A program made the position numbers and the translations under genes. From contig CAISWQ010000040.1 of assembly GCA_903889245.1 (NCBI GenBank), positions 1 to 64,000 on the forward strand: 64,000 bases of DNA, given 5' to 3'. The notes beneath the pieces are model-generated. The model saw nothing but the letters and a program-made list of their open reading frames with translations, ran no database searches and was not told the DNA's origin. Shown here piece after piece: positions 1 through 64,000 of this stretch (within the stretch, counting starts at the first letter, position 1; every line of letters starts with the position of its first letter). The DNA comes from an uncultured Lentisphaerota bacterium (lineage in GTDB: Bacteria > Verrucomicrobiota > Kiritimatiellia > CAIQIC01).

Positions 1-1
1 C

Positions 2-175
2 GAGAAAACGCTGACGGTGATGCCCTACTGGCAGGGCGGCTCGCCCAAGGCCGGCGGCGGCTTCGACAAGGGCATGATGCAGCAGATCAGCGCCTTCAAG
101 GTCGGCGACAAGATTACCGTCGAGTGGAAATTCGCCGAGCACTACCGTATCGAAACCATCGCCAAGGCGGAGTAG
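2..175 (+). CDS. hypothetical protein, C-terminal fragment
   Basis: The window opens inside this gene. Fifty-seven codons remain and end at TAG 173-175. The visible tail includes GGSPKAGGGFDKGMM followed by a basic, beta-strand-like stretch (KVGDKITVEWKF) and ends in IAKAE. No catalytic motif, membrane segment or known family is recognisable from this piece. A strong hairpin with a T-rich tract follows 20 bases after the stop, so this is probably the last gene of its transcript. The gene downstream is convergent. Function unknown. Confidence 0.7.
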   Translation, partial: EKTLTVMPYWQGGSPKAGGGFDKGMMQQISAFKVGDKITVEWKFAEHYRIETIAKAE

Positions 176-194
176 TCAACCCTCTGTCTGCGAG

Positions 195-231
195 GGCGCG
201 TTTCCCAAGGCTTGGGAAACGCGCCGTTTCT
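195..231 (+). terminator. intrinsic terminator built around a palindromic repeat
   Basis: Perfect inverted repeat with 15-bp arms at 195-209 and 211-225 and a single-base centre, followed by a T-rich tract (GTTTCTTTTT). The inner 19 bp (201-219) is a member of the dispersed TTTTCC-type palindrome family; the outer GGCGCG/CGCGCC arms extend it. It lies just after the plus-strand gene stop and before the convergent ahpC stop. Confidence 0.6.
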
Positions 232-250
232 TTTTCCAAGCCTTGGAAAA
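201..250. repeat. palindrome cluster 1 (2 copies)
   Basis: Two copies of the TTTTCCA-N5-TGGAAAA family, centred at about 210 and 241 (31 bp apart), between convergent genes. The first copy is embedded in a longer terminator-like hairpin. Confidence 0.85.
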
Positions 251-278
251 CCGCCGCTGCGTTACCGAACAGCAATAT

Positions 279-890
279 TTAGCCGTTCAGCGCTTCGTAG
301 ACTTTGCCGACCATGGCGGCGCCGGGCTTGAGGGTCTTGGCACCGGGTTTCCACTTGGCGGGGCAGGCCTCGTCGCCGTGCGTGGCGAGGTAGGCGTTGG
401 CCTCGAGTTTGCGGACGAGTTCGTCGCAGTTGCGGCCGACGTTGAGGAAATTGACCTCGGCGGAGACGAGCTTGCCTTCCGGGCTGATGATGAAGGTGCC
501 GCGGTAGTCAAGGCCGCTGGCCGGGTCATAGACGCCGAAGAGGCGCGAGACGTTGCCGGTCGGGTCGGCGCCCATGGGGTACTGGACGCCGGCGAGGAGT
601 TTCTCGTCGCGCTGCCAGGCCATGTGGACGAACTTGGTGTCGGTGCTGACGGAGAGGGCTTCGCCGCCGAGCTGCTTGATCGCGGCGTATTTCTCGCCGA
701 GGTCGGCCAGCTCGGTGGGGCAGACGAAGGTGTAGTCGGCGGGATAGAAGAAGAGGATGACCCACTTCTTTTCCTTCAGGAGGCCGGTCAGGGTGACCTC
801 GCGGAAGTCGTGCTGCTTGGGATCATAGACGTCCAGCTTGAAGTCCGGGACCTGCTGGCCGACCTGTATCGCGCATACTTGCTCACTCAT
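279..890 (-). CDS. ahpC: AhpC/Prx-type 2-Cys peroxiredoxin
   Basis: A 203-aa typical 2-Cys peroxiredoxin, which reduces hydrogen peroxide and organic hydroperoxides in the cytoplasm. The peroxidatic cysteine is C57 in FFYPADYTFVCPTE and the likely resolving cysteine is C176 in GDEACPAKW. Full family length. The ATG at 888-890 is preferred over an upstream in-frame ATG because an AAGGAG ribosome-binding site sits about 8 bases before it on the minus strand. A sigma70-like promoter lies about 45 bases upstream. The neighbouring upstream gene codes for a ferritin-like/VIT iron transporter, so the two may share a role in iron and peroxide stress. No ahpF-like reductase is adjacent. Confidence 0.93.
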   Translation of the reverse strand: MSEQVCAIQVGQQVPDFKLDVYDPKQHDFREVTLTGLLKEKKWVILFFYPADYTFVCPTELADLGEKYAAIKQLGGEALSVSTDTKFVHMAWQRDEKLLAGVQYPMGADPTGNVSRLFGVYDPASGLDYRGTFIISPEGKLVSAEVNFLNVGRNCDELVRKLEANAYLATHGDEACPAKWKPGAKTLKPGAAMVGKVYEALNG

Positions 891-932
891 TTTTTTATTT
901 CTCCTTTTGCTGGGTTGTTTAAGTGGCCGGGG

Positions 933-960
933 AAAATACGACAAGCGGCCGCGATGTCAA
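933..960 (-). promoter_or_regulatory. predicted sigma70 promoter of ahpC
   Basis: On the minus strand, TTGACA (955-960) is followed after 16 bp by TATTTT (933-938), about 43 bases before the ahpC ATG. It fits in the short gap between the VIT gene stop and ahpC. No clear OxyR or PerR operator could be recognised. Confidence 0.5.
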
Positions 961-973
961 GCGGTCGCGGTTT

Positions 974-2095
974 TCAGCCGAGATGCCCGCCAACGAGATG
1001 GCCGAGGAAGTAGGTGACAGCGGCGGCAGCGACGCCGATGAGTACCTGGCGCAGGCCGGCCCAGAAGGCATTGCGGCCGGTCATCAGCGTGATGGCGGCG
1101 CCAATGGCGAAGAGGCCGAGCGCGCTGGCACCGGCGCTCCACAGCACGCCGGTCGTGCCGTGCGTGAAGAAGAACGGCAGCAGCGGGATGATGGCGCCGA
1201 CGGCGAACAGCAGGAAAGAGGTGCCCGCGGCCTCCCACGCCGAGCCGCCAAGGTCCTCGGGATTGATGCCGAGTTCCTCGCGGGCGAGCGTATCGAGGGC
1301 GTGGTCTTTATCGGAGAGCAGGCGTTCGGCGAGCTTGCGCGCCTCGGCCGCCGAGAGGCCTTTGGCTTGATAGATGAGGGCCAGCTCTTCCATCTCTTCT
1401 GCCGGCGTTTCGGCGAGTTCATCGGCCTCGATCTTGATCTGGTGCGAGTAGAGTTCGCGGGCGCTCTGTACACTCAACCACTCGCCCAGCGCCATGGAGC
1501 AGGCGCCAGCCACCAGGCCGGCCAGACCGGTGACGACGATGGTGCCGCCGGCGACCTGCGCGCCGGCGACGCCCATGATGAGGCTGAAGTTGGAGAGCAG
1601 GCCATCGTTGGCACCGAGCACGGCGGCACGGAGGGCGTTGCCGCCGGCGGCCTTGTGGCGGCCCTCGAGCCGGGCCAGTTCACCGCCCTCGAGCTTGGTG
1701 CCATCGGCCAGCGCGGCGAACATCCGGGCATGACCGCGCTCGTCGCGCGCCATCTTTTGCGCGGCCTGGTCGGGGTCACCGGCGTATTCGCTGCCGGCAT
1801 CGCGTTCGATCTCGGCCAGCGTGGGCAGCACGAGCGCGGGCCCCCAGCGGCGGGCGAGCCAGCCGAGGACGCGCGTGCGCCAGTTCAACCCAAGCCTGGG
1901 CGGCTCCACACCGGCCTCGCGCAACCGCTGTTCCCAATGCGCGGCGTGACGCCGCTCGGTGTCGGCGAGCTTGGTGTAGAGCTTGGCGGCGGGCGCCTGC
2001 GGGTCGGCCTCGGCGAGCGCCTGATAGAGTGCGGCGGCATTGCGCTCGGCCGTCAGGTTCTGTTGCCAGCGCAGTTGGTCGCGGGGGGTGGTCAT
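974..2095 (-). CDS. ferritin-like / VIT1-CCC1 family iron transporter (MbfA-like)
   Basis: A 373-aa two-domain protein. Residues about 10-130 form a ferritin/rubrerythrin-like helical domain with diiron-type ligands, including E17 and two ExxH motifs (E47-R-R-H50, E119-R-G-H122). Residues about 150-373 are a CCC1/VIT1-type membrane domain with a GANDGLLSNFSLIMG signature and hydrophobic C-terminal segments. The same architecture is known in MbfA and Er-VIT proteins, which move iron (or manganese) across the membrane, so export of excess Fe2+ is the likely role. The start is the ATG at 2093-2095, where the ferritin-like domain begins; the upstream extension has no family resemblance. Placement directly before ahpC suggests a joint role in limiting Fenton chemistry. 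Confidence 0.88.
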   Translation of the reverse strand: MTTPRDQLRWQQNLTAERNAAALYQALAEADPQAPAAKLYTKLADTERRHAAHWEQRLREAGVEPPRLGLNWRTRVLGWLARRWGPALVLPTLAEIERDAGSEYAGDPDQAAQKMARDERGHARMFAALADGTKLEGGELARLEGRHKAAGGNALRAAVLGANDGLLSNFSLIMGVAGAQVAGGTIVVTGLAGLVAGACSMALGEWLSVQSARELYSHQIKIEADELAETPAEEMEELALIYQAKGLSAAEARKLAERLLSDKDHALDTLAREELGINPEDLGGSAWEAAGTSFLLFAVGAIIPLLPFFFTHGTTGVLWSAGASALGLFAIGAAITLMTGRNAFWAGLRQVLIGVAAAAVTYFLGHLVGGHLG

Positions 2096-2141
2096 AGCTG
2101 GTCTCTGCGCGTGAGATCGGCTGGAACTGGAGCCGGCCCGC

Positions 2142-3302
2142 TCAATAGTGGGCCTTGAGCATCGCCTGAACCTGTTCCAGTCGCCGCAAGTCAAAGTTGG
2201 CGTTGGGCCCCATCTGCATCCCGGCTTGTGGTACAACGTGCGCACTTATTTGAGGCGTGGTCACCTGCTTTTCCAGCAGGGCAAATAATTTCTGATGGCG
2301 CACGCTGGCGAAGCCGGGATCCTTGAACCAAGTGGACACCTTGGAGGCTCCGATGACATAGATGGCCTGAATCATCGTCGAGACCGACTGCTCCACCAAG
2401 GTTTGTCGCGCATAGCAAATCGCCAACTGGCGATAAGCATCCGCTTCCTCAGGTTTTTTCTTGAGGATGGCCTCGTAAATCGCACGAGCTTTCTCCAGTT
2501 CGCCTTGGGCCAGCAGCACATCGGCATATTGCTTTTGGGCGGCGAGGTTGTCGGGTTCGGCCGTCACCCACTTGCGGAAATGGACCAAGGCCAGGTCCAG
2601 GCGGTTGGTTTGTAGGTAGGCCAAACCCGCCACGCGGTGAGCCTCGGTGGCATCCGGTTCAACATCCAGAATCCAGTTGGCCAGCACCAGCGCCTGTTCA
2701 TGCCGGCTGGCGCGGGAGTACAGGGTGGCCAGCATCTGGGCGGCTAGCTTGCGCTGCGGTTCGATGGTCAGCAGGCGTTGCAGCAAACTACAGGCCTGCA
2801 CATCCGCGCCCTGTTGGAAATAGATTTGCGCCAGTTCCAGCAACGCTTCGCCATGGTTCGGGTTGCTGGCCAGCAAGCCCTGCAGGAGCGCGCTAGCCGT
2901 GTCATGGCGTCCCTTCTGAATCCACACCCGCGCCTCGCGCAAGCGTTCGGTGGAGTCTTTCCACTGCTGCACAGATAGCCGCATGGTCTTGGGGGTCAAC
3001 AGCTCATGGGTGGGGGTGCTCAACGCCGCCTTCTCCCCCTTGGGGGCCGCTGCGGTCTGTCCGGGATCGGCAGAGTTGCGCAGCACGAGCAAGGCAATGA
3101 AAGCTGCCATGCCAGCCGCATAAACCAAGGCGACGATGACCATGATGCGCCGGGCCAGCGTGCGCCGGCGTCGCATGGCGCGTAATTGTTTCAGCAGGTC
3201 ACCGCCAAAGATGGGTGACACATGTTTGTCCCGGTCGAACTCGTCCGCCAAGGACGGACGTTGTTCGCGGTGCGAATACAAATTGCCGGGAACCTCATTC
3301 AT
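2142..3302 (-). CDS. membrane-anchored TPR protein
   Basis: A 386-aa protein with an N-terminal cytoplasmic stretch, one transmembrane helix at about residues 53-74 after a run of arginines (RRRRTLARR), and then a long series of TPR-like helical repeats, for example ASALLQGLLASNPNHGEALLEL and the following LLQRLLTIEP and WILDVEPDATEAHRVAG units. By topology the repeats should be periplasmic. TPR proteins act as scaffolds, so no specific substrate can be named. It follows the BON lipoprotein gene by 53 bases on the same strand and may be co-transcribed with it. Confidence 0.75.
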   Translation of the reverse strand: MNEVPGNLYSHREQRPSLADEFDRDKHVSPIFGGDLLKQLRAMRRRRTLARRIMVIVALVYAAGMAAFIALLVLRNSADPGQTAAAPKGEKAALSTPTHELLTPKTMRLSVQQWKDSTERLREARVWIQKGRHDTASALLQGLLASNPNHGEALLELAQIYFQQGADVQACSLLQRLLTIEPQRKLAAQMLATLYSRASRHEQALVLANWILDVEPDATEAHRVAGLAYLQTNRLDLALVHFRKWVTAEPDNLAAQKQYADVLLAQGELEKARAIYEAILKKKPEEADAYRQLAICYARQTLVEQSVSTMIQAIYVIGASKVSTWFKDPGFASVRHQKLFALLEKQVTTPQISAHVVPQAGMQMGPNANFDLRRLEQVQAMLKAHY

Positions 3303-3355
3303 GGCCTATGACCTTCGCCCATCCACTAGGCCGATACACGCTATCGGCCCAGCGC

Positions 3356-3646
3356 TCAGCGACGTGTGGTTTGATCAACGACCTTGGTCACGCCCGGGGT
3401 GGTTTCCGCGATGCTCTTGGCGCGAATCCGCAGGCTCTCATCCGTGATGTTGCCGCGCAACGTAACCACGCCATTGACCACGGAGACGCCCAGCACCTGC
3501 CGGCGCACCAGATTATCCTGATACAACCGCTCCATCACGGCCTGCGATACACCATCATCCTCGGTGCGCGGCTGCAGAGTCTCACACCCTGTCCAGCCGA
3601 CAACCGCCATCAGGACCAGCCCCGCCATCAGCAGCATTCTTTTCAT
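3356..3646 (-). CDS. BON-domain lipoprotein
   Basis: A 96-aa lipoprotein with a short signal peptide and a lipobox ending at C21 (VVGWTGC). Residues about 35-96 match the BON (OsmY/Secretin_N-like) fold, including QVLGVSVVNGVVTLRGNITDE and the TPGVTKVVDQ ending. BON domains are small lipid- or protein-binding modules often linked to envelope stress. The start is the ATG at 3644-3646 rather than the GTG two codons upstream; GAGGTG lies just before it. A good promoter (TATACT -10) precedes it. Confidence 0.8.
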   Translation of the reverse strand: MKRMLLMAGLVLMAVVGWTGCETLQPRTEDDGVSQAVMERLYQDNLVRRQVLGVSVVNGVVTLRGNITDESLRIRAKSIAETTPGVTKVVDQTTRR

Positions 3647-3662
3647 AGTCACCTCGCGGGAC

Positions 3663-3690
3663 AGTATAACACATCAGTCCCTTGTTCCAA
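3663..3690 (-). promoter_or_regulatory. predicted sigma70 promoter of the BON lipoprotein gene
   Basis: On the minus strand, TTGGAA (3685-3690), a 16-bp spacer, then TATACT (3663-3668), about 17-20 bases before the start codon. It lies just beyond the glmS stop. Confidence 0.5.
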
Positions 3691-3702
3691 TCACCTTTTG
3701 CC

Positions 3703-5544
3703 CTACTCCACGGTCACGCTTTTAGCCAGATTACGCGGCTTGTCTATGTCCGTGCCCCGCGCCTGCGCCGCATAATAGGCCAGCAATTGCAGCGCCACCA
3801 CATTGACCAGCGGCGAGAACTCGTCGCGGACAGCGGGGACCCAGATGATGTCCTCCGCCAGTCCCGGCATGGCGGCATCGCCATCGGTCGCCAGCGCAAT
3901 GATGCGGCCGTGGCGCGCCTCGACTTCCTTCATGTTGGAAATCATCTTGGCATAGACCTCGTCGCGCGTCTGGGTGCAGAGGCAGATGACCGGCAGATAC
4001 TCGTTGATCAGGGCGATCGGCCCGTGCTTCATCTCGCCGGCGGCATAGCCCTCGGCGTGCTGGTAGGAGATCTCCTTGTTCTTGAGCGCGCCTTCCAGCG
4101 CTGTCGGATAGTTGAACCGCCGGCCAAGGTAGAGCGAACTGGGGCCATCGTGATGCTTGTCGGCCACCTTGCGCACCGCCTCGCGGCGCTCCAGCACATA
4201 GACGATGGCGTCGGGCACGCGCTGCAGGTCGCTCAACAACTCCTGCGCCTGCGCTTCATTGACCTCGTTGCGGGCGCGTCCGATGAACAGCGCCAGCAGC
4301 GCGAACGCCATCTGCTGCGCCGTGAACGACTTGGTCGCCGCCACGCCGATCTCCGGGCCGGCCTCGGTGAAGAACACGGCGTCGCTCTCGCGCGCCACGG
4401 TGCTGCCCGGCACGTTGCAAATCGAGAGCACCTTGCAACCCCAGCTCTTGGCCATGCGGATCGAGGCCAGCGTGTCGGCCGTCTCGCCGGATTGCGACAC
4501 CGCCACCACCAGCGTGCCCGGATCAATCTTGGGGTCGCGATAGCGGAACTCGCTGGCGAGATCGGTCTCCACCGCGAGGCTGGTGAAATTTTCCAGCAGC
4601 AGTTTCCCGTACATGCCCGTGTGATAGGCGCTGCCGCACGCCACCACCATCATGCGGTTGAGCTTGCGGAAATAGGGCGCGCCCAAGCCAAAGTCCGGCA
4701 TGGCGACACTGCCGTTCTGCCAGCCGTGCTGCGCCAGCAGATGCCGGAGGATGCGCGGCTGCTCGTGGATTTCCTTGAGCATGAAGGTCTCGAAACCGGC
4801 CTTCTCCACCGACTCGGCGGCGATCGTCACCGGCTGGATTTTGGCCTCGACGGCCGTGCCATCCAGCTTGCTGATGCTCACGCCTTCCGGCCGCAACGCC
4901 ACGACCTCGCCATCGTTCAGGTAGATCACCCGCCGGACCTGATCCACGATGGCGGGCACATCGCTGGCAATGAACTGCTCGCCCTGGCCCACGCCGACAA
5001 TCAAGGGACTGCCGCAACGCGCGGCATACAGGGTCCGCGGCTGGTCATGGAACAAAACCCCCAGGGCATAGGCGCCCTTGGCGCGACGCAAGGCGCGGCG
5101 GATGGCCTCTTCCGGCGAGGCCGCGCCGACCTTCAACTCGGCCTCGATCAGGTGGGGAATGACCTCGGTATCGGTCTGCGAACAGAACTTGTGGCCCTGC
5201 CGTTCCAGTTCCGCGCGCAACTCCTGATAGTTCTCGATGATGCCGTTATGCACGACCGCAATCCGGCCCGAGCAGTCGGTGTGGGGGTGGGAGTTGACTT
5301 CGCTTGGTTCGCCGTGGGTGGCCCAACGCGTGTGGCCGACGCCCAAGGTGCCGGCGACCGGCTGCTGTTCGAGGCTCTGCTCCAGCGCGCTCAACCGGCC
5401 GACGCACTTGCGGATGGCCAGTGTCTCCGGCTGCCACGCCGCTACGCCCGCCGAGTCATAACCGCGATATTCCAGCCGCTTCAACCCACCCAACAACAAC
5501 GGCGTTGCCGCGCGCGATCCCACATAACCTACGATGCCACACAT
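3703..5544 (-). CDS. glmS: glutamine--fructose-6-phosphate aminotransferase (isomerizing)
   Basis: A 613-aa full-length GlmS, which converts fructose-6-phosphate and glutamine to glucosamine-6-phosphate, the first step towards UDP-GlcNAc for peptidoglycan and LPS. It begins MCGIVGYVG, giving the N-terminal nucleophile cysteine after Met removal. Residues about 1-230 are the class II glutaminase domain (GHTRWATHGEPSEVNSHPH). Two SIS domains follow, with SQSGETADT in the first, and the ending LAKSVTVE is typical of the family. No glmS ribozyme-like element was recognised in the 103-base gap upstream. That gap holds the terminator of the preceding pilin gene, so glmS is probably transcribed on its own. 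Confidence 0.96.
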   Translation of the reverse strand: MCGIVGYVGSRAATPLLLGGLKRLEYRGYDSAGVAAWQPETLAIRKCVGRLSALEQSLEQQPVAGTLGVGHTRWATHGEPSEVNSHPHTDCSGRIAVVHNGIIENYQELRAELERQGHKFCSQTDTEVIPHLIEAELKVGAASPEEAIRRALRRAKGAYALGVLFHDQPRTLYAARCGSPLIVGVGQGEQFIASDVPAIVDQVRRVIYLNDGEVVALRPEGVSISKLDGTAVEAKIQPVTIAAESVEKAGFETFMLKEIHEQPRILRHLLAQHGWQNGSVAMPDFGLGAPYFRKLNRMMVVACGSAYHTGMYGKLLLENFTSLAVETDLASEFRYRDPKIDPGTLVVAVSQSGETADTLASIRMAKSWGCKVLSICNVPGSTVARESDAVFFTEAGPEIGVAATKSFTAQQMAFALLALFIGRARNEVNEAQAQELLSDLQRVPDAIVYVLERREAVRKVADKHHDGPSSLYLGRRFNYPTALEGALKNKEISYQHAEGYAAGEMKHGPIALINEYLPVICLCTQTRDEVYAKMISNMKEVEARHGRIIALATDGDAAMPGLAEDIIWVPAVRDEFSPLVNVVALQLLAYYAAQARGTDIDKPRNLAKSVTVE

Positions 5545-5592
5545 GACGCCTATCCCCTTTCTCCGCCCTCATGTTGCCATCCGGCAAAGACA

Positions 5593-5627
5593 AAGCGCTC
5601 TTCCAGCACGGGACCAGAAGAGCGCTT
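5593..5627 (-). terminator. intrinsic terminator after the pilin gene
   Basis: Perfect 10-bp inverted repeat (AAGCGCTCTT at 5593-5602 and its complement at 5618-5627). On the minus strand it is followed by TGTCTTTG. It begins about 20 bases after the pilin stop. A second small perfect palindrome (5633-5646, CCGTCC-AT-GGACGG) lies between the stop and this hairpin. Confidence 0.6.
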
Positions 5628-5647
5628 GCCAACCGTCCATGGACGGC

Positions 5648-6310
5648 TTACTTGGCCGTCAACACGTAGTTGGTGGCGGCCACAATGTTGAAATTGCTGG
5701 TGACGTTATCCGTCTTCCAGATGTTGGCAGCCCCGCCCTTGGCGACCACGCAAACACCCTTGTCGCCAAACGGCGCCGGATTGCCCTTGCCATCCACGCC
5801 CTGCAACAGACTGGCCACGTTGACGCTCGGTAGCGCCTCGCGCAAGCTGGTGCTGATCTTCAAATTCTTCGTGAACAGGAACGGCGTCTGGTCCGCCTGC
5901 TGGTCTGCAATGTCAGCCGTCACCACCCAGGCATTGGCTTTGCCGGCAAAGCCCATGAACGTGGCGGCGTTGGTGCTTTTACACACTTGGATGCCCGGCG
6001 CGCTGAAGAAGGAATAATCCACTTTCAAGGTGCCCGTACCCACCAGATTGGTGAAGAACCCGGAAGAGCCGGCGGTGGTATAGGTCGCGTAATCCGGCCA
6101 GGTCTGGCTCGAGGAGATGTCAATCGCCCGGCCGAACGCTGCTGTGAAAATCTGCTTCCCGTTGGAAAGCGTACCCGTCATCTTCCCCTTCATCAACGCG
6201 TCGCTGACGGCTGGCACCAGCACGGCGGCCAGAATCGCGATGATGGAGATGACCACCAGCAACTCAATCAGGGTGAATCCTCTTGTCAACCGCGTGAACA
6301 TTTTCTTCAT
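5648..6310 (-). CDS. type IV pilin-like / pseudopilin protein
   Basis: A 220-aa protein with a class III prepilin leader: a short basic N-terminus, then the prepilin peptidase site (G before FTLIELLVV) and the hydrophobic helix (VISIIAILAAVLVPAV). The remainder is a predicted exported globular domain with two cysteines and no clear family. Such proteins form pili or the pseudopilus of type II secretion, and this phylum carries many single-copy versions near unrelated genes. The ATG at 6308-6310 is chosen because an AAAGGG ribosome-binding site precedes it and the prepilin signature starts at once; the longer upstream frame runs through palindromic repeats. No other pilus genes are adjacent. 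Confidence 0.85.
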   Translation of the reverse strand: MKKMFTRLTRGFTLIELLVVISIIAILAAVLVPAVSDALMKGKMTGTLSNGKQIFTAAFGRAIDISSSQTWPDYATYTTAGSSGFFTNLVGTGTLKVDYSFFSAPGIQVCKSTNAATFMGFAGKANAWVVTADIADQQADQTPFLFTKNLKISTSLREALPSVNVASLLQGVDGKGNPAPFGDKGVCVVAKGGAANIWKTDNVTSNFNIVAATNYVLTAK

Positions 6311-6410
6311 GCTTGTCCCTTTCCAGCTAATTAGTTCCCGCACACGGGCGCGAACCCTACTCCCCGCCATGTACGCCGTCAATCCTATAAAAGGACGAAG
6401 CCAGGCCTTG

Positions 6411-6492
6411 TTTTCCGATCCTTGGAACCAGGTGCCACGACGTTTTCCAAGGCTTGGGAAAGTCCGACGGAAAAGTCCACCGCCTTGGAACA
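6411..6492. repeat. palindrome cluster 2 (3 degenerate copies)
   Basis: Three copies of the TTTTCC...GGAAAA family centred at about 6420, 6452 and 6482, upstream of the pilin gene and just after the stop of the preceding lipoprotein gene. The left arm of the third copy (AAAAGTCC) is degenerate. Confidence 0.75.
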
Positions 6493-6545
6493 GGCTACGC
6501 GGTTGAGGTGCAACGCGCCCTCCCCCTCGCGCGCTCACGCGGACG

Positions 6546-7637
6546 TTATGGGCCAGCGCGCTGGAGGTGGATGAGGAACTGCACGCCGAGGCCGGCGTCG
6601 GCGAGGCCGTCCAGGCCTTGTGCGGTCAGACGCAGCTTCAGGTCAACCGCGCGCTCATAGATGCTGTTCGGTTCAGGAGGCACCTTGTTGCTGGGCTGGC
6701 CGTGCAACACGATGGGGTAGGCGGGCGCGCCGTTCTTTTCCGGCAGCGCATGGAAGCGCAACTCGCCGGTGAAGAGGCGTTGTTCCCGCGGGTCGTCGGG
6801 ATTGCTGGCCTCGGCGCGCAGGCGCGCGTCCTTGGGTTCAAGGAAAACAAGCGCGAGCCGTTGCGTGGAATTATTTTTACCGAGGCGCGTGCCGAGGTAA
6901 CGCGTGCCGGGTGCGGTGGCTGCCAGCCATTTTTGGCGCGCTTCCGCCACGGCCTGTTCGCGCTGTGTCGTGGTCTGCTGTTGTTGCGCGGTTGCCTGCC
7001 GGTGCTGTTCCTCGAAGGCCCGGCGGGCTTGGGCGAGGCGTTGCTTGCGCTCCTGCTCCGCGCGCGCCTGCCGCTCTGCGTCTTCCTGGCGGGCGCGTTC
7101 CTGTTGCTCCGTGACCGTCTGTTGCAACTGCTGCATCTGTTCCGCGTCAGCGGCCAGCTTGCGCAGGGCTGCGGCGGCCGCCGCGCTGCCCGCGGGATAG
7201 GCGCGCGCACCGAACGCGCCGTGCGGCTGGCCCCACGCGCGGACATCCTGCTGGAACTGCGGCGCGTCGAGCGTCCACTGGTCCATGAGCCGGTGCGCCG
7301 GCAACTGGCCATAAAGAGTCAGCTGGGCGCCACCGGGCTGCGTCAAGCGCAGCAGCGTCACGGGCGCGAGGCCCTCGGCGACGCGTTCCACCGTGTAGAG
7401 TTCTTCCGCGGCTTCGAGCGTGGCCTTGAAATTGATTTTGACGTCTTCGCGGCTGGTGGGGATCGGCTCCTGTTCCAGCGTGAGCAGTGTGAGATGGGCG
7501 GGTAGTGCGGCGGCGATGGCGTCCTGTACCTGCGACACGGGTGGCGCGACGCGCGGGTCGCGGCCGCAGCCGGACAGCAGGACAGGCGACGTGAGCAAGG
7601 AGCACAAAAGAATATGACGCCACCCGGCCATGTTCAT
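6546..7637 (-). CDS. coiled-coil lipoprotein of unknown function
   Basis: A 363-aa lipoprotein: signal peptide and lipobox LLSGC (C24), then a domain of about 125 residues, a central strongly charged coiled coil (about residues 160-235, rich in Q, E, R and A), and a C-terminal beta-rich domain (about 240-363) starting near GTRYLGTRLGK and including FTGELRFHALPEKNG. I do not recognise the family. The start is the ATG at 7635-7637, one codon after an in-frame GTG. It lies 22 bases downstream of the PTS IIA gene on the same strand and is probably in the same transcript. Location is likely the outer-membrane or periplasmic face. Confidence 0.7.
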   Translation of the reverse strand: MNMAGWRHILLCSLLTSPVLLSGCGRDPRVAPPVSQVQDAIAAALPAHLTLLTLEQEPIPTSREDVKINFKATLEAAEELYTVERVAEGLAPVTLLRLTQPGGAQLTLYGQLPAHRLMDQWTLDAPQFQQDVRAWGQPHGAFGARAYPAGSAAAAAALRKLAADAEQMQQLQQTVTEQQERARQEDAERQARAEQERKQRLAQARRAFEEQHRQATAQQQQTTTQREQAVAEARQKWLAATAPGTRYLGTRLGKNNSTQRLALVFLEPKDARLRAEASNPDDPREQRLFTGELRFHALPEKNGAPAYPIVLHGQPSNKVPPEPNSIYERAVDLKLRLTAQGLDGLADAGLGVQFLIHLQRAGP

Positions 7638-7659
7638 CACCCACTTGGTGTTTGCCTGC

Positions 7660-8106
7660 TCAACCCGCGATGATGTTCAGGACATCCTCGGGCGTGGCCG
7701 CCTGCAACAGACGGTCGCGGATCGTCGGATCGTTGAGCTGGCGGCTGACTTCGGCGAGGAACTGGATGTGCGGGCCGGTACGGTTGACCGGCGAGAGGGT
7801 CATGATGAAGATCCGGGAGGGCAGGCCATCGAGCGCCTCGAAGTCCACACCGGCGTGCTTCATGCCAAACGCGGCGATCAGCCCCTCGACCGTGTCGGTC
7901 TTGCCGTGTGGGATGGCGATGCCGCTCTGCATGCCGGTGGACATCTTCTTCTCGCGTTCGAGCACGGCCCGCAAGGCTTCGAGGCGGTCCTTGATCTTAC
8001 CGGCGGTCACGAGCACATCCACCAACTCCTCAATGACGGCTTCCTTGGTGGCAGCCTTGAGTTCAATGACAATCGTGTCAGGCGTTAAAGCTTTTCTAAG
8101 ATTCAT
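7660..8106 (-). CDS. PTS sugar transporter subunit IIA (fructose/Ntr type)
   Basis: A 148-aa EIIA domain of the fructose/mannitol/nitrogen class. The phosphorylated histidine is H67 in SGIAIPHGKT. The whole protein is one EIIA_2 domain with no HPr, IIB or IIC part and no transporter gene nearby. This suggests a regulatory role of the PtsN kind rather than sugar uptake, but that is inference. The ATG at 8104-8106 is chosen over the GTG directly before it. It is followed by the coiled-coil lipoprotein gene. Confidence 0.85.
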   Translation of the reverse strand: MNLRKALTPDTIVIELKAATKEAVIEELVDVLVTAGKIKDRLEALRAVLEREKKMSTGMQSGIAIPHGKTDTVEGLIAAFGMKHAGVDFEALDGLPSRIFIMTLSPVNRTGPHIQFLAEVSRQLNDPTIRDRLLQAATPEDVLNIIAG

Positions 8107-8244
8107 CACGAGCCTCGTACGGCGCGGCGATATTGCGTGGAAGCCCCCGCCGCGTCAACACCGAAACCGCCGCGCCCTGAAAAGTCTCGCCGTCCGCGCC
8201 GTCGCCCGCTAAAAATCCCGCCGTTTTCAACCGTGGAGTCAACC

Positions 8245-10587
8245 ATGAACTGGAAAATTCTCCTGATCGCATGGGTGTGGATGGTGGCCCTGACGGCGCG
8301 GGCCGCCGTGGCGCCGCCGGCGGCCGAACCGTTCCCGCTCGCGCAGGTGCGGCTGCTTGAGGGGCCGTTCCAGGAGGCGCAGGAGCGCGACCGGAATTAT
8401 CTACTGCTGCTCGACGCCGACCGGTTGCTGCATAACTTTCGCCTCAACGCCGGTCTGCCCTCGACCGCCGAGCCGCTCGGCGGCTGGGAGGCGCCCAAGT
8501 GCGAACTGCACGGCCACTTTGCGGGCCACTATCTTTCGGCCTGCGCGCAGATGTATGCGAGTACGGGCGACGCCCGGCTGAAGGCGAAGGCTGACTATCT
8601 CGTCGCCGAGTTCGCCAAGTGCCAGGCCGCCCTGCCGGCGACGAAGTTCAATCCGGGCTATCTCTCCGCTTTTCCCGAGTCGTTCTTCGACCGCGTGGAC
8701 AAGTGCGAGCGCGTCTGGGCGCCGTACTACACGCTGCACAAAATCATGGCCGGCCTGCTCGATGCCCACCAGCTCTGCGGCAACGCGCAGGCGCTCGACG
8801 TGCTGAACAAAATGGCCGCGTGGTTGCAGTTCCGCCTCGGCCGCTTGAGCCACGAGCAGCAGCAGAAGGCGCTCAACTGCGAACACGGCGGCATGAACGA
8901 GGTGCTGGCAAACCTCTACGCCATCACCGGCAACCCCGAACACCTCAAGCTGGCGCGCGCGTTCAACCACGAGACGATCTTTGCGCCGCTGGCCAGGGGC
9001 GAGGACCAGCTCAACGGCAAGCACGCGAACACGCAAGTGCCGAAGATCATCGGCGCGGCGCGCGAGTTCGAGCTGACCGGCGAGCCGGCGTTCGGCGCGG
9101 TCGCCTCCAACTTCTGGAAGTTCGTCGCGCTCGACCGCTCCTACTGCCTCGGCGGGCACAGCGATAGCGAGCACTTCTTTCCGCTGACGGAGTTCGCCAA
9201 GCACCTCACGCCGGTGACGGCCGAGACGTGCAACACCTACAACATGCTCAAGCTCACGGCCCACCTGTTCGCGTGGCAGCCGGCGGCACGCACGATGGAT
9301 TTCTACGAACGCGCGCTGCTCAACCACATCCTCGCCTCGCAGGATCCGGCCACCGGCATGATGATCTACTTCGCCACGCTCAAGCCCGGCCACTTCATGA
9401 GCTATAACACCACCAACGATTCCTTCTGGTGTTGCACCGGCACGGGCGTCGAGAACCACGCGCGCTATGGCGAAATGATCTATGCGCACAGCGCCGACGC
9501 GCTCTACCTGAACCTGTTCATCGCCTCGGAGCTGACGTGGACCCAGCGCGGACTCGTGGTGCGGCAGGAAACAAAATTCCCGGAGAGCGAGGTCACGCGC
9601 CTGATTTTCACGTGCGCCAAGCCCGTGACGCTCGCGCTGAAAATCCGGCAGCCGTTCTGGACCGCCAAGCTGGCACTTACGGTCAACGGCACGGCCGCCG
9701 AAGCGCAGGCCGACGCGACCGGTTACGCGACGCTTCAGCGTGAGTGGAAGGATGGCGACCAGGTCGAGGTGCGCCTCCCGATGGCGCTGCGCGTCGAGCC
9801 GCTGCCCGGTGCGCCCAAGCTCGCCGCGCTCTGCTACGGCCCGGTGGTTCTCGCCGGCGAACTCGGCACCGCGGGCCTCGACAAGCTGAACCTCTATATC
9901 GGCCGCCAGCTCGACCTCGCCGGCAGCCCCACGCCCGAGGCGCCCGTGTTCATGGGCACGCCCGACGACCTGCTCCGGCACATCGCGCCGGTCCCCGGCC
10001 AGCCGCTGACCTTCCGCACCGCGGGGCTCGGCCGGCCCGCCGATGTGACGCTGGTGCCGTACTACCGCATCCATCACCAGCGCCTCAACGTCTACTGGTC
10101 CTGCTTCACCGAGGCCGACTGGCAGGTGCGCGCGGCCGCCCACGCCGCGGCCGAGGCGGAGCGCAAGGCCTTCGAGGCGCGGCTCGTGGACGAGGTCCGC
10201 CCCGGCGAACAGCAGTCGGAGACCGACCACAACTATAAGGGCGACAAGACCCGCACCGGCTACCTGCACGACCGCTCCTGGCGCGACACGCTCACCTGGA
10301 TCAGCTACGAGGTCAAGGTGCTGCCCGACCAGCCCATGACGCTGCGCTGCCACTACTGGGGCGATGAAGGCGGCCGGCGCACCTTCGACATCCTCGGCAA
10401 CGACACCAAGCTCGCCACGCAAAAACTGCTCAAGAACAAGCCGAAGGAATTTTTCTGGGCGGACTACGCCATCCCCGCGGAGCTGACGCGCGGCCGGCAG
10501 AGCCTCGTCATCAAGTTCCAGGCCCAGCCCGGCCACACCGCCGGCGGCGTCTTTGGTCTCCAGATGTTGAAGGCCGGGACGAAATAA
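8245..10587 (+). CDS. GH127-family beta-L-arabinofuranosidase-like secreted enzyme
   Basis: A 780-aa exported protein with a signal peptide (about residues 1-21, ending TARAAVA). The body matches glycoside hydrolase family 127 (old DUF1680), whose studied members remove beta-L-arabinofuranosyl groups. The zinc and nucleophile residues of that family can be placed: E327 and C329 in TAETCNTYNMLK, and the adjacent pair C396-C397 in FWCCTGTGVE. An (alpha/alpha)6 barrel comes first and beta domains follow; the last 150 residues contain an extra beta-sandwich (DTLTWISYEVKVLPDQPMTL). GGAG precedes the ATG at 8245. It is monocistronic by spacing. Confidence 0.9.
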   Translation: MNWKILLIAWVWMVALTARAAVAPPAAEPFPLAQVRLLEGPFQEAQERDRNYLLLLDADRLLHNFRLNAGLPSTAEPLGGWEAPKCELHGHFAGHYLSACAQMYASTGDARLKAKADYLVAEFAKCQAALPATKFNPGYLSAFPESFFDRVDKCERVWAPYYTLHKIMAGLLDAHQLCGNAQALDVLNKMAAWLQFRLGRLSHEQQQKALNCEHGGMNEVLANLYAITGNPEHLKLARAFNHETIFAPLARGEDQLNGKHANTQVPKIIGAAREFELTGEPAFGAVASNFWKFVALDRSYCLGGHSDSEHFFPLTEFAKHLTPVTAETCNTYNMLKLTAHLFAWQPAARTMDFYERALLNHILASQDPATGMMIYFATLKPGHFMSYNTTNDSFWCCTGTGVENHARYGEMIYAHSADALYLNLFIASELTWTQRGLVVRQETKFPESEVTRLIFTCAKPVTLALKIRQPFWTAKLALTVNGTAAEAQADATGYATLQREWKDGDQVEVRLPMALRVEPLPGAPKLAALCYGPVVLAGELGTAGLDKLNLYIGRQLDLAGSPTPEAPVFMGTPDDLLRHIAPVPGQPLTFRTAGLGRPADVTLVPYYRIHHQRLNVYWSCFTEADWQVRAAAHAAAEAERKAFEARLVDEVRPGEQQSETDHNYKGDKTRTGYLHDRSWRDTLTWISYEVKVLPDQPMTLRCHYWGDEGGRRTFDILGNDTKLATQKLLKNKPKEFFWADYAIPAELTRGRQSLVIKFQAQPGHTAGGVFGLQMLKAGTK

Positions 10588-10792
10588 ATTTCCACGCCCC
10601 CAGAAAACCGATGCTGGATACGGGACACGGGAAACGGGTTTGAAAATCCGGCTGACTGGGGGCGGTGTTGTTTCACCGCCAAGGCCAGTTGGCCGGATGG
10701 CACAGAAGCGTCGTATGAGCTTGGCTATTCATACGAGGTTGCGCCGTGTAATGATGGGAAGGATGAGTTGGAGGCTCGGTTTCAACGTCGGT

Positions 10793-10935
10793 TCTCAGCA
10801 GCCTTGGGAAAGCCGCGCTGAAATTTTCCAAGGCTTGGAAAAAAAGCGCCGGAAATTTCCAGGGCTTGGAAACTTTTCTGCGAAATTTTCCAACCCCTGG
10901 AAAAACTGCCGGAAATTTTCCCAATCCTTGGAAGA
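10793..10935. repeat. palindrome cluster 3 (5 copies)
   Basis: Five copies centred at about 10802, 10833, 10864, 10895 and 10925.5, so the spacings are 31, 31, 31 and 30.5 bp. The arms TTTTCC/GGAAAA are kept while the 7-8 bp centre varies (AAGGCTT, AGGGCTT, AACCCCT). The short spacers between copies often end in CCGGAA. Confidence 0.9.
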
Positions 10936-10977
10936 CGGCGCGATCAGCCTGCGTGTCTCCGTCAGCGCAAGGCCGGT

Positions 10978-11009
10978 CCAATTCCACACCTGCGCAAGTG
11001 TGGAATTGG
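10978..11009. repeat. perfect inverted repeat, 12-bp arms
   Basis: CCAATTCCACAC at 10978-10989 pairs with its complement at 10998-11009 around an 8-bp loop. No T tract follows. It ends 92 bases before the next start codon, so it could be an operator or a leader hairpin of the downstream operon. Confidence 0.7.
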
Positions 11010-11101
11010 GTCGGCGGGCGGTCTGGTGTGCGGTGGCCTGAATTTTCCTGCTTTCATGGGCGGGCTGTGCTACAAGCGCGCAACTTTTCACGGGCGGAAC
11101 C

Positions 11102-14100
11102 ATGAACATCAAACAAGCTGGCTGGTGGGGTTGGGCGTGCGTCGCGGGCCTGGGCCTGGCGGCGGTTGCGGCCGGGGCGCAGGAGTTCCCGGTGGTGGTC
11201 CGGCCGGAGGCCGCGCCGGTGGTGCGCGCCGCGGCGACCGAGCTCGCCGGCTATCTCCAGCAACTCTACCCGACGGCGAAATTTCCCGTGGTGGCGGCCG
11301 CGCCCGCGGATGGCGCGCTGATCCGCGTCGGGTTGCAGGCCGATCCAGAAATCGCCCTGACGCCGGCGGGCGCGCCGGAAAGTTTCCGCGTGCTGACGCG
11401 GACGGAGAACGGCCGCACGGTGGGCGTGGTGGCCGGCGCCGACGCGCGCGGCGTGGTGTTCGGGGTGTATGCGCTGCTCGAAAAGCTCGGCTGCGGTTTC
11501 TACATCTCCGGCGACGCGTTGCCGCCCCCGCGCGCGGGCGCGTTCGCCTTCGAGGGCTGGAAGCTGGAAGATACGCCGCTGGTGCGCGAGCGGCTCGTCT
11601 TCGACTGGCATAATTTCCTGAGCGGCTGCTCGACGTGGAACGCGCCGGACTGGAAGGCGTGGATCCTGCAGGCGCAGAAGCAGCGGTTCAACGCGGTGAT
11701 GGTCCATGCCTACGGCAACAACCCGATGGTCAGCTTCACGTTCAACGGCAAGACCAAGCCGGTCGGCTACCTCTCAACGACGGCGCGCGGCCGCGACTGG
11801 TCCACGATGCACGTCAACGACGTTCGGATGATGTGGGGCGGGACAACGTTTCGCGACAAAGTGTTTGGTGCCGCCGCTGCACAGGGGCCGGAGGAGCAGC
11901 GCGCCGCCGCCGCGCGCAAGTTGATGCAGGAGGTCTTCGCCTACGCCGGCGAGCGCGCGATGGAGGTGGTCTTCGCCAACGATGTGGATACCGGCTCGGC
12001 CAATCCGCAGGAGCTGATCCGGACGCTGCCGGAAGCTGCGCGCTTTGTGACGCGGACGCAGGCCGGCGGCATGACCGGCGTGAGCGGCGAGGGCGACCAG
12101 GGTTTCTGGCTGGCCAACCCGGAGACGCCGGAAGGCTATGCCTATTATAAGGCGCAGGTGGCGGCGCTGCTCGCGGACTATCCGCAGATCACGTCGCTGG
12201 TCGTGTGGTTCCGCAATGGCGGCACGCCGTGGATGAGCGTGAAGCTCGAGGAACTGCCGGCGGCGTGGCAGGCGGAGTTCAAGGCGGCGGTCGCCAAGAC
12301 GCCGGAGGCCGCAAAATACTGGCACGCGCACCATCTGTTCGCCATCGGCAAAATCACCCGCGCCTATGAGCGCGCGCTCCAGGAGCTGGGCCGCGACCGC
12401 GTGCGGCTGGCGGCGGGCACGTGGAACTTCGCGTTCCTGCCGGGCGCCGATTTGTTTTTCCCGAAGCAGGTCCGGCTGATCGGCCTCGACTACGGCGTGC
12501 TGCACGATGACTCGAAGCTCGGCACGGCCGAGAAACGCCAGAAGCTGGCCGAGGTCGGCGCGCAGCGCGAGATCGTCCCCGTGATCTGGGCGCACCACGA
12601 CGACGGCAATTACATCGGCCGCCCGTACACGCCGTACCCGGAGTTCGCGTCGAAGTTGGCCGAGGCGAAGGCCGGCGGCTACGGCATCATCCACTGGACC
12701 ACGCGCCCGCTGGACCTGTTCTTCAAGAGCCACGCCGAGCAGGTATGGAACGCGACGATGGACCGCCCGCTGCGCGCCACCTGCGACGACATGGCCGCGC
12801 GGATGTTCGGTGCGCCACTGGGCGCATACCTCGAGCGCTGGGTCACCGAGGCGCCGAAGTTCGCGCGCGAGACGAGCGACCATTTCATTGATCGCCCGTT
12901 GACGAATGTCGCGGACGTGGTCGTTGGCTGCAATGAGCGGCTGAAACTGTTGGTGGCCGCGGAGACGAACGAGCTGACCAAGGCTCAGCATGAGCAGGTG
13001 GCTTACTATCGCGGGCAGGAGGAGTTCATTCGCGCCTTCTTCCTCGCACAGGACGCCTACCAGCGCGCACAAGGCGCGCTCAAGTCCAACGATCTCGCGG
13101 GTGCGCATGCGGCCATGGTCGGCTGCCGGCCGACCGTGCTCATCGAACAGTTCGCGCGTTACAGTTCGCTCGGCGGCCTGACGCGTGGCGAGCAGGGGCT
13201 GGTGGTCTCCCTGAACACGCGTTGGCTGCCGCACATCGTGCGTCTGCGCCAGCAGCTTGGGCTGGAGGCGATCCGCTACAATTTCGGGCCGACCTCGCAC
13301 GATCCGCTCGCGCAGGCGGCGGGCCGGTTCACCTTCCGCTTCGGCGAGGGCCGCCGGCTGTGGCAGACGCTCGGCGCGGCGGAGACCGGCGCGGAAACCT
13401 TCGGCGTGGCAGGCGCGCCCCAGTTGGGCCAAAGCGGCCTTGAGAGCGCGCAACCGGTCACGCTTGCACTGACGCCGATGGCCGGCGGCCGGAAAGATAG
13501 CGCCGTCCTCCCGGCCGGCGCTTACCGATTGCGCCTGCTGCTTTCCGATCCCACCTCGACCGCGGCCGGCCAGCGCGTGTTCAAAATCTCCGCCAGCACG
13601 TCCAGCCGCGGTGTCAGCAGCACCTATGCGTTCGAGCCGGAGCGCGCCCGGTTCCTCCGCATCGCCTGCCACGGCAACACGCAGAACGACTGGAACAGCA
13701 TGGTGGATGTCACGCTCGCCGCACTCGCGAAGGACACCAACGCGCCGGTGGTCACGGCGAGCCACGCCTTGCAGGCTTTCCCCGCGGCCGCCGCCGCCGA
13801 TGGCCAGGCCGGTACGCGGTGGGCCACGCGCGGCCGCGACGAGTGGCTCCAGTTCCGGTTGGATCCGACCGTGCCGGCGGACCGTATCGATATGGCGTGG
13901 TTCGGCGGACCGGAACGGCAGCCGCAGTTCGAGGTGCTGGTCAGCAACGATGGGCAGCAGTGGCGCGCCGTGAAAAATTTCCGCGCGGCGCCTGCACGCG
14001 CGGCGGTGCCCGAAACGCGCGTGGATGTTTTCGCCGCGGCTGGCGGCCAGAACCGCATGTTCATGCATATCTGGCCCATCCACCTCGCGCAACCGGGGGT

Positions 14101-14206
14101 GGTGACGCTGACGCTGACGCCGGTGACCGGCAAGGCGTTGCTCTGCGGCGTGGAACTGGAACCGGTGCTCAACATCACAGGCATACCATGGCCCAAGACC
14201 AACTGA
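11102..14206 (+). CDS. secreted alpha-glucuronidase-like protein with C-terminal discoidin-like domain
   Basis: A 1034-aa exported protein. A signal peptide (about 1-26, ending AAGAQ) is followed by a domain resembling the N-terminal domain of GH67-type alpha-glucuronidases (RPEAAPVVRAAATELAGYL, ADARGVVFGVYALLEKLG). A large central, probably TIM-barrel, region comes next (WHNFLSGCSTWN, VMVHAYGNNP, VVWFRNGG, VIWAHHDDGNYIG). Residues about 880-1034 look like an F5/8-type discoidin carbohydrate-binding domain. Catalytic residues cannot be assigned, so the substrate is uncertain; uronic-acid-decorated polysaccharide is a guess from the N-terminal domain. Its stop overlaps the start of the ROK kinase gene by 19 bases, implying translational coupling. 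Confidence 0.75.
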   Translation: MNIKQAGWWGWACVAGLGLAAVAAGAQEFPVVVRPEAAPVVRAAATELAGYLQQLYPTAKFPVVAAAPADGALIRVGLQADPEIALTPAGAPESFRVLTRTENGRTVGVVAGADARGVVFGVYALLEKLGCGFYISGDALPPPRAGAFAFEGWKLEDTPLVRERLVFDWHNFLSGCSTWNAPDWKAWILQAQKQRFNAVMVHAYGNNPMVSFTFNGKTKPVGYLSTTARGRDWSTMHVNDVRMMWGGTTFRDKVFGAAAAQGPEEQRAAAARKLMQEVFAYAGERAMEVVFANDVDTGSANPQELIRTLPEAARFVTRTQAGGMTGVSGEGDQGFWLANPETPEGYAYYKAQVAALLADYPQITSLVVWFRNGGTPWMSVKLEELPAAWQAEFKAAVAKTPEAAKYWHAHHLFAIGKITRAYERALQELGRDRVRLAAGTWNFAFLPGADLFFPKQVRLIGLDYGVLHDDSKLGTAEKRQKLAEVGAQREIVPVIWAHHDDGNYIGRPYTPYPEFASKLAEAKAGGYGIIHWTTRPLDLFFKSHAEQVWNATMDRPLRATCDDMAARMFGAPLGAYLERWVTEAPKFARETSDHFIDRPLTNVADVVVGCNERLKLLVAAETNELTKAQHEQVAYYRGQEEFIRAFFLAQDAYQRAQGALKSNDLAGAHAAMVGCRPTVLIEQFARYSSLGGLTRGEQGLVVSLNTRWLPHIVRLRQQLGLEAIRYNFGPTSHDPLAQAAGRFTFRFGEGRRLWQTLGAAETGAETFGVAGAPQLGQSGLESAQPVTLALTPMAGGRKDSAVLPAGAYRLRLLLSDPTSTAAGQRVFKISASTSSRGVSSTYAFEPERARFLRIACHGNTQNDWNSMVDVTLAALAKDTNAPVVTASHALQAFPAAAAADGQAGTRWATRGRDEWLQFRLDPTVPADRIDMAWFGGPERQPQFEVLVSNDGQQWRAVKNFRAAPARAAVPETRVDVFAAAGGQNRMFMHIWPIHLAQPGVVTLTLTPVTGKALLCGVELEPVLNITGIPWPKTN

Positions 14207-15147
14207 TCCTCGCGCTCGATTATGGCGGAACCAAGCTGATGGCCGCGACGGTGGGGCGGGGCGCGCGCCAGTGGCTGGCGCTCGAACGCAGCGTCTCGCC
14301 GCCGCAGCACGATGGCGACTACGAGCGCAAAACCATGCACGCGCTCGCGCACAAGCTGCTCGGCGGTGCGCGGCCCGCCGCGGTCGGCATCAGCTTTGGC
14401 GGGCCGGTGGATGCCGGCGGGCGGCTCGTCTTCCTCTCGCACCACATCCCGGGCTGGGAAAACATCCCGTACTGCGACCAGGTCGAGGCCGAGTTTGGCG
14501 CGCCCGCCGCGATGGCGAACGATGGCAACATCGGCGCGCTGGGCGAGTACGTGTTCGGCGTGGGTGCCGGCTGCCGGAGCCTGCTCTATATCACGGTCAG
14601 CACCGGCGTCGGCGGCGGCTGGGTGTTCGACGGGAAAATTTTCGCCGGCGCCGACGGCATGGCCGGCGAGATCGGTCACACGACCGTGGACCCGCGCGGC
14701 CCGCTGTGCGTGTGCGGCCGCCACGGCTGCGTCGAGGCGCTGGCGTGCGGCCCCAAATTTGCGGAAGTCGCGCAGGCGCGCCTGCGCGCCGAACCCGGCG
14801 CGGGCGCGAAGCTGCGCGCGCTCGCGGGCGGCGACATCGCGAACGTCACCGGCCAGCTCGTCGCGCAGGCCGCGGCGGAGGGCGATGCGCTCGCCACCGA
14901 GGTGCTGCTCGAGGCCGCGCGTTCGCTGGGCATTGGCATCGGCACGGCGCTCAACCTGATCAATCCCGAACGCGTGGTGGTCGGCGGCGGCGTTTCAAAA
15001 TCCGGCCCGGCCTGGTGGGCGGCGTTGCGCGCGGCCGCGCGCGCGACCGCGCTGCCGCAGGCGCGCGTGGAGATCGTGCCCGCCTCGCTGGGCGACGATG
15101 CGCCGCTCTGGGGCGCGGTCGCCCTCGCGCAAGCTCTACTCAAGTAG
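14188..15147 (+). CDS. ROK-family sugar kinase
   Basis: A 319-aa ROK protein: the N-terminal phosphate-binding loop LALDYGGTKL is present, then a glycine-rich STGVGGG segment. The family's zinc-type site is visible as GEIGHTTVDPRGPLCVCGRHGCVE, and the C-terminal VVVGGGVS motif follows. No N-terminal helix-turn-helix is present, so it is a kinase (glucokinase, N-acetylmannosamine or similar) rather than a ROK repressor. The ATG at 14188 lies inside the end of the previous gene, which suggests that it phosphorylates a sugar released by that enzyme. The exact sugar is not determinable. Confidence 0.9.
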   Translation: MAQDQLILALDYGGTKLMAATVGRGARQWLALERSVSPPQHDGDYERKTMHALAHKLLGGARPAAVGISFGGPVDAGGRLVFLSHHIPGWENIPYCDQVEAEFGAPAAMANDGNIGALGEYVFGVGAGCRSLLYITVSTGVGGGWVFDGKIFAGADGMAGEIGHTTVDPRGPLCVCGRHGCVEALACGPKFAEVAQARLRAEPGAGAKLRALAGGDIANVTGQLVAQAAAEGDALATEVLLEAARSLGIGIGTALNLINPERVVVGGGVSKSGPAWWAALRAAARATALPQARVEIVPASLGDDAPLWGAVALAQALLK

Positions 15148-15194
15148 AATTCGCGGTCTTGGAAAACCGGCGGCGGCGAGCTAGGATGCGCGCC

Positions 15195-16004
15195 ATGCAA
15201 AACGCCACCCGCATCGCCGCGCGCCTCGCCGACCTGAAGGCGCGCGGGAAGAAGGGCTTCATCGCCTACGTCACCGGCGGCGATCCGAGCCTCGCCGCGA
15301 CCGAGGACATCATCCTGCGGCTGGAGGACGCCGGCGTGGACGTGGTGGAACTCGGCGTGCCGTTTTCCGATCCGCTCGCCGATGGGCCCACGATCCAGGC
15401 GGCGGCCGGCCGCGCGCTGGCGGCGGGCGCGACGTGGTCGCGGCTGATGGGGATGGTCGCGCGGCTGCGGCGGCGCTCGGAGGTGCCGCTGCTGCTGTTC
15501 AGCTACCTCAATCCGCTGCTCGTCCGCGGGTTCGACCGCACGGCGCGCGATGCCGCCTCGGCGGGCGCCGATGGCTTCCTGATTTTGGATTTGCCGGTGG
15601 AGGAGGCCGCGAAGAATTTCCAGACCTTGGACCGGCTGAACCTCGACCACGTCGGGCTCGTCACGCCGACGAGCCCGGCGGAGCGCATCAAGCGGATCGT
15701 TGCGGCCTCGAGCGGGTTCGTCTATTGCGTCTCGCGCGAGGGCGTCACCGGCGTCCAGCAGCAGCTTGCGCCCGGCGCGGTCAAGTTGCTCAAGGCAACG
15801 CGGCGGCTGACGAAGCTGCCGGTCGCGCTCGGCTTTGGCATCGCGACGCCACAGCACGCGGCTGCGGCGGTACAGGAGGCCGATGCGGTCGTCGTCGGCA
15901 GCGCGATCGTGGACCGTTTCCACCAGGCGCAGCACACAGCCACGGGCCGCGCCGCCGCCGCGCGCTGGGTTGGCACGCTGGTCAGGGCCGTGAAGAAGGT
16001 TTGA
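15195..16004 (+). CDS. trpA: tryptophan synthase alpha subunit
   Basis: A 269-aa TIM-barrel protein that cleaves indole-3-glycerol phosphate to indole and glyceraldehyde-3-phosphate, normally in complex with TrpB. The signature VVELGVPFSDPLADGPTIQ carries the catalytic Glu and Asp, and SREGVTG and GFGIATPQ fit the phosphate-binding end. An AGGA lies about 8 bases before the ATG at 15195; another in-frame ATG is at 15186. No other trp gene is within the window. It sits between a sugar kinase gene and a mannose-1-phosphate guanylyltransferase gene, 47 and 23 bases away. Confidence 0.95.
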   Translation: MQNATRIAARLADLKARGKKGFIAYVTGGDPSLAATEDIILRLEDAGVDVVELGVPFSDPLADGPTIQAAAGRALAAGATWSRLMGMVARLRRRSEVPLLLFSYLNPLLVRGFDRTARDAASAGADGFLILDLPVEEAAKNFQTLDRLNLDHVGLVTPTSPAERIKRIVAASSGFVYCVSREGVTGVQQQLAPGAVKLLKATRRLTKLPVALGFGIATPQHAAAAVQEADAVVVGSAIVDRFHQAQHTATGRAAAARWVGTLVRAVKKV

Positions 16005-16027
16005 ACAGAAGTTAACGAAGGACGAAG

Positions 16028-17170
16028 ATGAAAAAGAAAACACGCGCAGCTAAGCCGGCGCCTCGCGCCAAGAAATCCACGAAGAAAGCTTCATCGTTCT
16101 ATGCCATCATCATGGCCGGCGGCAAGGGCGAGCGGTTCTGGCCGGCGAGCACGGCGAAGCGGCCGAAGCAACTGCTCGCGCTGGTCGGCGAGAAGACGTT
16201 GCTCGCGCAAGCGGTGGACCGGCTGGAAGGGTTGATTCCACCACAGAACATCTTCGTCATCACCAACCGTGAGTTGGTCAAGGAAGCGCAAAAAGCGGCG
16301 CCGATGCTGCCGCCGGGCCAGATCATCGGCGAGCCGGTGGGCCGCGACACCGCCGCCGCCATTGCGCTCGGCGCCGCGCTGATCGCCGCGCGCGACCCGG
16401 CCGCGACGTTCTGCGTGCTGACCGCCGATCATGTTATCGGCAACCGTCCGCTCTTCCAGCGCACGTTACGCGAGGGCCTCAAGCTCGCGTCGAAGCTGGA
16501 TATTCTCATCACCATCGGCATCCAGCCGACCTTCCCGAGCACGGGGTTCGGCTATGTCGAGGCCGGTGACGTGCTCGCCGAGAACAACGGCATCACGATT
16601 CACAAGGCGCGGCGGTTCGTCGAGAAGCCGGACCTGCCGACGGCGGAGGAATATGTGAAGAGCGGCCACTACTTTTGGAACGGCGGCATGTTCATCTGGT
16701 CGCTGGCCTCGCTCTACAAGGCGCTCGGACAGTTCCGCCCGCAACTGCTGCCGATGACGGAGCGCGTCGCCAAGGCACGCACGCCCGCGCAGCTCGAGGC
16801 CGCGATGGATGCGGAGTATCCGAAGCTCGAGAAGATTTCCGTGGATTACGCGCTGATGGAGAAGGCCAACAACATCGCCATGATCCGCGGCACGTTCCCG
16901 TGGGACGATGTCGGCTCGTGGCCCGCGCTGGAAAATCACCTGCCCAAGGACACCGACGGCAACACCACCGTCGGCACCTGCGAAAGCTATGACGCCACCG
17001 GCAACATCGTCGTCTCGCGCGACCGCCTGACCGCGCTGATCGGCGTACGCAACCTGGTGGTCGTGCAAACCGGCGAGGTCACGCTCGTGTGCCCCAAGGC
17101 GCGCGCGCAGGACATCAAGAAGCTGGTCGAGAAACTGCGCGCCGCGCAGACCTACGACAAGGTGCTCTGA
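16028..17170 (+). CDS. mannose-1-phosphate guanylyltransferase
   Basis: A 380-aa nucleotidyltransferase that makes GDP-mannose from mannose-1-phosphate and GTP. After a lysine-rich N-terminal extension of about 22 residues, the activation signature MAGGKGERFWPASTAKRPKQ appears at about residues 29-48, followed by EPVGRDTAAAI, FVEKPDLPTA and the NGGMFIW motif. It lacks the C-terminal phosphomannose isomerase domain of ManC/AlgA bifunctional enzymes, so it is the short single-function form. Its stop overlaps the next start (TGATG), so it is co-translated with ruvX. Confidence 0.92.
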   Translation: MKKKTRAAKPAPRAKKSTKKASSFYAIIMAGGKGERFWPASTAKRPKQLLALVGEKTLLAQAVDRLEGLIPPQNIFVITNRELVKEAQKAAPMLPPGQIIGEPVGRDTAAAIALGAALIAARDPAATFCVLTADHVIGNRPLFQRTLREGLKLASKLDILITIGIQPTFPSTGFGYVEAGDVLAENNGITIHKARRFVEKPDLPTAEEYVKSGHYFWNGGMFIWSLASLYKALGQFRPQLLPMTERVAKARTPAQLEAAMDAEYPKLEKISVDYALMEKANNIAMIRGTFPWDDVGSWPALENHLPKDTDGNTTVGTCESYDATGNIVVSRDRLTALIGVRNLVVVQTGEVTLVCPKARAQDIKKLVEKLRAAQTYDKVL

Positions 17171-17607
17171 TGGGGCGCATCCTCGGTCTCGACTTCGGCA
17201 GCAAGCGGCTCGGCTTTGCGTTGAGCGATCCCACCGGTATGCTCGCCACGCCGCATTCCGTCGAGGCGCTGGCCGACCCGAACCAGGCGCTCAACGTCAT
17301 CGAGCGTAAATGCAAGGAGACTGGCGCGGTCAAGCTCGTCATCGGCCTGCCCAAAAACATGAACGGCACGCTCGGCCCTGCGGCGCAGGGCGTCCTCGCG
17401 CTCAAGGAGAAGCTGGAGCAGCGCCTGACGATCCCGGTGGAAACGTGGGACGAGCGCTTGAGTACCGTCAGCGCGCACCACGCCATGCGCGAGTCCGCTC
17501 TCGCGCGCGACCGGCGGAAGCAGATCGTGGATAAACTCGCCGCGCAGATTTTCCTGCAAACCTATCTCGACGCGCATGCCGCGCCGCCCCAACTGGATGA
17601 AATTTGA
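17170..17607 (+). CDS. ruvX: Holliday junction resolvase-like RuvX/YqgF
   Basis: A 145-aa YqgF/RuvX protein with an RNase H-like fold. MGRILGLDFGSKRLGFALSD holds the first catalytic aspartate; VIGLPKNMNGTLGP and WDERLSTVSA hold the other conserved residues. In bacteria this protein processes the 5' end of pre-16S rRNA. The ATG at 17170 overlaps the stop of the guanylyltransferase gene, which fixes the start. Size is normal for the family. Confidence 0.93.
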   Translation: MGRILGLDFGSKRLGFALSDPTGMLATPHSVEALADPNQALNVIERKCKETGAVKLVIGLPKNMNGTLGPAAQGVLALKEKLEQRLTIPVETWDERLSTVSAHHAMRESALARDRRKQIVDKLAAQIFLQTYLDAHAAPPQLDEI

Positions 17608-17616
17608 CGTGGTGTT

Positions 17617-17680
17617 GAAGCAGGAGTCGAACATCGAACAGCGAGCATCCAACGTCGAACATCGAAGTCCCGGAAAATCT
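17617..17680. repeat. short degenerate repeat of the TCGAACATCGAAC type
   Basis: Between ruvX and truA, near-tandem units (TCGAACATCGAACA, then a diverged unit, then TCGAACATCGA) recur with a 14-base period. On the reverse strand they read as a repeated FDVxCS-like peptide. A single unit of the same kind (GCGAACATCGAAAG) occurs near 52258. I recall similar low-complexity units in intergenic DNA of related environmental genomes, but could not check. Confidence 0.5.
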
Positions 17681-17698
17681 GTGGAAGTGCCGGAGGGC

Positions 17699-18445
17699 AT
17701 GCAACGCTACCGCGCGGTGGTGGCCTACGATGGCACGGCGTACGCCGGGTGGCAGGTGCAGCCGGGCGCGGTGACGATCCAGGGCGAGCTGGAGGCGGCG
17801 GTCAAGCAGGTCACCGGCGAGGCCGCGCGCGTGCAGTGCAGCGGCCGCACCGATGCGGGCGTTCACGCGGTCGGACAGGTAGCGCACTTCGACCTCGCCA
17901 AAACCTTCGACCTCGCCAAGCTCCGGTTGAGCCTCAACGCCGTACTGCCGGAAGACATCCGCGTGCTGAAAGTGAACCGCGCCAAGCCGGACTTCCACGC
18001 GCGCTTCAGCCCGAAGGGCAAGGAGTATCGCTACTTCATCTGGAATGCCGCCGTCATGCCGCCGCATCTGCGTCACTATCACTATGCCGTCCGCAAGCCG
18101 CTCGACGCCGCCGCGATGCGGCGCGCCGCAAGGCTGCTCACCGGCCGGCAGGACTTCGCCGCGTTCTCCGCCAACCCGAATCGCGAGATCAGCGGCACCG
18201 TCCGTCACCTGCATTCGCTGACGGTGACGAAGCGCGGCGCGGAAATTGTGATCCGGGCGCGCGGCGACGGCTTCCTCTACAAGATGGTCCGCAGCCTCGC
18301 CGGGTTTTTGATCCGCGTCGGCGCGGGCGAGCTGCCGCCGGAATCCGCGCGCACGATCCTCGACTCCAAACTCCGTACGGCCACAGTTCCCACTGCGCCG
18401 CCGCAGGGCCTCTTCCTCTGGAAAGTCTTCTACAGCCGCGACTAG
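17699..18445 (+). CDS. truA: tRNA pseudouridine(38-40) synthase
   Basis: A 248-aa TruA that isomerises uridines 38-40 in the tRNA anticodon arm. It has AYDGTAYAGWQVQPG near the N-terminus and the catalytic aspartate in CSGRTDAGVHA, with DGFLYKMVRSLAGFLIRVG near the end. The ATG at 17699-17701 is chosen because GGAGG lies 5 bases upstream and TruA homology starts here; the longer frame from 17576 runs through the degenerate repeat. It faces a convergent gene. Confidence 0.94.
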   Translation: MQRYRAVVAYDGTAYAGWQVQPGAVTIQGELEAAVKQVTGEAARVQCSGRTDAGVHAVGQVAHFDLAKTFDLAKLRLSLNAVLPEDIRVLKVNRAKPDFHARFSPKGKEYRYFIWNAAVMPPHLRHYHYAVRKPLDAAAMRRAARLLTGRQDFAAFSANPNREISGTVRHLHSLTVTKRGAEIVIRARGDGFLYKMVRSLAGFLIRVGAGELPPESARTILDSKLRTATVPTAPPQGLFLWKVFYSRD

Positions 18446-18459
18446 CCACCGACCGGCCC

Positions 18460-18482
18460 GCACAGGCCTCTTTGACCTGTGC
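18460..18482. terminator. possible hairpin between convergent genes
   Basis: GCACAGG (18460-18466) pairs with CCTGTGC (18476-18482) around a 9-base loop, between the truA and Dabb lipoprotein stops. No clear T tract follows on either strand, so termination is uncertain. Confidence 0.3.
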
Positions 18483-18521
18483 CATGCCATGGAGCCGCCG
18501 CCGGGATTGGCTTGAGGGCGC

Positions 18522-18926
18522 TTAGGGTTGCGCCCAGTAGTCGAGCACGCAGACCTTCTCGACGTGGCCCTTGAGCGAGGCGCCGAAGGCCTTGTGCGCC
18601 GGATGCGGCAGATAGGCATCGCGCGCCGCGGCCGAACTGAAGGTCAGGAAGAAGCAGTGCGTCAGGCCCTGGCTCAGCTTCTCCGGGCTGACGTTGGTGC
18701 CCCACTCGAAGCCGGTGATGCCGGGGATTTTCGTCGGCAGCGCGCGGAACGCCGCCTCGATCTCCTTGACCTGCTCCGGCGTGGTGTTGGCGGTGAACTG
18801 GAACATCACCACATGCCTCAGCACCTTCTCCTGCGCCGCCGCGCCCTTGAACTTGGCACACGGGCAGGCACAGCCCGCCGCCAGCCCGACCACCAGCACG
18901 AGCCCAACCAATCCGATATTTTTCAT
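18522..18926 (-). CDS. Dabb (stress-responsive A/B barrel) domain lipoprotein
   Basis: A 134-aa lipoprotein with lipobox LAAGC (C19) and a short Cys-rich tether (CACPCAKF). The remainder, from LRHVVMFQF to VLDYWAQP, is a Dabb ferredoxin-like domain with the conserved TPEQVKEIEAAFRALPTKIPG and HCFFLTF segments. Such domains form dimeric barrels. Many exported copies are known in this group of bacteria, but a substrate is not known. The frame starts at the ATG 18924-18926. Confidence 0.85.
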   Translation of the reverse strand: MKNIGLVGLVLVVGLAAGCACPCAKFKGAAAQEKVLRHVVMFQFTANTTPEQVKEIEAAFRALPTKIPGITGFEWGTNVSPEKLSQGLTHCFFLTFSSAAARDAYLPHPAHKAFGASLKGHVEKVCVLDYWAQP

Positions 18927-18986
18927 GTTAGCTCTCCGTTTGCCGCGACGTTAACAGCCCATCGTGCTTGGTGCAATCACCAGAGA

Positions 18987-19038
18987 TTTTCCATGGATTG
19001 GAAAAGAGAAGACGTGGTTTCCCCAAGGTCTGGGAAAT
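18987..19038. repeat. palindrome cluster 4 (2 copies)
   Basis: Copies centred at about 18996 (TTTTCCATGGATTGGAAAA) and 19027.5 (TTTCCCC...GGGAAA), 31.5 bp apart, between divergent genes. Confidence 0.75.
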
Positions 19039-19197
19039 GTTGGTAGGGCGCTCGCGTCGCCAGCCGTCTGCCAATCATTGAATTACCGCTTGGTCATGAT
19101 GGGCAAAACGTAGTCCCGCGCGCGGGCGGAGACGATGTGAAAGTGTGGAGTGCGGCGGATGTGCGGACTGGCGCACCCCGGCACGCGAAGTATGCCA

Positions 19198-19225
19198 TTG
19201 ACACAGCAGTTCCGGCGTCTAGCAT
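19198..19225 (+). promoter_or_regulatory. predicted sigma70 promoter of the GYF-domain gene
   Basis: TTGACA (19198-19203), 16-bp spacer, TAGCAT (19220-19225), 39 bases before the ATG at 19265. GGAGG occurs just before the start codon. Confidence 0.45.
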
Positions 19226-19264
19226 CGGCCGCGTCGGCGCGAGGCCGGCAGTCAGGAGGCGGTC

Positions 19265-19969
19265 ATGTGGTATTACGTACAGGGCAATCAGCGGCAGGGG
19301 CCGGTGGACCCGGCGGCGGTGGCCGGACTGATCCAGGGTGGCGCGCTCACGCGGCAGACGCTCGTCTGGAAGGAGGGCATGGCCAACTGGGTGCCCGCCG
19401 AGCAGACCGAACTCTATGAACAACTGCGCACCGCGCCGCCCGCCGTGCAGCCACCGCCCGCGCCGGTGCCGGTGGCCTATCGGCCCGCGGCCGCCACCTA
19501 CCCGATCGAAGCCATGCGCACGTCCTGGCTCTGGTTCGCGTGGCTCACCGGCCTCGGCGTGCCGCTCATGTTCCTCTGCATCGGCATCCCGATGCTGATC
19601 GCCGCCACGGTGCTGCAATTCATCATGCTCTACCGCTTCTGGGCGATCATCCAGGACGGCCGCGCCCGCTCCACGCCGGGCAAGGCGGTCGGCTTCTGCT
19701 TCATCCCGTTCTTCAATTTCTACTGGATCTTCGAGGCCATCCACGGCCTGGCCAACGACCTCAACACCTATGCGCGCGAGCGCAACATCGCCGCCGAGCC
19801 GGTGAGCACCGGCCTGTCGCTCGCGTGGTGCATCCTCACCCTCCTGACGATCATCCCCTACCTGGGCCTGCTCTTCATCCTCCCGCTGACCATCATCGAG
19901 ATCATCCTCTGGCGTGACTTCACCCGCTCCGCGACCGCGATTCTCGCGCACCGGCAACGCCAGCCCTGA
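19265..19969 (+). CDS. GYF-domain (DUF4339-type) multi-pass membrane protein
   Basis: A 234-aa protein. Residues 1-50 are a GYF_2/DUF4339 domain (WYYVQGNQRQGPVDP, LVWKEGMANWVPA). A proline-rich linker follows, then two hydrophobic blocks (about 88-127 and 183-217) joined by a conserved-looking loop (RARSTPGKAVGFCFIPFFNFYWIFEAIHGLANDLN). GYF domains bind proline-rich peptides. Function is otherwise unknown. A palindrome pair follows directly after its stop. Confidence 0.8.
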   Translation: MWYYVQGNQRQGPVDPAAVAGLIQGGALTRQTLVWKEGMANWVPAEQTELYEQLRTAPPAVQPPPAPVPVAYRPAAATYPIEAMRTSWLWFAWLTGLGVPLMFLCIGIPMLIAATVLQFIMLYRFWAIIQDGRARSTPGKAVGFCFIPFFNFYWIFEAIHGLANDLNTYARERNIAAEPVSTGLSLAWCILTLLTIIPYLGLLFILPLTIIEIILWRDFTRSATAILAHRQRQP

Positions 19970-19971
19970 AC

Positions 19972-20022
19972 TTTTCCAAGCCTTGGAAAAATCGGCCCGT
20001 CCCGTTTCCAAGCCTTGGACGT
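19972..20022. repeat. palindrome cluster 5 (2 copies)
   Basis: Copies centred at about 19981 (perfect TTTTCCAAGCCTTGGAAAA) and 20013, 32 bp apart. They fill the whole 52-base gap between two convergent stop codons. Confidence 0.85.
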
Positions 20023-20831
20023 CAGATGGTCTGCGACATGTAGCCGCCATCCACACGCAGGTCGGTGCCGGTGACGAAGCTGCTGGCGCGCGGGCTGGCG
20101 AGGTAGATGCACGCGCCCACGAGCTCGCTCGCCTCGCCAAAGCGGCCGATGGGCGTACGCCCGAGGATCGCCTTCGTGCGCGCGGTCGGCGTGCCATCGT
20201 CGTTGAACAGCAGCTTGCGGTTCTGCTCGGCGGGGAAAAAGCCGGGCGTGATGGAGTTGACCCGCACGCCGCGCGGCGCCCACTCGCGGGCGAGGAACAG
20301 CGTCAGGTTCAGCACGCCGGCCTTCGCCGCGCTGTAGGTGACGACGCGCGAGAGCGGCAGGTGCGCGCTGACGCTGGCGATGTTGATAATGCTGCCCTTG
20401 CCGCGCTGGCACATCGCCGGGCCGAACTCCTGACATGGCAGCAACACGCCGCCAACGAGGTTCAGGTCGAAGTTCGCGCGCCAGTCCTCCAGCGTAATGC
20501 TCTCGAACGGATGCTCCGGCGTCACGGTGACCTTGGGATCGTTGCCGCCGGCGGCGTTGACGAGCACGGTCGGCGCGCCGAGTTCGGCGGTGAGGCGCTT
20601 GTGCGCGTCGGCCAGGGAGCGCCGCACGTTGATATCGGCAGCGAAGAACTGCGCCTGCCCGCCCGCGTTGCGGATGGCGCGGGCGCGCGCCTCGCCGCGC
20701 TGCTGGTTACGCCCGAGGATGGCGATCTTCGCGCCCGCCTGCCCCAGCCCTTCGGCCAGCGCGCCGCCGAGCACGCCGGTCGCGCCGATGACGACGGCGA
20801 CTTCGTCCTTCAGATCGAAAAGATTTTGCAT
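20022..20831 (-). CDS. short-chain dehydrogenase/reductase (D-mannonate oxidoreductase-like)
   Basis: A 269-aa classical SDR: cofactor loop GATGVLGGALAEGL near residue 15, NAAGGNDP, the serine in NIASVS, and the catalytic YSAAK motif. The HPFESITLEDW insert and overall pattern resemble SDRs annotated as D-mannonate oxidoreductase or fructuronate reductase, which act in hexuronate breakdown. That would suit the glucuronidase-like and pectinase-like genes nearby, but the substrate is inferred. The ATG at 20829-20831 is used; the upstream frame lacks SDR features. Confidence 0.85.
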   Translation of the reverse strand: MQNLFDLKDEVAVVIGATGVLGGALAEGLGQAGAKIAILGRNQQRGEARARAIRNAGGQAQFFAADINVRRSLADAHKRLTAELGAPTVLVNAAGGNDPKVTVTPEHPFESITLEDWRANFDLNLVGGVLLPCQEFGPAMCQRGKGSIINIASVSAHLPLSRVVTYSAAKAGVLNLTLFLAREWAPRGVRVNSITPGFFPAEQNRKLLFNDDGTPTARTKAILGRTPIGRFGEASELVGACIYLASPRASSFVTGTDLRVDGGYMSQTI

Positions 20832-21168
20832 GGTGGCTTCCGTTGTTGTGCCGGAATGGTAACGCAACCGGCGTGGGATGCAACCGACAGGTTTGCGCCA
20901 GAAATCGTGGCCATGCGCAACGGGTCAGCCATCGGCATCTGCTGTCTTGCCACACGGAGTAATGGAGTGATGGAGTACTGGCCACGCGCCAACCGGCATG
21001 CACTTTCCCTCCCATAGGGGCGAGCCTCCACGAGACGGCAGCGTAACCGACGACAGCGTTTGCCGAGCGACATAGCCTGTAGCCGCGCTCGTCAGAGCGC
21101 GGAACAAACCGCAACCCAGAACCAACGGGAGCTGGAGCTCCCGCCCACAAGCAAGGAGGGCGGGAAAA
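20832..21168. other. 337-bp intergenic region with two hairpins
   Basis: No gene seen. Two perfect short inverted repeats are present: CCGCGCTC/GAGCGCGG (21083-21102, 4-base loop) and CGGGAGCT/AGCTCCCG (21126-21143, 2-base loop). They lie after the stop of the beta-helix gene at 21169, but without T tracts. Confidence 0.55.
21083..21143. repeat. paired short inverted repeats
   Basis: Two perfect hairpins with 8-bp arms, centred near 21092 and 21134, downstream of the minus-strand beta-helix gene. They differ in sequence from the TTTTCC palindrome family. Confidence 0.5.
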
Positions 21169-22935
21169 TTATTTCCACTCGCCGGTGTTGGCGTTGAAGA
21201 CGCGCGGGCCGGCGCTCTTGGCGCGCATGGTGAGTTCGGAGAGATGGACGCCGAGCGTGCGGTCGTCGTGCGAGCCTTTGTGTACCTGCGCGGGAACCCA
21301 GGCTGTACACTTCACCGCGAGCGTGATGCGGTCGGCCGCGGTCGCGGGCAGCTCGACCGTCACGGTGCCGGCGCCCGGCGCGAATGATGCGAGGCGTTTG
21401 CCGTCGAGGTAGAGGCCGGCCTCCGGCGAGAGCGCGGGCTTGGGCGCGTCGATTTTCAACGTCAGTGTGTAGGGCTCGTTCGGGACCACCGGCAGCTTGA
21501 GCAGCGACTCGGCCATCGACCAGCGCATGTGGACCTCGCGGCCGTGCCAGCCTTGCAGGAAGCGGCCGTCGCCCGCGGCGCCGATGGCGAGCTGGTAGTG
21601 CTTCTTCGCTTCGGCGTTCCACTCGGCAGGCGGCGGTTGGTTGGCCGCCGTCTGCGTGCGGTTGCCGGCGGCGTTCTCCACCTCGAAGCCGCCCTCGGCC
21701 TGGTTGGCGGTCAGCAACGCAGACTTCACCGCAGCGGCGATCCGGATATGTGTGCCATCCTGCTCGAACGTGCAGCCCTGCACGATCGCGCGCCCGGCAT
21801 CGAGCTGAATCGCGGGCATGCCAGCGCCGGCGTTGTCCCAATTCACAAAATGACAGGCGCTCGCGGTGAACTGGCCCTCGGCGCTGCGCATCCAAACATC
21901 GCGCTCGATCGGGCCCCAGAACGCGCAGTTGACGAGGCTGACCTTGCCCTTCGCCTTCTCGCCGATTTCCAGCGTGATGGAGTCGCGGCTGCCCCAGCGG
22001 CCAACGAATTCGCCGTTACTGATCAGCAAGCCGGATCCCTGCGCCTGCTCGACGAGCACCGCGCGCTGGCACGAGTCCGCGCCGAGCCCGAGGAAGTTGC
22101 CGTTCGCGCTACCGGCCTTCGTCTCGGAAAATTTGTAGCCCACGCCATAGCCGAAGCAGAACGTGTTGCAGACGTAGTGCCAGTCGGTGCGCGCGAACTC
22201 GAACGCGACGCCCTGCGTGTTGATCCACTTGCAGAACGGGTCGTCGGCCTTGTAATGCACGCCGAACGGCCAGTAGTGGATGTTCTCTATGCGGCCGATG
22301 TCATAGCACTCATCCACGTAGAGGCCGCGCTTGATCGGGTAGCCGCAGACGTTGCGGATCAGGTGCCGCGCCGACCTGACGAGCTTGATGCCCTCGTAGG
22401 GATTGAGCAGCAGGCAGTTTTCCACGCCGACGTTCTCGGCGTGCTCCGCATAGACGCACGGCGGGTACGGCACCGGCGGCACATCGGTCTGCTTCCACTC
22501 CGGATAGGTGATGACCATGCCGGCGAGCACCGCGTTGTTACCCGCGAGGCGGATGAACGGCTCGCCCTGCTCCTGCCCGCGCCCCGCGTAGGCGAGCAGC
22601 ACCGAGCCGCCGAGCTCGCGCGTCTGCCGGTTGCGCTGCGTGGTCGGCAGCACGCGATAGACGCCCTGCAGCGTCACGCCCGCCGGGATTTTCAGATGGC
22701 CCTTGATCGCGTAGCGACCGGCCGGCACCTCCACCACGCCGCCGCCGGCCGCACCGGCCCCATCGAGCAGCCGCTGGAACACAGCCGTGCAATCCGCCTG
22801 TCCATCGGCGACCGCGCCGGACTCCTTCACGTTCCACCGCGCCGCGACCGGCGCCTGCGCCAGAGCGCTCCACGCGCCCAACACGACTGCCAGCAAGACA
22901 GGGACGACGTTTGTTTTTTTGATCAGATTTTTCAT
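21169..22935 (-). CDS. secreted right-handed beta-helix protein (pectate-lyase-like)
   Basis: A 588-aa exported protein with a signal peptide (about 1-28). WNVKESGAVADGQADCTAVF starts a Pectate_lyase_3/GH28-like beta-helix: repeated short strands with NNAVLAGMVI, ENVGVENCLLLNPYEGI and similar rungs to about residue 450. A C-terminal beta-sandwich follows, with a possible carbohydrate-binding role (EPYTLTLKIDAPKPAL). The substrate cannot be read from the sequence; pectin-like or sulfated polysaccharide is plausible. Its ATG overlaps the stop of the preceding sulfatase (ATGA), so it is the last gene of the sulfatase operon. Confidence 0.8.
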   Translation of the reverse strand: MKNLIKKTNVVPVLLAVVLGAWSALAQAPVAARWNVKESGAVADGQADCTAVFQRLLDGAGAAGGGVVEVPAGRYAIKGHLKIPAGVTLQGVYRVLPTTQRNRQTRELGGSVLLAYAGRGQEQGEPFIRLAGNNAVLAGMVITYPEWKQTDVPPVPYPPCVYAEHAENVGVENCLLLNPYEGIKLVRSARHLIRNVCGYPIKRGLYVDECYDIGRIENIHYWPFGVHYKADDPFCKWINTQGVAFEFARTDWHYVCNTFCFGYGVGYKFSETKAGSANGNFLGLGADSCQRAVLVEQAQGSGLLISNGEFVGRWGSRDSITLEIGEKAKGKVSLVNCAFWGPIERDVWMRSAEGQFTASACHFVNWDNAGAGMPAIQLDAGRAIVQGCTFEQDGTHIRIAAAVKSALLTANQAEGGFEVENAAGNRTQTAANQPPPAEWNAEAKKHYQLAIGAAGDGRFLQGWHGREVHMRWSMAESLLKLPVVPNEPYTLTLKIDAPKPALSPEAGLYLDGKRLASFAPGAGTVTVELPATAADRITLAVKCTAWVPAQVHKGSHDDRTLGVHLSELTMRAKSAGPRVFNANTGEWK

Positions 22936-24422
22936 TCGTTTTTTACCCGGCTGCTTTTTGGGGAGCGGATGGACTGCAACACTGCTTTCAATTCCCGCGC
23001 GACCTCGGGCCGCGTCTGGATGAGGTTCTCCTTCTCCGCGGGATCGTTGGCGAGGTTATAAAGTTCCTCGACCTGTTTGGGCTTGGGCTTGTTGGGCTGC
23101 GCGACGGGCAGGCCCTCGATCCATTTCCACCCGCCCTTCCGCACGGCGAAGACGCCGCTGCCGCTATGCAACACCAGGGTCTCGCGGCCCGGCTTGGGCG
23201 GCGTCTGCCCCAGCAGGGCCGGCAGGAAGCTGAAGCTATCCTCGCCGCCCGCCGCAGGACTAGGCATCGGCAGGCTGGCCAGTTCCGCGAGCGTGGCCAT
23301 CACATCAACGAGACAGACCATCTCGCCGGAGACGGACTTGGCGGGAATGTGCCCCGGCCAGCGCGCGACGAACGGGACGCGGAAGCCGCCCTCATAGACC
23401 GTGCCCTTCTGTCCGCGCAAATCCCCGTTAGGCTTCAGACCCTTCTGCTGCGCGTCCCAGACCGTGTCCATCACAAAGGTATAGGGCGGCAGCACCGGGC
23501 GATGCGGCATGGGTTTCTCCACCTGATGCCCGCCGTTATCGCTGGTGAAAATCACCAACGTGTTGGCGCCCTGACCGCCCTCGTCGAGCGCCTGGAGGAT
23601 GCGCCCCACGGAGCGATCCACATCGCAAATCCAGTCACCGTAGAGACCGGCCCCGCTGGTGCCCTGGCTGTCCTTCGTGGGTGTGATGGGCTCATGGATG
23701 GCGGCCGAGGCAAAGTAGAGGAAAAACGGCTTCGCTGGCGACTGCTGCTTGAGCCAGGCGACCGCCTTGTCGGTCAGCACGGTCTGCGCCGTCCAGTCGT
23801 CGCGCTGCGGCGCATCGAAGCCCATGAACTTCCGCCCGTAATAACTCGGCTGCGGGTAATCAATGTGATTCGTAGAGCGCAGACCCCACACCACTTCGTT
23901 GTCCACGAAGACGCCCCAGTTTTCGCCGTGATTCTGCGGAATGCCGAAGAAGTAATCGAAGCCGACCTGCAACGGCCCCGGCGAGAGTGGCGAGCTCAAG
24001 TCGGCCGCCGCGCGCGGTTGGTTCCCGAAGCCCAGATGCCACTTGCCCACCACCGCGGTGGCATAGCCGGCCTGCTTGAAAAGCGAAGCCAGCGTCGGGC
24101 GCGTGGTCTCGATCAACACCGGATCGAGATGGCCCAGCACGCCGCTTTTGAGCCTGGTCCGCCAGCAATAACGGCCCGTCATCATTCCATAGCGGGTCGG
24201 CGTACACAACGAGCTGGGCGTGTACGCTTGCGTGAAGCGGATGCCGTCCTGCGCGAGGCGATCAATGTGGGGCGTCTTCAAGACCATCGGCGGCGCGCCA
24301 TAGCAGCCCACGCTGCCGTAGCCGAGGTCGTCGGCGAGGATGATGACGACGTTCGGCGGTTGTGCCGCCGGGGCCAGGCAGACGGCAACCAGCCACGCCA
24401 ACAAGGCGAGCCGGAGTTTCAT
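22932..24422 (-). CDS. secreted Cys-type sulfatase (third of cluster)
   Basis: A 496-aa exported arylsulfatase-type (family S1) enzyme with a signal peptide ending near LAPAAQ. Metal-binding aspartates are in NVVIILADDLGYG. The modification motif C73-T-P-T-R lies in SSLCTPTRYGMMTGRY, and this cysteine must become formylglycine for activity. KWHLGFG and FTSDNGGH are further conserved parts. Full length. Likely removes sulfate esters from a polysaccharide in the periplasm or outside. It overlaps the sulfatase remnant upstream and the beta-helix gene downstream by 4 bases each. Confidence 0.93.
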   Translation of the reverse strand: MKLRLALLAWLVAVCLAPAAQPPNVVIILADDLGYGSVGCYGAPPMVLKTPHIDRLAQDGIRFTQAYTPSSLCTPTRYGMMTGRYCWRTRLKSGVLGHLDPVLIETTRPTLASLFKQAGYATAVVGKWHLGFGNQPRAAADLSSPLSPGPLQVGFDYFFGIPQNHGENWGVFVDNEVVWGLRSTNHIDYPQPSYYGRKFMGFDAPQRDDWTAQTVLTDKAVAWLKQQSPAKPFFLYFASAAIHEPITPTKDSQGTSGAGLYGDWICDVDRSVGRILQALDEGGQGANTLVIFTSDNGGHQVEKPMPHRPVLPPYTFVMDTVWDAQQKGLKPNGDLRGQKGTVYEGGFRVPFVARWPGHIPAKSVSGEMVCLVDVMATLAELASLPMPSPAAGGEDSFSFLPALLGQTPPKPGRETLVLHSGSGVFAVRKGGWKWIEGLPVAQPNKPKPKQVEELYNLANDPAEKENLIQTRPEVARELKAVLQSIRSPKSSRVKNE

Positions 24423-24600
24423 CGGGTGGTTTCCTTCTTGGGTTTGTCGCGCGCGGCGGACTGCTCGGGATGCGGACGCGGCTGCGCGTTCACGGTGTCG
24501 AACGCCTGCTTCAGGCGCGCGACCACGTCGGGATGTTGCGCGGCCACGTCGTGCTGCTCGGCGGGATCGGCGAGTAGATCGAAGAGCTGCATGGGCGCGG
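24416..24600. repeat. direct repeat, downstream copy (sulfatase C-terminal tail)
   Basis: About 185 bp nearly identical to 26304-26488; I count about six mismatches after the shared start codon. It encodes the last 58 or so residues of a sulfatase and ends at the ATGA junction with the next sulfatase gene. Confidence 0.9.
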
Positions 24601-24700
24601 GCGGTGCCCCTGCCGTGCGCGTGTCGGTTGCTATCATAATCAACCCGAGGCCTAACGCAGCGAGCGCACGTGTTGTATGCGGGAGAAGCATCTTTTTCAT
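24419..24700 (-). pseudogene. truncated sulfatase remnant: signal peptide joined to C-terminal tail
   Basis: A 93-aa frame. Residues 1-31 look like a signal peptide (MKKMLLPHTTRALAALGLGL). From about residue 35 on it is almost identical to the last 58 residues of the first sulfatase in this operon (MQLFDLLADPAEQHDV to KPKKET). The whole catalytic part, including the CxPxR motif and metal ligands, is missing. It keeps an intact start, frame and the ATGA overlap with the next gene, so it may still be translated, but it cannot be a sulfatase. Most simply it is a duplicated sulfatase that suffered a large internal deletion. Confidence 0.75.
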
Positions 24701-24708
24701 AGGTTGGC

Positions 24709-26310
24709 TTATTTCAGCAGCGGCGGCGTACTGCGCTTGGCGGCGCGCTGCTCGCGATAGAGTTGCCCCATGCGGTGGACGCGTTCGGCCTGCGCCGCAT
24801 CGGCGATCAAGTTTTTCTTTTCGGCCAGATCCTCGGCCAAGTTATAAAGTGCAGCCGGTTGGTCCACGATGTTGAGCGTGAGCTTCCAGTCGCCTTCGCG
24901 CAGCGCGTGCGGCATATGGTCGCTGCTGGATTTGAGCGCCCGCCCCTTGGCCTTCGCGCCTTGGGCTTTCGTCGCCTTGCCCACGGCGGCGTAGGCGGCG
25001 TTAAAGCTCTGCCCTTGCGCGGGCACAGCCTCGGCAAAGGCATCGCGGTTCGGGCTGCCCTGCACCAGCAAGGTCTGGCGCACAGGCTGGCGGTCATCCC
25101 GCTGACCGAGCAACACGGGCAGCAGGCTGATGCTGTCGCGGGCCTGATCGGCGCCGGGCTTGGCTCCGGCCACCTCGGCGAAGGTCGCGACGGCATCGTG
25201 CGCGCCGATGAGCTGCTGGCGCACACTGCCGGGCGCAATCTTTGAACCGGCGGCGGTGCCATCACCCCAGCGCACGAGGAACGGCACGCGATGTCCGCCC
25301 TCATAGATGAACGACTTGCAGCCGCGCAGTCCGCCCACGGCGTCGTGACCGCACTCGCGCTCGAAGGGCAGTCCGCCGTTGTCGCTGGTGAAAACCAGCA
25401 GCGTGTTGGCCAGCAACCCGCGCTGTTCCAACGCCGCGGTCAGCTTGCCGAGCAACACATCGGTTTCCACCACCATGTCGGTGTGCTCGGTCATCTGCGA
25501 GGCGCCCTTCACCGGGGTGCCCAGCACGTGCTCCGGCGGAGTGTAGGGGCTGTGCGAGCCATCGGTGCAGAAGTGCAGGTAGAACGGTTGGTCCTTGCCG
25601 GCGGCCTTGTTCTTCGCCAGATGCTCATCCAGAAAGGCGATGGCCTTGGTGAGGATGAGCTCGCCCACCTTGCTGCTGTCGAAATCCGGCAGACCCGGCC
25701 CGGCGCTCGGAATCATGCCGCCGCCTTGCGGCCCCTTCTTGAGCTCCGTCACCTTCGTCGCATCGCCCGCGACGCGGTTGTTCTCCAGGAACAGGAAGGG
25801 CGGCAAGGCATGGCCGCCGGACAAAATATAGGAATAGTCAAAACCCCACTGGAGCGGACCGCTCGTCATCGGCTTGCTCCAATCCACTTCCTTGCCATCC
25901 GCGGTGTGCTCGAAGACGCCGCCGACGTTGATCTTGCCGAACATCGCAGTGCGATAGCCGGCCGCCTGCAGCAGGTGCCCAATGGTTTTCTGGCCAGGCA
26001 GGAAATAGGTCCCCCGGTCAAAATCCCAGACTCCATTCGCCGCCAGACCGCGCCAGGGATAGTTGCCCGTGAGCATCGCGTAGCGTGTGGGCGAGCACAG
26101 CGCCGCCGGCGTGTGCGCATCGGTGAAGCGCATGCCCGCCTGCGCGAGCTTCTCGATGTTGGGCGCAGGAATTTTGCTCGCCGGGTTGTAGCACCGGAAA
26201 TCGCCCCAGCCGATGTCATCGGTGAGAATCAGTACGATGTTCGGCGGCTGCGCGACCAGCGCGGTAAAGCTGCCGGCCAGCCATGCCAACAAGACAAGAC
26301 AGAATTTCAT
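24709..26310 (-). CDS. secreted Cys-type sulfatase (second of cluster)
   Basis: A 533-aa exported family-S1 sulfatase: signal peptide, NIVLILTDDIGWGD metal site, formylglycine motif C72-S-P-T-R in ALCSPTRYAMLTGNYPW, later FTSDNGGLPFER and YEGGHRVPFLVRW. The ATG at 26308-26310 overlaps the stop of the first sulfatase (ATGA) and starts a proper signal peptide; the longer upstream frame is only an overlap with the neighbouring gene. Its N-terminus resembles that of the third sulfatase (LLAWL near residues 7-11), pointing to an old tandem duplication. Confidence 0.93.
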   Translation of the reverse strand: MKFCLVLLAWLAGSFTALVAQPPNIVLILTDDIGWGDFRCYNPASKIPAPNIEKLAQAGMRFTDAHTPAALCSPTRYAMLTGNYPWRGLAANGVWDFDRGTYFLPGQKTIGHLLQAAGYRTAMFGKINVGGVFEHTADGKEVDWSKPMTSGPLQWGFDYSYILSGGHALPPFLFLENNRVAGDATKVTELKKGPQGGGMIPSAGPGLPDFDSSKVGELILTKAIAFLDEHLAKNKAAGKDQPFYLHFCTDGSHSPYTPPEHVLGTPVKGASQMTEHTDMVVETDVLLGKLTAALEQRGLLANTLLVFTSDNGGLPFERECGHDAVGGLRGCKSFIYEGGHRVPFLVRWGDGTAAGSKIAPGSVRQQLIGAHDAVATFAEVAGAKPGADQARDSISLLPVLLGQRDDRQPVRQTLLVQGSPNRDAFAEAVPAQGQSFNAAYAAVGKATKAQGAKAKGRALKSSSDHMPHALREGDWKLTLNIVDQPAALYNLAEDLAEKKNLIADAAQAERVHRMGQLYREQRAAKRSTPPLLK

Positions 26311-26488
26311 CGGGCGGTTTCCTTCTTGGGTTTGTCGCGCGCGGCGGATTGTTCGGGATGCGGGCGCGGCTGCGCGTTCACGGCGTCGAACGCCTGCTTC
26401 AGGCGCGCGACCACGTCGGGATGTTGCGCGGCCACGTCGTGCTGCTCGGCGGGATCGGCGAGTAGATCGAAGAGCTGCATAGGCGCGG
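26304..26488. repeat. direct repeat, upstream copy (sulfatase C-terminal tail)
   Basis: Near-identical partner of 24416-24600. It encodes the C-terminal tail of the first sulfatase, again ending in the ATGA junction with the next sulfatase start. Confidence 0.9.
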
Positions 26489-27743
26489 GCGCGTCGCCGG
26501 AGCATACGCCGGGATGCTCGCTGGGCTGATACTGCTCGTGGGGCGCGAGGATCGTCACGCCATCCGGTCCGCGCGGATCCACCCACGGCTGGCCGCTCTT
26601 GCCGAGCTTGAGGAACTGGTCGGCCGGCGCGAGCACGTGCAGCTTCCAGCGCGCGTCGCGCGCGGTGGCGAGCTGCGGCCCGCGTACGCCGAAGATGACG
26701 GCGTGCGGGCTGGGCGCATCCGAACAGAACAGTGGCATGATGTCGCAGCCATCGAGCGCGAGTCCCGCGGGCGGCGCGACCTGCGCGGCCTGCAGCGCGG
26801 TGGAGAACAGGTCCATCATCACCGCCGGCTGGCTGCTGACGTGCCCGGCGGGGATCTTCCCCGGCCAACGCGCGAGGCACGGCACGCGGTAGCCGCCCTC
26901 GTAGGTGCTGCCCTTCATGCCACGCAGGCCGCCGCTGCTGCCGCCGAACCACGGCCCGTTGTCGCTGGTGAAGAGCACGAGCGTCTGCTCCTCGAGGCCG
27001 AGCGCCTTCAACTTCGCGAGCAATTCGCCGACACTCCAGTCCAGCTCGCTCATCGCGTCGCCATAAAGCCCCGCGCCGCTGTGCTTGTAGCGTTCCTCGG
27101 CGACGGCGAGCGGCTTGTGGACGAGCATCTGCGCGAAGTAGAGGAAGAACGGCCGCGCCCGGTTCCGCTCCACGAAGTCCAGCGCGCGCGCCGTGTAGCG
27201 CTGCGTCAAGGTCGCCTGCACCACCGGATACTCCACGCGCTGCGTGCCTTCGAGCACCTGTACGGGCCGCATGTCGTTTGAATAGGGGATGCCGAGATAT
27301 TCATCGAACCCCCGGCGCGTCGGCAGCCACTCCGGCTTGGCGTGGCCCAGATGCCACTTGCCGACCATGCCCGTCGCGTAGCCCGCCTGCTTGAGCAGTT
27401 GCGGCAGCGTGACCTCGTCCTCCGGCAGATGCAGCCCATCGGCCGCCGGCCCGGCGTCGGGCGTCGGGTTCTGCGTCATGCCGCAGCGGAACGGATAGCG
27501 CCCGGTCATCAGCGTCGCGCGCGTCGGTGCGCAGAACGCCGCGGCGCAGTTGAAGTGCGTCAGCCGCGCGCCCTCGGCCGCGAGCCGGTCGAGGTTGGGC
27601 GTCTTGAACTTCGCGTGGCCATAGCAGCCGAGGTCACCGTAGCCGAGGTCGTCGGCCAGGATCAGCACGATGTTCGGCCGCGGCGCGGCGGGCGCGGTCC
27701 ATGTGGCGAGCAGCAGGGCGCTGGCAATGATTATTTTTTTCAT
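26307..27743 (-). CDS. secreted Cys-type sulfatase (first of cluster)
   Basis: A 478-aa exported family-S1 sulfatase heading a five-gene operon. Signal peptide MKKIIIASALLLATWTAPAA, metal site NIVLILADDLGYGDLGCYG, formylglycine motif C71-A-P-T-R in AFCAPTRATLMTGRYPFR, then KWHLGHAKPEW and FTSDNGPWFGG. The last 58 residues are duplicated in the remnant gene downstream. The ATG at 27741-27743 starts the signal peptide; the longer frame runs back through the palindrome cluster. It precedes the second sulfatase with a 4-base overlap. Confidence 0.93.
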   Translation of the reverse strand: MKKIIIASALLLATWTAPAAPRPNIVLILADDLGYGDLGCYGHAKFKTPNLDRLAAEGARLTHFNCAAAFCAPTRATLMTGRYPFRCGMTQNPTPDAGPAADGLHLPEDEVTLPQLLKQAGYATGMVGKWHLGHAKPEWLPTRRGFDEYLGIPYSNDMRPVQVLEGTQRVEYPVVQATLTQRYTARALDFVERNRARPFFLYFAQMLVHKPLAVAEERYKHSGAGLYGDAMSELDWSVGELLAKLKALGLEEQTLVLFTSDNGPWFGGSSGGLRGMKGSTYEGGYRVPCLARWPGKIPAGHVSSQPAVMMDLFSTALQAAQVAPPAGLALDGCDIMPLFCSDAPSPHAVIFGVRGPQLATARDARWKLHVLAPADQFLKLGKSGQPWVDPRGPDGVTILAPHEQYQPSEHPGVCSGDAPAPMQLFDLLADPAEQHDVAAQHPDVVARLKQAFDAVNAQPRPHPEQSAARDKPKKETAR

Positions 27744-27789
27744 GGTGCAATCATCCTTTTTTGGCAACGCGGAGGTGTGGCGGTGACAC

Positions 27790-27863
27790 GTTTCCAAGGC
27801 TTGGAAAAGCGCGGTGTTGTTTTTTCCAAGCCTTGGAAAAACACGCGGAAAATTTTCCAGCCG
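27790..27863. repeat. palindrome cluster 6 (2 copies plus a half copy)
   Basis: Copies centred at about 27799 and 27831 (32 bp apart). A TTTTCCA half-site would centre at about 27862, 31 bp further on. Located between the GH4 gene stop and the first sulfatase start. Confidence 0.85.
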
Positions 27864-27897
27864 CCCACGCACGGTCATCTCCGGCCTCGCATCCACC

Positions 27898-29316
27898 TCA
27901 TGCCTGCGCGAGTTTGCCGAAGCGGTTGGCGATGGCGAGCGCCGGGTCGAGCGGCACCTCGGCGCGCTTGACGTTGGCGGGCACACGGATTGCCGGGACG
28001 GCGCGCAGTTGCCGGCCGGCGAACTGCGGCAGATAGGCGCGTTCCGCCTCCAGCATCTCCGCGGTCATCCGCCGGATTTCATCGAGCGTCAGCACCGCCG
28101 CGGTCAGCGGGTCGAGCGCGATCGCCTGCATCACGAGCTCGGGGTCGCCGGAGAAGCTGGCCTCGACGGCCAGCCCCTGCACGAGCACGTTGGTCAGGTT
28201 CAGCGCGGCGCACTGCGGCGGCAGGTTGCCGATGACCGTGGGGTGCAGGCCGAGGCGGTCCACATAGACCGGCACCTCGACGCAGCAGCCGTCAGGCAGA
28301 TTCGTGATGTAGCCATCGTTGCGGACGTTGCCGTTGAGCCGGAAGACGACACCGGTCTCCTTGGCCTCGATGATGTGCGAGCAGTATTCCGCGCTGCGCG
28401 GGCCGAGCTTGGTGGACTCGATGGAGAGCGGGTCCGTCTTCGCGAACTTCTCGGCGAGCATCGCGCAGTATTTATAGTACGCGCCCGTCTCGCCGCCGAA
28501 CGAGGGCTCGTCGCAGTAGAGGTCGAGCGCCTTTTTGTTTTTGCGGAAGTACGGCAGGTACTCGGAGAGATGCCCGGTGCTCTCGGTCATGAAATAGCCG
28601 AAGTGCCGCAGGACCTCGCCGCGCACCTTCTCGTTCACGTAGAAGCCGGGCTGCTCGAAATTCTTTTTCAGCAGCGGGTAGAGGTCCCGGCCCCGGTGCT
28701 CCAGCTTGAGGAACCACGCCATGTGGTTGATGCCGGCGGCGACGAAATCAATCTCGGCCTTCGGCGCGCCCGCGTAGCTGGCGATCAAATCCATCGTCGT
28801 CTGCACGCCGTGGCAGAGGCCGACGAACTGCAGGCCCGGCACGCGGCCGAGCGCCCAGCAGCACATCGCCATCGGGTTGGCGTAGTTGAACACGATCGCG
28901 TTCGGACACAGCTCCTGCACGTCGCGCGCGATCTCCAGCAACTTCGGGATGTGGCGCAGCGCGCGGAAGACGCCGCCGGGGCCCAGCGTGTCGGCGATGC
29001 ACTGGTCCACGCCGTACTTGAGCGGAATCTCGTAGTCCTGCTTGAACTCCGCGACGCCGCCGGCTTGGATCATGATGACCACATAGTCCGCGCCCTTGAG
29101 CGCCTCGCGGCGGTCGGTGGTCGCGGTAACGGTCGCCTTGACCTTGTTGTCGCGGATCATGCGCCCGACGAAGTCGCGCATCTTGTCAAGCCGCGTGTGC
29201 GTCAGCGCCATCAGGCGATACTCGCTGCCCTCCAGCGCTTTGGTCGCGAGGAAATCCGACATCAGGGTTTTGCAGAACACCAGGCTGCCGGCGCCGAGCA
29301 TTGCTATCTTGGCCAT
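27898..29316 (-). CDS. GH4-family alpha-glycosidase (NAD+/metal dependent)
   Basis: A 472-aa cytoplasmic enzyme of glycoside hydrolase family 4. It has the N-terminal Rossmann start MAKIAMLGAGSLVF, NYANPMAM near residue 144, the metal and active-site segment C168-H-G-V-Q, and a following INHMAWF. GH4 enzymes such as alpha-galactosidase MelA use NAD+ and Mn2+ in an oxidation-elimination mechanism. The CHGVQ form is closest to alpha-galactosidase/alpha-galacturonidase members, but the substrate is not certain. It has its own promoter and an AAGGAG ribosome-binding site. It probably processes sugars released by the exported enzymes of this island. Confidence 0.92.
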   Translation of the reverse strand: MAKIAMLGAGSLVFCKTLMSDFLATKALEGSEYRLMALTHTRLDKMRDFVGRMIRDNKVKATVTATTDRREALKGADYVVIMIQAGGVAEFKQDYEIPLKYGVDQCIADTLGPGGVFRALRHIPKLLEIARDVQELCPNAIVFNYANPMAMCCWALGRVPGLQFVGLCHGVQTTMDLIASYAGAPKAEIDFVAAGINHMAWFLKLEHRGRDLYPLLKKNFEQPGFYVNEKVRGEVLRHFGYFMTESTGHLSEYLPYFRKNKKALDLYCDEPSFGGETGAYYKYCAMLAEKFAKTDPLSIESTKLGPRSAEYCSHIIEAKETGVVFRLNGNVRNDGYITNLPDGCCVEVPVYVDRLGLHPTVIGNLPPQCAALNLTNVLVQGLAVEASFSGDPELVMQAIALDPLTAAVLTLDEIRRMTAEMLEAERAYLPQFAGRQLRAVPAIRVPANVKRAEVPLDPALAIANRFGKLAQA

Positions 29317-29340
29317 GTTGTACTCCTTCGGTTGGTTGCC

Positions 29341-29368
29341 ATCATACGGGCGTCGCCGCCCGGCTCAA
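29341..29368 (-). promoter_or_regulatory. predicted sigma70 promoter of the GH4 gene
   Basis: On the minus strand, TTGAGC (29363-29368), 16-bp spacer, TATGAT (29341-29346), about 25 bases before the ATG, in the short gap after the HEAT/FG-GAP gene. Confidence 0.5.
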
Positions 29369-29377
29369 GTTGCTTTT

Positions 29378-32300
29378 TCAATTCGCCTTCCGGGGCGCGG
29401 GTTGGGTCAGGTGGATGAAGAGGCCTTTCTTGTTCGCGACGATGACGTCGGGGCGCGCGTCGCCGTTGAGGTCGCTGGCGGCGACCTGCGTGCCGACGCC
29501 GCTATCATCATCAATCAGGTGCGGCACGAACGTCGCGCCGCCCTGGCCGTCGCGGCGCGTCTCCAGCCAGAAGACGAGGGCGGGCGCGTCGGGCTCTTTG
29601 TCGCCGGTCGGGCCGTGCGCCCAGTAGCGTTTGCCGGTGAGGACATCCTTCACGCCGTCGCCGTTCATGTCCACCAGTTCCAGCGCGTGTAGCTGGCTGA
29701 CGCGGAAGGCGGACGAGTTCAAATCCGGCGCGGGCGGAAGAATGATGTATTGCCGCCAGGCAGGTGCGCCAGCGCCGCTGCGAATTTGCTTCCACCAGAC
29801 CAAACCGTAGTGGTGACAGTGCCACGCGGTGATGAGGTCGGCGCGGCCATCGCCATCCACATCGCCGACGAGCATCTGCGCGCCGGCCGCCGCGAACTGC
29901 TGCGGATGAAACACCCACGGCTGGCCCGGCGTTGCCTGCGCGGGTTGTTCCCACCAGCCGAGCGCCTCAACCACGTCGGTGCGCCCGTCGCCATTGATGT
30001 CGCCGAAGCCGAGGCCGTGCGTGAACCGGAAATAACGCTTGTCCTGTTTCGAGATGGCGTGAAACACCCACGGCTCTTCCGGTTTCGCTGGCTCCGCCGT
30101 CGCGTAGCCGAGGTAGCCATCGTTGCAGAAAATGAGTTCGGGCCGGCCATCGCCGTTGAGGTCGCCCCACACGGGCGACTCGTTGCCGACGAAGGTATAG
30201 GCCAGGTGCTGTTTCCACGGCCCGGTTTTGCCCGCGGAGTTTTCGTACCAGAAGGCCTCCTTGCCGGGCATGGGAACGCACAGGATATCGGTCCAGCCGT
30301 CGTCGTTGAAATCACCGGTGTAGGTCAGGAAGTTGTCGGAGTAACCCTTCGGGTCGAAGGTTTTCGCCGGCCGGTAGGCGTGCCGCTGCTGGAAGTCCGG
30401 CCCCGCAAACCAGAACGGGCCCGCGACGACATCCAACTTTCCATCGCGGTTGAAGTCGCCAGAGTAGGCGCCCTCGGCGTAGAACTGGTCGGAGAGTTTC
30501 AGCCGCTTGAACGCGTCGCGCGGAGGGAGAACAGCAGGTTTTGGCGGCGGCCCGGCCGGCGCGGCATGTGCGGCGGGCGCACCGGCGCGCACGATCCGGG
30601 CGCACGCGAACCAGCCGCCGCCGCCCTGCGTGATCTTGAGCATGAGGACGTTCTTGCCCTGCTTGAGCTTGATCGGCGCCGCGTCCTGATCGGGCAGGCC
30701 GTGACGATCCACGTTGTTGCTGTGGACGACGACGCCGTTCAGCCACGCCTTCACGCCATCGTCGCTGCCAAGCAGCAGCGTCGCGTCGCCATCCTGCGGC
30801 GCGATGATCTCCGTCTTCAGGTAGGCCGCGCAATTCACCTGGTCCGGGAACATCGCCAGGAGGTTCACCCGGTCGGCCTTCGGCACGGGTTTCCACTCCA
30901 CTTTTTCGCCGGGTTTTTCCGGCCCGAACGCGATGTCGAAAAGCTTGAGCGCGCCGGTCACGCCGGGTTGGCTGTAGGGACCGCACACGAGCCAGTCGCG
31001 GATGAAGGGCCCGCCCATCTTGGGGGTCGCGCCGCCTGCTTTCGGTTGCACGCCGGCGAGATGCGCGCGAATCTGGCGCGCGGCGACCTCGGCCTCGGCC
31101 TTGACTGCGGTATCGGCACGATATTTTTCCGCCAGTTCCAGCGCCGCGGGTAGCGCCACCTTGCCGAGTTCGGCCAGCCCCAGCCGCTTCTCGTCGGGTC
31201 GTTGCGCGGCGGCGAGTCCCTCGGCGCACAGTTTGAGACGCTCCGGGGCCGGCGTTTTTCCAGCCTGCGCCACGAGCCGCCAGTAGCCGCGCAGCGCGAG
31301 CACACGCTGCGTTTCGCCGGCTGCCTCGCGCGCCAGCGCCAGCAAGGCCGGCAGCGCCTCGACATCCGCAAAGTCCGCCAGCGCGCGCACCGCCGCATCG
31401 CGCAGGTCCGCGTTGGAACCCCTAGCGCCGGCCTGCAAGGCGGCGAGCGCCTGCGGGCCGCCGATCCGGCCCGCCGTCCGCAGCAGCGTGCAACGCGTAG
31501 GCAGGTCCGCATCCGGCCGAGCCTCCAGAGCCAGCGCCACCAACGGCTCGCGCTGCACCGAGCGCGCCGCCAGCGCAACGAAGGCGGACTCCGCGGCATC
31601 GCGAGCGGCATCGGTTTTCGCGCGTAGGATCAGCTCGAACAGCGCCTCGGCCTGCGCCCCGGTTGCAAGCTCCTGTAGCGCCCGGATCGCAGCCAGGCTC
31701 ACCCTGGCATCGCCGGTCTGCGCCAGTTTCAGCAGCGCCGGCGCAGTTGCTTTTTCGCCGCGCTTCACGAGCACTTGCATCACCTCGGCCTGGATTTTCG
31801 ATGGCGACAGTTCGAGCTGTGCGACCAGCGCGCCGCCGACCTCGCCGCGGTGCAGGCGCCGCAAGACCAGCCGGGCCGCCTCGCGCTCGGCGTCCGTGCC
31901 CGCCAGGGCCACGACCAGCATCGGGACGTGCGTGGCATCGCCAAGCGCGCCCAGCGCCTTGATCGCCGCGACGCGCACCGCCGCGTCGGGACTGCGCGCC
32001 AGCGCAGCCACCGCCGGGGCGGCGGCTGCGTCGCCACGCTGGCCCAGCGCCTCCAGCAGCGCGACCTGCGCGAGCGGAGCGATGGCGGGCAGAACCTCCG
32101 CGATTTTTTGCGCCGCGCCGCGGCCCGGAAGTTCACGCACGAGCGGGACCGCGGCCACCTGCAACACGGGATCTTTCCCCTTGAGCGCCTCACAAACGAG
32201 CGCGACGCCGTCACCATCCGCCGCCAGCGCCAGCGTACGCAAGGCGGCGGCCCGCACTTCGTCGGGCTCCGTCGGCGAAAAAAGCTCCTTGCCGATGGTC

Positions 32301-32842
32301 ACCGCCTGTCCACGTTCGCGCGTTGCGCAGCCGAGCAGCGCCTCGGCGAGCGCACGCTGTAGCGGTGCCGGCGCGCTCCGCCTTGCTTGCATCAGCGCAG
32401 CGAGCGCGTCCTGGCCCCCGATGCGGCCCAGCGCCCGTGCGGATGCCGCCGCCACCAGCGCGTCGCGGTCCGCGAGCAACTTGATCAAGTCCGGCACAGC
32501 GCGCGCGTCGCGCCGCTCGCCGAGCGCGTGGGCGAGCGCGGCCTTGGCTTTGCCGCCGGTCGTGAACAGCGCCGCGCGTAACGCAGCGCCTGCCTCGGCG
32601 CACGGCATCGTTTCCAGCGCGTCGAGCGCCCCTTGCCAGAGATCATCATCGGCCAGCAACGCGGCCAGCGGCGGCACCGCCTGGGCGGTACCGCTTTGCT
32701 TCAGCCGTTGCAACGCGCTGCACTTGGCCGCCGTGTCGGCGGCGGCGTTTTGCAGGACGGCCAGCGCTTCTTGTTCGGGGGCGGCGTCTGCGGCCAGCGT
32801 CCAGGTGGCGGTCACGAGGAGCAGCAGGAAGATGTTTTTCAT
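29378..32842 (-). CDS. exported HEAT-repeat / FG-GAP beta-propeller protein
   Basis: A 1154-aa protein: signal peptide (about 1-20), then about 580 residues of HEAT-like helical repeats (AVPPLAALLADDDLWQGALDAL, AVPDLIKLLADRDALVAAASARALG and many more). A lectin-like or PA14-like sandwich follows (about 620-770, FIRDWLVCGPYSQPGV, LLLGSDDGVKAWLNGVVVH), then seven FG-GAP/VCBS units from about residue 790, each with a calcium-type DxNxDGxxD loop (DFNRDGKLD, DFNDDGWTD, DLNGDGRPE, DINGDGRTD, DVDGDGRAD, DMNGDGVKD, DLNGDARPD). Seven units could close one propeller. Such proteins probably act in extracellular binding; no enzyme motif is seen. It follows the Gfo/Idh/MocA gene by 12 bases. Confidence 0.85.
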   Translation of the reverse strand: MKNIFLLLLVTATWTLAADAAPEQEALAVLQNAAADTAAKCSALQRLKQSGTAQAVPPLAALLADDDLWQGALDALETMPCAEAGAALRAALFTTGGKAKAALAHALGERRDARAVPDLIKLLADRDALVAAASARALGRIGGQDALAALMQARRSAPAPLQRALAEALLGCATRERGQAVTIGKELFSPTEPDEVRAAALRTLALAADGDGVALVCEALKGKDPVLQVAAVPLVRELPGRGAAQKIAEVLPAIAPLAQVALLEALGQRGDAAAAPAVAALARSPDAAVRVAAIKALGALGDATHVPMLVVALAGTDAEREAARLVLRRLHRGEVGGALVAQLELSPSKIQAEVMQVLVKRGEKATAPALLKLAQTGDARVSLAAIRALQELATGAQAEALFELILRAKTDAARDAAESAFVALAARSVQREPLVALALEARPDADLPTRCTLLRTAGRIGGPQALAALQAGARGSNADLRDAAVRALADFADVEALPALLALAREAAGETQRVLALRGYWRLVAQAGKTPAPERLKLCAEGLAAAQRPDEKRLGLAELGKVALPAALELAEKYRADTAVKAEAEVAARQIRAHLAGVQPKAGGATPKMGGPFIRDWLVCGPYSQPGVTGALKLFDIAFGPEKPGEKVEWKPVPKADRVNLLAMFPDQVNCAAYLKTEIIAPQDGDATLLLGSDDGVKAWLNGVVVHSNNVDRHGLPDQDAAPIKLKQGKNVLMLKITQGGGGWFACARIVRAGAPAAHAAPAGPPPKPAVLPPRDAFKRLKLSDQFYAEGAYSGDFNRDGKLDVVAGPFWFAGPDFQQRHAYRPAKTFDPKGYSDNFLTYTGDFNDDGWTDILCVPMPGKEAFWYENSAGKTGPWKQHLAYTFVGNESPVWGDLNGDGRPELIFCNDGYLGYATAEPAKPEEPWVFHAISKQDKRYFRFTHGLGFGDINGDGRTDVVEALGWWEQPAQATPGQPWVFHPQQFAAAGAQMLVGDVDGDGRADLITAWHCHHYGLVWWKQIRSGAGAPAWRQYIILPPAPDLNSSAFRVSQLHALELVDMNGDGVKDVLTGKRYWAHGPTGDKEPDAPALVFWLETRRDGQGGATFVPHLIDDDSGVGTQVAASDLNGDARPDVIVANKKGLFIHLTQPAPRKAN

Positions 32843-32854
32843 CAGGTGTTCTCC

Positions 32855-34171
32855 TTAGACCTGCCATGGCGGGCGGAAGGTGGTGGCGAGCAGGCGGTTC
32901 GCCTCGTCATCGCCGGGGAAGCATTCAGCAACGGGGTCCCACTTCAGCGTGCGCTTGAGCACGAGCGCGAGGCCGCCGAGGATAACCGTGCTGGCGGAGC
33001 GATGCGCCGTCTCGACGTCGCAGATCGGTCGCTTGCGGGTGCGCACGCATTCCAGAAAATTCCCCGCGTGGCTCGTGCTGTGATAGACCGCCGCCGCCCC
33101 CGGCCCCAGCGGCGCCGTGAGCAGCTCCGGATGCGAGGCTGTGATGTTGTCGCGATCCACCGCGACCCAGCCATTCGTGCCGATAAAGCGCGCGCCGCCG
33201 GAACCGCCGGGGCCACCCTCCGGCGGCAGGCAGGCATGCACCACCACGCCGTTCGCATAGCGATACTGCAGTACGTCCTTCTCGAAAAAGATCTCGACCG
33301 GCCCGCTGCGGTCGGCATCGAGCACCCACTGGATGAAGTCGTAGTGATGCGGCGCCCAGTTGATATCGCCCTCGCCCATGAACATGTGGGCATTGACCAC
33401 GCCAGCGAAGGGTTGCCACGGCGCAGGGCCGAGATAGAGGTCCCAATCCAGCCCCTCGGGCGCCGGCTTGGGTGGGCCAAAGCGCTTCCACGCGAATGTG
33501 CCGCCGGGCTTGAAGGCGTAGACCTCGCGCACCTTGCCAATGGCGCCGCTACGGACGATCTCGCAGGCATGCCGAAACTTGCCCTCATATTCCGAGCGCT
33601 GTTGCGTGCCGGCTTGGAACACGCGCCCATGACGCAGCACCGCCGCACGCATCGCCTGGCTCTCGCGGATTGTGATCGCCGTCGGTTTCTCGCAATACAC
33701 GTCCTTGCCCGCCTGCGCCGCCAACACCGACATCACGCCGTGCCAGTGGATCGGCGTCGAGATCACCACCGCGTCAATATCCTTCCGCGCCAGCAGGTCG
33801 CGGAAATCGTTGTAGGCCGAGCACGCGGTGTACTTGCCAGCGCCGAACCGCGCGGCATAAATTTCGTCGAGCCGTTGCCGGGCCGCCTCGCGCCGGTCCT
33901 TGAACACATCGCACACCGCCACCACCTGCACGTCGTCGCGTCCCGCGTAGCCGCCGGGCACATAGGTCCACCTGCCGCCGAAGAGATGGCCGCCGCTCTG
34001 CCCGTTCGGGCTGACGCCGATGAAGCCCACGTTGATGCGCTCGCTCGGCGGGATGAAGCCGCCGCGCCCAAGCGCCGACGCGGGCACGATCAGCGGCGCG
34101 GCCAGCGCGCCCGCGAGCGTGCCGAGGAACTGGCGGCGCGTGCGACCGGTGGTTGAGGCTGGGATTATCAT
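32855..34171 (-). CDS. Tat-exported Gfo/Idh/MocA oxidoreductase
   Basis: A 438-aa protein with a twin-arginine signal (TRRQFLGTLAGALAAP). The Rossmann domain begins NVGFIGVSPNGQSGG and includes CDVFKDRR, and the EKP motif (VYCEKPTAI) is present. A C-terminal alpha/beta domain with WDLYLGPAPWQPF and HHYDFIQWVLDADRS follows. Gfo/Idh/MocA proteins oxidise or reduce sugars with a tightly bound NAD(P). Tat export fits the export of a folded, cofactor-loaded enzyme. The substrate is unknown. It is in one transcript with the HEAT/FG-GAP gene. Confidence 0.88.
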   Translation of the reverse strand: MIIPASTTGRTRRQFLGTLAGALAAPLIVPASALGRGGFIPPSERINVGFIGVSPNGQSGGHLFGGRWTYVPGGYAGRDDVQVVAVCDVFKDRREAARQRLDEIYAARFGAGKYTACSAYNDFRDLLARKDIDAVVISTPIHWHGVMSVLAAQAGKDVYCEKPTAITIRESQAMRAAVLRHGRVFQAGTQQRSEYEGKFRHACEIVRSGAIGKVREVYAFKPGGTFAWKRFGPPKPAPEGLDWDLYLGPAPWQPFAGVVNAHMFMGEGDINWAPHHYDFIQWVLDADRSGPVEIFFEKDVLQYRYANGVVVHACLPPEGGPGGSGGARFIGTNGWVAVDRDNITASHPELLTAPLGPGAAAVYHSTSHAGNFLECVRTRKRPICDVETAHRSASTVILGGLALVLKRTLKWDPVAECFPGDDEANRLLATTFRPPWQV

Positions 34172-34207
34172 GGCTGCTCCCTTCGTGGCTGACGACGCCA
34201 GGCTGAA

Positions 34208-34320
34208 AAGTCCAAGGATTGGAAAAAATCGCGGAGGTTTTTCCAGGGATTGGAAACGTTTGGCGCCATTTTTTCCAAGGCTTGGAAAATTTCACCGGAA
34301 TTTTTCCAAGCCTTGGAAAA
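34208..34320. repeat. palindrome cluster 7 (4 copies)
   Basis: Copies centred at about 34217, 34248, 34280 and 34311; spacings 31, 32 and 31 bp. They lie between the HzsA-related gene stop and the Gfo/Idh/MocA start. Confidence 0.9.
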
Positions 34321-34370
34321 CGCCGCCGCCCTGCTGGCCTCTAGTGGCGGGCGGATGTGATACACCTCAT

Positions 34371-37300
34371 TCATGGAACTACTTGCCCAGCCGCGTCAGG
34401 GTTGAGTGTGGCGAGATCGCGGCGGGGTTGGGCCCACGCGCGCCGCACGGCGGCGGTGACCAGATCCAGCGCCGCGCGATAATCGGGGTCCTGTGCATCG
34501 GCATAGACCACGCCCTCGCATTTCGCGTCGCCGCCCGCGCACTTCGCCAGCGGGGCTTTCAGGAACAGGCTGCGCGGCGCGTTCTGGAGGTTGATCCAGT
34601 CGAGCCGTGTGACCTCGTCGGCGCGATGACAGGACGCGCAGCGGCGCGCGTGGATGGCCTTGAGGTTCGCGCGCAGGTCGGCGTCGGCGGCGAGATCGTA
34701 GGCGGGCTGCGGCGCGCGTTTGTTCACGAAGGCACCGTGATAGGGCGCGTTGGCGTCAATCCACATCGTCAGCCGCAACTTGTCCCCGGTGTCCAGTTTC
34801 ACGCGCTGCGTGTGCGGTTCCCTGCCCAGCGTCGCGAGCAGCTTGCTCTTGTGCGCACCGTAGGCCAGCGGCGGCGTGATGGTGGCGTCCTGCGCGCGCG
34901 CGGGCGAGCACGCCACCAGGCCGCGCTCCATGATGGTCGCATAGGCGCGGTTATAGCCGTAGCCGGGCACCGCGAGATCGAAGCTGGTCAGTCCGCCACC
35001 GAGGTCCAGGCCGCCCGCCGGCTTCAGGCCGGTGTGGCAGCGCGCGCAATGGCGGTCGAGCACCGGTTGCACGTCGCGCAGGAAGTTCACCGGCCGGTCG
35101 CCCCACGGCGGCGGCAGCAGCGGCGTGGGCGGATGCTGGGCGGCGAGCGGTGGCGGGGCGGCGCGCGGCACGACGTTGCGCGATTCGTGGCAGCCGGCGC
35201 AGGCGCGCTGCTCGCCGGGCTGGAAGCTGATGAAGCTGCGCATCCGGCGCAGTTCCATCCGCTGCTCGTCGAGCAACTGGAAATAGACCGCCGTGTCCGG
35301 CGGCACGCGGAAGTGCGCGCTGCCGTCGCGCTCGACCGGCACGTCGCCGAGGATGCGCACCGGCGTCCAGTTGTCGGCGATGCGTTTTTCGCCAGAGGGC
35401 TTCTGGCAATTGTGATCCTCCACATAGCGCTGGCCGCCGTGGTGGTTGTCGTAGGGCCAGCCGATGGGCTCGGCGATGCGCAGGTAGCGGATGCGGCCCG
35501 CAAGTTCCGCGCTGCCGAAGCTGGCGTCGCTGACGATGCAGGTCGCGTAGTTTTTCGCCGGGTCCGTGGCGTCCGGCAGTTCCGGCGGGCGCGGGCGGGC
35601 GCGCAGCGGCACCGGAATGAAGCACGCGATCGCCGGGTCGCGATGGATGAGTTCCTTGTTGCCGAACACGTCCACGAGATAGAGGCCGTGGCCGGTCGCC
35701 TCGGTCTGCTTGTCCGAAAACGAATAGGAAACGAGGAAATGTTTTTCCGAGAGCGGCCACGGTGTGGAATAGAGGCCGCCGTGGTCGGCGACACCGCCCT
35801 CGGGCACGGGTACGCCATCCATGCCACCCTCGGGCGGCTTGACGCCGGGCGTGACGATGCCCAGGCCGCGCGGCTCGTTCATGCCGGGCGCGGCATCCAC
35901 GATCACGAGCGGCCCGACCGCGAGCGTGTGATGGCCGGTGGCGATGGCGGCGAGCTTGCGGCTGCGCGGGATCGAGCGCACATCCTCCAGCGCCCACGGG
36001 TTGGCGAAATGCTGCTTGAAGATCGCATCCGCGCCGGTGCCGTCGGGCCGGATGAGCCAGAGCGACTGGATGAACGCGAAGCTGCGCTCGTGGTATTCCC
36101 AGCGCGTGTAGCCGATGCTGCCATCGTCGAGCGTGTGCGGCAGGTAGTCGCCGTCCTTGTTCACGCTCATGCGCCGGATGCCGCTGCCGTCCGGGCGCAT
36201 GACGTAGAGGTTGCAGCTCGTCTCGTCCTTGTCATATTCGTTGCACTGGAGCGATGTGCCGCAGCGTTCGGAGACGAAGACGATGTCGCCGTTGGGCGCG
36301 TAGGTCGGGTCGAGGTCGCTCCACTCGCCGCGCGTGAGCTGGCGCAGCCGCCGGCCGTCCACACCGATCTCAAAGAGATGGATCGGCTCCACGCTGCGGC
36401 GCAGGTCGAAGTTGGTGCGGCGGTCGAGCCAGCCCGCCGGTGGCGCGTTGCTTTTCGCCTGCGCGTAGCCGAACACGATGCGGCTGCCGTCCCACCACAG
36501 GTCCATGCCGTGAACGTGGCCGGGGCCGAGCGCACCGTTGAGGATGTACCGCACACTCTGGCCTTCGCCCGCCGGTGAAAACGGATTCGACAGCACGCAG
36601 AGGTCGCCGCCGGGCCGCGAGACCCACGGCATGTGGTTGAGGCACACATCGGGATAGGTCTCCTGCGTGAAACGTTTCACGAACAGCAACCGGTCGAAAT
36701 TCAGCAGCGGATTGGCGAACACGAGCCGGCGGATGATCCAGCGCGTGTCGAGGTAAAGCTGGCGGCGTTCCGCCGGCGTTGTGGCGGTCCGTTTCTCGAT
36801 GGCGTCCAGCTCGCGCAGGTGCGCCGCGACATCCACGCCTGACTTGGCCAGCTCGGCGGCCAGTTTCCGCGCGCGGGCGAGGCACGCGGCGGTCGGGAAG
36901 TCGTCAGCACGTTTGATCTTCGCCGTGGACCACTGGCTTAGGCTCGATTGGTTCGCCGGCCGGCGCAACGCGAGGTTGCGCGCGTCTGGCCCCGGCCCGT
37001 AAATCTCCACCTCGTCGAGATGGAAGAAGAGCGGCTTTGCGCTCGGCACTTGCAGCCGGACGAACCGCGCGCTAACTTCGCCATCTTTGAAAACGACCTC
37101 CAGCGGCTTCGCGCCGGTGACGCCGCCGAAATGCCGGCCTTTGTTATCGTGGCGCAGCTTCCAGCTTTTCCCATCATCGGACGTGAGGATGCGGAGATGG
37201 TCGGCGTTGTGGAGGCCGGGCGCGTAATCGAGCCGGTTGAACACCATGATGCGCGCGATGGGCGTGACGCCACCGAGGTCCACCTGCCACCAGGGATGCG

Positions 37301-37523
37301 CCTGATGGCCGGTGTGAAACGCATACTTGCCGTCCTTGACGCCATCCACCGCGCCCGCTGCATCGCTCTGCGTGGTGAGCGGCGTCGCCAGCGACTTCAG
37401 CCAGTCCTCCTCGACCTGCTGGCGCACCGCACTGGCCGACACGTCCTCCTCCCGCGGCGCGCCCTCCACAGGCGCGACCATCAGCGCTGCCAGCGCCACC
37501 GGCAAGACACACGCCAGTCTCAT
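34371..37523 (-). CDS. HzsA-related exported triheme cytochrome-like protein with discoidin domain
   Basis: A 1050-aa exported protein. After a signal peptide (about 1-21), residues about 50-180 are an F5/8 discoidin-type domain (AFHTGHQAHPWWQVDLGGV). The middle part (about 300-650) resembles the propeller of hydrazine synthase alpha subunits (GDIVFVSERCGTSLQCNEYD, DGSIGYTRWEYHERS). The C-terminal third carries three CxxCH haem-c sites: C775-A-G-C-H, C826-A-R-C-H and C962-A-S-C-H. This does not imply anammox: related proteins are widespread in PVC bacteria and of unknown function. The ATG at 37521-37523 overlaps the GH172 stop by 4 bases. Coupling to a glycosidase and the sugar-binding-type domain suggest electron transfer linked to polysaccharide attack, which is inference. 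Confidence 0.82.
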   Translation of the reverse strand: MRLACVLPVALAALMVAPVEGAPREEDVSASAVRQQVEEDWLKSLATPLTTQSDAAGAVDGVKDGKYAFHTGHQAHPWWQVDLGGVTPIARIMVFNRLDYAPGLHNADHLRILTSDDGKSWKLRHDNKGRHFGGVTGAKPLEVVFKDGEVSARFVRLQVPSAKPLFFHLDEVEIYGPGPDARNLALRRPANQSSLSQWSTAKIKRADDFPTAACLARARKLAAELAKSGVDVAAHLRELDAIEKRTATTPAERRQLYLDTRWIIRRLVFANPLLNFDRLLFVKRFTQETYPDVCLNHMPWVSRPGGDLCVLSNPFSPAGEGQSVRYILNGALGPGHVHGMDLWWDGSRIVFGYAQAKSNAPPAGWLDRRTNFDLRRSVEPIHLFEIGVDGRRLRQLTRGEWSDLDPTYAPNGDIVFVSERCGTSLQCNEYDKDETSCNLYVMRPDGSGIRRMSVNKDGDYLPHTLDDGSIGYTRWEYHERSFAFIQSLWLIRPDGTGADAIFKQHFANPWALEDVRSIPRSRKLAAIATGHHTLAVGPLVIVDAAPGMNEPRGLGIVTPGVKPPEGGMDGVPVPEGGVADHGGLYSTPWPLSEKHFLVSYSFSDKQTEATGHGLYLVDVFGNKELIHRDPAIACFIPVPLRARPRPPELPDATDPAKNYATCIVSDASFGSAELAGRIRYLRIAEPIGWPYDNHHGGQRYVEDHNCQKPSGEKRIADNWTPVRILGDVPVERDGSAHFRVPPDTAVYFQLLDEQRMELRRMRSFISFQPGEQRACAGCHESRNVVPRAAPPPLAAQHPPTPLLPPPWGDRPVNFLRDVQPVLDRHCARCHTGLKPAGGLDLGGGLTSFDLAVPGYGYNRAYATIMERGLVACSPARAQDATITPPLAYGAHKSKLLATLGREPHTQRVKLDTGDKLRLTMWIDANAPYHGAFVNKRAPQPAYDLAADADLRANLKAIHARRCASCHRADEVTRLDWINLQNAPRSLFLKAPLAKCAGGDAKCEGVVYADAQDPDYRAALDLVTAAVRRAWAQPRRDLATLNPDAAGQVVP

Positions 37524-39061
37524 GGTTTCACTTGTAGGTCGCGCAGGTCCTTGCCTTCCGGCCGCGCATAGACGGGGATGCGGGCTTGCAGGCAGTCGAA
37601 GCCGAGGAGGTAGCCTTTCGAGGCGGCGTTGTGGCCGACGCACTCGAAACGCAGGACGTGGGCGCCGGCCTTCAGCGTGTGGCGACCGAGCGCGTCCTCG
37701 GTGGGCGTCGGTTTCGGGGCGAGCAGGTCGAAGGTGCCGACCGCCTTGCCATCGAGCAGCACGCGGTAGGTGCCGTAATCCCAGGAATGCGTCATCCGCA
37801 AGAGCAGGTCGGCTGTAATCTCCTTCTCCACGCGGAACGGAATCTCCAGCCAACCCTTGTCGTCAGCCGGTCTGAACCACAGTTGCTTGCCGCCGTTGGC
37901 CGGCTTCATCGGCTGCGTCGTCAGCGGATGCACCGAATGCTTCGCCTGCGCCAACGCCTGCCAGCCGATGAGCAGCGTCGTGTCGCGGAACGGCAGGCGG
38001 TCCGGCCCGGCGGGCAACGCCGGCCACGGCTTGTGCGGCTCGGTCTGATACCACAGCGCCACCGACGACATCAGGTCATCGCGCTCGATGAAGCCGTTGA
38101 CCTTGCCATCGGGGAAATGCTGCGAGCCCTTGTGCTCGATCTCGGCGCGCAGCGACTGCTTGAACACGACCGGGTCGGGGATGTGGAAGCGATAGGCCGT
38201 GCCGCGCCCGCCGGTCTTGCCGCCCTCCCAGAGCGGTGTGCCGTAGAACGGCCCGTCCTGCTCGCGGAAGCCCCACGCATCGCAGAAATAATCCTCGGTG
38301 CCCGTGCCGCGCAGGCTGGGCGCCTGCTCGCCATCAATGAAGAAGAAATCATCGCCCTCGCCGTACCAGCCGGGCGAGGTGTGATAGACACTCTGGATCG
38401 TGCCAACGTAGTGGCCGCGTCCCACGATGTCCGCGAGCAGATAGTTGCGGCCCATGACGCACGGATACTCCTGCCGGTACATCGCGTGAAAATATGCAGT
38501 GTCTTCTGGCAGCGACTCGTGCTTCTGCCAGTCAACGTAGTAGTAGAGCGCCCGGCAGGGCTTGTCGCTCTCATTGGTGACCGTGATGCGAGCCGACTGG
38601 CGGAAGGGCATCGGCCAATAACAATTCCGCGCCCGGCCGTTCGACGTGACGCGGATCGGCAGCGACATGAACGCCTGGTCCACGCCGTGCCCGATGCCGA
38701 AGAAATCGCCGATGGGACACTCGACGCTCGGATGTTCCTCGCCGTCCCAGTAGATGCGCAGCGTCAGCAGGCGCGAATAGAACTTCGCCTCGTGCGCGAT
38801 GGTGAACCAGATGTGCGTGATGATGCCCGGCCCTTCCATGTCGGCGACCGTCAGCGTCTCGCCGGCCTTGATCGGCCGCGCGTCGCCGTTGCCGTTACGC
38901 CAGTCGGGCGCGCTCGATGAGGCGCGGCGACTCTCAAAGTTCTTCAGCCGCTCCAATCCGTTCAGCGGTCCCTCCGGCGGCGGCGTGGCGCAACCGGCCA
39001 GCCAGGCGCACAGGGTTACAATGACGGGAACTTTCACGAGATGCACGGGTGTAATCTTCAC
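37520..39061 (-). CDS. GH172 (DUF2961) family lipoprotein
   Basis: A 513-aa lipoprotein with an N-terminal signal and lipobox WLAGC (C24). The body matches DUF2961, now glycoside hydrolase family 172, whose studied members act on alpha-D-fructofuranose or alpha-D-arabinofuranose linkages. Family features include ADMEGPGIITHIWFT, FFGIGHGVDQ, DDFFFIDGEQAPSLRGTGTEDYF and GGRGTAYRFHIPDP. The GTG at 39059-39061 is preferred as start because AGGAG lies 8 bases upstream and the signal peptide then begins immediately; the longer frame would start at TTG. It is followed by the HzsA-related gene with an ATGA overlap. Together with GH127 it points to arabinose-containing substrates. Confidence 0.88.
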   Translation of the reverse strand: MKITPVHLVKVPVIVTLCAWLAGCATPPPEGPLNGLERLKNFESRRASSSAPDWRNGNGDARPIKAGETLTVADMEGPGIITHIWFTIAHEAKFYSRLLTLRIYWDGEEHPSVECPIGDFFGIGHGVDQAFMSLPIRVTSNGRARNCYWPMPFRQSARITVTNESDKPCRALYYYVDWQKHESLPEDTAYFHAMYRQEYPCVMGRNYLLADIVGRGHYVGTIQSVYHTSPGWYGEGDDFFFIDGEQAPSLRGTGTEDYFCDAWGFREQDGPFYGTPLWEGGKTGGRGTAYRFHIPDPVVFKQSLRAEIEHKGSQHFPDGKVNGFIERDDLMSSVALWYQTEPHKPWPALPAGPDRLPFRDTTLLIGWQALAQAKHSVHPLTTQPMKPANGGKQLWFRPADDKGWLEIPFRVEKEITADLLLRMTHSWDYGTYRVLLDGKAVGTFDLLAPKPTPTEDALGRHTLKAGAHVLRFECVGHNAASKGYLLGFDCLQARIPVYARPEGKDLRDLQVKP

Positions 39062-39143
39062 GGACGTATCTCCTGGTTCGAAGATCAAATCACCATACTG
39101 GCCCGCGGTGGCCGCGGGTTATTTCAAAAACCGGAACCGACGG

Positions 39144-40505
39144 CTACAGGCCGGCGATCTGCCAGCCCGCGCGGTAGGTGCGGCGCAGATGGCGCTCGGC
39201 CTGCGGCGCGTTCGGGAAGCGCAGGTTTTTCGCGTCCCAGGCGAGCAGCGTGCCCGGCTCGCGGATCGCCACGGTGCCGAGCAGGATCGCCTCCGCCATC
39301 GGGCCGGTCTGCGCGAAGTGCGACTCGGTCATCTCGCCGCCCAGACACGCCTCGATGAAGTGCCGGTAGTGGTTGCGCGGCCCCGGCTTGGGTTTCGGGC
39401 GGCCGGTGAATTTCTCGCGCGGCAGCAGCAGCGGCCCGCTCTGGTGTGGCACGAGCATCGCGCCCTCGGTGCCGATGATCAGCGCGGCTTCCTCGGGATA
39501 TTTTTCCAGCCCGGTCAGCTTCTGGAATTCCGCAGGCGGATAAAATTCGCCATCAAACCATTCCACGGTCAAGTCCTTGCCGCCGGTGGCCTTGTTGCCT
39601 GGGAAGACCCACGTGATGTGATCGCTCTGTGGCCACGTATCGCCGCGCCGCGCGGGCGCGTCGCGCCACGACTGCTGCACCTCGGCCACTACCGACTTGG
39701 GCGCCTTCAAGTCAAGGCCCTTCCAGACCGCGTCGAAAATGTGGCAGCCGATGTCGCCCGACCAGCCGGTGCCAAAGTCCAGCCACGTGCGCCACTTTGC
39801 AGGATGATAAATTTCCGGCGCATAGGGCCGTTCCGGCGCCGTACCGAGCCAGTGTTCCCAGTTCAGTTCCGGCGGCGGCGGCACGCTCTGCGCGGGCCGC
39901 GGGCCCTCTAACCGATATTTCCCGATGATGTTGGAGCGATTGGAACACAGGAACGCGCGCTGCACATGACCAAGGATGCCCTCCCGCAGCCACTGCACCG
40001 CCATGCGGTCGCCAATGCCGGAGGCGTGCTGCGTGCCCAGTTGCGTCACCACGCCGGCCGCCCGCGCGGCGTCGGTGATGACGCGGCATTCCGCCACGTC
40101 GTGGCACAGCGGCTTCTGGCAATAGACATGCTTCTGCGCGCGCAACGCCGTCAACGTGATGAGCGCGTGCATGTGGTCGGGCACGCTGACATTGACCGAA
40201 TCCACGCGGTCGCCTTCCCTGGCGAACAGCTCGCGCCAGTCGGTGTACTGCCGGACGCCGGGCAGCAACTCCGCCGCCTTCGCCAGATGCTTTTTATCCA
40301 CATCGCAGATAGCGACGATCTGCGCCTTGTCCATGTCCTTGAGTTGTTTCAAGTCCTGCATACCCATGCCGCCGACGCCGATACAGGCGTGCTGGAGCTT
40401 GGCGTTCTTCGCGACCACCCGGCGCGGCATGGTCGCGCAGCCGGTGGCGAGTCCGAGACCGCCCGCGGCCGCGAGCGTCAAAAACTGTCTGCGATTCGTA
40501 TTCAT
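39144..40505 (-). CDS. Tat-exported Gfo/Idh/MocA oxidoreductase
   Basis: A 453-aa protein starting MNTNRRQFLTLAAAGG, a twin-arginine signal followed by a lipobox-like LATGC. The Rossmann core has ACIGVGGMGMQDL and AICDVDKK, the catalytic-lysine region is VYCQKPLCHDV, and the C-terminal domain holds WEHWLGTAPERPY and GWSGDIGCHIFD. NAD(P)-dependent sugar oxidoreductase of unknown substrate, probably outside the cytoplasm. The start is the ATG at 40503-40505, with GGAG upstream. It lies 82 bases before the GH172 gene and directly after a five-copy palindrome array. Confidence 0.88.
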   Translation of the reverse strand: MNTNRRQFLTLAAAGGLGLATGCATMPRRVVAKNAKLQHACIGVGGMGMQDLKQLKDMDKAQIVAICDVDKKHLAKAAELLPGVRQYTDWRELFAREGDRVDSVNVSVPDHMHALITLTALRAQKHVYCQKPLCHDVAECRVITDAARAAGVVTQLGTQHASGIGDRMAVQWLREGILGHVQRAFLCSNRSNIIGKYRLEGPRPAQSVPPPPELNWEHWLGTAPERPYAPEIYHPAKWRTWLDFGTGWSGDIGCHIFDAVWKGLDLKAPKSVVAEVQQSWRDAPARRGDTWPQSDHITWVFPGNKATGGKDLTVEWFDGEFYPPAEFQKLTGLEKYPEEAALIIGTEGAMLVPHQSGPLLLPREKFTGRPKPKPGPRNHYRHFIEACLGGEMTESHFAQTGPMAEAILLGTVAIREPGTLLAWDAKNLRFPNAPQAERHLRRTYRAGWQIAGL

Positions 40506-40524
40506 GTTTGTCTCCGCGTTTGCT

Positions 40525-40668
40525 TTTTCCAAACCCTGGAAAATGTTGCCGGAAATTTTCCAAGCCTTGGAACGTTTCAGCCCGGTTTTTCCAGGGCCTG
40601 GAAAAGTCCGGCGCTATTTTTTCCAACCCTTGGAAAAAACCAAGGGTTCATTTCCAATCCCTGGAAAA
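40525..40668. repeat. palindrome cluster 8 (5 copies)
   Basis: Copies centred at about 40534, 40565, 40596, 40628 and 40659; spacings 31, 31, 32 and 31 bp. Centres vary (AAACCCT, AAGCCTT, AGGGCCT, AACCCTT, AATCCCT) while the TTTTCC and GGAAAA arms are kept. Fills the 163-base gap between the PfkB kinase stop and the Gfo/Idh/MocA start. Confidence 0.92.
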
Positions 40669-41751
40669 TTATTTCCCGTCGTTCGGCCCGATCCAAAGCT
40701 GTTGCTTCGCGTCCCAGCGCCAGCCGGGTAGCGACAGCGTGACGGCGCGCCGCCGCCAGCCGCGCGCGATCCGCTTTTGCGTGGCGGCCCACGGCTGGAT
40801 GCCGCTGCCGGCGTCGGGCGCCTCGCAGCAGCACGCGCCGACCGCGGTCGCGGCAGTCAGCGTCTGCTCCAGCGGCAGGCCGCGCAGCCAACCGGCGAGG
40901 AAGCCGGCGATCGTGCAATCGCCCGCGCCCGTCGTACCGGCGACATCCACCGCAAAGCACGGCGCGAGCAATTCGCGCTGCGCAGTGCGGACATAAAAAC
41001 CTTGGTCGCCAAGTTTCAACCCCACCGTGCCCGCGCCCCATGCGCGCAGCAGATCGGCGAGCGCGCTCAACGTCATTTTCTTGTCGAGCATCAGATCGAT
41101 CTCGTCGCGGCTTGGCAGGAACAGGTCCACGAAGGGCAACACGCCGCGCAGCACCTTCGCCCAGTTCACGCGACCTGCTTCCGAGCGCGGGTCAGGCATC
41201 GACATATCGAGCGAAGTCGTCAGGCCCGCGCGCTTCACGCGGCGGAACAGGCGGATGAGTTCGGCGCCGTCGTCGAGATACATCTGCCGCATCAACGGCG
41301 GATAGCCGAAGTGGAAGAGCCGCGCGCCCTGCAAGCGGGCCGCGCTGACATCGGCCGCGCCGAACGTGTCGTTGGTGCCGGGGCAGTGCAGGAACATCCG
41401 GTCCACGCCCGGCGGATTCAGCACGACCGTGTAGGAGCTTGTCTCGCGCGGCGCCACGATCATCCCCGCCGCCAGCTCCGGCGCGACGCCGCGGACGATA
41501 TCGGTGATCGCGCGGCCGAAAAGGTCGTCGCCGACCTTGCCCATCAGGCGCGTCGGCACGCCAAGCCGGTGCAGCGCGAGGCCGGTGTTGGAGACGGCGC
41601 CGCCGGTGGCGACCACCGGCGCGCCGATCTTGAGCAGGTCGCCGGGCACGAAGAAATCCTGCGCCCGGCCGAGCCGCGTCTTGAAGGTCGGGATGATATC
41701 GAGGCAGATGTGCCCCGCGACCACCGCCGTCGCTGGCGTTGCCGTTGTCAT
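40669..41751 (-). CDS. PfkB-family carbohydrate kinase
   Basis: A 360-aa ribokinase/PfkB-fold kinase. N-terminal GHICLDIIPTF and GGAVSNTGLALHRLG match the sugar-binding half, and the C-terminal signature DVAGTTGAGDCTIAGFLAGW contains the anion-hole GAGD with the catalytic aspartate. It probably phosphorylates a keto-sugar or ribose-like sugar made by the adjacent xylose-isomerase-like enzyme, whose gene is 6 bases upstream in the same operon. The exact sugar is unknown. Confidence 0.9.
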   Translation of the reverse strand: MTTATPATAVVAGHICLDIIPTFKTRLGRAQDFFVPGDLLKIGAPVVATGGAVSNTGLALHRLGVPTRLMGKVGDDLFGRAITDIVRGVAPELAAGMIVAPRETSSYTVVLNPPGVDRMFLHCPGTNDTFGAADVSAARLQGARLFHFGYPPLMRQMYLDDGAELIRLFRRVKRAGLTTSLDMSMPDPRSEAGRVNWAKVLRGVLPFVDLFLPSRDEIDLMLDKKMTLSALADLLRAWGAGTVGLKLGDQGFYVRTAQRELLAPCFAVDVAGTTGAGDCTIAGFLAGWLRGLPLEQTLTAATAVGACCCEAPDAGSGIQPWAATQKRIARGWRRRAVTLSLPGWRWDAKQQLWIGPNDGK

Positions 41752-41757
41752 CGCCGC

Positions 41758-42807
41758 TTACTTCACGCCCATCAGGTGACGCAGCGTGTAGGCCTCCAGC
41801 GCCTCGTAGTCGCGCGCATCGCGATATTGCTGGACCAGCTTGCGGTCGAGCGAGCGCACCTTCGCCAGCAGCATCAGGAAGAAAGCGCGGCTGTTCTTGA
41901 GGTGCTCGAGCACCGGGCAGCCCTTCTGCGTCCGCATCGTCTTCACGTCGAGGCCCACGAACTCGCCGCGCGTGCAGAACCCGTTGTCCTCGAGCACGCG
42001 CACGACGTTGAAGGCGGCGCGCAGGTTGACGGCGCCGAAGTTCTTGTCCTCATCGAACTTCAGCCCGTTCTGGTCGTTGAGGTGGACGCTGGCGAGCTTG
42101 CCGTGCGCGAGCGCGAAGGCCATTTCGTCGCTGGGATCGAGCCCAGCGAGGATCGCGTGCGCGGACTCGATCAGGCCCTTCACGCGCTTGTGATCCTTCG
42201 AGGCGTAGGAGAGCGCGAGGGCGTGGCCGATGGTCGGGACATAGGCCTGGTCGGTCGGCTCGTTCGGCTTCGGCTCGATCCAGACCTCGATCTTCGGATC
42301 ATAGGCGAGCATCTTGTTGATCGCTTCCAGCAGGCGATCGTAGGCGAGCTTGGCGTCCTTGGCCTCGCGGATATAGCTGCCCTCGCGCGCGAGCCAGAGC
42401 ACGATCGCCTTGCACTTGATCGCCCGCGCGATGTCGATGCACTTCTTCGTGCGCTCCCACGCATAGGCGCGGTCAGCGGCGCTGTTGGCGGTGTAGCCGC
42501 CATCGATCGTCTGCGAGGCGAACCACAGGCGCGGCGCGACGAACTCCGGCGTCAGGCCCTCATCGGCGAGGCGCTGCTTCACCATGGCGCAGCGGCGCAT
42601 CATCTGCGCGGGCTTCAGCTCGTCGAGGCCCGGCACCACGTCGTCGTCGTGGAACTGCATGCCCTCGAAGCCCAGCTTGCGGTAGAGCCCGAACTTCTGG
42701 TCGTGCGGGAAGATCGCACGGCTGTCCGGGCCGAAGGGGTCGCCGCCCTCGCTGATGTTCCAGGGCCCGAACGAGAACCGGTAGGTGGTCTTGTTTTTTG
42801 TTTTCAT
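41758..42807 (-). CDS. xylose isomerase-like sugar isomerase
   Basis: A 349-aa TIM-barrel enzyme matching the class I (short) xylose isomerases, which interconvert xylose/xylulose or other aldose/ketose pairs with two divalent metals. Key residues can be placed: H53 and D56 in FHDDDVVPG, metal ligands E178 and K180 in IEPKPNEP, E214 and H217, D245 in HLNDQ, and D252 and D254 in FDEDKNFG. It starts at the ATG 42805-42807. It is divergent from an AraC regulator gene and followed at 6 bases by a PfkB kinase gene. An FGGY xylulokinase is absent, so the true substrate may not be xylose. Confidence 0.88.
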   Translation of the reverse strand: MKTKNKTTYRFSFGPWNISEGGDPFGPDSRAIFPHDQKFGLYRKLGFEGMQFHDDDVVPGLDELKPAQMMRRCAMVKQRLADEGLTPEFVAPRLWFASQTIDGGYTANSAADRAYAWERTKKCIDIARAIKCKAIVLWLAREGSYIREAKDAKLAYDRLLEAINKMLAYDPKIEVWIEPKPNEPTDQAYVPTIGHALALSYASKDHKRVKGLIESAHAILAGLDPSDEMAFALAHGKLASVHLNDQNGLKFDEDKNFGAVNLRAAFNVVRVLEDNGFCTRGEFVGLDVKTMRTQKGCPVLEHLKNSRAFFLMLLAKVRSLDRKLVQQYRDARDYEALEAYTLRHLMGVK

Positions 42808-42920
42808 GGCCGCAGATTGCCATGCGGCGCAACAACCCGCTAGGCCGAAGGTCTCACGGACTGCGACTATCGTCTCATCATTCTTGCCACCGGGCGGCAG
42901 CGGATGCTACGGTACGCGCC
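42808..42920. promoter_or_regulatory. divergent control region of isomerase/kinase operon and AraC gene
   Basis: A 113-bp gap between divergent starts. It should hold both promoters and the AraC site. No promoter on either side was clear enough to place, and no direct repeat of operator type was evident by eye. Confidence 0.4.
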
Positions 42921-43826
42921 ATGCGCGGGCGGCGGGAACAGATTCACGTGCCCGGCGGGCAGTCTTTCCGGGTGCTCCGCTGGTCGCAGGGCGTACACGC
43001 AGTCGAGGCCCTGCTCGCGCCCGGCAGCGCGGTGCGGCTCAAGGGCGAAGGCAACCACTGGCACTATCACCCCGCGATGGAGCTCGCGTGCTTCACCGCC
43101 GGCGAAGGCACGCGGTTCGTCGGCGACCACATCGCGCCCTTCGCCTCCGGCGACGTCGTGCTGCTCGGCGAAAAGCTGCCGCACTATTGGCATGCGCGCG
43201 GCCCGACGGCCGGCCTCGCCGTGCAGTGGCACTTTCCGCACGGCCACCCGTTCTGGAGTTTCCCGGAGACGCTTGCGCTGGGCGGCGTGTTCAAGGAGGC
43301 CGCGCGCGGCCTGCGCTATACCGGCCGCACCGCCGCCACGCTCACCGCCGCGCTGCACGCGCTCGCGGGCAGCGCCGGCCCGGCCCGGCTCGGCCAGCTC
43401 CTGAACCTCCTCGCGTTGCTCGCCGCTGCGCCGGCGGGCGAGGTCACGCCGCTCTCCTCGCGCGCGTTCGCGCTGCCGACTGCGGCGGTCCACCAGCAGC
43501 GGATCGGCGTGGCCGTCCGCCTCCTGCTCGCCAACTTCCGCGAGGTCATCCGGCTCGACACCGTCTTGCGCCTGACCGGCATGAGCAAGCCGACCTTCGC
43601 TCGCCAGTTCAAGCAGCACTCGGGGAAAACCTTCAGCGAGTTCATCAACCAGATCCGCCTGCAGGCCGCCTGCCGCGAACTCGCCGAGACTGATGATCCC
43701 GTCCTAGAGATCGCACTGGCGTGCGGCTTCACGCAGATTTCGTTCTTCAACCGTCTTTTCCGCCGCGTCCACCGCTGCTCGCCGACGAGCTACCGCACCA
43801 AGTTGCGCCGACGGGCCGGTCGCTGA
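42921..43826 (+). CDS. AraC-family transcriptional regulator with cupin sensor domain
   Basis: A 301-aa regulator. Residues about 20-110 are a cupin-like sugar-sensing domain with GNHWHYHPAMELACFTAGEG. Residues about 195-295 hold the two helix-turn-helices of AraC/XylS proteins (LTGMSKPTFARQFKQHSG, EIALACGFTQISFFNRLFRRVHRCSP). The ATG at 42921 is taken as start since the upstream frame lacks similarity and overlaps the control region. Divergent placement suggests that it activates the isomerase/kinase operon and maybe the wider island in response to a sugar. Confidence 0.92.
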   Translation: MRGRREQIHVPGGQSFRVLRWSQGVHAVEALLAPGSAVRLKGEGNHWHYHPAMELACFTAGEGTRFVGDHIAPFASGDVVLLGEKLPHYWHARGPTAGLAVQWHFPHGHPFWSFPETLALGGVFKEAARGLRYTGRTAATLTAALHALAGSAGPARLGQLLNLLALLAAAPAGEVTPLSSRAFALPTAAVHQQRIGVAVRLLLANFREVIRLDTVLRLTGMSKPTFARQFKQHSGKTFSEFINQIRLQAACRELAETDDPVLEIALACGFTQISFFNRLFRRVHRCSPTSYRTKLRRRAGR

Positions 43827-43845
43827 TTCCCGGACGGCCCCGAAC

Positions 43846-45120
43846 TCAAGGTGCGGCCGGCGTAAGGTCGTAGGATTCCCACCAGAAGGAGGCCGCAACG
43901 CGGCGGGCGGCAAACAACTTGGCGCCATCGCTGCGCACATTGATCATGCCGTTGAGCCGCCGCTTGAAGAGCACGCGGCGCTTGGCGTCCGGACTGGCGT
44001 TGGCGGGCTGCGGGCCCTCCTTCGCATCCACCTCCACAAAGTTGCCCGCCAGCTCGGTGGAGAACACCAGCGGCTCTTCTCCACGCGAGGCGCGGCCGAC
44101 GGCGCCGATGAAGTTGGCCCGCGGATGGCCGAAGTCGCGCTCGTCGCCGGAGGAGATCACGGAGATTTGCGGCCGGACGGCCTTGAGAAACGCGGGCGTG
44201 AATTCCTGGCTGCCATGGTGTGGCGCCTTCAGAACGTGGGCATCGAACGCCGCCGGTGGCAGCTTGGCCAGCAGGCGCTCTTCGGCCCGGGTGTTGAGGT
44301 CGCCGGTGAACAGCACGCGGACCTTGTCGTGCGTCAGGCGCAGGACCACCGAATGCCCGTTGATGGTGTGGGCCTTGTCACCGAACCACGGGTAGGCGGG
44401 TTTGCCGCCGACCTTGTCCAGCACGGGGCCGAGCACCTCCAGCTTCACGCTGTCGTCGCCGAGCTTGAGTTCGCCGGTCTCCGTACTGACCGCGCCATAG
44501 TCGAGCGTCGCGCCCTTCGCCTTGATGGCCTTGATCCAGGACGCGAACAGCGGCGAGAGCCTGGCACCGCCGAGGTCCGCCAGCGTGCTGTGGCGCGTGA
44601 CCAAATGTTTTTTGTCCACCGAGAGCGCGCCCAGTTCCGTCTTGAACGCCCCGTCCGCATAGGTGGCGATACCACTATGGACGATTTTCTTTACGTTGAT
44701 GCCGGGGTGCTGCACGACCGGGATGAGGCCGGTGATGTGGTCATCATCGGCGTGTGTGAGTACGAGCAGGTCAAGGTCCACGCTATGCCCCGGTTGGTCC
44801 AGCCGGTACTTCCACGCGAGGAAGCCGAGCGCGCGCTTGTTCAGCCCGCCATCGATCAGGATTTTCTTCCGGCCGGGCGTGACGATGAAGGCGGCATCGC
44901 CGGTGCCGACGTCGATGAAGTACAGCTCCAGCGCCGGCTTGGCGCCCAGCGCGCTGGTTTTGATGACGCCCTCGCGACCGCGGCAGGTGATGCGCGTCTG
45001 GCCGGCGGTGACGGCCCCGCCGGCCTCCACCTCGTCACCATAGATCAGCACGCAACTCCGCTTGCCGTCCGGCTTGTCAAAAACCTCGGCCGTCTTGGTC
45101 CGTATGTACTTTGTTTTCAT
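43846..45120 (-). CDS. ComEC/Rec2-like metallo-beta-lactamase-fold hydrolase
   Basis: A 424-aa protein. Residues 1-60 look like a small SH3-type domain (RTKTAEVFDKPDGK). From residue about 66 it is an MBL domain of the ComEC/Rec2 C-terminal kind: LYFIDVGTGDAAFIV, the metal motif THADDDH (H123 to H128), FTGDLN and KAPHHGSQEF. The channel domain of ComEC is absent, and no signal peptide is seen, so it should be a free cytoplasmic hydrolase, perhaps a nuclease or phosphodiesterase. The ATG at 45118-45120 has AAGGAG upstream. The DUF3592 gene upstream is 144 bases away. Confidence 0.82.
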   Translation of the reverse strand: MKTKYIRTKTAEVFDKPDGKRSCVLIYGDEVEAGGAVTAGQTRITCRGREGVIKTSALGAKPALELYFIDVGTGDAAFIVTPGRKKILIDGGLNKRALGFLAWKYRLDQPGHSVDLDLLVLTHADDDHITGLIPVVQHPGINVKKIVHSGIATYADGAFKTELGALSVDKKHLVTRHSTLADLGGARLSPLFASWIKAIKAKGATLDYGAVSTETGELKLGDDSVKLEVLGPVLDKVGGKPAYPWFGDKAHTINGHSVVLRLTHDKVRVLFTGDLNTRAEERLLAKLPPAAFDAHVLKAPHHGSQEFTPAFLKAVRPQISVISSGDERDFGHPRANFIGAVGRASRGEEPLVFSTELAGNFVEVDAKEGPQPANASPDAKRRVLFKRRLNGMINVRSDGAKLFAARRVAASFWWESYDLTPAAP

Positions 45121-45264
45121 CCGCGCTCTCCTTGTTGTCTGGCTGAGCCCCGACCAGCGCCCCGCCAGCAACCCGACCGAAAGCATGGTCGGTATCGTAG
45201 GCGAGTCCCGGGCGATGGCAAGCCCAATGATGGCGGAATAAAACCGGGCGGCGCGGCGCGCGCG

Positions 45265-46473
45265 TCAGCAAAGGTCCTTGAGCTGCGCGGCGACGGCTTT
45301 GATTTCGCGCGCGGCGGCGAGCGTGCCGCCGGTCGTCATCAGCTTCATGAAGTCGTCGGTGCTGGGCGGCGGCTCCTCGAAGATCGGCTTGTTCGTCCAC
45401 GCGGCGAAGGTCTCGGTCACCTTCTGCGCGATGACGGGCGCATCGGCGTCGGCGGAAAAAACGTGGACGGGCACGTCGTCGCCTTTGGTCGTGTGGATGG
45501 AGAGCAGCGGCACAAAAGCCGATTGGCTCTCCTGCTTCACGTTACGCGGATTCAGAATCTGCTTGAGGCTCCAGCCGGCGATTTCGTCGAAAGCGATTTC
45601 GAGCGTACGCAGGGGGCTGGTCAGCTTGAATACGCCGGCGCCGGGGTCGAGCGCGAGCTGCGCCTTCTTGCCCTGCGCGCGGCGGTAGAGCGCGACGCCC
45701 GCGAGGCCGCCGAGCACGCAGGCGATGAACGCGCCGAGGATGGCGTTGGGCCGGCCGCCGCTGAAGCCGCCGAAGAAAAAGCCGACGACGAAGATGCTCA
45801 AGAAGCTGGTGACGCCGTAGCCGGCTACCGCCGCGCCGGCCATGCCGAAGAGCGTGGCTTTGGGCCGGAGCGTGAAGCCCGCGAAGCCGCGTTCGAGTCG
45901 GCCCCACGAGGGGATGTCCCACGGCACATCGGCCGGGCGTTGCGCGAAGCGCTTGATGCGCCCCCGGTTGAAGGGATACGCGATGAGCGCGCCGATCAGG
46001 CCGACGCCGACGAGCACGAACGGCTGCAGAAACAGCACGAGAAATTTCATCATCGGATCAACGTGGCGCTCGATCACCGCTTCCTGCGGTTTGCCCGGAT
46101 CAAAATAGACAGTGAGCTTGGAGCCAACGGGGTGCTGCTTGACGAGCCGGCTGGCGTGTGCACGGCCATCGCTGGATTTGCCGCTGCCAAAGGCATAGCG
46201 ATCACCCTCGAAGGTCTGGCCGGCGACGGCGTAGCGATAGCGGATGCCATAGCCGTAGGTGGTGCCATCGCTGTCGGAACTGGAGGTGACGCGGCTTTCG
46301 AGGACGGTGCCCTCGGTGGCCTGGTAGCGGAGTTGCGCGTCGGCCGCGCGCCAGAAGCTGTGAACGACGAACCCGACGAAGAGGCTGACGAGTCCGTTCC
46401 AGAAGAGGGCGAAGAACAGCAGCGGCAGCCAGCCGTTTTTTTTCGTCGGGCCCTGCTTGATCTCGAAACGCAT
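45265..46473 (-). CDS. DUF3592-like multi-pass membrane protein
   Basis: A 402-aa membrane protein. A transmembrane segment at about 16-38 is followed by a DUF3592-like domain (TEGTVLESRVTSSSDSDG, YRYAVAGQTFEGDRYAFGSG, YFDPGKPQEAVIE). Then come further helices (about 143-167, 210-262) and a cytoplasmic tail with a PH-like strand pattern. No enzymatic motif. The function of this family is not known. It follows dnaJ by 13 bases on the same strand and may be read through from the chaperone operon. Confidence 0.75.
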   Translation of the reverse strand: MRFEIKQGPTKKNGWLPLLFFALFWNGLVSLFVGFVVHSFWRAADAQLRYQATEGTVLESRVTSSSDSDGTTYGYGIRYRYAVAGQTFEGDRYAFGSGKSSDGRAHASRLVKQHPVGSKLTVYFDPGKPQEAVIERHVDPMMKFLVLFLQPFVLVGVGLIGALIAYPFNRGRIKRFAQRPADVPWDIPSWGRLERGFAGFTLRPKATLFGMAGAAVAGYGVTSFLSIFVVGFFFGGFSGGRPNAILGAFIACVLGGLAGVALYRRAQGKKAQLALDPGAGVFKLTSPLRTLEIAFDEIAGWSLKQILNPRNVKQESQSAFVPLLSIHTTKGDDVPVHVFSADADAPVIAQKVTETFAAWTNKPIFEEPPPSTDDFMKLMTTGGTLAAAREIKAVAAQLKDLC

Positions 46474-46486
46474 GGGTTTTCCCCGC

Positions 46487-47662
46487 CTATTTCTTCATCG
46501 CCTGCTTGTGCTCAAGGAACTCGGCGAAACGCTCGCGTTGCTGGCGCAGCACGGGATGGTTCGCCTCCTCGCACAGCGTACCGAAGTCGCGCAGCAGATC
46601 GCGCTGCTTGCTGCCGAGCTTGACGGGCACCTCGATGGTCACGCGGACGTGCTGGTCGCCATCGCGCATGCCGCGGACGCCGCTCAAGCCCTCGTTACGC
46701 ATGCGGATGATCGTGCCGCTCGCCGTACCAGCTGGGATTTTCAGCGTCCGCCAGCCGTGGATCGTCGGCACCTCGACCTCGCCGCCGAGCGCGGCGACGT
46801 GCAGCGAAATTGGCCAGTCAATCAGGATGTCCTCATCGCGCCGCTGGAAGAGCTGGTGGGCCTTGACGTGCAAAACGATGAACAGGTCGCCGCTCGAGCC
46901 GCCGCGCAGGCCGCCCTCGCCCTGGCCCGCGAGCCGCAGCCGCGAACCGGTTTCGACGCCGGCGGGGATGTTGAGCTGCAGCTTGCGCCGGCCGCGCACG
47001 CGGCCCTCGCCACGGCACGCGCGGCACGGCTTGGCGATCACCTCGCCCGCACCGCCGCAGTTCGGGCACGTCTGCCGCATCTGGAACAGGCCCGCGTTGG
47101 TGACGAACACGCCGCGCCCGCCGCAGCGCCGGCACTTCTCCGTGCCGCTACCCGGCTCCGCGCCGCTGCCCTTGCAGCCGCCGCACTGCTCGTGGACGTT
47201 CAGTTCGATCTCGCGCTGCGAGCCGAAGATCGCCTCCTCGAACTCGATCTCGAGATCGAAGCGCAGGTCCGCGCCGCGCGCCGCGCCGTTCTCGTCCTGG
47301 CCGCCGCCGAAGAAATTATCGAAGATGCTGCCGCCCCCTCCGCCGAACGTGCCCATGAACGTGCGCAGCGCCTCCTCCAAGTCAATGCCCATCCCGCCCA
47401 TGCCCCCGCCACGGCCCATGCCGCCGCCGGGCGTGAACGCCGCCATGCCGTACTGGTCATAAAGCTGGCGCTTCTCGGGCTCGCTCAAAATCTCGTAGGC
47501 CTCGGTCGCTTCCTTGAATCTTTCCTCGGCCTCTTTGTTGCCCGGATTGCGGTCGGGGTGATACTGCATCGCGAGTTTGCGGTAGGCCTTCTTGATGTCG
47601 TCGAGCGTTGCCGTGCGGCCGACGCCGAGCACCTCGTAGAAATCTCTTTTCGCGGCAGCCAT
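46487..47662 (-). CDS. dnaJ: chaperone protein DnaJ
   Basis: A 391-aa full-length type I DnaJ, the Hsp40 partner of DnaK. The J domain with H35-P-D is at residues 6-70, then a glycine-rich segment ([15 protein letters not shown]). Four zinc-binding CxxC repeats follow ([32 protein letters not shown]), then the substrate-binding domains. The ATG shares a base with the grpE stop (TGATG), so the two are coupled. dnaK is not in the window. Confidence 0.96.
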
Positions 47663-48219
47663 CAGACGGCGCCCTCTTCCGGCAGGGCCTGCGGCTCCGC
47701 CGCCGGTTCCGCGGCGGCCTCGGCCGGGCCGCGCGAGACGATCACCTGCGCCGCGCGCAGCAGTTTCCCGCCGAGCATATAGCCGCGCCGCACCTCGGTG
47801 ATCACCGTGCCCTCGGGATGCTCCTCCGAGGCGACGGTCGTCACCGCCTCGTGTAAATTCGGATCAAACGCCTGGCCCTCGACCACCAGCGGCGTCAACC
47901 CCGCCTGCGTGAAAGCCTCCATGAGTTGCGTGTAAATCATCTGGAAGCCGGTGACGATGTTGGCGTCCTTGGCGTGCGCCTGCGCGTTCTTCAGGCCGAG
48001 CTGGAAATGATCGAGCGCCGGTAGCAGCGCGCCGATGAGCTGCGCCGCCGCCTGTTGTTGCGACTCCACGCGCTCGCGCGCCGTGCGCTTGCGGAAGTTG
48101 TCGAAGTCGGCCTGCAGCCGGAGCAACTGGTCCTTGAGTTGCGCGGCCGGATCCGGCGCAGGCCCCGTCGTCGGCGCGGCTTCCGGCGCAGTGAGCTTAT
48201 GATTCTTCTTATCTTTCAT
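47662..48219 (-). CDS. grpE: nucleotide exchange factor GrpE
   Basis: A 185-aa GrpE, which speeds ADP release from DnaK. It has the long N-terminal coiled coil ([21 protein letters not shown]) and the C-terminal beta domain ([43 protein letters not shown]), with an alanine- and proline-rich tail. The ATG at 48217-48219 is chosen over an upstream TTG. It leads the grpE-dnaJ operon. No convincing CIRCE element is present upstream. Confidence 0.95.
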
Positions 48220-48299
48220 GAAAACCTTCAAAATTGCCGGGAGTTGTTAGCAACTGCATCCGGTGGCGGCAATCTAAAAAACCGCGCCGGCCTGCGCCG

Positions 48300-48350
48300 T
48301 TTTCCAAGGCATGGGAAAAACGGCGCGGCTTTTTCCAAGCCTTGGGAAAG
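48300..48350. repeat. palindrome cluster 9 (2 copies)
   Basis: Copies centred at about 48309.5 and 48340.5, 31 bp apart, with 8-base centres, between the TIM-barrel protein stop and grpE. Confidence 0.85.
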
Positions 48351-48354
48351 GCGG

Positions 48355-49320
48355 CTACTCGCCGGCGACGATCTGGGCGAGGCGCTGGCGGTGCTCGGCG
48401 GGCGTCAGGTTGCCGCCCTCGATCGTCAGCCAGCCGCTGTGGCCGACCGCCTCCAGCGCGGCGCGCACCGCCGGCCAGTGGACGCTGCCATCGCGGATGT
48501 TGACGAATTTGCCGTCGCCGCCGGGCGCATCGTTGAGCTTGAAGTCCTTGGCGTGCAGCTTCACCAGCAACTTGCCGAGTGCGCGAATCCATTCTTCCGG
48601 CGGCGCGTACTTGACGTGGTTGCCGATGTCGAAGTAGGCGCGCAGCCATTTGCTCTGGAAGCTGCCGACGAAGTTCGCGAACAGGTCCGGCTTGACCCAG
48701 AGGTTGTTCCAGACGTTCTCGTGCGCGAGGACGACGCCGGTTTTCTCGGCGATGGGGATCAGCTTCTCGAACGCCTTGCGCGAGGCGTCAATCGCCACGT
48801 TATGCGCCTTGATGTAGTCGGCGTAAGGTGCGTTGTCGCCGGCGACGCACTTCTGGACGCGGCCGGTCTTGGGATCGAACTCGAACTGGAACTCGCGCGG
48901 CTTGGGCAGTTTCATCGTGCCGCCGCCGATGCGGCACGGCACCACGAGCAGCGCGTCCGCGCCGTAGGCCTGCGAGACCTGTAACGCGTTGGTGATGTTC
49001 GCGATACCCTCGTCGAACTTCTTCTCGTCGTTGAGCTGCGCCCAGCCGAACAGGACGCTGTGGATTTTCAGGCCCATTTTCTCGGCGAGGGCGCGCGCGG
49101 TGGAGGCCTGCTCCGGTGCGACCTTCCACGCGTTGCACTCCATGCCATCGTAGCCGGCGGCCTTCAGCTCGGTCAGGCTTTTCTCGTCGGGCAGCCCGCG
49201 GATGAGCGCGGTTTTCAGCGTCGTCGTGAATTTCGGCGCGGCGGTGGCGCGCCCGGCGTAGAGCGCGGCGGCGCCCGCCGCGGTGGTGGTCAGGAACTGG
49301 CGTCGGTTCATGGTGTTCAT
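48355..49320 (-). CDS. Tat-exported sugar phosphate isomerase/epimerase-like TIM barrel
   Basis: A 321-aa protein with a twin-arginine signal (MNRRQFLTTTAAGAAALYAG) followed by an AP_endonuc_2/xylose isomerase-like barrel: MECNAWKVAPE, ENVWNNLW, YFDIGNHVKYAPPE, KLHAKDFK and WLTIEGGN match the usual metal-site pattern. Members of this family isomerise or epimerise sugars. It directly follows a Gfo/Idh/MocA gene (10-base gap). The two are often partners in breakdown of unusual sugars or inositols, so they probably act in one route outside the cytoplasm. Confidence 0.87.
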   Translation of the reverse strand: MNTMNRRQFLTTTAAGAAALYAGRATAAPKFTTTLKTALIRGLPDEKSLTELKAAGYDGMECNAWKVAPEQASTARALAEKMGLKIHSVLFGWAQLNDEKKFDEGIANITNALQVSQAYGADALLVVPCRIGGGTMKLPKPREFQFEFDPKTGRVQKCVAGDNAPYADYIKAHNVAIDASRKAFEKLIPIAEKTGVVLAHENVWNNLWVKPDLFANFVGSFQSKWLRAYFDIGNHVKYAPPEEWIRALGKLLVKLHAKDFKLNDAPGGDGKFVNIRDGSVHWPAVRAALEAVGHSGWLTIEGGNLTPAEHRQRLAQIVAGE

Positions 49321-49330
49321 GTTTTCTCCT

Positions 49331-50650
49331 TTATCCATTCAGCGCCCAGCCGTCACGGTAGGTTTTGCGGATGAACTGATCGGCGGCGGGGCAGTTGGTG
49401 GCCTTGAGGTTCGCGGCGTCCCATTGCAGCTTCTGGCCGGCGCGATAGGCGACCAGCGCGAGCAGGTTGTGCTCGATCAGTGCGCCAGAGTAGTCGAAGT
49501 TGCACAGCGTCGGGCTGCCGGTCTTGCAACCGTTGATCCATTCCTGGTGGTGGCCCACCGAGGGCGGGATCAGGTTCGCGTCCGTCGGCACGCGGTACTT
49601 GGTCATGTTGCTCTTCGGGACGAGGATGCGCAGGTCGTAGTCGGTGACCAGCGTGCCGCCATCGCCCTTGAAGATGTGGCCCTTGAACAGTTTTTCGCGG
49701 TCGAACGCGGCGTTGGGCATGCCGGGTTTCTTGCCGCCGTCATACCAATAGACTTTCACCGCCGGCCGCTTGTCGGTCGCGGGATGCTCCCACGTCGCGG
49801 TGAGCCATTCGGGGCACGTATCGGGATTGACCGGCGTGCCGGTCGCCTCGCACGAAGTCGGGAAGCGCAGGTCGAACGCCCAGTAGGCGAGGTCCAGCAT
49901 GTGGCTGCCCATGTCGCCGATCTGGCCGCTGCCGAAATCCCAGAACGGATTCCACGCGAGGCAGCCGCCGATGTAGCCGGGATTGAAAGGATGTTCGCGG
50001 CTCGGCCCGAGCCAGAGGTCCCAGTTCAGATGCGCGGGCGCCGGCCCGGCCGCGGGCAGATAGGAACCGCCCTTCGGCGTGCGGCTGCACCACACGCGCA
50101 CCTCCTGCGGCGTGCCGATCGCGCCATCGCGCACCAGCTCGACCACGCGCCGGTAATTCTCGCTCGCGTGGATCTGCGTGCCCATCTGCGTCGCGACCTT
50201 GCCCTTGTGCTTCAGGTAGGCCTCGCGCACGAGCCGCGCCTCGTGGACGGAATTGGCGAGCGGCTTCTCGCAATAGACGTGCAGCCCGCGGTTCAGCGCC
50301 CAGAGGTTGATGAACGCGTGCGTGTGGTCGGTGGTCGAACAGACGACCGCGTCGAGGCCCTTGTGGTCGAGGCACTGCCGCCAGTCCACGTAGGTCTTGG
50401 CGTTCGGATGTTTCTTGGCGGCGGCGGCGAGGTTGTTCGCGTTCACATCACAGAGCGCCACGATGTTCTCGCCGCTGACAGACGACAGATTGCCGCCGCC
50501 GCGGCCGCCGACGCCGATGACGGCGATGTTCAGCTTGTTGTTCGGCGACTGCCCGCGCGCCCGGCTGAACGGTAAAACCAGCAAGCCCGCCCCGACCCCA
50601 ACGCCCGCCCGCAGCAACGTCCGCCGACTGAACTGGCCCGCCTGCTTCAT
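49331..50650 (-). CDS. Tat-exported Gfo/Idh/MocA oxidoreductase
   Basis: A 439-aa protein with twin-arginine signal SRRTLLRAGVGVGAG, Rossmann core IAVIGVGGRGGGNL and ALCDVN, the catalytic VYCEKPLANSV, and C-terminal WDLWLGPSREHPF and GSGQIGDMGSHMLD. Substrate unknown. The ATG at 50648-50650 starts the Tat signal; the longer frame only overlaps the neighbour. It shares an operon with the epimerase-like gene. Confidence 0.88.
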   Translation of the reverse strand: MKQAGQFSRRTLLRAGVGVGAGLLVLPFSRARGQSPNNKLNIAVIGVGGRGGGNLSSVSGENIVALCDVNANNLAAAAKKHPNAKTYVDWRQCLDHKGLDAVVCSTTDHTHAFINLWALNRGLHVYCEKPLANSVHEARLVREAYLKHKGKVATQMGTQIHASENYRRVVELVRDGAIGTPQEVRVWCSRTPKGGSYLPAAGPAPAHLNWDLWLGPSREHPFNPGYIGGCLAWNPFWDFGSGQIGDMGSHMLDLAYWAFDLRFPTSCEATGTPVNPDTCPEWLTATWEHPATDKRPAVKVYWYDGGKKPGMPNAAFDREKLFKGHIFKGDGGTLVTDYDLRILVPKSNMTKYRVPTDANLIPPSVGHHQEWINGCKTGSPTLCNFDYSGALIEHNLLALVAYRAGQKLQWDAANLKATNCPAADQFIRKTYRDGWALNG

Positions 50651-50707
50651 GTCCGTTCTCCTGTGGTTTGCAAACCGACTGGAGGCTTCTAGCACACCCA
50701 CCACAAT

Positions 50708-50757
50708 TTTTCCAAACATTGGAAATAGAAAGCCGAAGTTTTCCACGCCTTGGAAAG
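50708..50757. repeat. palindrome cluster 10 (2 copies)
   Basis: Copies centred at about 50717 and 50748, 31 bp apart, between the FAD oxidoreductase stop and the Gfo/Idh/MocA start. Confidence 0.85.
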
Positions 50758-50765
50758 CGGGTCTA

Positions 50766-52175
50766 TCAGAGACGGGCGCGCAGTTTTTCGAGCGCCAGCG
50801 CGGCATCGGCCCATGCGATTTCGTGCGGTGGCTTTTGGTTTTGCACCGCCAGCGCGGCGACCGCGCCAGCGGCCTCGCCCAGCGCCACGGCATCGCCGGT
50901 GACGCGGTAGCTGGCGTGCGCGATGAAATCGCCGCTGATGCAGCGGCCCGCCATGAGCAGGCCGTCCACGTCCTTCGCGAGCAGCGCGCGCAGCGGGATG
51001 TCGTAGGGCTTCATCTTGAAGCCGCCGTGCGAGATGGTTTCCTGCTTGTTGCCCTCCGGCGTCAGCGCGTGGATATCCACGCCGAACGTCGGGCGCGTGA
51101 CGGCATCGGCGTGGCGCGCGCCGGCGAGGAGGTCGTCGCGCGTCACGGTGTAACGGCCGTGCAGCCGCCGGCCCTCGCGGATGCCGATCTGCTCGGCGCT
51201 GGCGACGACTTGCATCCCGGCCCACGGCCCGCCGAGCTGGCGCAACGCGGCGACGACGCGGGAGATTTCCGCGCGTGCCCGCACCGTCGCCGCCGAGAGT
51301 GCTGCGGCATCGGTTGCCTTGACGCCGTACTCGTGGTTGATCATCACCAGCACGAGATTGTCGCGGATGTGGAAGAGCGTCGGGTGGCCGTAGGAGGTCT
51401 CGATACCCGCGCGTTGCAGCTCGCGCTTGAACGCCTCCACCGCCGGGATATGGCGCTGCACGTCGCGGAAAAACGAAATGTATTCGGCGAGCGCGTGCGC
51501 GTCCCTGACCACCGCCACCGCGTTCATCGTCAGCGGCTGCGGCACGCCTTCGCCCGGCCGACCGGTATCCCAGCCGCAGCCCGCGTGCGCGCCGAGATCG
51601 CCATCGCCGGTTGCGTCAATGAAGACCGGCGCGGGCCACGCCTCGCGGCCGGATTTGGATTCGGTGATGACGGCCGTGAGTTGGCGGCCCGCGCGTTGCG
51701 CGGCGACGGCGCTGGTGAAGAGCTGCACCTTGACGCCCGCCTTGGCGCAGAGTTCCTCGAGCAGCAACTTCATCGCCTCCGGCTCATAGACGAATTGGCT
51801 GGCGTGCTGGTGGCGGCGCGCGTCGCGCTTATCGAGTTCGGCCACCAGCTCGCGTGTGAAGCCGGGCTTGTTGAAGTCGAAAATCCACGTCAGCAGCCCG
51901 GCGGTCCAGACGCCGCCGAGGCAGCCGTGCACCTCGAACAGCCGCGTCCGCGCGCCGAGCCGCGACGCGGTGATCGCCGCCGCCGTACCGGCCGGCCCGC
52001 CGCCGCAGACGATCACATCGGCGGCGTCGCGCAGCGGAATCTCGCGCGCCGGTTCGCGGACCATGCCGGTCGGCGTCGCGGCTGCCGCCGCGCCGGCCGG
52101 CAACAGTGTGCCGGCGGCCGCGCCGCCGAGGAGTTGGCCGAAGAATTTCCGCCGCGAGGAATGTGGCTGTTGCAT
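50766..52175 (-). CDS. Tat-exported FAD-dependent oxidoreductase
   Basis: A 469-aa protein with a twin-arginine signal (SRRKFFGQLLGGAAAG), then the FAD-binding start DVIVCGGGPAGTAAAITASR near residue 53. Later come FIDATGDGDLGAHAGCGWDTG and a C-terminal MAGRCISGDFIAHASYRVTG flavin-contact segment. It matches the FAD-dependent oxidoreductase family abundant in PVC and Bacteroidota polysaccharide loci (Pfam FAD_oxidored). The substrate is not known. Flavin loading before export fits the Tat signal. Confidence 0.88.
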   Translation of the reverse strand: MQQPHSSRRKFFGQLLGGAAAGTLLPAGAAAAATPTGMVREPAREIPLRDAADVIVCGGGPAGTAAAITASRLGARTRLFEVHGCLGGVWTAGLLTWIFDFNKPGFTRELVAELDKRDARRHQHASQFVYEPEAMKLLLEELCAKAGVKVQLFTSAVAAQRAGRQLTAVITESKSGREAWPAPVFIDATGDGDLGAHAGCGWDTGRPGEGVPQPLTMNAVAVVRDAHALAEYISFFRDVQRHIPAVEAFKRELQRAGIETSYGHPTLFHIRDNLVLVMINHEYGVKATDAAALSAATVRARAEISRVVAALRQLGGPWAGMQVVASAEQIGIREGRRLHGRYTVTRDDLLAGARHADAVTRPTFGVDIHALTPEGNKQETISHGGFKMKPYDIPLRALLAKDVDGLLMAGRCISGDFIAHASYRVTGDAVALGEAAGAVAALAVQNQKPPHEIAWADAALALEKLRARL

Positions 52176-52299
52176 GGCGCGGGAGCATACGCATTCGCCG
52201 TGACGAAGGCGATGCAGGAAGAAGGGTGGATGGCTGATGGTGGATGAGGGAGCAGCGAACATCGAAAGGGAGGGCGAGCGTACTCGCGAGCCGTAGCAG

Positions 52300-52380
52300 G
52301 TTTCCAAAGGTTGGAAACGGAAACTGGAAATTTTCCAAGGCTTGGGAAATTGGGCCGGAATTTTTCCGAGGCTTGAAAAA
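52300..52380. repeat. palindrome cluster 11 (3 copies)
   Basis: Copies centred at about 52309, 52340.5 and 52371; spacings about 31.5 and 30.5 bp. Between the rpmA terminator and the FAD oxidoreductase start. Confidence 0.85.
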
Positions 52381-52446
52381 TAACCGGCGGCGCAACCCGG
52401 CAACAAAAACTGGACAGGCCGCAGCCCCGCCACACCGGGGAAAACA

Positions 52447-52476
52447 AAACGGGCGAGCCGGCAGGCTCGCCCGTTT
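52447..52476 (-). terminator. intrinsic terminator of rplU-rpmA
   Basis: Perfect 13-bp inverted repeat (AAACGGGCGAGCC at 52447-52459 and its complement at 52464-52476) with a 4-base loop. On the minus strand it is followed by TGTTTT. It lies 19 bases after the rpmA stop. Confidence 0.8.
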
Positions 52477-52495
52477 GCTTGGCGGTTGGCTTCGC

Positions 52496-52741
52496 TCAGG
52501 CCGTGGCGGCGCGGACGTTGACGCGCTTGCTGTCCTTGTCGAAGTAGACGACGCCGGGCGCGACCGCGAAAAGCGTGCAGTCCTTGCCCATGCGGACGTT
52601 GGCACCGGGTACGAATTTGGTGCCGCGCTGGCGGACGATGATGCTGCCGGCGGTGACGGTCTCGCCGCCGTAGCACTTGACGCCGCGCCGTTGGCCGTTG
52701 CTGTCGCGGCCGTTTCTGGCTGAAGCTGATTTACCTGCCAT
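52496..52741 (-). CDS. rpmA: 50S ribosomal protein L27
   Basis: An 81-aa L27 with the family N-terminus [20 protein letters not shown], then [15 protein letters not shown] and [12 protein letters not shown]. The flexible N-terminus reaches the peptidyl-transferase centre. It lies 27 bases after rplU, the usual order. No N-terminal cleavage extension of the Firmicutes type is present. Confidence 0.97.
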
Positions 52742-52768
52742 GGTGACTCCCTCCGAAACGTAGGCCGC

Positions 52769-53089
52769 TCAAGCGGCCTTGATTTCCTTGATGGTCAGGC
52801 GCGTGAGCGACTGACGGTGCCCGATCTTCTTGTGATAGCCTTTGCGGCGTTTCTTCTTGAAGGAGACAACCTTCTCGCCGCGGAACTGCTTGACGATCTC
52901 CGCGATGACGCTGGCACCGGTGATGACCGGCGCGCCGACCTTGAGCGTCTGGCCGTCGGACACGGCGAGCACGCGGTCAAGGGTGAGGCCCGCCCCGGCT
53001 TCGCCGGCGAGCTTCTCGACGTCCAACTGGCTGTTCTGTTTGACCAGGTACTGCTTGCCCCCGGTCTCGACAACGGCATAGGCATCCAT
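52769..53089 (-). CDS. rplU: 50S ribosomal protein L21
   Basis: A 106-aa L21 with MDAYAVVETGGKQYLV, FKKKRRKGYHKKIGHRQSLT and the typical ITGASVIAEIV segment. The ATG at 53087-53089 is used rather than the one six codons upstream because it matches the family start. First gene of the rplU-rpmA pair. The hairpin upstream could be an L21 leader or the terminator of the gene before it. Confidence 0.96.
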   Translation of the reverse strand: MDAYAVVETGGKQYLVKQNSQLDVEKLAGEAGAGLTLDRVLAVSDGQTLKVGAPVITGASVIAEIVKQFRGEKVVSFKKKRRKGYHKKIGHRQSLTRLTIKEIKAA

Positions 53090-53108
53090 GACTGACCTCG
53101 ATTCCACG

Positions 53109-53141
53109 AAAAAGCCGGCCTAGAACCGTTCCCAGCCGGCG
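53109..53141 (-). terminator. hairpin with T tract between glycosyltransferase gene and rplU
   Basis: GCCGGC at 53135-53140 and at 53114-53119 can pair on the minus strand around a 15-base loop, followed by TTTTT. It is either the terminator of the mevalonate kinase-like/glycosyltransferase operon or an attenuator in the rplU leader. Confidence 0.5.
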
Positions 53142-53175
53142 AGGGGCGAGAAAGTAGAGAAGCGCCGCCCGCTTG

Positions 53176-54294
53176 TCAAGCTCCCGCCAGACATTTTTCG
53201 AGGCTGGCGGCGAGGCCGGCGATGAAGTGCTGCGGGGCGAAGTGCTCCGCCTGGCGGCGGATGATCTCGCGCGGCCAGCGGCGCGCGGCGGCGGCCTGCA
53301 CCGCCGCCACGAGCGCTGTCTCGGTTTGCTCGCGGAAGAAAACGGCGGTTTCGCCTTCCACTAGCGTTTCCAGCGCGCCGCCCTTGGCGAACGCGACGAC
53401 CGGCCGGCCGCAAGCGTGGGCTTCGAGCGGAACGATGCCAAAGTCCTCCTCGCCGGGGAAGACGAGGAGACGGCAGCGGCGGTAGAGCTCGCGCAGTTGT
53501 TCATCGCCCTGCCAGCCGAGGAACTCGATGGTGGGGCCGGCGATCTGTTTCAGCGCGGCGTAGTCGGTGCCCGTGCCGGCGATCTTCAGCTTCCGCCCGA
53601 GCTGCGAATAAACTTTCACGGCAAGATCCACGCGCTTGTAGGGTACGAGCGCCGAGACGATCAGGTCGAAGTCGTCCGGCTCTTCCACGCCGCCGGGCGT
53701 GAAAAAGTCCACGTCCACCGGCGGATAGACGACATCGGATTCGCGGCCGTAGAAGCGACGGATGCGGTCCTGCACGTGGCGGCTCAAGGTGACGAAGCGA
53801 TCCACGCGCGCGGCGGTGGCGCGGTCCCAGCGGCGCAGCGTGGCCAGCACGGGCGCGGCGAGCGCGCGTTTGAGTGGGTTGCGGCCGAGGTATTCATCGT
53901 GAAACAACCAGGCATAGCGCATGGGCGTGAAGCAGTAGCAGAGGTGCTTTGCGCCCGGCCGCACGCGCAGGCTTTTGGCGACGCAGTGGCTGGTGCTGAT
54001 GAGCACGTCGGCCTCCGGCACGGGCAGGCCGGCGACGGCGGCGGGATAGAGCGGCAGGAACCAGCGGTAGCGGCGCGTGATGCCGGGCACGCGCTGGAGC
54101 CACGAGGTCTGGACCGGGTGCGCGTTGATCTCGGCGGAGATGCGCGCCGGGTCGTGGATCAGCGTGGTGAGCGGCGCGTGCGGGAAACCGCGGCAAAGCC
54201 ATTCGAGTACGCGCTCGCCGCCGCGCATGCCGGTCAGCCAGTCGTGTGCGAGCGCGACGTCCAGCGAAGACCAAGATGGGGGGAAGGCGATCAT
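53176..54294 (-). CDS. GT4-family glycosyltransferase
   Basis: A 372-aa GT-B fold glycosyltransferase of family 4. The N-terminal half has VALAHDWLTGMRGGERVLEW and CYCFTPMRYAW, and the C-terminal half has SALVPYKRVDLAVKV and the EX7E-type donor site EEDFGIVPLEAHACGRPVVA. It probably adds a sugar (mannose or similar) to a lipid-linked or surface glycan. Its ATG overlaps the stop of the mevalonate-kinase-like gene (ATGA). Confidence 0.9.
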   Translation of the reverse strand: MIAFPPSWSSLDVALAHDWLTGMRGGERVLEWLCRGFPHAPLTTLIHDPARISAEINAHPVQTSWLQRVPGITRRYRWFLPLYPAAVAGLPVPEADVLISTSHCVAKSLRVRPGAKHLCYCFTPMRYAWLFHDEYLGRNPLKRALAAPVLATLRRWDRATAARVDRFVTLSRHVQDRIRRFYGRESDVVYPPVDVDFFTPGGVEEPDDFDLIVSALVPYKRVDLAVKVYSQLGRKLKIAGTGTDYAALKQIAGPTIEFLGWQGDEQLRELYRRCRLLVFPGEEDFGIVPLEAHACGRPVVAFAKGGALETLVEGETAVFFREQTETALVAAVQAAAARRWPREIIRRQAEHFAPQHFIAGLAASLEKCLAGA

Positions 54295-55277
54295 GAGGAT
54301 TGGAGTAATGGATTCGGAGGGGTTAATCCTTGTTTTGCCTGTGTCTCATTTTCCAGTCGTACGCCGGTGGGCTCCACCTGAAGTTGATGGAGCGGATAGG
54401 GCTTGAAGTTGCCGCGCGGGCGGCCGAGGGCTATGGCACAGTCGCCCAGGCCGGAGCCGGAAATTTTCGCGCCGCCCAGGCTGCCGGATGCGCGGCGCAG
54501 GCGCTGGCAGATGTCTTCCAGTTCGGGTGTGTTGACGCCGAGCGCCGTCTGCAAGCCATGATGGATATTCATCACCTCGCCGAGCGCACGCCATTGTTTC
54601 CGGCGCAGGAGCGGCCACGCGCGGGCCACGCAGTCATCCATCAGGTCGAAGATTTTCCCGAACAGTTGCGGCTGCCGGCGGCGGTGCTGCTCGACCTGCG
54701 CGATTACCCCGGCCGTGGGTGTCTTATAGCCGCAATAGACGGCGGCCAGCGGCGGCGCGATGGCGAACGACCGGAAGGCCAGCGGTTCGGCGCGATAACA
54801 GACGATGCCCCCGAGCAAGCTGGCGGCGGCATCGGTGCCGGAGCCGCGCCCCTGCACCTGGCGGATCACTGCGACGGCGTCGCGTAAAATCTTTTTGTTG
54901 GCGCGCGAAGTCCGGTTGAGTTCGGCCAACGCCCGGAGCAGGGCCACGGTCACCGCGGCCGAGGAACCGAAGCCGATCTCATGCGAAAACTCCGACTGGA
55001 TTTCGAGGTTGAGGCCGCCGCGCAGATGGGGGCGTTGCTGGAGCAAGGCCGCCGTGACAAAGGTGAAGGGCTGCTTGATCGCGAGCCGGTCCAGTGCTGT
55101 GTCCAGCCTGCCGAGTGCGGAGCGAATGCAGATCTTCCGGTCAGCACGCGGCGTCAGCCGCACGCGTATGCGGCGGTTGATCGCGGCGACGAGCGCGCGC
55201 CGGTCGTGCAGCACGGCGTGCTCGCCCATCAGCATCAGGCTGCCCGGCGCGGAGACGATGACTTCCCCCGATGACAT
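54291..55277 (-). CDS. GHMP kinase, mevalonate kinase-like
   Basis: A 328-aa GHMP kinase. It has the three family motifs: VSAPGSLMLMGEHAVLH near the N-terminus, the ATP loop EIGFGSSAAVTVALLRALAE, and KISGSGLGDCAIAL near the end. Motif 1 (GEHAVLH) is of mevalonate kinase type, making mevalonate-5-phosphate for isoprenoid synthesis; a galactokinase-type or other small-molecule role cannot be excluded. No other mevalonate-pathway gene is in the window. The ATG at 55275-55277 is the start, and the frame overlaps the glycosyltransferase start. Confidence 0.82.
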   Translation of the reverse strand: MSSGEVIVSAPGSLMLMGEHAVLHDRRALVAAINRRIRVRLTPRADRKICIRSALGRLDTALDRLAIKQPFTFVTAALLQQRPHLRGGLNLEIQSEFSHEIGFGSSAAVTVALLRALAELNRTSRANKKILRDAVAVIRQVQGRGSGTDAAASLLGGIVCYRAEPLAFRSFAIAPPLAAVYCGYKTPTAGVIAQVEQHRRRQPQLFGKIFDLMDDCVARAWPLLRRKQWRALGEVMNIHHGLQTALGVNTPELEDICQRLRRASGSLGGAKISGSGLGDCAIALGRPRGNFKPYPLHQLQVEPTGVRLENETQAKQGLTPPNPLLQSS

Positions 55278-55376
55278 GGCCGGAAAGTAGCATCGCCCCC
55301 GCCGCGCTGACGATGAAAAATGTTTGTGAGCCCCCGCCGCTTGCGCTACAAACCGCGTGGCGAAGTTGGGAGCCCT

Positions 55377-56048
55377 ATGAAAATTTTTCAACTGCTGACC
55401 CTGCTGCTCCTGTTGCTGGTACTCGCGCTGGCGTGGGCCACGTGGGACATGCAGCGCCGCGAGGCCGCAGCGCCGGGCGTGGAGCTGGCTGCCGCCAGCA
55501 CGACTCCGTCGCCGGCCGTTACTCCCATCGCATCACCGCCGGCCGGTGCGTCATCCAAGACCAACGCGGTGGTCGCGATTCCCCACGTGGTTTGCCCCAC
55601 TTGCCAGGGCAAGAAGGAAATTCAGGTGGAGAAGGAAGTCATGTGCCGGGCGTGCGGGGGCGAGGGCTCGCTGCCCGGGGTTGGGGCTTCGCGCACCGCC
55701 AGCGTCTGCAGTTCATGCCGGGGCAGCGGCAAGACCTTCAAGATGGTGGCGCAGGACTGCCCCACCTGCAAGCAGACGGGCCAACTCGCCAAGTCCGTAG
55801 CGGCCGAGTTCAAGGCCTGCCCCAAATGTCGGGGGGCCAAGTCGGTGATGGTGGACTCGCAAGCCGTCTGCCAGAACTGCCGCGGCTCCGGCAAGGTGGT
55901 CAGCGAGCTGACCAAAAAGACGACTGGCGCTTGTCCGTTTTGCAATGGCGCGGGCAAGTTGGAGCGGAAGGATAAACGCCAGTGCCCCGAGTGCCTGGGT
56001 GCGGGCGTGACGCATCAGCCGCCGCCCCCGCCGCCGCCGGGCACTTGA
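55377..56048 (+). CDS. membrane-anchored DnaJ-type zinc-finger repeat protein (paralogue 1)
   Basis: A 223-aa protein with an N-terminal hydrophobic anchor (about 3-22), a Ser/Pro/Ala linker, then eight CxxC units from about residue 73 (CPTCQGK, CRACGGEG, CSSCRGSG, CPTCKQTG, CPKCRGAK, CQNCRGSG, CPFCNGAG, CPECLGAG), ending in a proline run. This is the cysteine-rich zinc domain of DnaJ in double length, without a J domain or substrate domains. Topology places the fingers outside the cytoplasm. GGGAG precedes the ATG. Function unknown; a protein-folding or disulfide/metal-related role is possible. The next gene is a paralogue. Confidence 0.82.
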   Translation: MKIFQLLTLLLLLLVLALAWATWDMQRREAAAPGVELAAASTTPSPAVTPIASPPAGASSKTNAVVAIPHVVCPTCQGKKEIQVEKEVMCRACGGEGSLPGVGASRTASVCSSCRGSGKTFKMVAQDCPTCKQTGQLAKSVAAEFKACPKCRGAKSVMVDSQAVCQNCRGSGKVVSELTKKTTGACPFCNGAGKLERKDKRQCPECLGAGVTHQPPPPPPPGT

Positions 56049-56102
56049 TTCCTGCGGAGGCATGGCTATCTTCCGCTGGGCGACGAAATTTTGAGGAGCA
56101 AC

Positions 56103-56804
56103 ATGAAGACACACCTGTTTCTGATGGCCGCCGCCATAATGAGCCTCGGTGCCGCGTCCCAAGCGCGCGCCCAGGCCGTGCAGCATCTGCCGCCGCCGGT
56201 GATCACCGCGCCGAGGGCGGTGGTCAAGCCGCCCCCTGCGGTGGTCGCCACCAATGTTGCCAAACCCAAAGCCGTCTGGTGTCCCGCCTGCCGCGGCCGC
56301 AAGACGATTGGCGTCGAGGCCGAGGGCGCTTGCCGTAGTTGCAATGGCAGCGGCAAGACGGTTTCCGGCTTCACCAAGACCGAGACCCCCTGCAATTTCT
56401 GCAAGGGCACCGGCAAGGTCATCAACCTTGTACAGCAACCCTGTCCGCTCTGTCAGGCCAAGGGTGTGTTGGAGACCGCCGTTTTTGAGCAGTTCATCGG
56501 CTGTACCAATTGCACGGGCCAGAAAGTGCTCGTCATGGAGGTCTCGCTTACCTGCACCACCTGCAACGGGGCCGGCAAGATCGTCAAAACCACGAGCAGC
56601 GGGGGTTTCGGGAGCAGCGGTGGCTTTGGCGGCCGGGGCGGCAAAAGCAGTGTCGGCACCAGCGCCGCCCCCCAGGACCAACCGTGTTACTTCTGCAACT
56701 CCTCGGGCAAGGTGGATAAGCGCGTGCAGAAAACCTGCCCCACCTGCTATGGCGCGGGCGTCATGCCGCCGCCCCCGCCGCCGGCGGAACCCAAAACCGA
56801 GTAA
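56103..56804 (+). CDS. exported DnaJ-type zinc-finger repeat protein (paralogue 2)
   Basis: A 233-aa protein with a cleavable signal peptide (about 1-23, ending SQARAQA), a Pro/Val-rich linker, then eight CxxC units (CPACRGRK, CRSCNGSG, CNFCKGTG, CPLCQAKG, CTNCTGQK, CTTCNGAG, CYFCNSSG, CPTCYGAG). A glycine-rich insert (GGFGSSGGFGGRGG) lies between units six and seven, and the end is proline-rich. The unit order mirrors the gene upstream, so the two are tandem paralogues. GAGGAG lies 5 bases before the ATG. Its function is unknown; zinc or other metal binding in the envelope is expected. Confidence 0.82.
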   Translation: MKTHLFLMAAAIMSLGAASQARAQAVQHLPPPVITAPRAVVKPPPAVVATNVAKPKAVWCPACRGRKTIGVEAEGACRSCNGSGKTVSGFTKTETPCNFCKGTGKVINLVQQPCPLCQAKGVLETAVFEQFIGCTNCTGQKVLVMEVSLTCTTCNGAGKIVKTTSSGGFGSSGGFGGRGGKSSVGTSAAPQDQPCYFCNSSGKVDKRVQKTCPTCYGAGVMPPPPPPAEPKTE

Positions 56805-56808
56805 AGCG

Positions 56809-56889
56809 GATTCCAAGGCTTGGAAAAATTCCCGACGTTTTTTCCAGGGTTTGGAATTTTTTGCGTGTCTATTTCCAAGGTTGGGGGAT
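56809..56889. repeat. palindrome cluster 12 (3 copies)
   Basis: Copies centred at about 56818, 56849 and 56880; spacings 31 and 31 bp. Between two convergent stop codons. Confidence 0.85.
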
Positions 56890-56897
56890 GGGCCTGG

Positions 56898-57836
56898 TCA
56901 CCGGGGCAGGAAGTTGAGCAGGCCACCGGGCAGGAAATTCTTCAGCCAGTCCCACTCGCTGACGCCGAGGCCGAAGAAGGTTTCGTGCGCGGCGGTGTCG
57001 TAGAGGCCCCAGAGCGTCACCCAGCGCAGTTGCCAGCCGCCGCTGACGAGCAGCGTCTGGCCGCCGGCGTGGAAGCGCGCGCCGACGCCGAGGCACAGGC
57101 CGGTGCGCTTCACATAGTCCGAGAGCAGCGTTTCTTTTTTCACCGCGCCGGTGTCCGTGAAGTCGCTGGGGAAAAAGTTGAAGACCAGTCCGCCGGAGAG
57201 CAGCACCGCCGGGTCCGTGCTGCTGCCGAAGACGATGACCGGCTCCAGCCGCAGCTTGACCTCCCACGCCGAGACGCCGGTGGTGCGATACCACGCCTGG
57301 CTGGATTCGTTGAAGCACGTGAGCGGACAAGCCTGCGCGAGCGCCTCGAAGATGTTCGCCTGACCCTCGTCCGGCGCGAGATATTTGCGATGAAACAGCT
57401 CGGATTGGATTTCGATGTCGCGGCCATATTTTTCTTCCAACTTGGAGCCGATGCGCTCGCGGTAAACGCTTTCCTCGTCTGCCATCGCCGGGCTGACATG
57501 CAACGTGCCGCCCAATTGCTTGCGTGCAATCCGCTGGGCGGTGATCCGCTGGTCGCGAAAGCCGGTGAGCAAGTCCCATGTTCCGCCGTGTCCCAGCCGG
57601 GCCAGCACCGCTTGTGCACCGTCGCGGCAGGTCGTCAGATAGGTCAACACCGGGAACAGGTTGAGCGCAACCTCGCTGTTGCTGGCGCACAAACCGTTCA
57701 GGCGGGTGACATAGGCAGAGAAGTCGGCCCGCAAGGCTTGCGCCGGCAACGGCGCCGGCGCGGCCCGGACCATGCTTGCCAAGCAGAGGGCGCTGGCCAG
57801 GATGGTGGCCGCATAGCGGTGGTTGGGTTTGTTCAT
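56898..57836 (-). CDS. exported protein of unknown function
   Basis: A 312-aa exported protein with a signal peptide (about 1-25). No family was recognised. The middle has charged helices (SVYRERIGSKLEEKYGRDIEIQ, then a Glu/Gln-rich region). The C-terminal half has strand-like, hydrophobic segments (AVLLSGGLVFNFFPSDF, QTLLVSGGWQLRWVTLWGLYD) that could form a small beta-barrel or lipid-facing sheet. A few scattered cysteines (CLTC-like CPLTCFNE) are present. It follows the alpha/beta hydrolase gene by 11 bases, so the two are likely functionally linked. Confidence 0.7.
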   Translation of the reverse strand: MNKPNHRYAATILASALCLASMVRAAPAPLPAQALRADFSAYVTRLNGLCASNSEVALNLFPVLTYLTTCRDGAQAVLARLGHGGTWDLLTGFRDQRITAQRIARKQLGGTLHVSPAMADEESVYRERIGSKLEEKYGRDIEIQSELFHRKYLAPDEGQANIFEALAQACPLTCFNESSQAWYRTTGVSAWEVKLRLEPVIVFGSSTDPAVLLSGGLVFNFFPSDFTDTGAVKKETLLSDYVKRTGLCLGVGARFHAGGQTLLVSGGWQLRWVTLWGLYDTAAHETFFGLGVSEWDWLKNFLPGGLLNFLPR

Positions 57837-57847
57837 GGCTGATCTCC

Positions 57848-58747
57848 TCAGGCGCGCAGCAGGCGGCGGAAGGTGGTTTTGAAGGGGGGGGAGGCCAGAT
57901 AGACCTCGACGGCGTGGTTGGCCACCATGGCTTTCAGGCGGGCCTCACCAAAGGCAAACTTTTGGACCGTCTGTCGCGCGGTTGCCACGGCCTCGATTTC
58001 CTGCCCGGAAAATTCCTTCTGGATGTCCGGCAACAGGTGGCCCTTCACGTAGACGTGTGGAATGTTGGGCAACGAATCCTCATAGGTGACCTCTGCACAG
58101 ACCAGGTCACGACGGTTGTTGATGAAATTCAAGCGCTGCGGACCCCAGCAGTCGCCGAACGCCCCCAGCAACTCCGTCCGACTAGCGGTCTGATATTCCT
58201 TGATCAGCTTGCGCATGATCTCCAGCGGATCCGCCACCAAGCCGGGCAGCGGCGAGCACATTCCCAGCGGCGAAGCCAGCAGGATCAGGCTGTGAAAAAG
58301 GTTCTCGCCGGTACTCCCGAAACGCCGCCAGATAACGTGTGGCAACATGGCCGCGCCGAGCGAGTGACCGATCAGCAGTGTGTGCCCCTCTTGCCCCTTC
58401 GTGAGTCGCCTTAGTTTTTTGGCGCACTCGATCTGCAGGAACGTGGACATCTCATGCGCACAGAGATAGAAAAACACATCCTTGTAGAAGTCGCGCGCCT
58501 GCTGATATGCCGTGCCGCCCGCCTGGAGCGGAAAGCCCAGTTGACCTGCCAAGGCGGTGGCGGTGGCGCTGATGTCATATTTTTCATCCAGGGCCTGTTG
58601 GATGTCATCCCACCACAGTCCTTCCACCTGGAGTTTCACGCCGGTCGCCTGCGCCAGCGGCAACAGGAACGGCTCCCACTGCTTCTTAAAGTCTTCCGCA
58701 TGTCTGCCGATTCCATGCGCGACGATGACAAGTTTCTGTTGGCTCAT
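57848..58747 (-). CDS. alpha/beta-hydrolase (lipase/esterase-like)
   Basis: A 299-aa alpha/beta-hydrolase with the oxyanion-region VIVAHGIGRHAED near residue 10 and the nucleophile elbow GHSLGAA (S129) after HTLLI. The later LILLASPLGM and the histidine-containing segment near YVKGHLL fit the family. No signal peptide. It may be a lipase, esterase or thioesterase; the substrate is unknown. The ATG at 58745-58747 is used, with GGAGG 8 bases upstream. It is divergent from the GH92 gene. Confidence 0.82.
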   Translation of the reverse strand: MSQQKLVIVAHGIGRHAEDFKKQWEPFLLPLAQATGVKLQVEGLWWDDIQQALDEKYDISATATALAGQLGFPLQAGGTAYQQARDFYKDVFFYLCAHEMSTFLQIECAKKLRRLTKGQEGHTLLIGHSLGAAMLPHVIWRRFGSTGENLFHSLILLASPLGMCSPLPGLVADPLEIMRKLIKEYQTASRTELLGAFGDCWGPQRLNFINNRRDLVCAEVTYEDSLPNIPHVYVKGHLLPDIQKEFSGQEIEAVATARQTVQKFAFGEARLKAMVANHAVEVYLASPPFKTTFRRLLRA

Positions 58748-58928
58748 CTGCAATCCTCCGGTTGGCGTTGTGCTTTCATGCGCGTTCCCGTTTGTCCCCA
58801 TGGCGCGGCCCCTGACCGACGCTGGCGGAAGGGTAGTCCGATGCGCGGCGATGACAAGCCGGAATTTCGGCTTGCGCCGGGGAAGGGTTGGGCGCAGGAA
58901 TAGCGGCGCACGAACGGGAAGGAAAACC

Positions 58929-61262
58929 ATGAAGAGACAGGCGATGATCGTGGCGGCGCTCGCGCTTGCGGGCGGCTGGGCAGCGGCGGCGGAGAAGACG
59001 CCGGTGGATTGGGTGGAGCCGCGCAGCGGCACCTGCTCCTCGCGCTGGATTTTTTTCAGTTCCGCGTGCCGCCCGTTCGGCTTGGTCAACTTGAGCCCGG
59101 ACACGAAGACCGGCGGCGACTGGGGCTGCGGCTACCTCTATAACGAGAAAAAAATCCGCTGCTTCAGCCACCTCCACGGCTGGCAGCTCTACGGCCTCGC
59201 CACCATGCCGTTCACCGGCGAGAGCAAGGGCCACCTCGGCATGGACGCCTACCAGTCCGACTTCTCGCACGACAACGAGGTCGTCCAGCCCGGCTATCAC
59301 AAGGTCGTGCTGCAAACCTACGGCGTCACCGCGGAACTGACCTCGACGATGCGCGTGGGCCTGCACCGCTACACGTTCCCGAAAGACGCGCCCGTCGGTG
59401 TGCTGCTCGATACCGGCGCGACGTTGATGGATAAGATCGCGTCGAGCGCCGTGAAGAAAATCAGCGCGACGGAAGTCGAGGGCCACGCCGTGATGGCGCC
59501 GACCTCGCGCCGGCCGAAGCCGTTCACCGTCTATTTCGTCGCGCAGTTCAACCGCCCGATGCAGAGCTTCGGCGCGTGGCGCGAAGGCCAACCGCTCGCC
59601 GACGTAAGCGCGGTGGAAGGCAAGGGCGCCGGCGTGTGGGTCAAGTTCGCGCCGGATGCCGCGTCGCTACTGATGAAGGTCGCGCTCTCCTTCACCAGCC
59701 TCGATGGCGCGCGGCGTAATCTCGCGGCGGAGTTGCCGCACTGGGACTTCGACCGTGTCGTCAGCGATTCGCGCGACGAATGGAACCGCCAGCTCGGCAA
59801 GATCGAGGTTGCCGGCGGCACGCCGCAGGAACGCACGCGCTTCTATACCGACCTCTGGCACTCGTTGCTCGGCCGCCGCGTGATCAGCGACGTCGACGGC
59901 AGCTATCCCGACAACACCGGCGACGCGACGCGCATCTGCAAGGTGCACACCGGCGCCGACGGCCAGCCGCTCTTCCCGCACCACAACTTCGACGCGTTCT
60001 GGGGCGCGCACTGGTCGATCAACCTGCTCTGGTCGCTCGCCTATCCCGAGGTCATCGACGCCTTCTGCAACTCGATGCTCGACATGTACCGCAACGGCGG
60101 GCTGGTTCCGCGCGGCCCGAGCGGCGGCAACTACACCTTCGTCATGATCGGCGACCCGGCCGTTTCGCTCTTCGCCGCCGCGTGGCACAAGAACATCCGC
60201 AGCTACGACGGCGCCACCGCCTACGAGGGGCTGCGCAAGAACGCGTTCCCCGGCGGCATCCGCGACCACGCCGGTTACGAGCACGACCGCAAGAACGCGG
60301 CGGGCGGCGGCACGAAGTATTATGTCGAGCGCGGCTACGTGCCCGAGGGCATCGAGGGCAAGGGCGGTCACAAGGATGGCGCTTCCATGACTCTCGAATA
60401 CGCCTACCAGGATTGGTGCCTCGCCGAGCTCGCCGCGAGCCTCGGCAAGACCGACGACGCGCAGCTCTTCGCCGCGCGCGCGCAGAACTACACCAACCTT
60501 TGGGACGGCGCGGCCGGCTGGATGCACCCGCGCAACAAGGATGGCTCCTTCATCAAAAACTTCGCGCCCGTCGGCGAGAAAGGAAAGAGCTTCACGACGA
60601 AAGGCTTTTGCGAGGCCACCGGCGCGATCTACACCCACCACGTCCCGCAGGACCCGCGCGGCCTGATGCGCCTGTTCGGCGGGCCGGCAAAATATGCCGC
60701 CGCGCTCGACGCGCAGTTCAAGCGCGCTGTGCCGCAGCACTTCATCATCCCGCACGGCGAGCACGGCGGCGCGTGGATTGATTACGAGAACCAGCCCTCG
60801 ACCGGCATGGCCCACATGTTCAACTACGCCGGCACGCCGTGGCTCGCGCAGCAGTGGGTGCGCGAGGTACGCCGCGTCGTCTTCAGCGACATCTCGCCGC
60901 AGGATGGCTACCACGGCGACGAGGACCAGGGGCAGATGGGCGCGCTCGCCGCGTTGATGGCGATCGGCCTTTTCGATGAGCAGGGCGGCTGCGCGCAAAA
61001 GCCCACATGGCAGCTCACCGCGCCTGTGTTTGACCGCGTCACGATTCATCTGAACGGCGCGTATGGCCCCGGCAAAGATTTCACAATCATCGCGCACAAC
61101 CAGAAGCCGGAAAATATTTACATCCAGTCGGCCAAGCTCAACGGCCAGCCGCTGACTGCCTGCTGGTTCTATCACGCCGACCTCGCCAAGGGCGGCACCC
61201 TCGAACTCGACCTCGGCCCGCAGCCGAACAAAAACTGGGGCGTCACCCCGCCGCTGCCATGA
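58929..61262 (+). CDS. GH92-family alpha-mannosidase, exported
   Basis: A 777-aa exported enzyme with a signal peptide (about 1-20). The body matches glycoside hydrolase family 92, Ca2+-dependent alpha-1,2-mannosidases and related exo-mannosidases: GTCSSRWIFFSSACRPFGLVNLSPD and GWQLYGLATMPFTG in the N-terminal sandwich, then the catalytic (alpha/alpha)6 barrel with DAFWGAHWSINLLWSLAYPEV, RGPSGGNYTFVMIGDPAVS, STGMAHMFNYAGTPW and DGYHGDEDQGQMGALAALMA, which holds an acidic catalytic motif. It acts on high-mannose glycans or mannans. The stop overlaps the next gene (ATGA). Confidence 0.92.
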   Translation: MKRQAMIVAALALAGGWAAAAEKTPVDWVEPRSGTCSSRWIFFSSACRPFGLVNLSPDTKTGGDWGCGYLYNEKKIRCFSHLHGWQLYGLATMPFTGESKGHLGMDAYQSDFSHDNEVVQPGYHKVVLQTYGVTAELTSTMRVGLHRYTFPKDAPVGVLLDTGATLMDKIASSAVKKISATEVEGHAVMAPTSRRPKPFTVYFVAQFNRPMQSFGAWREGQPLADVSAVEGKGAGVWVKFAPDAASLLMKVALSFTSLDGARRNLAAELPHWDFDRVVSDSRDEWNRQLGKIEVAGGTPQERTRFYTDLWHSLLGRRVISDVDGSYPDNTGDATRICKVHTGADGQPLFPHHNFDAFWGAHWSINLLWSLAYPEVIDAFCNSMLDMYRNGGLVPRGPSGGNYTFVMIGDPAVSLFAAAWHKNIRSYDGATAYEGLRKNAFPGGIRDHAGYEHDRKNAAGGGTKYYVERGYVPEGIEGKGGHKDGASMTLEYAYQDWCLAELAASLGKTDDAQLFAARAQNYTNLWDGAAGWMHPRNKDGSFIKNFAPVGEKGKSFTTKGFCEATGAIYTHHVPQDPRGLMRLFGGPAKYAAALDAQFKRAVPQHFIIPHGEHGGAWIDYENQPSTGMAHMFNYAGTPWLAQQWVREVRRVVFSDISPQDGYHGDEDQGQMGALAALMAIGLFDEQGGCAQKPTWQLTAPVFDRVTIHLNGAYGPGKDFTIIAHNQKPENIYIQSAKLNGQPLTACWFYHADLAKGGTLELDLGPQPNKNWGVTPPLP

Positions 61263-61630
61263 AAAGACTTCTCACCAACCTGGGTATGTTTGTGTGGTTT
61301 GTCACCGCCGCTGTTGCCCTGTTGTGGTGGGCGGAAATTTTCTATCGCCTGTTCTTGTTCTTTACCGATTATCATGCCACTCGCTGGGAAAATCATGTGG
61401 ATGATAGTTATTTCCCTTTCACCCATTTTCTTTTAGCGTGCTTTGTGACCGCCGGCGCTTTTTCTGGTTTCATTCTCGGCAAATTCAAACCACTGCGTCC
61501 GGCCATTGCCATTAGCCCAGCTATGTTGGGTGTCTTCGCTTGGCTAACTGTACTGATCATGCACCATACTGGTTTGCTCATCGGTTATTGCGAGTGGATG
61601 TCCAGAATCAAGGGGTTTCCAGTTCCATAG
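61259..61630 (+). CDS. small multi-pass membrane protein, AT-richer than neighbours
   Basis: A 123-aa protein with three predicted transmembrane helices (about 8-35, 57-75, 85-108) and no known family. Its ATG overlaps the GH92 stop by 4 bases. Base composition is visibly lower in G+C than the flanking genes, which may mean recent acquisition. Its overlap with the GH92 gene points to a shared transcript. Function unknown. Confidence 0.7.
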   Translation: MKRLLTNLGMFVWFVTAAVALLWWAEIFYRLFLFFTDYHATRWENHVDDSYFPFTHFLLACFVTAGAFSGFILGKFKPLRPAIAISPAMLGVFAWLTVLIMHHTGLLIGYCEWMSRIKGFPVP

Positions 61631-61688
61631 GAAAGTGGACTCTTCTTGGTTTTAGTGGACAGTCCGAACGCGATGGTTTGGTGTGCGA

Positions 61689-61801
61689 TTTTCCAAGCCT
61701 TGGAAAAAATGTGAAGTGTTTTTCCAAGGCTCAGAAAAGTTGGCGGTGAAAGTTTCCAATGCTTGGAAAAAACGCTGTTTTCATTTCCAATCCTTGGAAA
61801 A
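61689..61801. repeat. palindrome cluster 13 (4 copies)
   Basis: Copies centred at about 61698, 61729, 61761 and 61792; spacings 31, 32 and 31 bp. Fills much of the 194-base gap between the membrane protein stop and the GH38-like start. Confidence 0.9.
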
Positions 61802-61824
61802 GTCGGACGCGAAAGGAGTCGGCC

Positions 61825-64000
61825 ATGAAGAGGTTATTGCTGGCGGTGGGTTTGGTTCCGTTCGCGGCGCGGGCGGTGTTCACGCCGCTGGTGCCGCTGG
61901 AATCGCCGCAGATCATCGGCGGCGCGCCGGCGTTCGGTGGCGGCTGGGATGCGCGCAACATTTTCGATGGCAACCTGCGCACGGCCTACGCCTCGGCGAG
62001 CAAGGGCGCGGCGACGTTCCTCGATTTCGATTTTGGCAAACCGGTGGCGCTGGTGGCGTTCAAGCACGTTGACCGCGACGATCCGGCCACCGTCAAGGCG
62101 GCGAAACTGCTTTTCAGCGACAAGCCTGACTTCAGCGCGTCGCTCGCCACGGTCGCGGTTGCGCACGTGGATCAGCGCGCGGGCGTCACGCTCGCCAGCT
62201 TCGCGCCCGTCACCGCGCGCTACGTGCGCTGGCAGGTGACGGCGATCAACGCCAAGGGCCATGCCGCGGTCGGCGGCGCGGAGTTCGCCTTCTTCACCAC
62301 CGCCGCGCCGGATGCCACGCCGGTCCGCGACCAGCTTCGGGTTCGTGCTGCGCCTGTCGTGCTCGCGCAGGAGGGCAAGCAACTCCAGCCGGTGGATATT
62401 GCCGTACAGCACGACTACGCGGAAGCCGCCGAAGCGACACTCGAAGTTGCTGGCGTGGCGCCGGTCGCGCTCCAGCTCAAGCCGGGCGGCGCAACGCACG
62501 AGCTGCTGCTGCCCGCCGTGCAGCACGAGGAGTCGTTGCCGGTGGTGCTGAAGGTGGCCGGGCAGGTCATTGTGCAGACGAATTTCATTCACCGGCCGGT
62601 GCGGCAGCTCACGGTCTATCTGCTGCCGCACTCGCACCACGACCTCGGCTACACGGCGCTGCAGCCGGAGATCCAGGCGAAGCAGATGAGCAACCTTGTC
62701 GTCGCGGCGCGGCTGGCGGCGGCGACGCAGACGAACGCGCCCGGCGCGCGCTACCGCTGGAACGCCGAGGTGCTCTGGAGCCTCGACGATCTCGAGCGCC
62801 TGCAACCGGCGGCGGCAAAGGAGGTCGTCGCCGCGATCCGCAATGGCTGGATCGAACCGCAAGCGCTCTATGACAACCTGCTGACGGGCCTGGCGACACC
62901 GGAGGAGCTGCTGCGCCACCTGCGCTACGCGAAGCTGCTCGAGGCGAGGACCGGCGTCGGCATCGAGAGCGCGATGATCAGCGACGTGCCGGGCCTGACG
63001 TGGGGCACGGCGGCCGCGCTCGTCGCCGCGAACGTGAAATATATTTCCGACGGCGTGAACTATTGCGACCGCATCGGCAGCGCGCTGGTCGCGTGGCAGG
63101 ACAAGCCGTTCTGGTGGGCGCCCGCTTCCGGCCGCGGGCGCGTGCTGGTGTGGACGCCGTATCTCGGTTACGCCGCGTCGCATCTCTGGGGTGTGCTGAC
63201 CGCGCCCAAGGCGCAGCAGCGGCTGCTCGACCGGCTGCGCGAACTCGATGAACAGAAATATCCCTACGACATCGTGCAGATGCGTTGGAGCGGTTTCGGC
63301 GATAACGCCGTGCCGGACCCGACGCTCGTGGATGCGGTGCTGGCGTGGAACGCAAAGTATGTCTGGCCGCGCCTCCTCATCTCCACCGCGGGCGACATGT
63401 TCCGCGACTTCGAGCGCCGCTACGGCGACCAGTTGCCGGTCTATCGCGGCGACTTCACGCCCTACTGGGAGGACGGCGCCGGCTCGACTGCGCGCGAGAC
63501 CGCGTTGAACCGCTGCGCCGCCGAACGGCTGGTGCAGGCGGAAACGGTCTTTGCGCTCTCGCCCGAGGCCAGGTTCCCCTCCGGTGAGTTCCGCTCTGCG
63601 TGGCGCAACGTGCTGATGTACACCGAGCACACATGGGGCGCGCATTGCAGCGTCAGCCAGCCGGACAGCGAGTTCACCAAGGGCCAGTGGAAAATCAAGC
63701 AGGCCTTCGCGCTCGACGCCGATGTGCAGTCGCAGAAGCTGCTCGCCAAGGCCGCCGCCGCGCGCGGCGCGGTCAGCAACTGCGCCGTGGATGTCTTCAA
63801 CACCGCCAACTGGCCGCGCACCGATGTGGTCCTGATTCCCAAACGTCTGTGCCCCGTGGGCGATAGTCTCGTGGATGCGGCGGGCCGCGCCGTGCCGTCG
63901 CAGCGGCTGGCCTCTGGCGAACTGGCGGTGCTGGTGGAAAATCTGCCGCCGCTATCCGGGCGGCGGCTGTTTGCGGGTCCCGGTCCGGCGACGAAGCGGG
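61825..64000 (+). CDS. GH38-like alpha-mannosidase, exported, 3' end outside window
   Basis: An open frame of 725 codons that runs off the window end. Signal peptide (about 1-17, ending AARA), then a discoidin-like domain (about 40-155), a linker domain, and from about residue 262 a GH38-type catalytic barrel. The H-x-H-x-D zinc motif is H269-S-H271-H-D273 in LLPHSHHDLGYT, and the nucleophile region is ISDVPGLTWG with D387, in place of the more usual IDPFGHS. GH38 enzymes cleave alpha-mannosides. AAGGAG precedes the ATG. It belongs with the nearby GH92 gene in a mannan- or N-glycan-degrading group. Distant GH38 relatives with other substrates are possible. Confidence 0.82.
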   Translation, partial: MKRLLLAVGLVPFAARAVFTPLVPLESPQIIGGAPAFGGGWDARNIFDGNLRTAYASASKGAATFLDFDFGKPVALVAFKHVDRDDPATVKAAKLLFSDKPDFSASLATVAVAHVDQRAGVTLASFAPVTARYVRWQVTAINAKGHAAVGGAEFAFFTTAAPDATPVRDQLRVRAAPVVLAQEGKQLQPVDIAVQHDYAEAAEATLEVAGVAPVALQLKPGGATHELLLPAVQHEESLPVVLKVAGQVIVQTNFIHRPVRQLTVYLLPHSHHDLGYTALQPEIQAKQMSNLVVAARLAAATQTNAPGARYRWNAEVLWSLDDLERLQPAAAKEVVAAIRNGWIEPQALYDNLLTGLATPEELLRHLRYAKLLEARTGVGIESAMISDVPGLTWGTAAALVAANVKYISDGVNYCDRIGSALVAWQDKPFWWAPASGRGRVLVWTPYLGYAASHLWGVLTAPKAQQRLLDRLRELDEQKYPYDIVQMRWSGFGDNAVPDPTLVDAVLAWNAKYVWPRLLISTAGDMFRDFERRYGDQLPVYRGDFTPYWEDGAGSTARETALNRCAAERLVQAETVFALSPEARFPSGEFRSAWRNVLMYTEHTWGAHCSVSQPDSEFTKGQWKIKQAFALDADVQSQKLLAKAAAARGAVSNCAVDVFNTANWPRTDVVLIPKRLCPVGDSLVDAAGRAVPSQRLASGELAVLVENLPPLSGRRLFAGPGPATKR

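Follow-up and report, generated by a model that had tools for sequence, protein, structure and literature searches.

The window analysed here, a stretch of 64,000 nucleotides from an uncultured Lentisphaerota bacterium, carries a gene whose 1050-aa product is best explained as a triheme c-type oxidoreductase that is exported and belongs to the HZS_alpha superfamily. This cytochrome belongs to a well-conserved, mostly stand-alone clade, members of which are 51-83% identical and spread over six phyla.

Domain organization and conservation of the cytochrome

The features of the window are listed in Table 1; the GC3 pattern, the domain matches and the retention of exactly three CxxCH motifs in 68/68 complete orthologues place its reading frames and domains beyond chance. 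Pfam searches of the 1050-aa product gave an F5/8 type C match (residues 53-161, E 6e-13) and an HZS_alpha match (PF18582, residues 676-780, E 7.5e-22), and a signal peptide was visible in the sequence. The discoidin domain, the region resembling hydrazine synthase alpha (HzsA) and the CxxCH sites at C775, C826 and C962 named in the initial annotation were all confirmed.

Table 1. Coordinates of the features discussed, by position in the window
Feature	Position	Strand	Details
HzsA-like triheme c-type cytochrome gene	34371..37523	-	1050 aa, ATG start, Sec signal peptide (MRLACVLPVALAALMVAPVEGA)
Discoidin / F-type-lectin-like domain of the cytochrome	37041..37367	-	residues 53-161
TolB-like beta-propeller of the cytochrome	35604..36701	-	about residues 275-640
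HZS_alpha middle domain of the cytochrome	35184..35498	-	residues 676-780
Haem motif 1	35187..35201	-	C775-H779 (CAGCH), counterpart of HzsA haem alpha-I motif
Haem motif 2	35034..35048	-	C826-H830 (CARCH), counterpart of HzsA haem alpha-II motif
Haem motif 3	34626..34640	-	C962-H966 (CASCH), past end of HzsA chain sequence alignment
ATGA overlap, GH172 stop / cytochrome start	37520..37523	-	absent from all other genomes examined
GH172 (DUF2961) lipoprotein gene	37520..39061	-	513 aa, GTG start preceded by AGGAG, lipobox LAGC
Tat-exported Gfo/Idh/MocA lipoprotein	39144..40505	-	recurrent neighbour of cytochrome
Second Tat-exported Gfo/Idh/MocA oxidoreductase	32855..34171	-	
HEAT plus FG-GAP repeat protein	29378..32842	-	
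GH4 alpha-galactosidase-like (NAD-dependent glycosidase)	27898..29316	-	
Three sulfatase genes	22932..27986	-	22932-24422, 24709-26952, 26307-27986
PfkB sugar kinase	40669-41751	-	
Xylose-isomerase-like TIM barrel	41758-42807	-	

A structure model of the cytochrome (pLDDT 83.7) was used for a fold search, in which hydrazine synthase alpha of Kuenenia (5c2v; E 1.2e-27, TM 0.62 by target) clearly outranked every other PDB match; this upholds by fold the relationship already suggested by sequence. The two proteins share the propeller, the HZS_alpha middle domain and the C-terminal haem domain at 17% identity in the structural alignment, and the first two haem motifs correspond by alignment to those of alpha-I and alpha-II. 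Haem motif 3, at the C-terminus, lies past the end of the sequence alignment and is counted on that basis as an addition relative to the HzsA chain, from which the cytochrome also differs by its N-terminal lectin-like domain. C427 (60/60 orthologues, 21/22 paralogues) and H532 (60/60 and 19/22) lie in propeller loops comparable with those of the Zn site Cys303-His587 of HzsA and may or may not correspond to it, the HzsA alignment omitting chain residue 276 (Cys303).

The discoidin domain is present in 56 of the 60 aligned orthologues and absent from four. The source genome encodes 23 HZS_alpha paralogues including the window's cytochrome, and these exchange accessory domains. True sulfatase-maturing enzymes are characterised by the FGE cysteine pair; the FGE-like fusions found here lack it, having an RGGSFYDRPQ-like motif region, and were rejected as such enzymes.

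Judged by its CxxCH motifs, its export signal and the maturation genes of the source genome, where CcsA and ResB are encoded side by side, the 1050-aa product has the attributes of a c-type cytochrome. Covalent haem at the proposed sites is likely, since the motifs are invariant and CcsA and ResB are present. Among 57 genomes of the class, CcsA was found in 12/12 genomes bearing HZS_alpha versus 21/45 without it (P 0.0006 with genomes as the unit, 0.045 with genera).

Genomic context and proposed function

The best NCBIfam model for the upstream Gfo/Idh/MocA lipoprotein was the glycoside 3-dehydrogenase BT_2158, at 289 bits versus a cut-off of 750, suggesting a relative of BT_2158-type glycoside 3-dehydrogenases rather than a proven member. 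Three further loci have its orthologue close to that of the cytochrome. At locus L083, in a relative belonging to another family, it is 83% identical and has taken over the ATGA overlap with the cytochrome; it lies 0.85 kb downstream of the cytochrome in L119 (60% identical) and 2.4 kb away in L152 (72% identical). This recurrent linkage supports the earlier suggestion that the flanking Tat-exported Gfo/Idh/MocA proteins could be redox partners. In the source genome, coordinates place 8 of the 23 HZS_alpha genes no more than 5 kb from a Gfo/Idh gene, versus 3.4 expected, with a P of about 0.013 that ignores the clustering of Gfo/Idh genes and is uncorrected for several tests. As general neighbours of the cytochrome orthologues, both Gfo/Idh genes and sulfatases were ruled out, because their frequencies (10/77 and 7/77 loci, the window included in each) showed no excess over the expectation from 83 Gfo/Idh genes and 107 sulfatase hits per genome. 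Only the specific orthologue of the upstream Gfo/Idh gene stands out.

We tentatively propose that the cytochrome is an envelope haem oxidoreductase serving sugar oxidation, operating during (sulfated) carbohydrate breakdown, and that its most probable role would be that of electron-transfer or oxidising partner of the glycoside-dehydrogenase-like lipoprotein, which, being exported, would have no cytoplasmic NAD pool as electron recipient. The lectin-like domain would hold the cytochrome on glycans; by analogy with HzsA, propeller loop residues C427 and H531-H532 would face haem 1, the putative site of oxidation, and haems 2 and 3 would conduct electrons away from it. The substrate, the direction of electron flow and the contact with the partner are the parts of this model that we infer. 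A haem-copper oxidase is unlikely to be the acceptor, since none was found in the source genome. Besides the fold match, the invariant haem motifs, the maturation genes with their co-occurrence in the class and the Gfo/Idh linkage, the model draws on the sulfatase, GH4, PfkB and TIM-barrel genes around the cytochrome. It also draws on Parabacteroides and Aureibacter plasmids, in which an HzsA-like gene is accompanied by one for a propeller/diheme protein and by DhaK, DhaL and LsrF-type genes; in Parabacteroides, CcsA adjoins the HzsA-like gene. Against it, most orthologues have no Gfo/Idh gene nearby, and the P value carries the limits given above. Moreover, Gfo/Idh enzymes normally route electrons via NAD(P) that they bind tightly, without requiring a cytochrome. 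Literature searches for Gfo/Idh proteins coupled to cytochrome c found nothing direct.

It is equally possible, though again short of probable, that the cytochrome is an independent haem enzyme or electron-transfer protein lacking a set partner, its Gfo/Idh linkage reflecting occasional co-inheritance; peroxide handling and electron export to extracellular acceptors are examples of such roles. No fixed neighbour was found at the 77 orthologue loci, the clade crosses phyla without a set neighbourhood, no haem-copper oxidase was found in the source genome, and just 1 of the 12 class genomes with HZS_alpha has one. What speaks against independence is that one particular Gfo/Idh orthologue recurs close to the cytochrome in separate lineages, together with the carbohydrate context of the window and of the paralogues. 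The lectin-like domain, the TolB-like propeller and the accessory-domain exchange would also suit a non-catalytic sensor or scaffold that binds glycan and carries structural or sensory haems, but this is improbable: in a scaffold, loss of haem should be tolerated, whereas all three motifs are invariant, as are the propeller His and Cys residues in the orthologues.

Comparison with hydrazine synthase and related cytochromes

Tyr591, the proximal ligand of haem alpha-I in HzsA, is a criterion for functional HzsA, and the window's protein lacks it. The corresponding position (His+4) is occupied by A, E, G, N, S, T, P or Q in the 60 orthologues, and is never Tyr in these or in 22 paralogues; the column aligned with the distal His772 is His in 35/60 orthologues and Cys in 22/60. 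The cytochrome scored 53 bits versus the 800-bit cut-off of the NCBIfam hydrazine_alpha equivalog, and, in contrast to HzsA, it has no beta/gamma partner nearby. Because of these three differences, the window's cytochrome is, as judged from sequence, not a hydrazine synthase. No second CxxCH gene was found among the genes called within the window, and the single CCP_MauG match of the source genome lies on another contig (C16). Although the fold and the first two haem motifs are those of HzsA, these results and the sulfatase-rich source genome make it very unlikely that NO, hydroxylamine or ammonium is handled at haem 1.

HzsA homologues outside anammox bacteria have been published as clades I-IV (PMC12758564), and PMC10732223 covers hzs-like genes of Phycisphaerae and KSB1; both studies doubted hydrazine synthesis by the divergent homologues. 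The remark of the initial annotation on HzsA-related proteins outside anammox bacteria is amended accordingly, such relatives having been described before. They share with the window's cytochrome the superfamily and the missing key hydrazine-synthase residues. However, the published clades were picked because a beta-gamma homologue adjoins them, and their members mostly carry one or two haem motifs, whereas those of the present clade carry three and lack such a partner in their vicinity. Verrucomicrobiota are not named in the main text of PMC12758564, which reported few alpha homologues, compared with the 23 in the source genome alone. PSCyt1-3, the Planctomycete-type cytochromes that bear carbohydrate-binding modules (PMC5615132), are likewise of the c type and exported by PVC bacteria. 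They often lie near sulfatases and some have F5/8 type C domains, but they carry PSD domains and no HZS_alpha core was described for them. No PSCyt domain was matched here.

Relationship between the GH172 gene and the cytochrome gene

The ATGA overlap of the two genes, located correctly in the initial annotation, joins the cytochrome to a 513-aa product with a DUF2961/GH172 match (Pfam, E 1.3e-81). Its E235 and E256 (21 residues apart), W232, D257 and W263 fit the GH172 catalytic pattern of Glu270, Glu291, Trp267, Asp292 and Trp298 (PMC8605356). The protein resembles the alpha-D-fructofuranosidase and alpha-D-arabinofuranosidase of this family (PDB 7v1v, 8ic8) in domain and residue pattern, and differs by a C-terminal extension and a lipoprotein signal.

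Among 145 related genomes, the sole GH172 orthologue was found in a congener (G002), on the same contig and strand as the cytochrome gene but 18 kb away, and without a lipobox. No GH172 gene adjoins the cytochrome orthologues in G003, G079 and G135, or any of the 77 loci, two of which have a GH172-domain protein 8 kb off. GH172 was thus ruled out as a fixed partner, and the tight pairing is a local accident; the enzyme may nonetheless be active in the same catabolic neighbourhood. A single envelope complex coupling polysaccharide attack to electron transfer, as first proposed, has in its favour the overlap, the common strand, the export of both products and the retention of both genes on one contig and strand in G002, but is largely refuted as a conserved unit and highly improbable, given this lack of adjacency elsewhere, the missing lipobox and the gene order shuffled around the cytochrome between congeners.

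Implications

On a broader and unlikely reading, the triheme clade would represent a widespread, horizontally mobile envelope haem enzyme fed by exported Gfo/Idh/MocA glycoside dehydrogenases, or oxidising sugars itself, and hydrazine synthase would have arisen from such carbohydrate-oxidising stock. A strongly conserved three-haem clade in six phyla offers a starting point for the ancestral chemistry behind hydrazine synthase. The dehydrogenase linked to it in several lineages provides a lead on electron disposal by exported Gfo/Idh/MocA enzymes. Since Bacteroidota carry an operon of HzsA-like, beta-gamma-like and CcsA genes with sugar-catabolic genes alongside, the function of HzsA-like proteins becomes testable in cultured strains.

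Results

The initial annotation gave the positions of both genes correctly; both lie on the minus strand. Its sequence observation holds, as the TGA of the GH172 lipoprotein gene overlaps the ATG of the gene for the triheme cytochrome P0001. The GH172 product carries the acid/base and nucleophile residue pattern of the founding GH172 enzyme.

Features of the locus and of related loci
Feature	Location	Strand	Remarks
GH172 gene	37520-39061	-	GTG start after AGGAG; lipobox; terminal TGA
HzsA-like cytochrome gene (P0001)	34371-37523	-	1050 residues, signal peptide
F5/8 type C domain	cytochrome residues 53-161		
TolB-like propeller			part of cytochrome
HZS_alpha domain	cytochrome residues 676-780		
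CxxCH motifs	cytochrome positions 775, 826, 962		
Gfo/Idh/MocA lipoprotein gene	39144-40505	-	Tat-exported
MBL-fold hydrolase	43846-45186		
G002 cytochrome	C17:236-3337		
G002 GH172 orthologue	C17:21200-22729		
Overlap in L083	L083:13042-13210		ATGA, cytochrome and Gfo/Idh/MocA genes
HzsA-FGE-like fusion in L078	L078:2836-6558		
Parabacteroides operon L183	NZ_OY725748.1 70000-112000		
Aureibacter locus L184	NZ_AP025309.1		

The reading of this gene pair as a glycosidase-cytochrome complex was judged wrong, since such a complex finds no support as a conserved unit. A search of 145 related genomes revealed P0001 orthologues (74-83% identical) in G002, G003, G079 and G135. GH172 was searched in the 12 of these genomes with the best cytochrome matches, and its only orthologue was found in G002, 18 kb from the cytochrome gene. 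Gene order differs among G002, G003 and the window's own genome, G000. When one genome per species was scanned, 77 loci encoding cytochrome relatives (51-83% identity) were found in MAGs of Verrucomicrobiota, Lentisphaerota, Kiritimatiellota, Planctomycetota, Hydrogenedentota and Armatimonadota. An adjacent GH172 gene was found at none of the 77 loci, some of which have incomplete flanks (at least 2 kb of sequence is available on either side in 42); a GH172-domain protein lies about 8 kb away in two. The overlap is therefore a trait of this genome.

Only one specific neighbour of the cytochrome recurs, namely an orthologue of the window's Gfo/Idh/MocA lipoprotein, which is Tat-exported. In L083, a locus of G079 from another family, this orthologue is 83% identical, and it is its gene, not GH172, that overlaps the cytochrome orthologue by ATGA. 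It is also found 0.85 kb downstream in L119 of Verrucomicrobiales (60% identical) and 2.4 kb away in L152, from the same genus as G000 (72%). With this recurrence, the proposal that Gfo/Idh/MocA proteins could be redox partners is plausible. The best NCBIfam model for the product is glycoside 3-dehydrogenase BT_2158, below its cut-off. By a hand count from coordinates, 8 of the 23 HZS_alpha genes of G000 have a Gfo/Idh gene no more than 5 kb away, against 3.4 expected, a weak excess. The other neighbours in the window (three sulfatases, a pectate-lyase-like protein, GH4, PfkB and a TIM barrel) belong to carbohydrate catabolism, which is a weak argument since G000 has 107 sulfatase matches. The window also encodes an MBL-fold hydrolase weakly similar, below cut-off, to ComEC and Avs1a/6A-MBL anti-phage models.

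An AlphaFold2 model of the cytochrome, built on an alignment of 60 orthologues (pLDDT 83.7), had hydrazine synthase alpha (5c2v, E 1.2e-27) as its best PDB match and TolB as the next. In the family profile, haem motifs 1 and 2 align with the motifs of haems alpha-I and alpha-II of HzsA, and the distal ligand His772 corresponds to residue 904, which is His in 35/60 and Cys in 22/60 orthologues, suggesting two putative ligation types for haem 2. Motif 3 lies past the end of the HzsA alignment. Each of the 68 complete orthologues carries three CxxCH motifs, no more and no fewer, with varying x residues, a count that means no full-length member with fewer, not an unbiased rate, as completeness was judged partly by the three motifs. 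The propeller residues C427 (60/60 orthologues, 21/22 paralogues) and H532 (60/60 and 19/22) lie, by predicted strands, in corresponding loops of two blades, and may therefore form a site on one face; C427 is at most a candidate counterpart of Cys303, a zinc ligand in HzsA. With six same-genome paralogues as the outgroup, the P0001 clade stands apart from them (support 100); phylum labels are mixed within it (13 changes, least possible 5).

The best solved relatives of the lectin-like F5/8 type C domain are the fucolectins FBP32 and lectinolysin. The nearly invariant His70, Arg97 and Asp99 are spaced like the His and Arg-x-Asp of FBP32, residues with a role in binding; Leu104 stands in place of the second Arg. 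As 4/60 orthologues lack this domain, it is an accessory module.

HZS_alpha genes number 23 in the 5.3-Mb genome of G000 and 27 in G079, against 0 to 5 in other sampled genomes of the class. The 22 other G000 proteins have two CxxCH motifs (15), three (6) or one (1). Accessory domains, including discoidin, laminin-G-like and FGE-like ones, are swapped among paralogues, and one sequence has HEAT-like repeats. Fusions of HzsA-like and FGE-sulfatase-like domains (PF03781, 5 members) occur in L160, L161, L162 and L078. The cysteine pair, a hallmark of true formylglycine-generating enzymes, is absent from these fusions.

Haem attachment at the CxxCH sites is plausible, and the maturation genes CcsA and ResB stand side by side in G000; the initial annotation would have counted a lack of such genes as refutation, which does not apply here. 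Among 57 genomes of the class, CcsA is present in 12/12 with HZS_alpha vs 21/45 without (P 0.0006 by genome, 0.045 by genus, relatives not being independent). No haem-copper oxidase was found in G000, and only 1/12 class genomes with HZS_alpha has one, so electrons probably go to another acceptor.

Discussion

The function of the cytochrome is inferred. Its identity as a hydrazine synthase was rejected: Tyr591 is absent in 60/60 orthologues and 22/22 paralogues, the equivalog score is 53 vs 800, and no beta-gamma gene lies nearby. This agrees with reports that residues of this kind are missing in HzsA homologues outside anammox (PMC12758564) and that hydrazine-synthase-like enzymes were proposed as a wider family with other substrates (PMC10732223). 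New relative to both, alpha relatives are far commoner than reported there, and C427 and H532 are conserved almost family-wide.

In a protein search of plasmids, Parabacteroides distasonis, Phocaeicola and Aureibacter proved to encode relatives, labelled, where annotated, as SUMF1/EgtB/PvdO proteins. The Parabacteroides operon has, in this order, an IclR regulator, a propeller protein with two C-terminal CxxCH motifs that resembles a beta-gamma fusion, two unknown genes, an HzsA-FGE fusion and CcsA, followed by an unknown gene, DhaK, DhaL, an LsrF-type aldolase, WD40, an MFS transporter and GH130. Aureibacter retains the DhaK-DhaL-LsrF-cytochrome-HzsA core. Both of these Bacteroidota plasmid operons include HzsA-FGE and a propeller/diheme protein similar to the beta-gamma fusion; CcsA and the IclR regulator are found in Parabacteroides besides the genes common to both. 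Four G000 paralogues are about 40% identical to the Parabacteroides fusion. Without being evidence on P0001 itself, these operons are read as support for covalent haem and a sugar-catabolic role in the wider family.
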